Shown here piece after piece: positions 1 to 40,977 of a DNA stretch of 40,977 nt. The notes under the pieces are model-generated. The model was not told where the DNA came from. It saw nothing but the letters and a program-made list of their open reading frames with translations, and did not search any database. The stretch comes from a bacterium (GTDB taxonomy: Bacteria; Patescibacteriota; Saccharimonadia; Saccharimonadales; Saccharimonadaceae): assembly GCA_021779755.1 (NCBI GenBank), contig JAJYAA010000002.1, forward strand, positions 1-40,977, given 5' to 3'. Made by a program: the position numbers and the translations under genes. Position 1 is the first letter of the stretch. Each line of letters opens with the position of its first letter.

Positions 1-1
1 A

Positions 2-490
2 CTTATAGCGCTGGTTATAACGTTTGTACTGCAGCCAAATATCGTACAGCTGTCACAGATTTTAGAAAAGAAGCGTTTTACTATATTTAATAGTATGGTG
101 ACGAAACTTGCCGCTGTATCGTTCGGCATTGGTTTGGTTGTGCTGTTGGTGACATATGTCCTTGGAGTGCCGTTATTGCAGTTTGTTTTTGGGGTTAGTT
201 TCGAGGCATATAGGTTGCCGTTGATGATTATTGTTATTGGGGCAATCGCTAACGCTATTGTTACAGTTTATATTAACGTTCTGACTATTATGCGCTATTT
301 TAAAGCACAGTTTTATGTTCTACTGACAACGAACGTAGTGCTCGTCATGGTGTCGGCAATATTAGTAAAGCAATACGGTATATTAGGAGGAGCTAGCTTG
401 TTCGCGATAGTTAATTTTATACAAGCACTTCTATTAGTTAGTACATACAGGATCTCGTTAAATAGGGAGATGTGTAGAAGGGTCGAATAA
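2..490 (+). CDS. Polysaccharide flippase/MATE-like membrane protein, C-terminal part (5' truncated by window)
   Basis: Frame 2 is open from the window start (LIALVITFVLQPNIVQLSQILEKKRFTIFNSMVTK...) into ORF 95..490; several hydrophobic segments; sits next to glycan genes. Confidence 0.6.
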   Translation, partial: LIALVITFVLQPNIVQLSQILEKKRFTIFNSMVTKLAAVSFGIGLVVLLVTYVLGVPLLQFVFGVSFEAYRLPLMIIVIGAIANAIVTVYINVLTIMRYFKAQFYVLLTTNVVLVMVSAILVKQYGILGGASLFAIVNFIQALLLVSTYRISLNREMCRRVE

Positions 491-525
491 TAAAAGCTAC
501 TTTTGCAAGTAGTTTGTTAGAATAG

Positions 526-1401
526 ATGCAGGAGAACTATATAGTGAGTGAGAGATATTTAATCACAGGCTGCAATGGTCAGCTAGGCCAAGTTTTACAA
601 AAAGCATACCCAAAAGCGACTGCGCTAGGTAAAGACGACCTTGATATATCAGATGAAAAGCAGGTCCAGGGCATTGATTGGTCTAAATACGACGTTATTA
701 TTAATGCTGCTGCGTACGTAAATGCCGATCACTCAGAGACCGACGAGGGGCGAGAGAGAACATGGCAATCAAACGCGGTTGGACCGCGTAATTTAGCTAA
801 GGCTGCAATTGAAAATGACATACATTTAATCCACATATCATCGGAATACGTATTTGACGGTACTATTAAAAATCATCATGAAGACGAGCCGTTCACGCCA
901 CTATCAGTTTATGGTCAGACAAAGTCGGCGGGTGACCTAGTTGTAAGTCTAGTACCTAAACATCATATTATACGCACCTCTTGGGTCGTAGGTGATGGGC
1001 ATAACTTCGTTAAGACAATGAAGAACCTGGCTGATATGAGAATTGACCCGAAAGTGGTAGACGACCAATATGGCAGGCTGACGTTTACGTCAGAGTTGGC
1101 TCGTGCGATTGACTACATTATTAATAATAATGTGGAGTACGGTACGTATAACCTATCTAATTCTGGTGAGATTAAGTCATGGGCGGCAATTGCAAAAGAC
1201 GTATTTGAGCTAGCTGGACATGACCGAGATCGAGTGACGCCGATTTCAACAGATGAGTACAGGGCTAATAAGCATCCGTTCGCACCGCGACCTACCTATA
1301 GTGATATGGATTTATCAAAAATTCAACGAGCGGGCTTTGAGAGCTATGATTACGAACCGCTCTTAAGGGAGTATGTCGAAGGCCTGGGAGTAGTCAAGTA
1401 A
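526..1401 (+). CDS. dTDP-4-dehydrorhamnose reductase-like SDR (paralog of the RfbD half of 5188..6615)
   Basis: GCNGQLG Rossmann motif, NAAAY, HISSEYVFDGT, YGQTK (YxxxK); extensive similarity by eye to fused RfbD. Confidence 0.85.
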   Translation: MQENYIVSERYLITGCNGQLGQVLQKAYPKATALGKDDLDISDEKQVQGIDWSKYDVIINAAAYVNADHSETDEGRERTWQSNAVGPRNLAKAAIENDIHLIHISSEYVFDGTIKNHHEDEPFTPLSVYGQTKSAGDLVVSLVPKHHIIRTSWVVGDGHNFVKTMKNLADMRIDPKVVDDQYGRLTFTSELARAIDYIINNNVEYGTYNLSNSGEIKSWAAIAKDVFELAGHDRDRVTPISTDEYRANKHPFAPRPTYSDMDLSKIQRAGFESYDYEPLLREYVEGLGVVK

Positions 1402-2385
1402 ATGAGGAAAGCTCAAAAAGTACTCAATGTGCTATATCAAAGTGACGACAACTATGCCATGGTAAGTGGTATTTCAATTGTATCCTTGCTAGAGAATAAT
1501 AAACACCTTGACGAAATAAATATATATTACTGTGACTATAAGATCAGTAAGATCAACATAAATAGGCTGAATAGATTAGTAGCAGGATATAAGAATAGTA
1601 GCCTCCACTTTATTGATGCACAGCCATACGATAAGATATTCAAACAGCTTGGCGTTAAACCCTGGCATGGAGTGTATGTTACGTGGCTGAAGCTTTTGGC
1701 TTTTGGTGATATTTCGTTGACGACCGACAGAATTATATTTATTAACGGCCATACTATCATAAACGGTTCTCTCGATGCTCTAATAGAGCTAGACTTTGAT
1801 GATAATATCATGGCTCTTAGCTACGACGCACTAACTAATGACCACAAAAAGACGATTGGACTAGACGAAACAGACGGCTATTATAACTGTGGAATAATGC
1901 TAATAAATCATAAGAAGTGGCAAAAAGAAAATACTACTAAATTAATAAAAAGCCACCTAGGTGAAAAAAGTGACTATTTGGTTGCTGATCAAGATTTATG
2001 CAACGTACTATTCAAAGATAAAATTAAATTACTCGAACCAACCTATAATTTCTCAAGTGCATACTATGCGTATGATTTAAAAAAATTCCTTAAAATTAAT
2101 AAATTGAAACCCCCATATTTTTACAGTTATGAAGAATTGATGGCGACGTATTACAGCCCCAAAATTATTCATTCCCTGTTTGGTATATTAGGCAAACCAT
2201 GGGAATTGGGTAATAATCATCCGCAAGGCTCTCTATGGAAGAAGTATATAGACATGACGCCTTGGCGAGATACCAAGAGGCCGGAAGCCCGGCATACTAT
2301 CAACTGGACTTTATATAAGGCTCTCCCAAGACCACTTTTTATGAGACTATATATTATAGCCGTACGTCGTAAGTTCGCTCGTTAA
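1402..2385 (+). CDS. Glycosyltransferase family 8-like
   Basis: N-terminal NVLYQSDDNYAMVSGISIVSLLENN and YYNCGIMLINHKKW typical of GT8. Confidence 0.75.
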   Translation: MRKAQKVLNVLYQSDDNYAMVSGISIVSLLENNKHLDEINIYYCDYKISKININRLNRLVAGYKNSSLHFIDAQPYDKIFKQLGVKPWHGVYVTWLKLLAFGDISLTTDRIIFINGHTIINGSLDALIELDFDDNIMALSYDALTNDHKKTIGLDETDGYYNCGIMLINHKKWQKENTTKLIKSHLGEKSDYLVADQDLCNVLFKDKIKLLEPTYNFSSAYYAYDLKKFLKINKLKPPYFYSYEELMATYYSPKIIHSLFGILGKPWELGNNHPQGSLWKKYIDMTPWRDTKRPEARHTINWTLYKALPRPLFMRLYIIAVRRKFAR

Positions 2386-2392
2386 TACAAAA

Positions 2393-3199
2393 CTATGACA
2401 AAAGCTTGTGTATGGCTGATGTTATATGCAATCTTGCTGCAAATGATGCTTTTCGCCAACCAATATTAGTAAACTCACGAGAGAAGTATCTGTATACATC
2501 GGCCTCCTCGTTAAAACGTACGCCTCCTTTTGATTTCTCTCGGCTTGATAACGAATTAGCAAATCTGCGGTATTGGAATGTGACAGTTTTATCGTACGAC
2601 AGACTACCTCCGTCTCTAATAATGCTTAGCTCTAATACTAAATCTTCGACAATTTTATATTTTGCATCAAACCCGTACTTCTTGATGGTTTTGGTCTTCC
2701 ACATAATTGACGGGAAATACAACCAGTTGCCCATGCAAATAGATTGCGCCAGTTTCTCACCAGCATATATACCAGTTTTTTTGGGCTGTAAGTATCGTTT
2801 TATCTTGTCTGCTAGAGGAAAATAAATTCGATCATGCTCGTCTATGACTTCAACGCCCGGTTGGTAAAAATCGGTATCCCCGATATTTTCTATAGCCTCT
2901 TCTAAATAATTAGGCAACATCATGTCGTCGCAGCCAATTATTACACAATGGGGCGCCGTAGCCGACTGTAGCGCATAGTTGAAGTTGTTGGTTATTCCGA
3001 TGTTCTCTTTGTGTCGGTAGTACGTTATTCTGTTGTCGTCCAGGCCAGCTATGTATTTTTTCGCCTCGTCAGACGGATAGCAGTCGTCAAATATAAATAG
3101 ACGCCAGTTCTTATGGGTTTGTGCTATCACAGAATCCACGGTCTTTTTGAAAAGATTAAACTCACCCCAATATGGCAATAGCACATCAACGTTTGACAT
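2393..3199 (-). CDS. Glycosyltransferase family 2
   Basis: VDVLLPYWGEFNLFKKTVDSVIAQTHKNWRLFIFDD; probable start MSNVDV at 3199 rather than ORF start 3265 (reduces overlap with upstream gene). Confidence 0.85.
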   Translation of the reverse strand: MSNVDVLLPYWGEFNLFKKTVDSVIAQTHKNWRLFIFDDCYPSDEAKKYIAGLDDNRITYYRHKENIGITNNFNYALQSATAPHCVIIGCDDMMLPNYLEEAIENIGDTDFYQPGVEVIDEHDRIYFPLADKIKRYLQPKKTGIYAGEKLAQSICMGNWLYFPSIMWKTKTIKKYGFDAKYKIVEDLVLELSIIRDGGSLSYDKTVTFQYRRFANSLSSREKSKGGVRFNEEADVYRYFSREFTNIGWRKASFAARLHITSAIHKLLS

Positions 3200-3560
3200 T
3201 TGCGTCTCTTGTAGTCGATAGTTTGATAGACAGTTCTTGATGTAAGTCTTGAAGGCGTTTTTCAAGTGTTTCGACTTTTGCGCGAGTGCGATTGGCTATA
3301 TAAAATACCAAGATTATCCCCGTTATCTGTACGACGTCAAATAAACTTAGTGGTTCAGTCTGTGTCAGTCTGTGACTAAATAGCCAGTCATAGATAGGTT
3401 GGGCAAGGGCCAATCCCGTAGCAACTATTAACCATATCGATATACGTGCAATCATTTTTTGGCGCGTTGAGCGACGCAGTTTGTATTGAGTTATTGCCCC
3501 CAACATAGCCACGAGAATAAACGGCAAGTTAATAAGGAAGAGTAGCAGGTATCGGCTCAT
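3186..3560 (-). CDS. DUF2304-like small membrane protein
   Basis: N-terminal TM segments and C-terminal coiled-coil; positioned directly after GT2 as is typical of DUF2304 genes. Confidence 0.6.
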   Translation of the reverse strand: MSRYLLLFLINLPFILVAMLGAITQYKLRRSTRQKMIARISIWLIVATGLALAQPIYDWLFSHRLTQTEPLSLFDVVQITGIILVFYIANRTRAKVETLEKRLQDLHQELSIKLSTTRDANVKR

Positions 3561-4273
3561 CCGAGTAGCTCCGCGATACGCCTTTTGAGTAGGCTTTTGA
3601 TTATATTTACTGCGTTCCAGTTGTTTTGACCCTTAGATTTTGAATATTCTGTATATATAGCCTTGATTGGATATTCGTCAATTGTTAGGCCAATTTGCTT
3701 GGCACGCCACAGCATTTCGCTACAGAACTCATATCCACTTGTTTTCCATCGAAGCTGTTCGAGTGCCTTGCGAGAGTAGATGCGCAGTCCGGATTGTGAG
3801 TCTGTTGAGTTGATACCGAATAGGACATAGGTGATGAAGCTAAGGCCTTTGTTCCCTAGTATTTTTACTCGTGACATACCCTGATTATTGATGAGGCGAC
3901 TGCCTATTAGTAGGTCTGACTTGCGAACTATTATCTGATGCACTCCCTCGAGCACATCTTGGCTATCGTGTTGGCCATCTGCGTCCATTGTACAGGCTAT
4001 GTCGTAGTTATGTTGTTGTGCATAGCTGAGTCCAGTCGCGGTTGCGCCACCGGCGCCCGTGTTCAGAATATGGTTAATAACCGTTGCGCCGTGCCTTTTT
4101 GCCACATCGGCAGTTTCGTCTTTTGATGAATCGTTCACGACGACTATTTCAGTTGAGTATGATGTATTTTTAAAAGTCTTAACAACGTCTTTGACGACGC
4201 CACCTATAACGCTAGATTCGTTAAAGGCTGGTATGACGATACATACACGAAGCTTTGATGCTGTCGAACTCAT
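3557..4273 (-). CDS. Glycosyltransferase family 2 (dolichyl-phosphate mannose synthase-like)
   Basis: VCIVIPAFNESSVIGGVVKDV, VVNDSSKDET, CTMDADGQHD motifs. Confidence 0.9.
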   Translation of the reverse strand: MSSTASKLRVCIVIPAFNESSVIGGVVKDVVKTFKNTSYSTEIVVVNDSSKDETADVAKRHGATVINHILNTGAGGATATGLSYAQQHNYDIACTMDADGQHDSQDVLEGVHQIIVRKSDLLIGSRLINNQGMSRVKILGNKGLSFITYVLFGINSTDSQSGLRIYSRKALEQLRWKTSGYEFCSEMLWRAKQIGLTIDEYPIKAIYTEYSKSKGQNNWNAVNIIKSLLKRRIAELLG

Positions 4274-4330
4274 AATATAACTTATTTTAACAGTTATTGT
4301 TGATAGCTGCTATATGCGCCGCGGTCCCAA

Positions 4331-5191
4331 CTATTTATCATTCCGGGCAAGGTAATTGCCATACCCAGATTTTTTGAGCGGCTCGGCTATTTTTTGTAGT
4401 TGTTCGTATGAGATAAAACCTTCTTCATTGGCGATTTGCTCTGGGCTGCCGATAATCTGTCCGGTGCGCTTCTGGATGACACGAACATAGTCGCTAGCCT
4501 CTGTGATTGAATCAATCGTGCCGGTATCGAGCCAGACGTCGCCGTCGTCGAGTGTGGTGACTTTTAGCTTGCCTCTGCGCAAGTATTCTTCGTTAACTGA
4601 TGTAATCTCAAGCTCGCCACGAGCGCTGGGTTTGATGCTTTTAGCAATTTCAATAACGTCATTATCATAAAAGTACAGTCCGATAACGGCATAATTCGAT
4701 TTTGGATCTGTTGGTTTTTCTTCGATCGAAATTGCATGCATATCACTATTAAATTCGACGACACCATAGCGTTCTGGGTCGGAAACTTGATAGGCGAAAA
4801 CAATACCACCATCTGGATCAATACAATGCTTGAGAGAGTCGCTTAGCCTGTGTCCATGAAAAATATTATCGCCTAGTACCAATGCGACTTTGTCGGAGCC
4901 AATAAAGTCTTCGCCAAGTATGAAGGCTTGCGCAAGACCATCCGGAGAAGGTTGCACTACATACGAAAGTTGTATGCCCCACTGCGAACCATCACCCAGT
5001 AGGCTTTTGAACTGGTCCTGCTGTTCCGGAGTGGTGATAATTAGAATATCGGTAATGCCCGCCGACATCAAAGTCGTGAGTGGGTAGTAAATCATCGGCT
5101 TATCATATACAGGCATCAATTGCTTGCTAATACCTTTTGTAATTGGCCACAGTCTAGATCCAGATCCGCCGGCCAAGATTATTCCTTTCAT
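4331..5191 (-). CDS. rfbA: Glucose-1-phosphate thymidylyltransferase
   Basis: [38 protein letters not shown]. Confidence 0.97.
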
Positions 5192-6615
5192 AAACTCTCC
5201 TTGTCTAAACTTTGCATATATTCATCTAGCGCTTGGCGCCAATCGCGAGGCTTAAAGCCGCTTGCCTTGATTTTGTCCAGTGCTAGCTCGCTGTTGAGTG
5301 GCCGTGGTGCAATATTTTCTTTGCCCGTATAGTATTGTTCAGTAGAGACGCCGGTTACCATATTGGCAGCTTTACCGACATGCTCATATACCAGCTTGGC
5401 AATATCAGCCCACGACACAACGTCACCGTCGTTTGTTAGGTTGTATGTGCCATATTCGGGCTGGGTGTCCATGAGATGTTTGATGCCGGCAGCTAAGTCA
5501 GACGTAAACGTCAGGCGACCTATTTGGTCGTTTACGACACTTGGTGTGACGTCTTTTTCAGCGAGGCCTCGCATGGTGTTAATAAAGTTTTTACCTTCAC
5601 CCACCACCCATGAGGTGCGTAGAATGTAGTGCTTGCGGACTAGGCTAGCAGCTATATCACCAGCGGCTTTTGACTGGCCATAGACGCTTAACGGACTGAA
5701 GCTCTCGTCTTCGGTGTGCGGTGTTTTTGTACCATCAAAAACGTAATCTGACGAAATGTGCACAAGTGTGATGTCGTTTTGCGCGGCGATGCGTGCCAGT
5801 TGTTGAACTGCGGTAGCGTTTGCGTTCCAGGCTTGTTCGCGGCCTTCGGTGGTTTCGGCAGTGTCAACGGCAGTATAGGCAGCAGCGTTGATAATAGTAT
5901 CGTATTGTTTCCAGTTGCGTCCCTCGTAAGAAGCTGGATCACTGATGTCAAACGTGTCGCGGTCAACGTATTCGGCATCGTGTAAAATGTGCTGCAAAGC
6001 TCTTCCAAGCTGGCCGTTGCCGCCAGCGACAAATATCTTTTTTGGCTTCATTGGTACTACATCGGCGAGTTCAGAGTGAACTTTGTCTTTATCGGATAGG
6101 GACGCTTTGTCGAGAGGTACTGGCCACGGAATATTAACCGTTGGGTCGCCGAGGTTCAAGAAGGTGTATTGTGACTGCGCCTCGGCACTCCAGTGGTCAT
6201 TAACTAGGTATGTATAAACAGTGTTGTCTTCGAGCGCCTGGAATGAGTTGCCGACGCCGCGAGGCACAAAAATAGCCCTGGACGGATCAACTTCGGTTGT
6301 GAAGACTTGACCGAACGTATTGCCCTCACGCAGGTCTACCCAAGCGCCAAATATACGGCCAGCCCCAACCGAGATGTATTTGTCCCATGGTTCGGCGTGG
6401 ATACCACGGGTGACGCCAGCCTCGGCATTAAAAGAAATGTTGTTTTGGACAGGCCCAAGGTCGGGTAGGCCTAGGGCTGTCATTTTTGCACGTTGCCAGT
6501 TTTCTTTGAACCAGCCACGATTGTCGCCATGAACGGGCAAATCAACCACCAGTAATCCAGGAATGTTAGTTTTTTGTATGTTTAATTGTTTCTCGAACTC
6601 TAGTTGTTGAGACAT
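5188..6615 (-). CDS. rfbC-rfbD: Fused dTDP-4-dehydrorhamnose 3,5-epimerase / dTDP-4-dehydrorhamnose reductase
   Basis: N-terminal half RmlC-like ([26 protein letters not shown]), C-terminal half RmlD ([33 protein letters not shown]). Start MSQQLEF at 6615, after rfbB stop. Confidence 0.9.
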
Positions 6616-6619
6616 ACGT

Positions 6620-7663
<1,044 letters not shown>

Positions 7664-8983
7664 TTATTGGCCGTTCCAATATTGAGCAATCATTCCAATA
7701 CCGGCAACAACATTGGTATCCCATGTTCCGCCAGCTGGAAGCCCCGAGACTGTCCCTGTTACGGTAAAGTTAGCGCCATTTTGCGCTTGCCCGTTGGTAT
7801 TTGTTGCACTTAGCCCATAAAAGTTGAACGACGAAGTATTCCAGGATCCATTTAGGCCGCAGTACGTCGGACACGTATCTCCAACGCTAATTTGCGTATT
7901 AGTGAAGGTGTCATTGACGGAGTCGCCATTAATGCGCGCATTTCCTTCAGCATTAAAGAATAGGCGAGGTACGAGGTTTACTGATATGTCGGCAATTGGC
8001 GTTGATCCAGCATAAAATACTGCAGTATTATCGGCCTTCCACCACTTTAATGTAACAGGTTCAGGTCCATGCGATGCTGGTCCTAGATAGCTATAGGTAA
8101 AGATACCACCTTGAACCAGCTCCCATATGTAATATGGACTACCGTTTGATTCTGGGGAGGCCGAATCAGTTTGGATGCCAATCGAAAGGGCGTTATTATT
8201 GGCGTCGTGTGTGTTGATGTATGCAGAATGACCAGTCCCAGACCCAGATTCTGTTAAAGTGGCACTGTATGTCAGATACGGGTTGCCGGCCGGTATTATA
8301 ACAGGCGCGGCCGTGACCGATCCAGACGAGAATGAGATATTTGTAAATGTAGTGTCGCACACGTCACCTGTGTCGCGACCTGCCGCTAGAAACGAGATAG
8401 AGGGGTGTGTCATTGCGATAGCATAGGGGCCAAGAGCTACTTGATTGTCTATTTTTAGAGATATCCCGGACGCCGTCCAGCTGAGCGTGAATAGATGTGA
8501 TGTACCCGTGATGCCGTTTGCGCCCCAGTAGCCCCCGATTGGTTTTCCGCCAGATGCGCCTTCAATCATTAGCGTCGTACCTGTTGGCGATACCCCGGGG
8601 TCGTGTATAAGTCCGAAAGCAACATAATTCTGGGGATCATTCCAGAACTGCACTAACCCCTTATATCCAGTGCCGCTTCCATAGCTACAGATGCCACCGG
8701 GACAATAAGTGCCATTAAGTGTTACATTAAGCGTACCAGAGGATGACGCGGGGCTATTGATAGTGGCACCGGCTTGATAGTTTACGGATCCAGTTCCCCA
8801 TGCTCCTGATGTCTTTCGTTGTGCCCATGCGTGTACCGTATCATTATACCTACTGGTTGTCGCAAATAATCCCGGGTCCCAGCTATACGGAGACAAACTA
8901 GTTACATCTGCAAAAACAGAGGTTTGTAGATTTGAAACTACAAACACGCTAACTAAAATCCCTGCGACAACTTTAAGCTTCAT
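7664..8983 (-). CDS. Secreted protein with two ConA/LamG-like beta-sandwich regions
   Basis: Signal peptide MKLKVVAGILVSVFVVSNLQTSVFA; two halves each ending D-x-FTN-x-x-[IS]S. Confidence 0.55.
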   Translation of the reverse strand: MKLKVVAGILVSVFVVSNLQTSVFADVTSLSPYSWDPGLFATTSRYNDTVHAWAQRKTSGAWGTGSVNYQAGATINSPASSSGTLNVTLNGTYCPGGICSYGSGTGYKGLVQFWNDPQNYVAFGLIHDPGVSPTGTTLMIEGASGGKPIGGYWGANGITGTSHLFTLSWTASGISLKIDNQVALGPYAIAMTHPSISFLAAGRDTGDVCDTTFTNISFSSGSVTAAPVIIPAGNPYLTYSATLTESGSGTGHSAYINTHDANNNALSIGIQTDSASPESNGSPYYIWELVQGGIFTYSYLGPASHGPEPVTLKWWKADNTAVFYAGSTPIADISVNLVPRLFFNAEGNARINGDSVNDTFTNTQISVGDTCPTYCGLNGSWNTSSFNFYGLSATNTNGQAQNGANFTVTGTVSGLPAGGTWDTNVVAGIGMIAQYWNGQ

Positions 8984-9082
8984 AATACTGTCAGTATAGT
9001 AGCTTGGATGATAATAATAAAGTCTAGCGACCTGATTTTCAGGTCACATGTGGATATATTACACATGATATAATCAATCGAT

Positions 9083-9520
9083 ATGAGGATAGCTATTGTT
9101 AGCGGTTTCTTTAATCCATTACACGGTGGGCATTTGGATATGATTGAAGCTGCGGCTGAACTTGGCGACCGGCTGATTGTTATTGTTAATAATGACGTAC
9201 AGCAAGTCTTGAAAAAGGATAAGATTATCCTAAATGAAAATAATAGGATGAGGTTAATGCGGGCACTGAAGTATGTGGACGAGGTCATCCTATCAATAGA
9301 CCAAGACCCGTCTCAGATACAGACGCTTGAGCTAGTTGCTGGGCAATATCCGAATGATGAGCTGATCTTTGCTAATGGTGGGGATAGAGATTCCGAAAAT
9401 GCAATTCCGGAAACCGAAGTTTGTAAGGCGCATAATATCAGGTTGGTTTTTGGAGTCGGCGGCTCCGAAAAAGCCGACTCGTCTACTCGCATCAATCAGG
9501 CTCTCGGTCACGCCAAATAG
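9083..9520 (+). CDS. Cytidylyltransferase-like (adenylyl/cytidylyl transferase) protein
   Basis: SGFFNPLHGGHLDMI (HxGH) nucleotidyltransferase signature. Confidence 0.8.
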   Translation: MRIAIVSGFFNPLHGGHLDMIEAAAELGDRLIVIVNNDVQQVLKKDKIILNENNRMRLMRALKYVDEVILSIDQDPSQIQTLELVAGQYPNDELIFANGGDRDSENAIPETEVCKAHNIRLVFGVGGSEKADSSTRINQALGHAK

Positions 9521-9601
9521 GCACTGTGCCCGTGCTATAATTAACCAGTAGCTTTATAGATTATAATGTAATTCTAGGAATCAGCAAGGACGTTATTTAT
9601 A

Positions 9602-10357
9602 GTGAAAAAAGTGTTAGCCTTTGACCTCGACGACACACTTGCGGTCACGAAATCGCCTATCTCGGACAAAATGAGCGAGACTCTTGCTCGGGTTTTAGAT
9701 GAGTTTGACGTTTGCGTTATATCTGGTGGGTCATTTAGCCAATTTAAGAAGCAGATAATAGACAAGTTGGATATCAGCCCAATGCAACTACGTCGGCTGC
9801 ATTTAATGCCAACTTGCGGAACACGTTATTATCGTTATGACGAGATAAATCGCGATTGGGAACTGCAATACGCTGAGGATTTGAGTGATCAGCAAAAGGG
9901 CGACATTAAAGCTGCTTTAGAGAAGTCGGCAAAGCAGTTGGGTTTGTGGCTCGATCATCCTGCCGGTGATATTATCGAAGATCGTGAAAGTCAAATTACC
10001 TACTCGGCGCTCGGTCAGCAGGCGACACCTGACGATAAATACGCCTGGGATCCTGATGGTGGTAAAAAAGCGACATTGCGCAATTTGGTTGCTGAACAAC
10101 TACCCGACCTAGAGGTACGAGTGGGCGGCACGACTTCAATTGACGTGACTCGTGTTGGAATCGACAAAGCATACGGTATGCACAAACTGATCGATGTGCT
10201 CGAAATCAGCAAGGACGAAATTCTATTTTTTGGCGACAAATTACAAGAAGGCGGCAATGACTATCCAGTTAAAGCCATGGGGATTGAAAGTATTGAAGTC
10301 GACGGCTGGGAAGATACGGTCGGCAGGCTCGAGGCTATCCTGGCGACAATAGAATAA
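9602..10357 (+). CDS. HAD-IIB family phosphatase
   Basis: VLAFDLDDTLAVTK (DxDxT), VISGGS, FFGDKLQEGGNDYP; GTG start. Confidence 0.85.
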   Translation: MKKVLAFDLDDTLAVTKSPISDKMSETLARVLDEFDVCVISGGSFSQFKKQIIDKLDISPMQLRRLHLMPTCGTRYYRYDEINRDWELQYAEDLSDQQKGDIKAALEKSAKQLGLWLDHPAGDIIEDRESQITYSALGQQATPDDKYAWDPDGGKKATLRNLVAEQLPDLEVRVGGTTSIDVTRVGIDKAYGMHKLIDVLEISKDEILFFGDKLQEGGNDYPVKAMGIESIEVDGWEDTVGRLEAILATIE

Positions 10358-11479
10358 TTACAAGTTGTCGCTAACGATTTTGCGGATTTTTGTCAGGAAC
10401 AGACTTTTGTCGAAGCGCTTGGCTTTACGACGCAAGGTAGCTGGCAGGAAGTTTGTTTGTTCGGCTTGCTGAACGGCCAGGGCGACGTCGTCAACGGTTT
10501 GGCTAGCAAATAAAACGCCGCTGATGCCGTCCTCAACAATGTCCTTGGTGCCAGCGCTCGCAAATCCTATCACGGGTGCGCCGGCCGCTAGGGCCTCGAC
10601 ACTAACTATGCCAAAGTCTTCGTCGCTTGGAAAGATAAAACCTTTGGCGTGATTTAGGGCGTATTCAACCGCGCTGTCACTGGCGTCGCCAAACCTATCG
10701 GTATAAAAGCTAATTTTATCGCTGCCGGCCGCTAGCCTAACCAGTTCATCGTGCATTGGGCCATTACCGAATACTTTTAATGGCACGCCTAGCTGTTTAC
10801 AGGCTGCCACAGCCAAGTCAAAGCGCTTATTGGGTAGTTGACGGCCTAGCGTTACGTAGTAGTCTTCGCGCGTGCGTGCGGGCTCGAAACGATCAATTGA
10901 CACAGGGGGATAAACGACCGTCGAAGGTTTATTGTAATACCGCTTAATCCGCTTTTGAGTTTCGGTGCTGTTGGCAATAAACACGTCGACATTTTGAGCG
11001 GCGGCGTAATCTAGCTTGCGCTGTTTTTTTACAAGTGGTGGGTAGATGAGCTTGATGAGCGGATTCAGGGCGCCGAAACCTGGCTCTTTACGATATAAGT
11101 CGTAGTGGCTCCAATAATATCTGGCTGGTGTATGGCAATAACTGATGATTTTTTGCCCTGGCCGAGTTTTTTGCACCTGGTTGGCGTTTAAGTATGCACT
11201 GGTAATGATGATGTCGTAAGCGCTTAAGTCCATTTTTTTGAATGCGTTTACCCCGAGTGTCGGAAAGAATCGATAAGTATTTCGCAAAAAAGCCGGCAAC
11301 TTTTGCAAATACGACGGTCGGACATCGACGCCATTAAAAGCCGGTACTTTGTCTGGGTTATACAGCGCGGTGTAAATTGGTGCCTCGGGAAACATAGTAT
11401 GTAGCTCTAAGACAACATTTTCAGCCCCACCCATCACTGTCAAAAACTCACAAACAATGGCTATTTTTGGGGCTGACAC
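10358..11479 (-). CDS. Glycosyltransferase family 4
   Basis: GGAENVVLELH, YYVTLGRQLPNKRFDLAVAA, FPSDEDFGIVSVEALAAGAPVIGF. Confidence 0.92.
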   Translation of the reverse strand: MSAPKIAIVCEFLTVMGGAENVVLELHTMFPEAPIYTALYNPDKVPAFNGVDVRPSYLQKLPAFLRNTYRFFPTLGVNAFKKMDLSAYDIIITSAYLNANQVQKTRPGQKIISYCHTPARYYWSHYDLYRKEPGFGALNPLIKLIYPPLVKKQRKLDYAAAQNVDVFIANSTETQKRIKRYYNKPSTVVYPPVSIDRFEPARTREDYYVTLGRQLPNKRFDLAVAACKQLGVPLKVFGNGPMHDELVRLAAGSDKISFYTDRFGDASDSAVEYALNHAKGFIFPSDEDFGIVSVEALAAGAPVIGFASAGTKDIVEDGISGVLFASQTVDDVALAVQQAEQTNFLPATLRRKAKRFDKSLFLTKIRKIVSDNL

Positions 11480-12915
11480 TATTTGGCGCCCCGTTTACGT
11501 AGAACCACGCCAATTGTCTTGAACAGAATCTTAATATCTAGCCAGAATGTCCAGTTCTGGGCATAGAATAATTCTAGTTCGATACGTTCGTCGAATGATA
11601 ATTCGCTGCGGCCCGAAACCTGCCAAATACCAGTCATGCCCGATTTGACACTGTGTAGCAAGGCGCTGCGACCGTGAGCTAGTTTGACCTCCTGGGGCAA
11701 GATTGGACGTGGCCCTACCAGGCTGATCTCGCCCTTAAAGACATTAAATAGTTGCGGTAATTCGTCGAGTGACGTAGCCCGCAAGAATGCGCCAAATTTG
11801 GTGATGCGGGGATCGTTTTGGACCTTGCGGTTTTTTTCATATTCAGCAACCAGGTCTTCGCGTCCCATTTGGCGGAATTCCTCGGCGGCATCATGAGCCC
11901 CGTAAGCAGCGTCCATGCTACGAAACTTGATTAGTCCGATTGGCTGCGAAAAGCGACTGAGGCGCTTACTAATATAAAAGGCTGGCCCCGGGTCGGCAAT
12001 CCTCTTGATGATAAAGAGAATTAGGAAAACTGGCGACAAGATAACAATTAATATAGTGCTCACAATTTGATCAAAAATGCGTTTCAAGATCGCACCCCAG
12101 CCAACGAGGGGAGTCTGATAAACTGATATCATCGGATAGCCCAGGAATACGTCGACGGTGTTTTTGCCAGAATAGAACTCGGCTTCGCCTGGTATGAAGC
12201 GATAATCGATGTGATGCGATTGGGCGGCGTTAAGGATTTTTTGGTTACGGATGTCTGAATCATACAAATCAGTTTGAATGATAGTCGTAATGGCGTTGAC
12301 GGGGATATCACGCAGAGCAGCTTCGACCAGAGGGTAGTGATGGGTGTTGAGCTCTTCGGGGACAATCTTTTTCGGCCCAGCAATGGCAACGACTTCAAAG
12401 CCGCTCCTAGCGGTATTGGCTAGGTTGCGGGCGATGTCGCTAGTGGCAGCAGATGTACCGATTATTAAAATACGACTGGTACCTTTGCCATAGCGGAACA
12501 TCAGGCTACGAATTAATCGCAAAGTTTCACGTTCAAGGATAATAAAAACGAATGAACCGACAAAGGCATAAACGGCCACAAGTCGAGCAGGCATGATATT
12601 CTTGTCGCTGACGTATTGCCAGCCGATAACCAGCAGGATGCCGACGAAAGTTCCGACGGCCACTTTACCCCATTCAACCAGGCGACGATTGTAGGTACTT
12701 GGTTGATATAGGCCTAGGACGGCAAAGACAATGATCCAAAAAGGAATGATGACTATGAATCCCAGCAGGTAGTCATAGGCGTGTATGTTTGCCAGTAGTG
12801 GTCGTGGGTCGTATTGAACGCGGGCAATATAGGCAATTGTAAAAGCGGCTAGTAGTACGAAGGTATCGGCGATGATGAGAATGAGACTGTACAGCTTGGT
12901 ATTTTTACGTATCAT
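11479..12915 (-). CDS. Polyprenyl-phosphate sugar (hexose-1-P) transferase, bacterial sugar transferase domain
   Basis: N-terminal TM helices, CoA-binding-like middle region, C-terminal KRIFDQIVSTILIVILSPVF...LIKFRSMDA...TSLDELPQLFNVFKGEISLVGPRP. Start MIRKNTKLY at 12915 preferred over 13185. Confidence 0.92.
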   Translation of the reverse strand: MIRKNTKLYSLILIIADTFVLLAAFTIAYIARVQYDPRPLLANIHAYDYLLGFIVIIPFWIIVFAVLGLYQPSTYNRRLVEWGKVAVGTFVGILLVIGWQYVSDKNIMPARLVAVYAFVGSFVFIILERETLRLIRSLMFRYGKGTSRILIIGTSAATSDIARNLANTARSGFEVVAIAGPKKIVPEELNTHHYPLVEAALRDIPVNAITTIIQTDLYDSDIRNQKILNAAQSHHIDYRFIPGEAEFYSGKNTVDVFLGYPMISVYQTPLVGWGAILKRIFDQIVSTILIVILSPVFLILFIIKRIADPGPAFYISKRLSRFSQPIGLIKFRSMDAAYGAHDAAEEFRQMGREDLVAEYEKNRKVQNDPRITKFGAFLRATSLDELPQLFNVFKGEISLVGPRPILPQEVKLAHGRSALLHSVKSGMTGIWQVSGRSELSFDERIELELFYAQNWTFWLDIKILFKTIGVVLRKRGAK

Positions 12916-12958
12916 AAGTTTCTTTATTATATCATTTTTGCGATACACTAGATGGTAG

Positions 12959-14290
12959 ATGACAGGTGGTATGAGAAGCATAAACAGCAAACTAACTCCG
13001 TTACCTCTTTTGGACAGGGTATATATCGCCATATTGTTGGTGGTGTTCGGTGGTATTGTCTTGCAGGGTCCAATAAGCGTTGGCTTCGGCACACTATGGC
13101 CACAATTTGATCTGTTAATTAAATCCTGGAAAGAGGTGTTGCTATTGATTGCCAGTGTGTTGGCTATAATTTTGCTGTACCGCAAAAAGCAATTTAATAT
13201 CTTGCGTCAGCCGTTGATGCTATTAATTGCTGGCTACGCACTGCTACATATATTATTAGTGGCATTAATGTGGCACGGCACGCAGGCTGCCTTGGCTGGT
13301 CTGATGATTGATTTGCGTTATATATTGTTCTTTGGGCTGGTATATATCGCTGCCACGCTATACCCCGACCTGAAGCGTAAGTTTTTGTTAACGTTTATGG
13401 CGGGTGGCATAGTTGTGGTGGGCTTTGCGGTTTTGCAGGTATTTGTTTTGCCGGCTGACATCTTGTCGCACATTGGATATGGCAAGACGACTATCGAGCC
13501 GTATTTAACAGTTGATTTAAATCAAAGTTACATTCGTATCAACAGCACACTGCGCGGGCCAAATCCACTGGGCGCATATGCCGTGATTATCCTATCGTTC
13601 ATAACAGCAGCATACTTAAAACGTAAAATTCCGCCCATTCGCAAATCGCAAATTATGGCGGTGATTTTATTGGTTGGCGGTGTTGTTGCGTTATGGGCGA
13701 GCTATTCGCGCAGTGCCGTCGTTGCGGCTATTATCGGCGCGGGACTTGTCGCGGTTGTGAGTCTGTCGTCCAGGTTATCGCGCCGCACCTGGATAGTCAG
13801 CTCGGCGATTCTGTTTGCAGTAATTGGCGGATTGGCTTTCGGCTATCGCAGTAGTTTTGTGTCAAATGTTTTACTTCACGAGAATCCGGGCAGTACCAGT
13901 AGTGTCAACTCCAACGAAGGGCACATTACTTCACTTCAGGATGGCATAGCCTTAGCCGCGGCAAACCCACTGGGTGACGGTGTTGGTAGCACCGGTTCGG
14001 CGTCATTGTACACTAACAAACCTCTGATTATCGAGAATCAATATCTATTAATTGCGCACGAGGTCGGGTGGTTGGGGCTAGGTTTGTTTGTGGTCATTTA
14101 TAGCATAATTATGGCAACTTTATGGCGCCTACGTCAGAGCTACGTCGCGCTCGGCGTGTTTGCGAGCGGTGTCGGCCTGGCGATTATCGGCATGTTGTTA
14201 CCAGTATGGGTAGACGACACAGTTTCAATTATCTGGTGGGGGCTGGCTGCCCTAGCAATCGGTACATGGCGCCCAGAGGGCCAGAAATAA
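12959..14290 (+). CDS. O-antigen ligase/polymerase-like polytopic membrane protein
   Basis: About 10 hydrophobic segments, SRSAVVA and periplasmic loop typical of Wzy_C family. Confidence 0.75.
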   Translation: MTGGMRSINSKLTPLPLLDRVYIAILLVVFGGIVLQGPISVGFGTLWPQFDLLIKSWKEVLLLIASVLAIILLYRKKQFNILRQPLMLLIAGYALLHILLVALMWHGTQAALAGLMIDLRYILFFGLVYIAATLYPDLKRKFLLTFMAGGIVVVGFAVLQVFVLPADILSHIGYGKTTIEPYLTVDLNQSYIRINSTLRGPNPLGAYAVIILSFITAAYLKRKIPPIRKSQIMAVILLVGGVVALWASYSRSAVVAAIIGAGLVAVVSLSSRLSRRTWIVSSAILFAVIGGLAFGYRSSFVSNVLLHENPGSTSSVNSNEGHITSLQDGIALAAANPLGDGVGSTGSASLYTNKPLIIENQYLLIAHEVGWLGLGLFVVIYSIIMATLWRLRQSYVALGVFASGVGLAIIGMLLPVWVDDTVSIIWWGLAALAIGTWRPEGQK

Positions 14291-14730
14291 TGCCAGCCAA
14301 CAGAACAACGAAGCGCCAGCGAGAGTTGCTGAACTTTGTAGATGGTTTTATTCAGGGCCACGGTTACGGTCCGAGCTATCGCGAAATTATGCGTGCCTTG
14401 GGTTACAGGTCCGTGTCGACAGTTGCTATTCATATTAATGGTCTGATAGCAAAGGGTTATTTGCATAAACGCGATAATTCAGCCAGGTCGCTTGAGGTAG
14501 TCACTACTCACCTGGACGATGCCCCGACTAAAAAAGCCCCAACTCCAGCGCAAGAAAAATGGCTGATTAACGCCGTATCAGAGCGATTCGACATATTACA
14601 ACAAGCGCATGACGACAAAGTCCTCGACGAACTCTACGTTTTGATCGGAGCCTTAAAAGTCCTCGGGCTTAATGACGCACACGTTGCGATGAAGGCTAGG
14701 CTAAAGACGGCAGGATTAACAAAGTTATAA
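14290..14730 (+). CDS. LexA-type winged HTH DNA-binding protein lacking the S24 autoprotease domain
   Basis: ATG overlaps upstream stop (TAATG); TKRQRELLNFVDGFIQGHGYGPSYREIMRALGYRSVSTVAIHINGLIAKGYL; C-terminus has no S24 Ser/Lys region. Confidence 0.8.
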   Translation: MPANRTTKRQRELLNFVDGFIQGHGYGPSYREIMRALGYRSVSTVAIHINGLIAKGYLHKRDNSARSLEVVTTHLDDAPTKKAPTPAQEKWLINAVSERFDILQQAHDDKVLDELYVLIGALKVLGLNDAHVAMKARLKTAGLTKL

Positions 14731-14839
14731 ACAATTCGATGTATTTATAACATCGCTATATGTTTGACATAATATTAAACCAAGCTTAAGCTTAGGACAT
14801 AGTAATAAATACAATACAAAAATAAAAAAGGACACCGAT

Positions 14840-16546
14840 ATGAAGTTACTGAAAAGTATTAGACTTAAGCGCCTTGCTGGCGTTTTTATATTCGTGTTTG
14901 CGGTGATCGCAACACAATTCTCGGGCGTACAATTTGCATCTGCTTTGACAACAGACACCTGGACTGGAACGGCCGGGGACGGCAAGTTTAGTACGGCTAC
15001 TAACTGGCAGGGTGGCGTTGCGCCAGTTAATGGCGATGTGTTGGCTTTTGATGTTACGTCCCTAACAGCCAATTCAACCGTTAATAACGATATGACTAAC
15101 CTATCTCTCGCTGGTATCAATTTTAGTGGCACCAACTCTAGCAACGCGGCATACACGATTACGGGTAACGCTATTACATTAACCGGGTCTGTAGTCAATG
15201 CAGCAACCACTACGAGTGGTGGTTCCACGTACTATATGTACAATACGATTCAGGCTAATATTGTATTAGCCGCTGCTGTTGCCCTGCAGAACGTTAATTA
15301 TGGCAGCAGCGCAAGCCAGACTATCGACACAGCCAGCTATGCATTGAGTATATCTGCTTCTAGTTGTAGTGAATTGCCACAGCTAGTTGGGAGCGGTAGC
15401 TTAAACTTGAGTGGTTCTAACGCAAGCTTTGCACTTCAACAGCCAAGCCCTAGTTTCTCTGGGGCAATTAACATCAGTTCTGGTGTTGTATATGCACAAG
15501 CCGGTGCGCTTGGCGATGCATCTGGCGCGACTAATATTTCAGGCACGGGGTCGTTGAATCTTTACGCAAGTGCTGACAGTAGCTGGTCCGAGCCGTTTAA
15601 CCTGGGTGGTAGTGGCTATATTCTAGCTGAACACGGCAGCTCTAACGGCTGTATGGGTTCTTCTGCTGCTACTGCCTATACGGCGACTTTAACAGGTCCA
15701 GTAACTTTACAGAGCGACTTTGCGTATGGTGCCGCAAATGCTTCGTTTGGTTCTGATAATTTGAAAATTACAGGTACATATACAAATAACTCACACTCAT
15801 TCAACGTTGCTGCTGGCGTACCCGGTACTTTAACGCTACCTACTGGCACAGTTCAGGCACCAGTAACGACGAACAAGTATTCTGACAGCCAACCAGCTGT
15901 TGATATAGTGGTCGGGCATAACGACACGACTACGCTTGACGGTGAAAGAGGACGTGTTGACGTAGCGGATGGTGGTATTTTGATGGGTGACGGAACCGCC
16001 GCGAGCGCCTATATCACTAATGGCGGTATTATCGCCCCTGGACACTCGCCAGGAAAACTAACAATAACTCAGACATTGTACCTTGGGGCCGGCTCGATCT
16101 ACCAAGCTCAATTGCAGACTGCGACCGTGGGCGGCTATGACCAAATTCAGGTTAGCGATCCAAGCCGAACGACCGGTAATGATGTTTATATCGACCCAAC
16201 GGCCGTCTTGGATGTATCACTCTATCCCGGATATAATATTAAAAAGGGCGATCAATTTATGATCATCAATAACCTGCAGCCAAGCACACAAAAAGTTACA
16301 GGTACTTTTGCTAACTTGTCCGAAGGTACTCAATTTACGGTTGGTGGTATAACATTCGGTATTAGCTATGTTGGCGGTGACGGCAATGATGTCGTATTAA
16401 CAGCCCTTAGCGCTGGTGCGGCGCCAGTAATACCAAACACCGGTGCTAAGCCTTTAAAACTTGCTAACCCAATAGTCTTGGTGGGTCTGGGTATTATGGC
16501 AGCCGGTATACTGTTGACACTTGCTCGTCGCCGATTTAATAATTAA
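14840..16546 (+). CDS. Secreted beta-strand-rich autotransporter-passenger-like protein with C-terminal sortase signal
   Basis: Signal peptide; DTWTGTAGDGKFSTATNWQGGVAPVNGD; C-terminal VIPNTGAKPLKLANPIVLVGLGIMAAGILLTLARRRFNN (motif + TM + basic tail). Confidence 0.8.
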   Translation: MKLLKSIRLKRLAGVFIFVFAVIATQFSGVQFASALTTDTWTGTAGDGKFSTATNWQGGVAPVNGDVLAFDVTSLTANSTVNNDMTNLSLAGINFSGTNSSNAAYTITGNAITLTGSVVNAATTTSGGSTYYMYNTIQANIVLAAAVALQNVNYGSSASQTIDTASYALSISASSCSELPQLVGSGSLNLSGSNASFALQQPSPSFSGAINISSGVVYAQAGALGDASGATNISGTGSLNLYASADSSWSEPFNLGGSGYILAEHGSSNGCMGSSAATAYTATLTGPVTLQSDFAYGAANASFGSDNLKITGTYTNNSHSFNVAAGVPGTLTLPTGTVQAPVTTNKYSDSQPAVDIVVGHNDTTTLDGERGRVDVADGGILMGDGTAASAYITNGGIIAPGHSPGKLTITQTLYLGAGSIYQAQLQTATVGGYDQIQVSDPSRTTGNDVYIDPTAVLDVSLYPGYNIKKGDQFMIINNLQPSTQKVTGTFANLSEGTQFTVGGITFGISYVGGDGNDVVLTALSAGAAPVIPNTGAKPLKLANPIVLVGLGIMAAGILLTLARRRFNN

Positions 16547-16609
16547 ATAAAACGTAACTTAAAATAACTATATGTAATGAGCGGGGCCGTATAGGCGCTC
16601 GCTCGTTAT

Positions 16610-17647
16610 ATGTATGAGACAAAAAATAAAACAACAAACATGAAAAATGACTTTACGACAACTAGGGGACGTATACGCTCTGAACCAAGAGCTCCTTTTG
16701 TTGCGCGCGAAGTTGTATACGTGCGTCGTCAGCCAGGTGTAGTTCAATATAATACGGTTATTAATTCGGATAGTATCGCTACTCCAGTCAACGAGCCTCG
16801 ACTTATTGATGATATTGTTCGTACGGCGCCAGCTCCTGTTGTCGTGAGTGTGTCTCTACGTTATAGCTTTGCCAAAACGGCTAGACGCGCGGATATTTTG
16901 TACCGCGCGATAGCTAGTAATGGACCAGGCAGTAATACAGACAGTCGAAAAAGAGAACCTAAACTTAAAAAGCATAAAGTTGGTCGTCTACTGTTTGGTA
17001 TTCTGGCTGTTATTGTTCTTGCGGCTACTGGATATATAGGCTTTGATACCTGGCAAATCAATAACCATGCCGAGCATCAAATAACACAAACTGTCAGTGC
17101 GCTAGCGAAGGCGACGGTTGACCCAAAAGCGCATCAAGCCGCTGAGGGTACCGACGAGAAGCCGCTTCCAGATACATCACTCAAGGACTATCATGTTGCC
17201 GCCAGTCTGCCGCGAGCACTCTATATTAGCAAATTAGGTATCGCCGCACGGGTTCTACCGATGGGTGTTAATCCTGATGGCAGTGTTCAGGCACCACTTA
17301 ACATATACGATTCTGGTTGGTATAGCGGTAGTGTTCAGCCAGGTCAGATTGGCGCTGTGTTTATTGATGGGCATGCCTCTGGGCCGACCCATTTTGGCCT
17401 ATTCGGTAATCTCTACAAACTGACGGTTGGCGATACGTTGCAAATTGAGAAGGGTGATGGAACACGCTTGACGTATAAAGTTGTGCATACCGAGGTTGTT
17501 GATAAGGATAAAGTCGATATGAAATCCATGTTGTTGCCGTACGGTAAAGCTCTAAGAGGACTTAATCTAATGACGTGTGCTGGAGAGTGGGTCCAAAACG
17601 GCAAGACTTTATCGCAGAGAGTGCTGGTTTATACAGAACAGATATAA
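16610..17647 (+). CDS. Sortase (class E/F-like) with long cytoplasmic N-terminal extension
   Basis: TM GRLLFGILAVIVLAATGYIGF; ...FIDGHASGPTHFGLFGNLYKL...LNLMTCAGEW catalytic His and Cys. Confidence 0.85.
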   Translation: MYETKNKTTNMKNDFTTTRGRIRSEPRAPFVAREVVYVRRQPGVVQYNTVINSDSIATPVNEPRLIDDIVRTAPAPVVVSVSLRYSFAKTARRADILYRAIASNGPGSNTDSRKREPKLKKHKVGRLLFGILAVIVLAATGYIGFDTWQINNHAEHQITQTVSALAKATVDPKAHQAAEGTDEKPLPDTSLKDYHVAASLPRALYISKLGIAARVLPMGVNPDGSVQAPLNIYDSGWYSGSVQPGQIGAVFIDGHASGPTHFGLFGNLYKLTVGDTLQIEKGDGTRLTYKVVHTEVVDKDKVDMKSMLLPYGKALRGLNLMTCAGEWVQNGKTLSQRVLVYTEQI

Positions 17648-17688
17648 AAGCATAGTCGATATGTTTTGTACGTTATAATATTAAACAG

Positions 17689-19425
17689 ATGATTAACAGG
17701 TGGTTTACCAGGCTATACGACTGGCTCAAGCTTCACCATAAGCGGGTCCTGGTATTTGGGGGCGGCGGTTTTGTTGTTGCTCTTGTGGTGGCTCAATTAT
17801 TATATCCAGCTGATCGGTTATTGCCGCTAGCTTACATTGACGGCCTACCTATGGGGGGTTGGAGTAAATCGGATGCGGTGGTGGCGCTAAATAGCAAATA
17901 CCTACAGACAACAATTGATTTGCATTTTGGGCATAGCAAGAAGGCCTATCGTAGTCCCAACCCAACCGATATTGGTCTGAGTATAGACAACACGGCGCGC
18001 ATCGACGACGCAACCTATCCGTGGTACATTCGTATACTACCAGGGTCATTATTATGGGGGTCATTAGTTACCGGCCCGCACGCGGCACCAACATACACCA
18101 GAGACAGCACGGCAGTTGATGACTATATAAAAAGTGAGTTTGGTGATTCGTGTAGTGTATCGCCTATTGATGCGTCTATAGAGGTGTCGGACGGTAAGCT
18201 GGTTCTACAACATAGTTCACCTGGTGGTGTTTGTAAAGTTGACGATCTCAAACAAGCCTTGTTGCAGGTTGAGCCGATTATTACGGCGCCTAATAGTATA
18301 ACTATATCAGCCGAGGCTGTACCGGCTGTCGTGCGCGATGTTGATGCGCAGAAGTTGATTAGTCAGATTGATACTAAAATTGCTAACGGTATCACGGTGA
18401 CAGTTGGTGACAAAGATATTACTATACCGGCCGCTACTTTAATTAGCTGGCTCGACTTTAGCACTACTGGAAATAAACTGGTATACAGTCTTAACGCCGA
18501 CCGAGCCAGTGAATACTTGACTCAAACCTTTGCCAGCAAGGTTCTGGTTGCGGCTGGTGTGACAACGGTTTCGACTCGCGACTTTGTCGAAATCTCACGC
18601 CAAACCGGCGTAAGCGGACAGACGTTAGACATAACGGGCACATTAACTAATATTAAAGATTTTATTGATGGAACAAGCCCTACGGTTAGTGTTGCGACAA
18701 CTGTTACCGCGCCGACCATTAAATACACACGTAGCTACAGTGCTACCGATACTGGCTTGTCGGCGTTGATGAGTAATTATGCGCAAACTCACGCCGGCAC
18801 TTATGGGGTGTCGTTAATTGAGCTGTCCGGACAATATCGCCGCGCGTCATACAATGCCGAGGCCTCATTTACGACAGCTAGTACCTACAAGCTGTTTGTG
18901 GCATATAGTTCCTTGCTGCGCGTTGAGTCCGGAGAATGGAGTTGGTCGGATCAGATTCAGGGTGGACGCGATTTGGCGACGTGCCTAGACGATATGATTG
19001 TCGTTTCAGATAATGACTGCGGCTATGCTTTACTGACAAAAATTGGTTTTGCCGCAATCACCAACGAAGCTCACGACATCGGTTGTGTGGACACTTCATT
19101 TATGGGTAACGACGGCATCAAAACCACTCCTCAGGACCTAGCGCTGTTTATGGCCGAGCTACAATCTGGACAAATTCTAAAGCAACAGTCCAACCGCGAC
19201 ATATTGATTAATGCTATGAAGCGTAATATCTATAGGCAGGGAATTCCGGCCGGATCGACCGGTGTTGTTGCTGACAAGGTTGGGTTTCTGGATGGATTGT
19301 TGCATGATGCTGCGATTGTTTATTCGCCCGATGGAACGTACGTGCTGGTAATTATGACCGACGGCGCAAGCTGGTCAAATATAGCCGATCTGACTAGCCA
19401 AATCGAAGCCCTAAGAGCACAATAA
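17689..19425 (+). CDS. Membrane-anchored serine hydrolase, class A beta-lactamase fold, with YoaR/PG_binding_4-like N-terminal region
   Basis: TASTYK (SxxK), VSDNDCG (SDN), ADKVGFLDG (KxG) motifs; N-terminal TM; YIDGLPMGGWSKSDAVVALN. Confidence 0.8.
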   Translation: MINRWFTRLYDWLKLHHKRVLVFGGGGFVVALVVAQLLYPADRLLPLAYIDGLPMGGWSKSDAVVALNSKYLQTTIDLHFGHSKKAYRSPNPTDIGLSIDNTARIDDATYPWYIRILPGSLLWGSLVTGPHAAPTYTRDSTAVDDYIKSEFGDSCSVSPIDASIEVSDGKLVLQHSSPGGVCKVDDLKQALLQVEPIITAPNSITISAEAVPAVVRDVDAQKLISQIDTKIANGITVTVGDKDITIPAATLISWLDFSTTGNKLVYSLNADRASEYLTQTFASKVLVAAGVTTVSTRDFVEISRQTGVSGQTLDITGTLTNIKDFIDGTSPTVSVATTVTAPTIKYTRSYSATDTGLSALMSNYAQTHAGTYGVSLIELSGQYRRASYNAEASFTTASTYKLFVAYSSLLRVESGEWSWSDQIQGGRDLATCLDDMIVVSDNDCGYALLTKIGFAAITNEAHDIGCVDTSFMGNDGIKTTPQDLALFMAELQSGQILKQQSNRDILINAMKRNIYRQGIPAGSTGVVADKVGFLDGLLHDAAIVYSPDGTYVLVIMTDGASWSNIADLTSQIEALRAQ

Positions 19426-19499
19426 CGTGTAAGGCGAGTAATCAACGCAGAATAGGCGTTGACGCACCTACCGAGGTAAGGGTATAATATCATCTGTAT

Positions 19500-19574
19500 T
19501 CCGACGTAGCTCAATGGTGGAGCAAGAAGCTGTTAACTTCGAGGTTGCTGGTTCGAGTCCAGCCGTCGGAGCCA
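19500..19574 (+). tRNA. tRNA-Asn (anticodon GTT)
   Basis: Acceptor TCCGACG/CGTCGGA, D-arm GCTC..GAGC, anticodon loop CTGTTAA in GAAG/CTTC, T-arm GCTGG TTCGAGT CCAGC, encoded GCCA end. Confidence 0.95.
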
Positions 19575-19596
19575 GATTGTAAACACTAACCAAACT

Positions 19597-19622
19597 GACC
19601 GATATCCGTATCGGTCTTTTTT
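19597..19622 (+). terminator. Rho-independent terminator downstream of tRNA-Asn
   Basis: GACCGATA-TCCG-TATCGGTC-TTTTTT. Confidence 0.85.
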
Positions 19623-19636
19623 GTTATAGTTATAGT

Positions 19637-21229
19637 ATGAATCAGGTAAAGCGCAAGACTGTTAAGTCAGCGAACAACGCAGACTTTCAATTAATTACGG
19701 ATATGTCTAGTAAGGAGGCTAAAGCCTATTTTCGCGAGTCGAAGCACTACGTGAACTTTGATTTGCCGCCCTACTTTAAGTTTGACGATGTCATAGTCTA
19801 TGCTGCCTCAATGCTCATCAAGAAGAATCTGTCAGATGTGTGTATGAAGAATAATAAAGGGAAACCAATATTCCCTGGGAATTATGCCGATGTGAACTAT
19901 GTTGTCCTAAGTAACAAAGATGGCGGGTTCGCGTGGAGACCTCTTCAAATTATCCATCCCGTATTATATGTAGACCTTGTTAATATTATGACTGAACCAA
20001 AAGCCTGGTCTGCTATAACCAAGCTTTTTGAAGATAGGAGTAAATCGTCGGTTGAGTGTATCAGTATACCCCTTAAATCTAAGACTGGTGAGTCGAATAG
20101 GGCGGTTCAAGTGAGCAACTGGTGGGATAAGATAGAGCAGGAATCACTTCGAAAGGCGCTCGATTATAAATTTATGTTTCAGACGGACATAACTAATTGT
20201 TATGGTTCTATGTATACACACTCTCTTGAATGGGCGCTAGAACCGGGCGGAAGGTTAAAAGTCAAAGCCGATAGGTCGTCTGGAAAGCAAACAAAAAACC
20301 TCGGAACGGAAATTGATTTCAGACTAAGGCAGATGAACCAGAATCAGACTATAGGTATCCCACAAGGCTCCGCACTTATGGATTTTATAGCAGAGATAGT
20401 GCTAGCTGCCACGGACATCGAACTAACTGACAGGATAAACAATGAATTAAGTGACAAGGACTTCTCCATACTTCGTTATAGGGATGACTATAGAATTTTT
20501 GCTAATGAGTATCAGACCGGCCACGAAATTATGAAGATATTAAATAACGTTCTTTTCAAATGGAATATGAGCATGAATGCCGGCAAAACGCATGAAACAA
20601 GCAATATTATCGCTTCTTCTATTAAACCTGAAAAGATGGAGGAGATATACACGGGCTCTGTTCAGCAGTCATATCAAAAGGCCGCCATGCGTATATATAT
20701 GCTATCTGAAAAGTACCCAAATGCTGGTCTTGTTGCCAAGAACCTGACTGATTACTACGATAGAGTACAAAGGTTAAAGAAATCCGCGAGTATCGACTAC
20801 GAGGTTGTAGTGGCAATTGTCACCATGATTGCTTACTATAGCCCTCGCTATATTGCTCAGGTTGCTTCAATCATTACAACTCTTATAGAGAAGTCAGAGA
20901 AAGCCTTGGATAGAAAAAAGGTGATATCTAAGATTATCGAAAAGTTTAAGGACATACCAAACACTGAACTCATTGATGCCTGGTTGCAGCGCATAGCGGA
21001 TGCTGACGAGATAAGGGGCTATAGCTTTAATAGTATGATTACTAAGGTTGCTCTTGGCGACGAAGACAATTCTAAGTTGTGGAACTCTCAGTGGCTATAC
21101 AAAATCAACAGAAGTCTTATTGATAATGCTGACATATCAAATCTTTCACAAGAGATAGATCGGGGTACGTTTAATCCGATTGTTGGTCGCGAAGAGTTTG
21201 AGCTTTATAGGATAGGATATCCAGACTAG
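19637..21229 (+). CDS. Reverse transcriptase of UG/Abi (DRT-like) type with helical C-terminal extension
   Basis: Motif A FQTDITNCYGSMYTH; motif B GIPQGSALMDFIAEI; motif C RYRDDYRIF; ~200-aa helix-rich C-terminus. Confidence 0.85.
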   Translation: MNQVKRKTVKSANNADFQLITDMSSKEAKAYFRESKHYVNFDLPPYFKFDDVIVYAASMLIKKNLSDVCMKNNKGKPIFPGNYADVNYVVLSNKDGGFAWRPLQIIHPVLYVDLVNIMTEPKAWSAITKLFEDRSKSSVECISIPLKSKTGESNRAVQVSNWWDKIEQESLRKALDYKFMFQTDITNCYGSMYTHSLEWALEPGGRLKVKADRSSGKQTKNLGTEIDFRLRQMNQNQTIGIPQGSALMDFIAEIVLAATDIELTDRINNELSDKDFSILRYRDDYRIFANEYQTGHEIMKILNNVLFKWNMSMNAGKTHETSNIIASSIKPEKMEEIYTGSVQQSYQKAAMRIYMLSEKYPNAGLVAKNLTDYYDRVQRLKKSASIDYEVVVAIVTMIAYYSPRYIAQVASIITTLIEKSEKALDRKKVISKIIEKFKDIPNTELIDAWLQRIADADEIRGYSFNSMITKVALGDEDNSKLWNSQWLYKINRSLIDNADISNLSQEIDRGTFNPIVGREEFELYRIGYPD

Positions 21230-22506
21230 GCGGCCTTTCGAACTATCTTGAGCGCGCCGTTTTTTAACAAGAGTTCACTTACTATTCCAATAACCAGCTG
21301 ACGTTTTTCTGACTCCGAACCTTTCTTTAGTACGTACCTAGCATATTCCACGACCGGATTATCGAGTTGTTGGCTTATATCATAATGTCCCATTAGTATG
21401 TTCGAGGCTTCTCGATGTCGAGAGATTATGTCCGACAATTCTTTTGATGTTTTGAGCTTTTTATAGTTAATGTCTATAAAGTCTTTCAGGATTGTGCACA
21501 TATCCGACTCTCGTATATAGGGTTGCCTACAAGTTCGCTTCGTCCGCCCCGTGCAGCAATAGTAAACGTGTCGCTTGAAACTACCATCTTTCTGTTTCTT
21601 ATATTTCTCTTGTCCGATAATGAGCGTCCCGCATTTACCGCACCTAAACTTACCCTTGAAGACAAAGTCTTTTGATCCCCATACTCCCTTCCAAACATGC
21701 CTAGTTTCCTGAACTTTGTCGAACAGTTCTTTCGTGATGAGTGGTTTGTGAGCACCCTTATACCAAGGTTGGTCTGGACCTTCCGGATATTGGAATTCTC
21801 CGTAGTAGAAGGGGTTGATGAGCATTGCAAGTACGCTACTTACCGGAACCTGTTTACCTGTTCGTGTGATAACGCCTTTTTTATCGAGCCACTCTTTGAG
21901 CCTGCGTCCACTCCAGCCATCGGCGGCTTTATAAAATATTTCAGTAATAATATCTGCTCGGTCAGGGTCGGGTATGATGTCGTTAACGCCACCGAAGCTT
22001 CTATTAATGTAGCCAAGTGGGGCGGTGCCTGGTCGCCAGCCCATCTCACATTTTGCTCGAATACCTCGTTTTACATTGATACTCTTGTTGTCGTTTTCGA
22101 GTTTAGCTTGTGAACACAGGATCATGAGTAGGAATTTCTCGTTTGGATTATTTGAGAAGGTTTGTGAGTACGTCTTAATGTGTAGGAGCTTGCCTTGATC
22201 CATCAGGTCGACAATCGCTCCTAGGTCGCCAGCGTTACGGCTCAGTCGGTCTGGTGCCCAAGTGAGTACGGCGTTATATTTGCCATCCCGTAAGTCTTGT
22301 AACATTCGCATATAGACGGGGCGTTGGCCTGAATCTTTCGCTGAGTGGCTCTCCTGGAGTTCGCACACGACGTTTAATCCTTGAGCTTGCGCCATTGCTC
22401 GCATTTCAGCGAGCTGTGAATCAATTGACATTGCCTGACGTTCGTCGGATTCGCTCGATTTTCGCGCGTATAGACAGTATTTCAGAGGTGATTTTGTATC
22501 CATCAA
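21226..22506 (-). CDS. Large serine recombinase (resolvase + recombinase + zinc ribbon)
   Basis: YCLYARKSSESDERQAMSIDSQ, APDRLSRN, GWRPGTAPLGYIN, FRCGKCGTLI...YYCC. Confidence 0.95.
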   Translation of the reverse strand: MMDTKSPLKYCLYARKSSESDERQAMSIDSQLAEMRAMAQAQGLNVVCELQESHSAKDSGQRPVYMRMLQDLRDGKYNAVLTWAPDRLSRNAGDLGAIVDLMDQGKLLHIKTYSQTFSNNPNEKFLLMILCSQAKLENDNKSINVKRGIRAKCEMGWRPGTAPLGYINRSFGGVNDIIPDPDRADIITEIFYKAADGWSGRRLKEWLDKKGVITRTGKQVPVSSVLAMLINPFYYGEFQYPEGPDQPWYKGAHKPLITKELFDKVQETRHVWKGVWGSKDFVFKGKFRCGKCGTLIIGQEKYKKQKDGSFKRHVYYCCTGRTKRTCRQPYIRESDMCTILKDFIDINYKKLKTSKELSDIISRHREASNILMGHYDISQQLDNPVVEYARYVLKKGSESEKRQLVIGIVSELLLKNGALKIVRKAA

Positions 22507-22541
22507 GCACTACCATACTCGAAAGATTTTGGAAGTCTAGC

Positions 22542-23276
22542 CTATTTTGCTGACCAATCTCCAACGTAATCGCTTAAACCACTAGGTGTATACATGACGT
22601 CGCTAATAGTTGTGTCGCTTGGCATTTGGAACATCACGCATCCTGTGGAGCTTGACCCAGCTGTTAGAGATATCTCATCCCAGATTTTCGTGCCTGAATC
22701 ATCGTAATAAAAGTACGTACACTCGTTCGCAGGCATGCCTACGGGAGTGTAATACTTTTTATCTGATCCAGTAATTATAATGTCATTGGTAATAGGGTAC
22801 GTGTAGGTAGCGCCAGTATTGTTTTTAATGGTGAACTCCACAGCTAGAAGCCGATTCCCAGTATCGGGAGTTTTGTAGGCGCTAGTTACCGGATCGATTA
22901 CTCGAGTTAGTGTGACGGATAGTCCGCTATTGCCTCCAATCTTAAGTGTATCTTCAAACTTTCCGAAGGCATACTTCGACGCATCCACCTGTGCGCTGCT
23001 ATCCTTGGATTTGCTTTGTGATGTTGATGAACTGGTGTTTACGGCGCTATTAACCGCGGACGTAACGATTAAGATATATATCAATGAACAGACTGCGCTC
23101 GATATGACGGATACGATAAGCAGATGTGTGCCGAGTTTTTTATCTAATAGCCTATCCTTAGTGAGGTAAATAATACCGAGGATGATGCCAACAAATGGCA
23201 AGAGCACTGCGATTGTCGTGAATTGCCTATATGAGTCATGTTGGTTGGCTATAACTTCTTTTTTCTGTGTTGACAT
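22542..23276 (-). CDS. Membrane protein with DUF4352-like extracellular domain
   Basis: Two TM segments then GNSGLSVTLTRVIDP...NRLLAVEFTIKNNTGATYTYP. Confidence 0.6.
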   Translation of the reverse strand: MSTQKKEVIANQHDSYRQFTTIAVLLPFVGIILGIIYLTKDRLLDKKLGTHLLIVSVISSAVCSLIYILIVTSAVNSAVNTSSSTSQSKSKDSSAQVDASKYAFGKFEDTLKIGGNSGLSVTLTRVIDPVTSAYKTPDTGNRLLAVEFTIKNNTGATYTYPITNDIIITGSDKKYYTPVGMPANECTYFYYDDSGTKIWDEISLTAGSSSTGCVMFQMPSDTTISDVMYTPSGLSDYVGDWSAK

Positions 23277-23329
23277 GGCACATCCTTCTTAAGGGCTGTC
23301 ATGACATAAAAAGGACAGCCACGTTGATT

Positions 23330-23430
23330 GTCTAGATCTTGAACAAGCCGTTAAGCCTATTCACGTAGCTGCCCATTTCTGCGGCTTAACTACGCTAGCG
23401 AATGCTTCGCGTCTTGTTCAAAATCTAGAC
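23330..23430 (-). ncRNA. Candidate structured RNA / 5' leader (three-way junction)
   Basis: 18-nt closing inverted repeat (23330-23347 with 23413-23430) enclosing GTTAAGCC/GGCTTAAC (23350-57/23383-90) and GCGAA-TGC-TTCGC (23398-23410); single non-Watson-Crick pair is U.G on minus strand. Confidence 0.4.
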
Positions 23431-23475
23431 TTTATAAGTATATCTGTAAGGGGTAGTAAAAGCTAGCAGACTCCG

Positions 23476-23784
23476 TCAATTGTAAAGATCTACGGGCTTT
23501 CGTGGCTTCAGGTAACTCCTTTCGTGAGCTTCGAGCCAGTAGGTTATCGCCTTCCATTCACCATCATTCACTTTTTGTATGAGTCTCGACTCGGCTATGT
23601 CACTGATTGCCGAACAACCCTCGTATTTTGCTCGGTCAACATTATACCTAAACGTATTATCATCCTTCATCCATCGGTAAAAGGTCGCCCTTGATATACC
23701 AGTCTTCTGGCAAGCTCGCTCAATGATTGGTACAATTTCAAGCTCCTCAAGAATTTTCTTTTTAGCTCGAACGTTTTTCGTCAT
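23476..23784 (-). CDS. Small HTH protein, phage terminase small-subunit/phBC6A51-like
   Basis: IIERACQKTGISRATFYRWMKDDNTFRYNVDRAKYEG..DIAESRLIQKVNDGEWKAITYWLEAH. Confidence 0.6.
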   Translation of the reverse strand: MTKNVRAKKKILEELEIVPIIERACQKTGISRATFYRWMKDDNTFRYNVDRAKYEGCSAISDIAESRLIQKVNDGEWKAITYWLEAHERSYLKPRKPVDLYN

Positions 23785-25102
23785 TGATCTTCTCCCGCTT
23801 TAGCCCGGTCAACTTCTCCCACCTCCTTAAAGCTACCTCGGCGTATATCGGCGACTTTTCCATGATGTTACATCGTCTTTTGAGTTTAGTGCTTGCAATC
23901 AGCGTCGAGCCGCTGCCGCAAAACGGTTCCACGACTAGGTCGCCTCGTTTGGTGAGTACTTTGATATAGGGGATAAGTATTTCTAGTGGTTTCGTGCCAA
24001 ATATAACACCCTGACCCGAACTCTTTTCGTCATCAGCATTGAACTCAATGAAATCAGTTGGTTGGTATCGCTTGCCGTGCTCGTAGCCTTCCCAAGTAGG
24101 CTTCCCAGCAATCGCATACAATGCAGTCTCGTACTCCTCTTGCAGTCCATCGGGTTCTTCATCGTGATTGTATGCAACCTCACCACTACCCCCAACCATG
24201 GCGATGTCGTGCTTTGAAAAGAATTTGTACTTTGCGGAAAATCCTTGGTGCCGATTTGGGAGGTGCCAACATATCATGTTCTTCACTTTCCAGTACTTTT
24301 CCATCTCTGCCCAGATAATGCGGAGGTTCTTCCAATTCTCGTAACAAATAATAGAGAAGTCCGGTTTGGCATGGGCGGCAACATTCGCCATCCATAGCTC
24401 GGTGAAATTACCTGGTAGAACGTCGGTTTCCAGGTATTTACGGTCTCGCTTCGCGCCAAAACCTTCTGTTGGCTTGCCATGACGTTTTGCGTGCAAATAG
24501 TCCAGTAGGTAAGGGGGGTCTGTGAGTGCTAAGTCGGCCAACTCGCTATTCATAAGTTTGGCGAAATCCTCAGGTACGGTTGAATCTCCGCACATTAAGC
24601 GGCTATCACCAAGCTTATAAACATCACCCTTTTGGACACTAATCTTTTTAATGTCGAGTTTTTCTAATTCCTTTTCTAGGTCGAATTGTTCAGGCGTGTC
24701 GATATCAACATTAAATATGTCATCGAGTTCTTCACTACTAAAACCAACCTCGTCGAGTAGAGTAGGGTCAAACTGAGCGAGTAGCTCATAATTCCATTCA
24801 CCTTGATTCAAATTCAATCGTATATTTAGTTCCTTTTCTTTCTCTTCATCGAGGCTGACGTATACAACTGGAACTTCGGTATAGCCGAGATCTTGTGCCA
24901 CTTTGAGGCGGAAGTGACCACCTATAACTATATTCATGCGCTCAGGTTGGGAGTTAGCGAGCAGGGGTTCGACAAGCCCATATTTCTGAATACTCTCGGT
25001 GAGCTGAGTGATTGCTTCGTCACTCCACTTTCTTGGGTTATATTTTGAGGACTTTAAGTCGCTGATTTTTACCTGCTGAACGGTTAGTGTAGTTAGTGTC
25101 AT
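23762..25102 (-). CDS. ParB-like nuclease domain + DNA (adenine/cytosine-N4) methyltransferase
   Basis: ISDLKSSKYNPRKWSDEAITQLTESIQKYGLVEPLL..GGHFRL; DLALTDPPYLLDYL; VVEPFCGSGST. Confidence 0.92.
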   Translation of the reverse strand: MTLTTLTVQQVKISDLKSSKYNPRKWSDEAITQLTESIQKYGLVEPLLANSQPERMNIVIGGHFRLKVAQDLGYTEVPVVYVSLDEEKEKELNIRLNLNQGEWNYELLAQFDPTLLDEVGFSSEELDDIFNVDIDTPEQFDLEKELEKLDIKKISVQKGDVYKLGDSRLMCGDSTVPEDFAKLMNSELADLALTDPPYLLDYLHAKRHGKPTEGFGAKRDRKYLETDVLPGNFTELWMANVAAHAKPDFSIICYENWKNLRIIWAEMEKYWKVKNMICWHLPNRHQGFSAKYKFFSKHDIAMVGGSGEVAYNHDEEPDGLQEEYETALYAIAGKPTWEGYEHGKRYQPTDFIEFNADDEKSSGQGVIFGTKPLEILIPYIKVLTKRGDLVVEPFCGSGSTLIASTKLKRRCNIMEKSPIYAEVALRRWEKLTGLKREKINDEKRSS

Positions 25103-25172
25103 AATGCTTTCCTTCGATTACGGGTTTGTAATCTTACGATAGGCTCTTATGGTAACTAAATACACAACATCA

Positions 25173-25760
25173 TTACGGGGCTATTGTGTCGATTCGTTCT
25201 TGGTAGCGTTTGATGATTGTCGATACGTATTCAGGCGTGATGGCGTGGCCTTGCTTTGCAAGATAAGCTGCAATTTCCTTATTGCTCATTCCCTTATCAT
25301 GCCTCATGGCAAAGATCTTGCTGTCACGCTCAAGCCTAGGGTAGGGCTGATTCTTCAACGGAGTGTCCTTTATGGTACGAAGCACGTTTTTAACTAGATC
25401 CCACACTGCGTCTATATCCTCCCGTTCGGTCTGGGGGTCAAGCTCGAGATCTACGCCAACTTTTTTGCCTTCACTATCGAATCTCAATTTAATGCGGGGT
25501 CCAATGAGATCGGGAATCAGAACGGCTTTATCTCCAGTTGAGGCATACTGCCTTAGCCCGCTGAGCCATCTCTCGTTTGGGAAGAAAGTCTTTGTAATGT
25601 CTGCAAGAATAGTATCAAGCTCTGAGTTGGTAGCGCCAGCCTTTTTCGCTTCTTTGAATGCAGTAATTCGATCTTGGAATGACCTACTAGCAACAATTCG
25701 TAAAGCCTTTTCGGCCTCACGTTTTCTTAATTGAGTAAGCTTATCAACTTTTTCTGTCAT
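25173..25760 (-). CDS. Hypothetical protein with C-terminal HTH
   Basis: KGMSNKEIAAYLAKQGHAITPEYVSTIIKRYQERI helix-turn-helix-like. Confidence 0.5.
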   Translation of the reverse strand: MTEKVDKLTQLRKREAEKALRIVASRSFQDRITAFKEAKKAGATNSELDTILADITKTFFPNERWLSGLRQYASTGDKAVLIPDLIGPRIKLRFDSEGKKVGVDLELDPQTEREDIDAVWDLVKNVLRTIKDTPLKNQPYPRLERDSKIFAMRHDKGMSNKEIAAYLAKQGHAITPEYVSTIIKRYQERIDTIAP

Positions 25761-25793
25761 TTCACTATTGTACGATCTTAAGCATCATTGTTT

Positions 25794-26807
25794 CTACCAT
25801 TGCTTAGAGATGAGCTGCAAGATAGCAGTAATCTCCTGCTCGTATAGTTTCTTATATCCTTCGATATCAATCATGGCTGCTTCATCGGAAAGCATGTGGT
25901 GGCCACTCAAGTTCCTTATCTTTGCAATGTTTGAAAAAGTTGTTGCGGTGTCGAAATTTGTTGACGTAGCAACTATCTCTTCCAGACTCGTTACGGGAAC
26001 GGACATTGACTCCTGCTTCACATCCGGAAAGTCACGCCTGAATTCACGACTCATTGGCAGGCCTCCCATATTATCGATCATGCCCCCCGAGTCCTTTTTT
26101 GGATAATAGTGTTTGGCGATCGTCTCGAATATCCTACCACCTCGAAATAGGTGCTGAATGACTGGATCGACCGAGGCAATATTGGCACCTGTTAGGTGTA
26201 AGTAATGATATCGTTCTTCGAACTCCATGACAAAGCTATACAGCGCGGTGATAAGTGCATAATTTTCTTGTTTCAAGAACTCTCTGACAAACTTTTCAAC
26301 AAATACGTCTGTATTAATAAGATCTGAGGATGTGTTAACGGCGAAGTTTACGAGGGCATTTTGGATAAAAGTTCGCGTAACCATGACAACAATATCTGCG
26401 GGATGGCCATATTGTTTGAGTTGAACTAGTTTTCCGGCTGGGTTCTCTATCCATACTTCGAATGGTTGACCGTTAGACTTGCGCTGATCTTCTTTGATAG
26501 CAGCGGCAAGATAGAAGTTGGCAGCTTCATAATTCCTCATTTGGAATGCTAACCATCCAAGAAAGAAGAAAGGGGTGCCTTTGTGTAGTTGCTCGTATTT
26601 ATCCGCGTTCTCTTGCTTCAGAAGTAGCAACATTAGTTCGTAGTCGTGGTATCGCTCGAACGGTTCAGTCGCGGCGTCACTGCTACCTGGCCCAAAGTCT
26701 TCAAAAAGCTTGTCGCCACTCACAGGATCAGATGCATCAAGCTGTCGAAACGCTTCAAGCATCTGATCCTTATTATCGTTCATTCTGGTGGATATGAAAT
26801 TGTACAT
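25794..26807 (-). CDS. Hypothetical helical protein of unknown function
   Basis: Long ORF with compatible operon placement; middle WLAFQMRNYEAANFYLAAAI resembles a TPR-like helix pair. Confidence 0.6.
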   Translation of the reverse strand: MYNFISTRMNDNKDQMLEAFRQLDASDPVSGDKLFEDFGPGSSDAATEPFERYHDYELMLLLLKQENADKYEQLHKGTPFFFLGWLAFQMRNYEAANFYLAAAIKEDQRKSNGQPFEVWIENPAGKLVQLKQYGHPADIVVMVTRTFIQNALVNFAVNTSSDLINTDVFVEKFVREFLKQENYALITALYSFVMEFEERYHYLHLTGANIASVDPVIQHLFRGGRIFETIAKHYYPKKDSGGMIDNMGGLPMSREFRRDFPDVKQESMSVPVTSLEEIVATSTNFDTATTFSNIAKIRNLSGHHMLSDEAAMIDIEGYKKLYEQEITAILQLISKQW

Positions 26808-26858
26808 AGCTAGGTTCCTTTAGTATGCGCTTTATGGCTGGTCGAAGTGTCGTTGTCC

Positions 26859-27149
26859 CTAGACCTCTGGTAGATTTAGTAAGTTGTCTGACCATTTGCC
26901 ATCAGATTTGGTTTGAAGGAAGCGAGTTCCGGCGGCACTGACGTTCACGTAGCAGTATACTTTAGTACCATCGCGGCCAATCACGTATGCAGAGTTGCCT
27001 CTATCGATGTAGCTGACCATTACTTGGCGTGTATCGATGCCCGTAGTGTTGTCTGATGGATCAAACCACTTGTAGTGGCTGACTGCTTCGTGACGGTTAT
27101 AATGGTTGCCGTGGTCTTTGCGGATTCCGGTGATTTGTACAGTTGACAT
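26859..27149 (-). CDS. DUF3892-like protein
   Basis: VQITGIRKDHGNHYNRHEAVSHYKW...GTRFLQTKSDGKWSDNLLNLPE. Confidence 0.75.
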   Translation of the reverse strand: MSTVQITGIRKDHGNHYNRHEAVSHYKWFDPSDNTTGIDTRQVMVSYIDRGNSAYVIGRDGTKVYCYVNVSAAGTRFLQTKSDGKWSDNLLNLPEV

Positions 27150-27244
27150 AAAAGTTCTCCTATTAAATTAAATGTGTCCAGAAGGAGACCCAGGTCGGCA
27201 TCCATGCTGGCATAGTTAGTATAAGGGTGATTGCCACCCCAAAT

Positions 27245-27277
27245 TCAATCGCACTCCAAGCTAAGGAGTGCGATTGA
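27245..27277. repeat. 13-bp perfect inverted repeat (hairpin)
   Basis: TCAATCGCACTCC-AAGCTAA-GGAGTGCGATTGA. Confidence 0.9.
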
Positions 27278-27293
27278 TGGTATCGGCGACTCA

Positions 27294-27617
27294 TTACAGC
27301 AGCCCCTTTAAAAGGCCACTGAGCCCTGTATAGTCAATTTTGTCCGACTTCGTGCGGTTGCTTTGCCAGTGTAGTGCGCGCAAGTTGGACGGTTGGTGAG
27401 TCTTAGCTGGGAATAGGGCTTGAGGCAGAATGTGGTCGATTTCCCAACCATATGCTGTCTGAAGACCGTAATCATCCCATTTAATGGTGCGGTTGTAATC
27501 ATCTACACGCCAAATACCAGCATCGTAGCCGATATATGGTCGCGCCTTGTTCCAGGCACCGAGCTTGCGTTGATATTCTTGTTGGCGCTGTGTGATCCAG
27601 TTTAGTGGTTCGTTCAT
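27294..27617 (-). CDS. HNH endonuclease
   Basis: YGWEIDHILPQALFPAKTHQPSNLRALHWQSNRTKSDK. Confidence 0.88.
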   Translation of the reverse strand: MNEPLNWITQRQQEYQRKLGAWNKARPYIGYDAGIWRVDDYNRTIKWDDYGLQTAYGWEIDHILPQALFPAKTHQPSNLRALHWQSNRTKSDKIDYTGLSGLLKGLL

Positions 27618-27694
27618 AATGCTGCCTTTACCCTTGATCCCATACTCTAACTCCTTGACTTACTAGTCCTACTATGTTATTGTTCTATAGTATA

Positions 27695-27734
27695 TTTGTT
27701 TAAGTTTGTTTAATTTTCATCCCACCTTTGTTTA
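27695..27734 (+). promoter_or_regulatory. Putative operator: three TTTGTTTA direct repeats upstream of XRE gene
   Basis: TTTGTTTA at 27695, 27705 and 27727. Confidence 0.4.
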
Positions 27735-27746
27735 TGGTATCATGGA

Positions 27747-28097
27747 ATGAATGAGGAGGTCAACATGGAAAACCAACGTTTAATCGGTTCACGAATTAAA
27801 CAGTTGCGCAAAAAGAAGGGTTTATCTCAGACGGGCTTGGCTACTTTTATAAACAAGAGTGCTATGCAAGTCTCATATATAGAGAATGGTGAGCGTAAAG
27901 CTGGCCCGGATACTCTGGAGCGCATTGCAAAGGCACTCGACGTAACTGTCGGTGATTTTCTTGCACCTACCGTGACCTCAAGGGTATCGACAATCACATA
28001 TGGTCGTATGTCACCACTTATATCCGTTGATCAAAAAGCTGATGTGGAGCAATCACTCAACGACTTCGATAACTATGTCCGGAGTAATTTGCTGTGA
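27747..28097 (+). CDS. XRE-family HTH repressor
   Basis: GSRIKQLRKKKGLSQTGLATFINKSAMQVSYIENGERKAGPDTLERIAKALDV. Confidence 0.93.
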   Translation: MNEEVNMENQRLIGSRIKQLRKKKGLSQTGLATFINKSAMQVSYIENGERKAGPDTLERIAKALDVTVGDFLAPTVTSRVSTITYGRMSPLISVDQKADVEQSLNDFDNYVRSNLL

Positions 28098-28603
28098 TTC
28101 GATATCCAGCTGCACGGGGAAGAGCGACAAGTGTTCTCAGCATGTTCCATGCTGGTGATGCTCCTGTAGATGTCAAACTAATAGCTCAAAAGCTTGGCTT
28201 TCAGGTTGTACCTTTTGAATTTCCAGACACCATGTCGGCGGTTGTGCGTATTTACGAAGACGGTAAAAAGGTAATAGGAGTCAACAAGAAACAGTCGGAG
28301 GTGCGTCAACGATTTTCAATTGCGCACGAACTTGGCCACTATCTTAGCGGACACGAGAGCTATAATCACGACCAAATCGTCATCGACCCCGAACGTAGGT
28401 ATCAAGACCCTAGCTTCCAGGTTGAACAGGAAGCGGATGAGTTTGCCGCAGAGTTACTGATGCCCAGCAGATTATTGAAGAAAGATTTTGACGGTAGTCC
28501 GTCGTCAATCACTAGCCTGGCTAAGAAGTACAATGTCAGCGAACAGGCTATGTGGATTCAGGTTATCAACCTTGAGCTTGTGGTTGAGGCCCCAGTTTTC
28601 TAG
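28094..28603 (+). CDS. ImmA/IrrE-family metalloprotease
   Basis: FSIAHELGHYLSGHE (HExxH), DEFAAELLMP; overlaps XRE gene by 4 nt. Confidence 0.92.
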   Translation: MIRYPAARGRATSVLSMFHAGDAPVDVKLIAQKLGFQVVPFEFPDTMSAVVRIYEDGKKVIGVNKKQSEVRQRFSIAHELGHYLSGHESYNHDQIVIDPERRYQDPSFQVEQEADEFAAELLMPSRLLKKDFDGSPSSITSLAKKYNVSEQAMWIQVINLELVVEAPVF

Positions 28604-29129
28604 CAATTTCTTCCTCGACAACCGATATTAGCTTCGGGTTATCTTTCCGCAGAATAAGAAAAGGCCCCCTAGGTATCCGACGGGCTTTTATTTTACCTTG
28701 GCGAGTTAGCTTACGAATCGTCTGGATATGGAGCCCAGATTTCCATGATAGGGTAGAGTCTGTTACGTATTTCTTGTGGTCGTAGTCACCACACAAAGAC
28801 CCTGGAATCTTTTTCTTGTTAACGGCATCCTGGCAATTCATGCATTTAAAGCCCCATTTGTCGTACCAACCCGCTGTACCATAGACCATCTGCCCACAAA
28901 GGGAACAATTTCTTCCTTCACCCTCCATCGAAAAACCCTTCGGCTCAGTTTCGAGTCGCTTTTTGAGTGCTCGTTGCGCCATATCCATCTCGATGAGCAG
29001 GTCCACAAAACTAACGAGATTTTGTGCCGATTCCTTCATCTCAAGATCGGATTCGTACTTGATGCCTTTCTCGTCACTAATCTTCTTAAATTCTGCTAAA
29101 CTTTTGTCTGAAATGTTATGATACTTCAT
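28566..29129 (-). CDS. Zinc-ribbon plus HTH (excisionase/MerR-like) protein
   Basis: CSLCGQMVYG..FKCMNCQD; WKSGLHIQTIRKLTRQGKIKARRIPRGPFLI. Confidence 0.6.
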   Translation of the reverse strand: MKYHNISDKSLAEFKKISDEKGIKYESDLEMKESAQNLVSFVDLLIEMDMAQRALKKRLETEPKGFSMEGEGRNCSLCGQMVYGTAGWYDKWGFKCMNCQDAVNKKKIPGSLCGDYDHKKYVTDSTLSWKSGLHIQTIRKLTRQGKIKARRIPRGPFLILRKDNPKLISVVEEEIARKLGPQPQAQG

Positions 29130-29241
29130 CTTCTTTCTCCTCTCGTTGCTTCCTTTTGTAGATATCGTATATAAGCTGGGCTAATGCCAGAGCATCGGCC
29201 TTTCGCCGTTCTTCAATGTCTGTTTCCGCTTCTTTTGCCAT
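29116..29241 (-). CDS. Small 41-aa charged ORF (below the supplied ORF-track cutoff)
   Basis: ATGGCAAAAGAAGCG... = MAKEAETDIEERRKADALALAQLIYDIYKRKQREEKEDEVS; strong SD AAAGGAGG upstream; overlaps start of downstream gene. Confidence 0.6.
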   Translation of the reverse strand: MAKEAETDIEERRKADALALAQLIYDIYKRKQREEKEDEVS

Positions 29242-29259
29242 AAAAGACCTCCTTTGTCC

Positions 29260-29316
29260 ATTATAAAACGAGACACTTCTCACTAAGGCGTGTAGTGTCT
29301 CATTTGTCTCGTTTTA
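29260..29316 (-). promoter_or_regulatory. Promoter/operator with nested inverted repeats
   Basis: Minus-strand TATAAT at 29265-29260; TAAAACGAGACA (29264-75)/TGTCTCGTTTTA (29305-16) and GAGACACT (29270-77)/AGTGTCTC (29294-301). Confidence 0.5.
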
Positions 29317-29374
29317 CCCCCGTTAGATGGTCCGTGACCTGTATGGGGAGCCAAATTAGATATCTATAAGTTCG

Positions 29375-29401
29375 AGACCAGTTATTGTGGCTGGTCTTTG
29401 T
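29375..29401 (+). terminator. Hairpin with T-rich tail, possible terminator
   Basis: GACCAG-TTATTGTGG-CTGGTC-TTTGTTT. Confidence 0.4.
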
Positions 29402-29598
29402 TTACCCTCTGACAGTAAGCACTATTCGTGTTTCGTTGGAACCTACTACGATGAGGGCGTTTTAGGGCATGACCAGGCACTCCGAATTACCTCTGTGTAT
29501 TAAATTCGAGACCGCTGTGCCCGCTCTATAAACAGCATCAATGGTTTGTGACCGACTAGTATCTTGAAAAATAATGTATTTTATGTTATGAATGTATT

Positions 29599-30798
29599 AT
29601 GAAAAAGGTTGCTATCGTCGGTTTGGGATATGTTGGCCTTCCGCTTGCACACCGTGCGACTGCCGCGGGCTATCTTGTTTCGGGTGTAGACAGTAGCGAC
29701 AAAGTGATAAATCACCTTGGTCATACTGAGGCGGTGTTCTCTTCCTTATCTAATTCCTACAATAGCGTTAAGATGGTAGATATTGTTGTCGTATGTGTGC
29801 CAACGCCAATTCACGAAGATAAATCTCCTGATCTGAGCCATATTAATAGTGCGTTAATGCAGGTTGGTAAGCGGCTCCACAAGGGCCAGCTGGTAAGTAT
29901 TGAATCGACGGTCTTCCCTGGTTATTGTGCAACGACAGGGCGCCATATCCTAGAGAGTGAATCCGGTCTGGTCGCTGGAAGCGATTTCTATCTCGTACAT
30001 TGCCCAGAGAGGGTTAATCCAGGCGACAGTGTTTGGCATGTCGGCAATATTCCGCGCGTGCTAGGTGCGGTAAACGAAGAGTCTGCCGTGGTTGGCAAGC
30101 GTTTCTATGCCGATATTACCGATGGCGGAGTGTTTGTGACGCGCAATATGGATGAGGCGGAAGCAGCAAAGATGGTCGAGAATACCTTTAGGGATATAAA
30201 CATCGCGTTCGTAAATGAGCTTGCGAAGTCGTTCGATGGCACGAATGTCAGCTTGGTGAGTGTCATTGATGCCGCTTCGACAAAACCCTTCGGCTATATG
30301 CCATTTCGCCCAGGTCTTGGGGTGGGGGGCCATTGCATTCCTGTGGATCCTGAGTATCTTATTGACGCCGCACGTGCTCGTGGGTTTCGGCATGACCTTA
30401 TTATTAATGCGCGCAAGGTTAACGATAGTATGGTAGATTTTGTTGTGAATAAAATACAAAAGAGCGCAAGCGGGAGTGTGGTCGCACTTTTGGGGCTTAC
30501 CTATAAGCCGGGCGTTGCTGATCTGCGCGAGAGCCAAGCAATGAGACTGCGTAATGCTCTTGTCGAAAAAGGCTATAGTGTTATTGCATATGACCCTTTA
30601 GTAGAGTCTGACGTTGAGAATGTTGAAGACGCGCTTGCGGGGGCGGAGACGGTGGTTATTGCGACCGCCCATGAAGAATTCTCCGGTATAGAGGAGCGCA
30701 TTAATAATTTTAGTAGTATTACTTTAGTGTTTGACGCAGGACGGAGCGTTCGTCCGGCGCTTCTCAAAAAGGCTAAGTACATGGGGATTGGCGTGTAA
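29599..30798 (+). CDS. UDP-glucose/UDP-N-acetylmannosamine 6-dehydrogenase family
   Basis: KKVAIVGLGYVGLPLAHRATAAGYLVSGVD, VVCVPTPIHEDKSPDLS, GLGVGGHCIPVDPEYL. Confidence 0.95.
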   Translation: MKKVAIVGLGYVGLPLAHRATAAGYLVSGVDSSDKVINHLGHTEAVFSSLSNSYNSVKMVDIVVVCVPTPIHEDKSPDLSHINSALMQVGKRLHKGQLVSIESTVFPGYCATTGRHILESESGLVAGSDFYLVHCPERVNPGDSVWHVGNIPRVLGAVNEESAVVGKRFYADITDGGVFVTRNMDEAEAAKMVENTFRDINIAFVNELAKSFDGTNVSLVSVIDAASTKPFGYMPFRPGLGVGGHCIPVDPEYLIDAARARGFRHDLIINARKVNDSMVDFVVNKIQKSASGSVVALLGLTYKPGVADLRESQAMRLRNALVEKGYSVIAYDPLVESDVENVEDALAGAETVVIATAHEEFSGIEERINNFSSITLVFDAGRSVRPALLKKAKYMGIGV

Positions 30799-32144
30799 TG
30801 AGTGCGGCTGTTATTGCGTCAATACTCTGCCTGATTATTCTTTTGAGGGCTATTCGTAACCTCTATAACTTACTGAGAAGTCTGAGGTGGCTATCTTCAA
30901 ATTCATTATCTCGACAAAAGGAGGACGCCGGGACGAGATTTATTATATGTATTCCTGCGCTTAATGAGCAAAACACAATAGAGGCGACGCTTGATAAGTT
31001 TCTCGATCAGGAGTACCCCCGTTCTCTCTATTCTGTCTACGTGGTGACGACGTCAAGAGAGCGTCGCAACGCCGCCCGGCCTTCAACGGCTGAGGTTGTT
31101 GAAGCCTATCGCGGTCGCCTTTCTAAGGAGAAAGCGAAGCTGATAAACGTTGTGAACTACCCCAAGAGAGATGGGCGGATGGCACATCAAATCAACTATT
31201 TGGCCCAGAGACTGACGAGCAGCCTGACGCGTGAGAATGTATATTTTGTGATTTATAATGCGGACTCGCATATTTTGCCAAATACGCTTTCTCGCACAGA
31301 CGCTCAAATTGCGTTAGCTAAAAAGCGAACAGGGAGGTATCCGGGGCTTCTTCAGCAGTCTGCACTCTATCAATATCAGGGCCGCGATAGGATTGCGGAA
31401 GGGGCGGGTCTTCATCAGACTCTGTGGACGCTGATGCATGAGGTGCCAAAGATACGCAGCCAGTCCTCTGGATTGGAAAGACTTGGTGACTCTAGGCGCC
31501 GGCTATCGATATTGCTATATAGCCGAATCGCTCACTGTGTGGGGCATGGCTTATTTGTGCACGGACGTTATTACTTAGATCATCCATTTTCCAGCGACAT
31601 ACTCAATGAGGATTTGCCGTACGGCCTACAGGCGTGTGCAATTCGTGAATCGATTCTGCCTATTCCCTCACTTGAGCTCGCGTCTACGCCGGCTAGATTA
31701 AGTATGGTGTACAGACAAAAGAGTGTATGGTTTAATCCCTTTTTTGAATTCTTATCGTTTGGAAGACAGCTGAGCGCCAGGAGGCTTTACAAGTCGAAGT
31801 TTGAGCTGGGTTATCTTGTCGTTCAGGCGTACATACCACTCTTCATTTGGTTGCTTCACAGCATAATCCTACTTGGCGGATTGTTGTTTTGTGTTCTTGC
31901 TGGTCCGTGGTACGTTGCCATGTGGTGTGTCGCAATCTCTGTATATTGGTTCATTCCGGCTGCGATAGTGACTCTTTATAGGAGACGGCTTGATAATGGT
32001 GGTACTAATTCGTTTTGGTCAATAGGATGGGGTGTGGTTTACGTGCTGAGTCACTCCATCGGTCCAATATGGTCGGTGATGAGATGGGGGAGGGCGCGTC
32101 TATTGCATGTCGCGCCGGACAAGCCAAAGACGGAGGCGCTATGA
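30798..32144 (+). CDS. Membrane glycosyltransferase family 2
   Basis: FIICIPALNEQNTIEATLDKFLDQEYPRSLYSVYVVTTS; C-terminal TM helices. Confidence 0.82.
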   Translation: MSAAVIASILCLIILLRAIRNLYNLLRSLRWLSSNSLSRQKEDAGTRFIICIPALNEQNTIEATLDKFLDQEYPRSLYSVYVVTTSRERRNAARPSTAEVVEAYRGRLSKEKAKLINVVNYPKRDGRMAHQINYLAQRLTSSLTRENVYFVIYNADSHILPNTLSRTDAQIALAKKRTGRYPGLLQQSALYQYQGRDRIAEGAGLHQTLWTLMHEVPKIRSQSSGLERLGDSRRRLSILLYSRIAHCVGHGLFVHGRYYLDHPFSSDILNEDLPYGLQACAIRESILPIPSLELASTPARLSMVYRQKSVWFNPFFEFLSFGRQLSARRLYKSKFELGYLVVQAYIPLFIWLLHSIILLGGLLFCVLAGPWYVAMWCVAISVYWFIPAAIVTLYRRRLDNGGTNSFWSIGWGVVYVLSHSIGPIWSVMRWGRARLLHVAPDKPKTEAL

Positions 32145-32767
32145 CGTACGTTGGTATAGAAGGATCTAGTTATGTTGGTAAAACGACTGTAGGAATAGCC
32201 CTCGAACAGAGGGGGTATTATGTCGTTCCTGAGTATGATGCCCAGGGGCCGTTTCCTGCTTCTGACGGAAGCTTAGAGGGTCACAAAGCGGTTATCGATG
32301 AGTTGATTTTCCGGGAGTTAAGGAGGACCGAAGCGGTGTCTCGCGCGGCATTCGTGGGTTATGCCTTCTCCGACAGGACCCCAATTTCTTTTTTGACTTT
32401 TGAAGACATGAGAATGCGCACTGCCCGCAACGCCGAGGCATTCGCGCTTCACCTGGCGGTTAAGGACTATGCGGTGGAGAGAGTAGACCAAGAAGTGTCT
32501 GCCGGAAACATCGTGATTCCCGATAGGGTTGCAGTGCTACGGGTTGCGAGCGAGGCACTCTTTCGTCGAAGGGTTGAAGGTCGAGGCGTGACGGCTGTGG
32601 AGGAGCTCTCGAACTATGGTGTGCAGCGTTATGTTGCAGATAGGGCCTTGGCTTACGCTACTCAATACGTTGGCCCAGACGAGACTTGCCTCATTGATGT
32701 TGACGAGATGGGGGCAGAAGAGCTCGCCGATAGGCTTGTGGCTATGGCCGGCCGGGATGGGGTATAG
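32141..32767 (+). CDS. P-loop NTPase, thymidylate/nucleoside-kinase-like
   Basis: MTYVGIEGSSYVGKTTVGIALEQRGY Walker A; start 32141 (ATGA overlap) rather than 32015. Confidence 0.7.
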   Translation: MTYVGIEGSSYVGKTTVGIALEQRGYYVVPEYDAQGPFPASDGSLEGHKAVIDELIFRELRRTEAVSRAAFVGYAFSDRTPISFLTFEDMRMRTARNAEAFALHLAVKDYAVERVDQEVSAGNIVIPDRVAVLRVASEALFRRRVEGRGVTAVEELSNYGVQRYVADRALAYATQYVGPDETCLIDVDEMGAEELADRLVAMAGRDGV

Positions 32768-32774
32768 TTTTATT

Positions 32775-33725
32775 ATGGCAACACGTCGCGAGAGACTCGA
32801 GGAACACGATAACGATTACGGATTTGACCCACGAGAGGTGCTGGATCACGGGACTCAGTTGGCCTATTCTCCTTCTGTTTCTGTCGTTATTCCATATTTT
32901 GAGACTGGAAAAGTTTTTGAAGCGGTGCTCGTATCCTTGCGGGCTGCGATAGATAGATACGGAGGGGATGTAGAGGTCATAGTCGTTGATGACGGTTCAG
33001 TAAAAAGACCTCTTGTAGATTACATGAAGGCTGGCGGTACGTGGCTTAAGCCTATTTTTCTTCCTGAGAACATGGGTAGAACGGAAGCTCGCAATAGAGG
33101 TATGAGGGCCACAACGAATGATATCGTACTCTTTTTAGACAGCGATATACTTATCGATGACCTACTCATATTTAATCATGTGAGGCTTCAGGCTGAGGCT
33201 CTCTCGAGAGGTCGACGGGCCATAGTGGTGAGTTTTTTTGAGTTTACGGACAAGAATGACTCGAGGATCTTTGAAGAGGGTGAGGTCGGAGCGAATTTGC
33301 GCTTGAATGATTTCCGTCTTGATTGTACTTATGGCGCGACATGGATAGGATGTGAAGATGATAAGCGTTTTATTGGCCAGCATATTAAGCTGGTTGAAGA
33401 AACGAATCAGTTTAGGAGCTGGCGGGGTAAGTACAAGGCGTGGATGCTGCCTAATATGGTATTGGGCGGTGCGTTCTCAGTGTGGAGAGATGAGATTCTT
33501 GCAATTGGAGGTTTTGATGCTAGGTTCAAGGGGTATGGATTTACCGAGACGTCGGCTGTGACAAGGTTGGTGGCAGAAAGGGCGAACGTCGTGATACCGT
33601 GTGTGGCTGGGGGAGGTCTCCATATCGACGACGAAGCAGTAAATGTATCGCGTACGGAAAAGGATAAAATATTTAAAGAAAAGCACGCTTTTTATAATAA
33701 TGTGTTTCTCATGGAGGAGGTGTAG
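32775..33725 (+). CDS. Glycosyltransferase family 2
   Basis: SVSVVIPYFETGKVFEAVLVSLRAA, VIVVDDGS, LFLDSDIL; start MATRRE at 32775. Confidence 0.88.
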   Translation: MATRRERLEEHDNDYGFDPREVLDHGTQLAYSPSVSVVIPYFETGKVFEAVLVSLRAAIDRYGGDVEVIVVDDGSVKRPLVDYMKAGGTWLKPIFLPENMGRTEARNRGMRATTNDIVLFLDSDILIDDLLIFNHVRLQAEALSRGRRAIVVSFFEFTDKNDSRIFEEGEVGANLRLNDFRLDCTYGATWIGCEDDKRFIGQHIKLVEETNQFRSWRGKYKAWMLPNMVLGGAFSVWRDEILAIGGFDARFKGYGFTETSAVTRLVAERANVVIPCVAGGGLHIDDEAVNVSRTEKDKIFKEKHAFYNNVFLMEEV

Positions 33726-34360
33726 TGAAGAAGGTTATATTTATTGATTGGAATCGGACCCTGTCTTTTGATCTGTTTTGGGGCCACCTCAAGGACCCAG
33801 AGCATCCCAACCATCGCCACCTGGCACCAATTGAGGAGTGGCTGTTTGTCGAGAATCGTGCATTAATTGGACCTTGGATGCGAGGAGACGTATCGGTTGA
33901 AGATGTTGTCGCGCGTATGTCAAAAGATATCAAGATTCCTGCGGAAGTAATCCTACAGGAGTTGCGCCACAGTTGTGAAGTGATGCGGTACTGTATTGTG
34001 GGGTTGGAGGAGCTTGTGCGTGAGATACGGAATCGTGGCATTAGGGTCATCATCGCGACGGATAACATGGATACATTTACGCGATTCACTGTTCCGGCGC
34101 TAAAAATTGACCAGATTTTTGACGGGTATATTAATTCTTATGACATTAAATGTTTAAAAGATGACGATGAGCCGGCCGATAGCATTTCTTTTTTCGACGA
34201 TTTTCTTGCAAGAAATGGGCTAGGATACGCTGATGTTATTCTTCTTGACGATTCTCCGGACAAAAGCGGGAAGTATCAAAAACTCGGCTTTGATAGGGTG
34301 CTTATAGATAGCCCGGAGACACTACAAAAGACACTAGAGACTTACGTCTATGGTTCATAA
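33725..34360 (+). CDS. HAD-superfamily hydrolase-like protein
   Basis: KVIFIDWNRTLSFD, VIIATDNMD, ILLDDSPDKSGKYQKLGF; GTG start. Confidence 0.75.
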   Translation: MKKVIFIDWNRTLSFDLFWGHLKDPEHPNHRHLAPIEEWLFVENRALIGPWMRGDVSVEDVVARMSKDIKIPAEVILQELRHSCEVMRYCIVGLEELVREIRNRGIRVIIATDNMDTFTRFTVPALKIDQIFDGYINSYDIKCLKDDDEPADSISFFDDFLARNGLGYADVILLDDSPDKSGKYQKLGFDRVLIDSPETLQKTLETYVYGS

Positions 34361-35081
34361 AAAGATAAACATTTGTTTACATAATGTCGTTGACAAGGAC
34401 TCGGACGTTGACTCTATTTACGACATTACTATTGCACAACTGGGCACATTAATCGTTGCGCTAAAAAAACACCTCGAGGGCGGTGTCATTGATGAGTACG
34501 AGCTGTTTTTCGATGATGGGTATCGGTCGTTTTTGACGCTTGCGCGATCTTTTGACTTCGGTGTGACCAACGCTAAAGTGCATGTTGCGATCATTACTCA
34601 GCAGTTAGGCAAGCCGGACAGGCTAAGTGTGTCCGATATTGTCGAGCTCGATCAAGCAGGTTTTTCGGTTGACTCACACAGTGTTTCACATGCTGCACTT
34701 GCGACATTCCGGGATGATGTCCTTCGGGAGACGCCTAGCGGTGGTAAATACAAAAACGTTGAACGCGGAAGAACAAGGGTCTTGTGTGAAAATGAGGTGT
34801 TATATCAGCTGCGCGAATCTGCAAGATTACTTGAAAGCATAATTTCCAATGCCTCGCCTAGTTTTGTGCTTCCGTATGGCTTATACAATAGTTCTACAGC
34901 ATTGATTGCCGGCACTCGCACTTCCTACGGCAGGCTGTATACTTGTGACTCGGGATTTGACATTGGACAGTATCTTGCACCGCGCATCCTATTGACTCAG
35001 GAGAATGTTGATAACATCGGGGAGATAGTAGCTGGTCTGTCCATTGAGGCGGTTAGATTAAGGGGTGGATTGACTCTTTAG
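34350..35081 (+). CDS. Polysaccharide deacetylase (NodB-like)
   Basis: LFFDDGYRSFLTLA, SVDSHSVSHAALA, FVLPYGLYN. Confidence 0.75.
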   Translation: MVHKKINICLHNVVDKDSDVDSIYDITIAQLGTLIVALKKHLEGGVIDEYELFFDDGYRSFLTLARSFDFGVTNAKVHVAIITQQLGKPDRLSVSDIVELDQAGFSVDSHSVSHAALATFRDDVLRETPSGGKYKNVERGRTRVLCENEVLYQLRESARLLESIISNASPSFVLPYGLYNSSTALIAGTRTSYGRLYTCDSGFDIGQYLAPRILLTQENVDNIGEIVAGLSIEAVRLRGGLTL

Positions 35082-35139
35082 CTCAATTGGTTGAGGGGCC
35101 GTTTCGTTTGTTGTTTTTCGAGACCGACAAGCTGAGCCA
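35072..35139 (+). pseudogene. tRNA-like relic
   Basis: TTTAGCTCAATTGGTTGAG D-arm-like and TTCGAGACCGACAAGCTGAGCCA with same T-loop to CCA spacing (23 nt) as tRNA-Asn; stems do not pair. Confidence 0.3.
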
Positions 35140-35170
35140 TGAAAAGAAGAGTCCTTGTGGCTCTTTTTTT
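35134..35170 (+). terminator. Rho-independent terminator
   Basis: GAGCCA...TGGCTC followed by TTTTTTT. Confidence 0.7.
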
Positions 35171-35408
35171 CTTGGCTCCGTTGTTTGGCTCGATTCAGCA
35201 ACACGCCAGCTTGTCTGGCGGTAGTTGCTGGTCGGTGCAGCGACTGAAGTGAAAAGGTGTTTACATTTTTTCACGAACAAGCGAAGGATGCCTTGGCTGC
35301 TGTCCAGCCGTCAAAGCTAACGTTGACTTAATATTATATTTATGATAAAATAATACATAACTTACAAAAGTAAGTTATCATACTCCGATACCAATCCCAG
35401 GAGAACAG

Positions 35409-35615
35409 ATGCGCGATCTCGCTACACCCGAAGGTGTCGTCGCTCACATGAGTGAGTCGACGTCTAGGGACGACTGGAACAAGCGCTGCGAGGAAGTCGT
35501 GGCGGCCAATGAGGGTGGCTATCCGAACTTCTGGTTTGGGACGGTCATCTTGTCGGGCCTTGTCGATGAGACTCTCGGCCCCGGCAGTTCCGACATCAAG
35601 ATCACCAGCATTTAA
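35409..35615 (+). CDS. Small 68-aa protein of unknown function in GC-rich cassette
   Basis: GGAGAA SD before ATG; strongly GC3-biased codons unlike neighbours; bounded by hairpins. Confidence 0.6.
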   Translation: MRDLATPEGVVAHMSESTSRDDWNKRCEEVVAANEGGYPNFWFGTVILSGLVDETLGPGSSDIKITSI

Positions 35616-35635
35616 CCCTGACTGATCGGAGCTCA

Positions 35636-35682
35636 GCTCCACGTCAGACGACGAGCAATGCTCTGCGTCAACGACGTGGAGC
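35636..35682. repeat. 47-nt long hairpin (10+4+4 bp)
   Basis: GCTCCACGTC-a-GACG-ac-GAGC-aat-GCTC-tg-CGTC-aac-GACGTGGAGC. Confidence 0.9.
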
Positions 35683-35886
35683 ATTCTCATTGATGCCGCT
35701 ACCCGCTTGATAATTATTAAAAATTTTCTATATTTGTTACGGGTCAGGACTTACTGGGGCACGCAGCCGAGTGTTTATCTGATAATTAATTGAAAAACTT
35801 ATGTCAATGATAGTTCGTGGGGTTCGTGAATGTATGCTTATGCGAAACATATGTCGCAGCGAAATTGTTTATGCTAATCTGGTATT

Positions 35887-36543
35887 ATGAATGAAAATCC
35901 TACAACTACGTCTGACAAAAGCATAAAGGCAAAAAAGAGTTATAGCTGGCTTGGTGCGGGCGGCGTTATTGTCCTGATGCTAATCGCTCTTGTCGGCATC
36001 GGCTTTTCTGCGTACAGCTGGAAACACAATCGGTCACTGGCGTCTACTATTGATGCTAATAACACCCAAATACAAGACCTTAACAACAAAGTCAGCAGCT
36101 TGACTGCAAGTGTAGCAAATGCACAAAAAGCCACAGCAACGACGAGCAATAATGTTATTGCAATAAAAGAGTTGGGGATTAAGCTGACTGTGCCAGATTC
36201 ACTTAGCGACCTGACATATAGCTACACCTCAGCAACAGTCAAAGACGGCGCGACATCGACGAAAATCGAGAATGCAAACCTTTCAACAAAAACAATTACA
36301 GATTTGTTTCAGGATAATGTCTGTAGTTCGCAAACAGCGGCCCTGGGCGTGTTGAGCAGGCAAGATGGCCAATTTAAGGCCGCATATTCGGCCACTTTAG
36401 TTAAGCAATTTCCGACGTTTTATATTGCGTACTCAACCCCACAAGAATACTGCTCCCAAAAGCAGGTCGACACTCGCCAGCAAACTGTTACTCAAAGCTT
36501 GGCTGACCTAAAGTCGGCCCTCGCTTCGGTTGAGCAGCTTTAA
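35887..36543 (+). CDS. Membrane-anchored hypothetical protein with coiled coil
   Basis: TM GAGGVIVLMLIALVGIGFSAYSW followed by heptad-like region. Confidence 0.65.
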   Translation: MNENPTTTSDKSIKAKKSYSWLGAGGVIVLMLIALVGIGFSAYSWKHNRSLASTIDANNTQIQDLNNKVSSLTASVANAQKATATTSNNVIAIKELGIKLTVPDSLSDLTYSYTSATVKDGATSTKIENANLSTKTITDLFQDNVCSSQTAALGVLSRQDGQFKAAYSATLVKQFPTFYIAYSTPQEYCSQKQVDTRQQTVTQSLADLKSALASVEQL

Positions 36544-36722
36544 TCAATTACCGCCAAGCTATTTTCTTGGTTATTTAGATAATGCTTAAATGTTACTGGA
36601 CCTTTTTCTAAAGGGCAACTTATTTAGTATATTTACAAATATATTTATTAAGAATATGATGAGCATACAAACACAGACACTCTTCGTTGACAAAGTAATA
36701 GGCAATATCATAAGGAGGAATT

Positions 36723-37244
36723 ATGAAAAAACTATCACAGGTCATAGCGGTGGGTACTGTCATCTTGGCGCCTTTATTGGCGAGTGGCAGCGCTTTTGCG
36801 GTCGGTACTTGCCCGACCGGGTATACGGGGCCAAATTCAAACAATCAATGCGTGTCTGTGACGACCTATGATTGTTCTGTTATCAACAATAATATGGTTA
36901 GTATTATCAATGAGAACTTCCAGGTTGCCGTGACGGGCGATGCGATTAATGGTTCGTCCGGATCAGCTACAAACAGCAACGGCGTAACGTTTAACGCGAC
37001 GGTCAAAAACGAAACCTGTACGGTCGTCGCAACGGTTGCGCCAATCGAGCCAACTCCTGAGGTTGTGACCCCAGTCGAGACAGTTCAGGCTGTTCAGGCG
37101 CCGGCGCAAGAGGTAGCTACCGTCCTACCCGACACCAGTAGCGATTCAACGATGGGCCTATTGTTTGGCTTGGTCGGAGCTCTCGGTGTGGGCGGTGCCT
37201 TGTCGGTGCTTGCTGCAAAATCCTATAGTCGCTTAAAGTCTTAG
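36723..37244 (+). CDS. Secreted sortase substrate with LPDTS-type signal
   Basis: AAGGAGGAATT SD, signal peptide, C-terminal VLPDTSSDSTMGLLFGLVGALGVGGALSVLAAKSYSRLKS. Confidence 0.8.
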   Translation: MKKLSQVIAVGTVILAPLLASGSAFAVGTCPTGYTGPNSNNQCVSVTTYDCSVINNNMVSIINENFQVAVTGDAINGSSGSATNSNGVTFNATVKNETCTVVATVAPIEPTPEVVTPVETVQAVQAPAQEVATVLPDTSSDSTMGLLFGLVGALGVGGALSVLAAKSYSRLKS

Positions 37245-37258
37245 CAACTCATAGCTGT

Positions 37259-37858
37259 TTGTGGCATATGAAAAAGCTGGTTGATGGTCGATGGCTCTAT
37301 GTACTCGCGGGTATCTTAAATATCGCTGTTGGGGTGATGTTTTATGCTGTTAACTTGCAGCCACAACCAGCTCAGTTGGCGACTATCACAGCGGTTGTCC
37401 ACAAGCCTCAGCTGCCCAAGGTGCGGGTTGTTCCGGCGACAACTGGCGTACCGACGCGCATTGTAATTCCGAGTCTAAAAATTGATTTGGTCGTTGGTGT
37501 CGGATCGTTCAACGCCGCCAGCCGTAGCTGGACGATTGATGCTAGTAGAGCATTCTATGCCGATATTTCGTTGCCCGCCAACAATAGTAACGGTCGAACT
37601 TTGATATATGGCCACGCGCAGTGGCAGGTCTTTGGCAACCTACCGGATATTAGGCCGCAAGCCGAAGCCATTGTGTATACGGATAGTGGATATGAATTTC
37701 ATTACAGTTATCAGTCTAGAACTGATGTTGTGCCGACCGATACAACAATCTTTAGCGCTAGTGGGCCACCGACACTAGTTTTACAAACGTGTTCTGGTAA
37801 TTGGGACGCCTATCGTACGATGTATTACTTTAAATTTGAGGCGCTAAATAAAGTATGA
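37259..37858 (+). CDS. Sortase (class E/F-like)
   Basis: IVIPSLKIDLVVGVG...RTLIYGHAQWQVFGNL...PTLVLQTCSGNWDAYR catalytic Cys. Confidence 0.85.
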   Translation: MWHMKKLVDGRWLYVLAGILNIAVGVMFYAVNLQPQPAQLATITAVVHKPQLPKVRVVPATTGVPTRIVIPSLKIDLVVGVGSFNAASRSWTIDASRAFYADISLPANNSNGRTLIYGHAQWQVFGNLPDIRPQAEAIVYTDSGYEFHYSYQSRTDVVPTDTTIFSASGPPTLVLQTCSGNWDAYRTMYYFKFEALNKV

Positions 37859-38886
37859 ATCAGCAGATCATTACGCAACTCATAGAGATCATCTTGTTGG
37901 CGATAGTCAGTATGGGGCTACTGTTGGTTGTGATGGCTAGTGTTTACGATATGCGGACAGTCAGGCAACGCTATATTCTAAGTTCGTTTGTACGTAAACT
38001 ACGTTGTCCGCGTCAGCCGCACGTAACGGTGCTAATTTATGCAAAGAATAATGCCGGGTCAATCGAGGCTTGTCTGAAGAGTGTCATTCACAGTCGTTAT
38101 TACGAATACGATATTGTGGTTGTCGACAATGTATCTAGCGATAACACCAAGCGGCTTGTTCGTGATTTTATATCAAAACACCCGCACGTCGCCATCTACC
38201 TGTACGCAAAAGTCAAACCAAGTGATCGATTGTCGTCGCTCGGGCATGGTTACGCCAGGAGCCAAAAAGGCGCAATGGTCTTGGCTCTGACGGCTGATAG
38301 TATAGTTGCGCCGACATTAATCAAAAACTTAGCGGCGCGTTTGATGATAAGTCCAGAGATTAAGGCTGTGTCTATGGCGGAACTTAGTCCGGGTGTCGAA
38401 AGTTTGGCAGCGACCTTAGCTCACGTCCGGAAGTTAACGCATAATATTTATAGCAAGGGCCTTGCGCAGCTGAACGTGGGTAGACTGCAGGTAGGTAACT
38501 TAAACGTGATGTATCGCAAAGATGTCCTGGTGCACGCCAGGCATGGGCAAAAAGTTAAGCATACTTACGGCGGTAGTGTGATAAAGCCGGAGGCGTCACA
38601 GGCCATGGGGGCAATGAATTATATACTGTCTTTTGCGGCCGTCATCACGACTACGTATTGCATGTACGCTGCCGCTACGTTACAAAGTAGCGAGTTGCTA
38701 GTCGTGAGCTGGCTGATTTGCGTTGTCTGGCTGTTGTTGGTGATTTGGGCAGACGATGCCACAATTCGGCAAAAACTGCGACTCAGCTTTTTTGTGCCAT
38801 CGATGTACTTTTTGCTCTATGCGCAGCAAATTGTCGTCCTAGTAACAAATTTAGCCCGGACGATACCACTTACCATACGCCGATAA
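37855..38886 (+). CDS. Glycosyltransferase family 2 membrane protein
   Basis: VTVLIYAKNNAGSIEACLKSVIHSRYYEYDIVVVDNVSSDNT; C-terminal TM helices. Confidence 0.82.
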   Translation: MNQQIITQLIEIILLAIVSMGLLLVVMASVYDMRTVRQRYILSSFVRKLRCPRQPHVTVLIYAKNNAGSIEACLKSVIHSRYYEYDIVVVDNVSSDNTKRLVRDFISKHPHVAIYLYAKVKPSDRLSSLGHGYARSQKGAMVLALTADSIVAPTLIKNLAARLMISPEIKAVSMAELSPGVESLAATLAHVRKLTHNIYSKGLAQLNVGRLQVGNLNVMYRKDVLVHARHGQKVKHTYGGSVIKPEASQAMGAMNYILSFAAVITTTYCMYAAATLQSSELLVVSWLICVVWLLLVIWADDATIRQKLRLSFFVPSMYFLLYAQQIVVLVTNLARTIPLTIRR

Positions 38887-39017
38887 CGCGACGGTGTTGA
38901 TATTGGCTGTGCGACACAAAATGATTTTTATGTGAGAATTTTCATATACTAAGGATTTATTTTAGATTATGCTCACCCTGGGTGGCCGAGTGGAGTTGGC
39001 TGCGATAGGGGGTTTAG

Positions 39018-39488
39018 ATGGCTGTAGCGAAGAGCTTGCGAATAATTGGGGCTTGGGGGGTTTCACGCCAGACACTCTTAATTTTAATCCTGGCTGTAAT
39101 TGTTGTTTGCGCCGCCATAGTTGGGTGGCGTTATGCTTATCTGGATTATCAGTTATCGAGTGCCGAGCACAGCCCGAATGTGCAGGCATCGTCCCTTGAG
39201 GGTAGTTTGCTGGATACGACGATGCCGTCAGCAACGAATATCCAAGTTCAGACTACTTCTGGCGGTATTGATAATACACCACCGGTCATCAAGATTAATA
39301 ATCAAGCGGTCGACATGCCGGCGAGTGGTGAAGTGCACCAGGTAATTCAGGATTCTGGCGGCAAAACCGTTGTTGATGTGTCAGTGCAGTCTAACGCATC
39401 AGACAACAGTAGCACTAGTTCGTCGACTAGTGTACAGCTAAGTTCCACTAGTGAATCGACGGTTGAAAGTAGCCATCAAGCACCTTAG
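39018..39488 (+). CDS. Single-pass membrane protein with Ser/Thr-rich extracellular tail
   Basis: TM TLLILILAVIVVCAAIVGW then low-complexity Ser-rich C-terminus. Confidence 0.6.
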   Translation: MAVAKSLRIIGAWGVSRQTLLILILAVIVVCAAIVGWRYAYLDYQLSSAEHSPNVQASSLEGSLLDTTMPSATNIQVQTTSGGIDNTPPVIKINNQAVDMPASGEVHQVIQDSGGKTVVDVSVQSNASDNSSTSSSTSVQLSSTSESTVESSHQAP

Positions 39489-39579
39489 GCTGGTCAGTCG
39501 ATCCGGGGAGATACATAGAGATCTCCCCAGATCGGGCGAACACCCGGAGAGGTATTAATAATCAACGAGGGAGGTATAT

Positions 39580-40182
39580 ATGAAAGCAAAAAAAGCATTA
39601 GGGTCAACATTGGCATCACTCGGTTTTGTAGTGAGCTTTGCGGCTCTTGCGAGCGCGGCACCAGGTTCCACAATCGGTACTACTGGACCAGACTCGTATA
39701 ACAAAGTTAAAAATACCAGCTCACAGAGCTTAGTGGTCAGGAACACTAATGACATCGGTGTTCGCAATACTAATCACCAAAACTCCTGGTCTGGTGAAGC
39801 TACAGTTGTACACAATACAACAGGCGGCAATGCTACGTCAGGTAACGCTTCAAACGCTAATGCCTTGAGTGTATCTGCGACGGTTAACAATGCTGCAACG
39901 ACAGCCCCAGCCGTAGCTGCGGTTGCCGTAAATAATGTCGTTAACGATGCAACGTCGGCTATAACTCAAACTGGCCCAGACTCTACCAACAAAGTCGAGA
40001 ACACGACAACGAGTAAGGTCTACATTCACAACGACAACGACTTATCTGTCGACAACTCTAACTGTCAGATGGCAAAGTCTGGCGATGCAACAGTAACAGA
40101 CAACACGACCGGCGGTTCTGCTACTAGCGGTAACGTTTCTAACACGAACACAACAACAGTTTCGTTTAACGTTTCCAACTAA
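39580..40182 (+). CDS. Secreted protein made of two tandem ~75-aa Asn/Thr/Gly-rich repeats
   Basis: GAGGGAGG SD; signal peptide; repeats TGPDSYNKVKNT...SGEATVVHNTTGGNATSGNASNAN and TGPDSTNKVENT...SGDATVTDNTTGGSATSGNVSNTN. Confidence 0.8.
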   Translation: MKAKKALGSTLASLGFVVSFAALASAAPGSTIGTTGPDSYNKVKNTSSQSLVVRNTNDIGVRNTNHQNSWSGEATVVHNTTGGNATSGNASNANALSVSATVNNAATTAPAVAAVAVNNVVNDATSAITQTGPDSTNKVENTTTSKVYIHNDNDLSVDNSNCQMAKSGDATVTDNTTGGSATSGNVSNTNTTTVSFNVSN

Positions 40183-40294
40183 CTTGATCGCTCATTAATA
40201 TATGTCCGATCAAGTAAAACGGGAGGGGGTGATGCCCGACACACCCTCCCGACCAAATGATACGTAGTCTTACTATAAAGCAGGAGGTGTGGTC

Positions 40295-40977
40295 ATGAAG
40301 TTAACAAGAATTCATATTCGAACAGCCCTAATATATAGCTTGGTCGTCGTATTAAGCTGTAGTCATCCAATGATAGCTATGGCAGACGACGGTACCGCTA
40401 CGAGCTCGGCCACTACAACGGCACAGGAGACATCGACCACACCAAGTCCAAATTATACGTATGATCCTACGACCGAACACTGGAATAGTGACCAATGGTA
40501 TTATGACAGTAACACCGGTAAATATGAGCCAGTACCCGACAAAACTAGCACCGCTGAAGCCGTGACAGCACCCACTAATGACAGCAGCAATCCTCCGCTA
40601 GCGCAATCCTCCGCAGAGGCCACGTCGGGTGGTCCAGAGGCGACGGCGACCGCGACGTCAACGGCTGTCTCAACTATGTCTAGTAGTAGTGCAATTAGTA
40701 CCAGTACGACCTCATCTGCTCAGTCTGGGGATGCGAGCGTCACTAATAATACGACCGCCGGTGATGCAACAACTGGTAGCGCACAGGCGGCCGACACCTT
40801 AATTAATACGGTCAATTCGTCGACTGGCGGGAGTGGCATAGTTAGCTTTACTTCTAATGTATCGGGCGATGTGAACGGCGATATTCAGCTGTATCCGATG
40901 ATACTTAGCGCCATGGCGTCACGTGGCATTATCAGTACACCAGACACAAGCCAGGCTGTTACGGGTGCAATAACGAC
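40295..40977 (+). CDS. Secreted protein with related repeat module (3' truncated by window)
   Basis: AGGAGGTG SD; MKLTRIHIRTALIYSLVVVLSCSHPMIAMADD signal; SGDASVTNNTTAGDATTGSAQAADT; open to window end. Confidence 0.75.
   Translation, partial: MKLTRIHIRTALIYSLVVVLSCSHPMIAMADDGTATSSATTTAQETSTTPSPNYTYDPTTEHWNSDQWYYDSNTGKYEPVPDKTSTAEAVTAPTNDSSNPPLAQSSAEATSGGPEATATATSTAVSTMSSSSAISTSTTSSAQSGDASVTNNTTAGDATTGSAQAADTLINTVNSSTGGSGIVSFTSNVSGDVNGDIQLYPMILSAMASRGIISTPDTSQAVTGAIT

Follow-up and report, generated by a model that had tools for sequence, protein, structure and literature searches.

We identify the open reading frame (ORF) at positions 19637–21229 (plus strand) of the window (the whole 40,977 nt stretch of DNA that was analysed) as a gene for a 530 aa reverse transcriptase (RT)-like polymerase which, judged from its sequence, is a full-length, new member of the known AbiP2 family and not a new kind of system. 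Very probably we are dealing with an antiphage polymerase of AbiP2 type that consists of a single gene and travels as exchangeable cargo on a site-specific integrative element found in Saccharibacteria. A known antiphage polymerase that is biochemically understood is thereby extended to the genome-reduced Saccharibacteria, in which defence appears to be little described (in the open-licence literature we found no paper combining Saccharibacteria, defense systems and reverse transcriptase). More surprising than the family membership of the RT is the placement of its near relatives in restriction operons.

The initial annotation had described the ORF as a UG/Abi-type candidate antiphage RT with palm motifs, a description that holds and can now be sharpened to AbiP2 on the evidence of profile search, PDB comparison, predicted fold and phylogeny. 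The frame is intact, running from the ATG at 19637 to the stop at 21229, and carries the palm motifs FQTDITNCY (residues 181–189), GIPQGSAL (240–247) and RYRDDYRIF (280–288). Since RVT_1 (PF00078) scores 33 bits against a cut-off of 29.6, and the PADLOC AbiP2 profile matches residues 18–524 with 526.6 bits (E 1.5e-158), the match is not due to chance; the next PADLOC class, UG14, reaches 175.6 bits. By sequence, the closest PDB chain is Abi-P2 (7r08; E 1.1e-66, residues 19–487). Within a maximum-likelihood tree of 29 rows, the RT and three other Saccharibacteria proteins form a 100/100 group inside an AbiP2 set of 21 rows, the fork that joins these 21 rows being moderately supported (90/87) and the Listeria phage row falling just outside it; the reference rows for UG14, Drt3b, AbiK and Drt6 lie outside the AbiP2 group. 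The closest known relative (63% identity) is encoded on a contig of Candidatus Saccharibacteria bacterium UBA5148, and further relatives are found on plasmids of Pediococcus, Lentilactobacillus and Enterococcus faecium (35–38%), on enterobacterial plasmids (33%) and in E. coli P2-like phages and Listeria phage records (28–33%), with another 32 in IMG/VR. The bin that contains the window (54 contigs) measures 689 kb, which supports a small, Saccharibacteria-type genome, and the RT ORF is the sole RVT_1 gene found in it.

The E. coli Abi-P2 protein of the P2-like prophages P2-EC30 and P2-EC58 (7r08) is homologous to the RT over its full length (approximately 33% identity). The two have in common the RT and helical domains, the catalytic aspartates and the LPxY priming tyrosine, and each is a single gene on an integrated mobile element; they differ in host (a saccharibacterium versus E. 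coli) and in carrier (a serine-recombinase element at tRNA-Asn versus a P2-like prophage), and the defence role is, for the RT, a predicted one. Abi-P2 forms trimers and makes DNA template-free, with priming that requires Tyr61 but not Tyr46, the Y61F variant being inactive (Figiel et al., PMC9508834), and it protects E. coli against T5 (PMC9508834, PMC11077055). Pairwise alignment to the P2-EC30 protein places RT Tyr46 (codon 19772–19774, plus strand; LPxY motif) opposite Tyr61, and RT Tyr31 opposite the dispensable Tyr46 of Abi-P2. In two alignments of AbiP2 relatives (A1 and A2, with 11 and 25 rows, two rows being common to both), the Tyr61 position is Tyr in all aligned AbiP2 rows, the Tyr46 position is Tyr, Phe or His, and Asp184 (motif A; codon 20186–20188, plus strand), Asp283 and Asp284 (YRDD, motif C; codons 20483–20488, plus strand) are constant in every row. 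Among related genomes, UG14-like and UG21-like RTs lack the LPxY tyrosine.

The AlphaFold model of the RT (25 sequences; pLDDT 83, pTM 0.83) consists of an RT palm and fingers followed by a C-terminal helical array (alpha solenoid), which bears out the long helix-rich C-terminus of the initial annotation. In a Foldseek search all six 7r08 chains come out on top (E 5e-25 to 2e-22, best 4.7e-25), followed by DRT4 (5.5e-12), DRT6, UG15, AbiK and AbiA. Superposed as a whole, the model and 7r08 agree poorly (TM about 0.5, rmsd about 26 Å), which means that their two lobes are not placed alike with respect to each other; the two-lobe arrangement, or the model itself, may differ from 7r08, and because of this mismatch quaternary details are not to be read from the model. 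AbiK, DRT4, DRT6 and Drt3b (class 1 UG/Abi RTs) share the RT palm and helical solenoid with the RT, but they form separate clades and their profile and fold scores are much weaker. An origin from DGR, retron or group II RTs, which had been argued against from the start, is rejected by the profile scores, by the tree and by the fold search, in which such structures score far lower (E about 1e-5 or weaker); the RNA hallmarks of these three groups were likewise not found, the Rfam search giving no family match apart from tRNA.

Considering the biochemistry of Abi-P2 and AbiK, we suggest that the RT is likely to perform protein-primed, template-free DNA synthesis in antiphage defence. The protein would form a trimer or hexamer, begin DNA synthesis on the hydroxyl of Tyr46 and add nucleotides without a template via Asp184, Asp283 and Asp284; the product would be a single-stranded DNA joined to the protein, which would keep the phage from multiplying, possibly at a cost to the cell. 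Template-free synthesis has been reported for the class 1 UG/Abi systems studied (PMC13174585).

Two of the four members of the clade of the RT, that is, two of its three nearest relatives, lie in the gap between hsdS and hsdR of a type I restriction operon. At L002:6667–14403 (63% identity to the RT) the order is hsdM, a 170 aa gene, hsdS, AbiP2 and hsdR, where the last stretch of hsdS overlaps AbiP2 and the AbiP2 stop codon touches the hsdR start; at L119:53–5297 (53% identity) it is hsdS, AbiP2 and hsdR. The two loci come from two different Saccharibacteria families and represent the closest and the outermost members of the four-row clade. Farther afield, a type I system adjoins AbiP2 on a Lentilactobacillus plasmid and an HsdM-like gene follows AbiP2 on an Enterococcus plasmid. 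There is a precedent in PrrC, whose gene lies inside a type IC hsd locus and which is activated as an abortive effector when restriction is inhibited (PMC12707154, PMC3506569), and the placement of AbiP2 in hsd operons suggests, by analogy, a restriction-guard role in that clade. What is common to both is an effector within a restriction operon, and the analogy is a working one only, PrrC being an anticodon nuclease with an ABC-ATPase domain and not an RT-like polymerase. Extended to the window, the argument would be that AbiP2 of the Saccharibacteria clade is silenced by the type I restriction complex and freed when a phage inhibits restriction, as PrrC is in EcoprrI, and that the window copy is a detached descendant acting alone or watching another partner (for example, the ParB-methyltransferase described below). 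The overlapping or nearly abutting genes of L002 and L119, the type I genes on the two plasmids and the PrrC precedent speak for this explanation, but the window RT, although of the same clade, stands alone, with no hsd genes beside it and no HsdR of the tested family in its 84%-complete bin; moreover, most other AbiP2 loci have no hsd genes nearby, and co-location by itself is no proof of regulation. On balance we consider it unlikely. We hold as more doubtful still the wider proposal that AbiP2 of the Saccharibacteria clade represents a restriction guard of a new type, in which a template-free, protein-primed polymerase would be silenced by HsdMSR and freed by phage anti-restriction, the window copy having spread stand-alone via a tRNA-Asn element family that shuttles defence/resistance cargo among episymbionts. 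With the hsdS–AbiP2–hsdR layout of the relatives, the model of an RT as restriction guard can be put directly to the test.

In the explanation that we favour, a single-gene polymerase carried as exchangeable cargo, the RT lies just inside the left end of an element that measures 15,565 bp (15.6 kb), start to start, between two GAGCCA cores. The insertion target is tRNA-Asn (GTT; 19500–19574, plus strand; ARAGORN and Rfam), which remains complete at the element's left end. Its acceptor 3' end plus CCA constitutes the attL core (19569–19574, plus strand), and the same core, which is also common to the empty sites, recurs as attR at 35134–35139 (plus strand), directly before the displaced native tRNA-Asn terminator in the right flank of the host (35140–35171, plus strand), the same or a near-identical sequence being found directly after tRNA-Asn in L040 and L014. 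L040 (contig C52, same bin) is colinear with the window at 14372–19574 (5.2 kb, 76% identity) and, directly past its tRNA-Asn, is 89% identical to the window from 35134 onwards; therefore, the window has an insertion between the two cores. Although C52 may well be a contaminant from a sister species (the alternative being a duplicated locus), such an origin leaves it usable as an empty site, and L014 (G015, same genus), where tRNA-Asn is followed at once by an almost identical native terminator, provides an independent one. Other insertions, in L045 and L051, end in the same GAGCCA core (attR junctions). No long direct repeat flanking the element was found; the common core is 6 bp, a length sufficient for a serine recombinase.

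With an integrase, an att core at both ends, an empty site and a whole tRNA, the locus has the make-up of a tRNA-targeted serine-recombinase integrative element, and carriage on a mobile element, as proposed in the initial annotation, is upheld by the empty sites and the attL and attR cores. The serine recombinase of the element would recombine at the 3' end of tRNA-Asn and leave the tRNA whole with a new terminator, and cargo could therefore be exchanged without disturbing the tRNA. Composition is rejected as a sign of foreign origin: the G+C content of the RT gene (40.6%) differs mildly from that of the left flank (45.6%), and that of the whole element (45.4%) does not differ. At the right end of the element (35072–35139) there is a tRNA-like stretch with a D-arm-like TAGCTCAATTGGTTGAG, ending in GAGCCA, which may be left over from a tRNA or belong to the recombinase site.

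The large serine recombinase (integrase; 21226–22506, minus strand) carries Pfam Resolvase, Recombinase and Zn_ribbon_recom domains and matches phrog_95 (integrase); it is convergent with the RT ORF, the end of which overlaps the recombinase stop by 4 nt, as had been noted. On the same strand there follow a DUF4352 protein (22542–23276; Pfam), an HTH protein like the phage terminase small subunit (23476–23784; phrog_4102, E 1.3e-8), a ParB-domain DNA methyltransferase (23762–25102; Pfam ParB_N and N6_N4_Mtase) and a set of small element genes (195 aa, 337 aa, DUF3892 and HNH-like; 25173–27617; profile matches), and then, on the plus strand, a pair comprising an HTH_3 regulator and an ImmA/IrrE-type M78 peptidase (27747–28603; Pfam). 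A second block at 29599–35081 (plus strand; Pfam), encoding a UDP-sugar dehydrogenase, glycosyltransferases, and HAD-like and polysaccharide deacetylase-like proteins, lies inside the att cores and had no matches in the related element loci searched; it seems, then, that the element that carries the RT also has surface-sugar genes as cargo. The element proteins that were tested included no capsid or portal protein, and the element may be a prophage remnant, a satellite or a mobilisable island.

Relatives of the recombinase in other genomes (54–68% identity) indicate how such elements are organized. In 15 of the 16 loci with the upstream tRNA in view (two further loci were left out, their contigs being too short), tRNA-Asn stands directly upstream in the convergent layout, the remaining locus having tRNA-Met; three more distant recombinases (52–53%) are located at tRNA-Gln, and eleven contigs in IMG/VR carry related recombinases. 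The terminase-small-subunit-like protein and the ParB-methyltransferase (mostly 64–78% identity) are conserved after the recombinase in most related loci. The slot between tRNA and recombinase ranges from 0.2 to 5.8 kb and is variable in content. Occupied by AbiP2 in the window, it holds a UG14-class RT in G083 (L041:8404–11510), in the same position beside tRNA-Asn and a 59%-identical recombinase and of similar length, but of a different class (UG14, 206 bits) and without the LPxY tyrosine. Elsewhere it contains PADLOC candidate-defence proteins (L082, L084, L098), uncharacterised single genes (L083, L086), copper or other metal transport genes, judged from their translations (L087, L089–L091, L094, L095), or an ABC-F-like ATPase with an APH-family kinase (L088); metal or antibiotic resistance is one kind of cargo. 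Going by these contents, the tRNA-Asn slot takes up cargo in general, of which defence genes are one part, and is not reserved for defence; an element family with one exchangeable slot by tRNA-Asn is a simple place to seek defence/resistance cargo in uncultured episymbionts. That cargo varies from one element to the next would also suit an RT gene that has decayed, or rides along neutrally on the element, and that now has no function, but the full-length frame and the intactness of all invariant catalytic and priming residues make this very improbable.

Two further kinds of slot content may be recorded here. L084 (slot 4781–8893) and L085 (flipped, slot 6013–8198) have a conserved uncharacterised gene pair, encoding a nuclease-like protein of 369/407 aa and a protein of 226–227 aa, that resembles a defence unit and is a candidate for one; a KAP NTPase stands beside the pair in L084 only, and not in L085. 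The slots of L083 and L086 (flipped; 8880–9857 and 8474–9427) contain a single-gene cargo of 317–325 aa, which in L083 has no PADLOC or Pfam match.

Returning to the RT as stand-alone cargo, we propose that its message would be leaderless and start from a promoter of its own. The tRNA-Asn is preceded by a promoter-like TTGACG-18-TATAAT (19459–19488, plus strand; 11/12 in a consensus scan) and is separated from the RT gene by an intrinsic terminator (19597–19622, plus strand; an 8 bp stem at 19597–19616 with a 4 nt loop, then TTTTTT), for which the folding z of the region is -3.7 and which is supplied by the element, the empty site having a different native terminator. No Shine–Dalgarno sequence precedes the RT ATG, just as first reported, and a -10-like TATAGT (19625–19630, plus strand) stands six bases 5' of it, at a spacing that would suit a leaderless transcript. 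Of the two routes offered in the initial annotation, leaderless expression fits and read-through from tRNA-Asn does not: the latter is rejected as the main route, and is unlikely because of the strong terminator in between. A leaderless RT message from the gene's own promoter is plausible since several window genes that lack a Shine–Dalgarno sequence have a TANNNT box approximately 12–17 bases 5' of the start, as at the RT, a pattern which points to the common use of leaderless messages in this genome. Examples of such starts in the window are those at 7618 (minus), 8983 (minus), 17689 (plus), 25760 (minus) and 35887 (plus).

The lack of room for an adjacent ncRNA of the DRT2/DRT9 layout, also remarked on in the initial annotation, is consistent with AbiP2, which is not known to use one. 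That the RT depends, in the manner of DRT2/DRT9, on an RNA template or partner that has escaped recognition, and does not work template-free, is least probable of all: some related UG RTs use ncRNAs (PMC12596737, PMC12489045), but at the RT there is no room on the 3' side, the 5' side offers only the 62 nt from the tRNA-Asn end (19574) to the ATG, filled by the terminator and promoter-like box, no Rfam family beyond tRNA was matched, and both family and fold are those of AbiP2, for which template-free synthesis has been described (PMC9508834).

Finally, AbiP2 is rare but recurrent in these small genomes. Profile matches at E 1e-20 or better occur in 11 of the 393 genomes of the class, nine of them being AbiP2 along almost the full length of the profile (an internal stop interrupts one) and two closer to UG14. 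The carriage of such an RT had been called noteworthy, which stands as regards a mobile element in a small genome but only in part as regards any exceptional status, AbiP2 being found in about 2% of the sampled class. Across the phylum sample, 3 of 380 genomes match AbiP2 at E 1e-60, one of the three lying outside the class.
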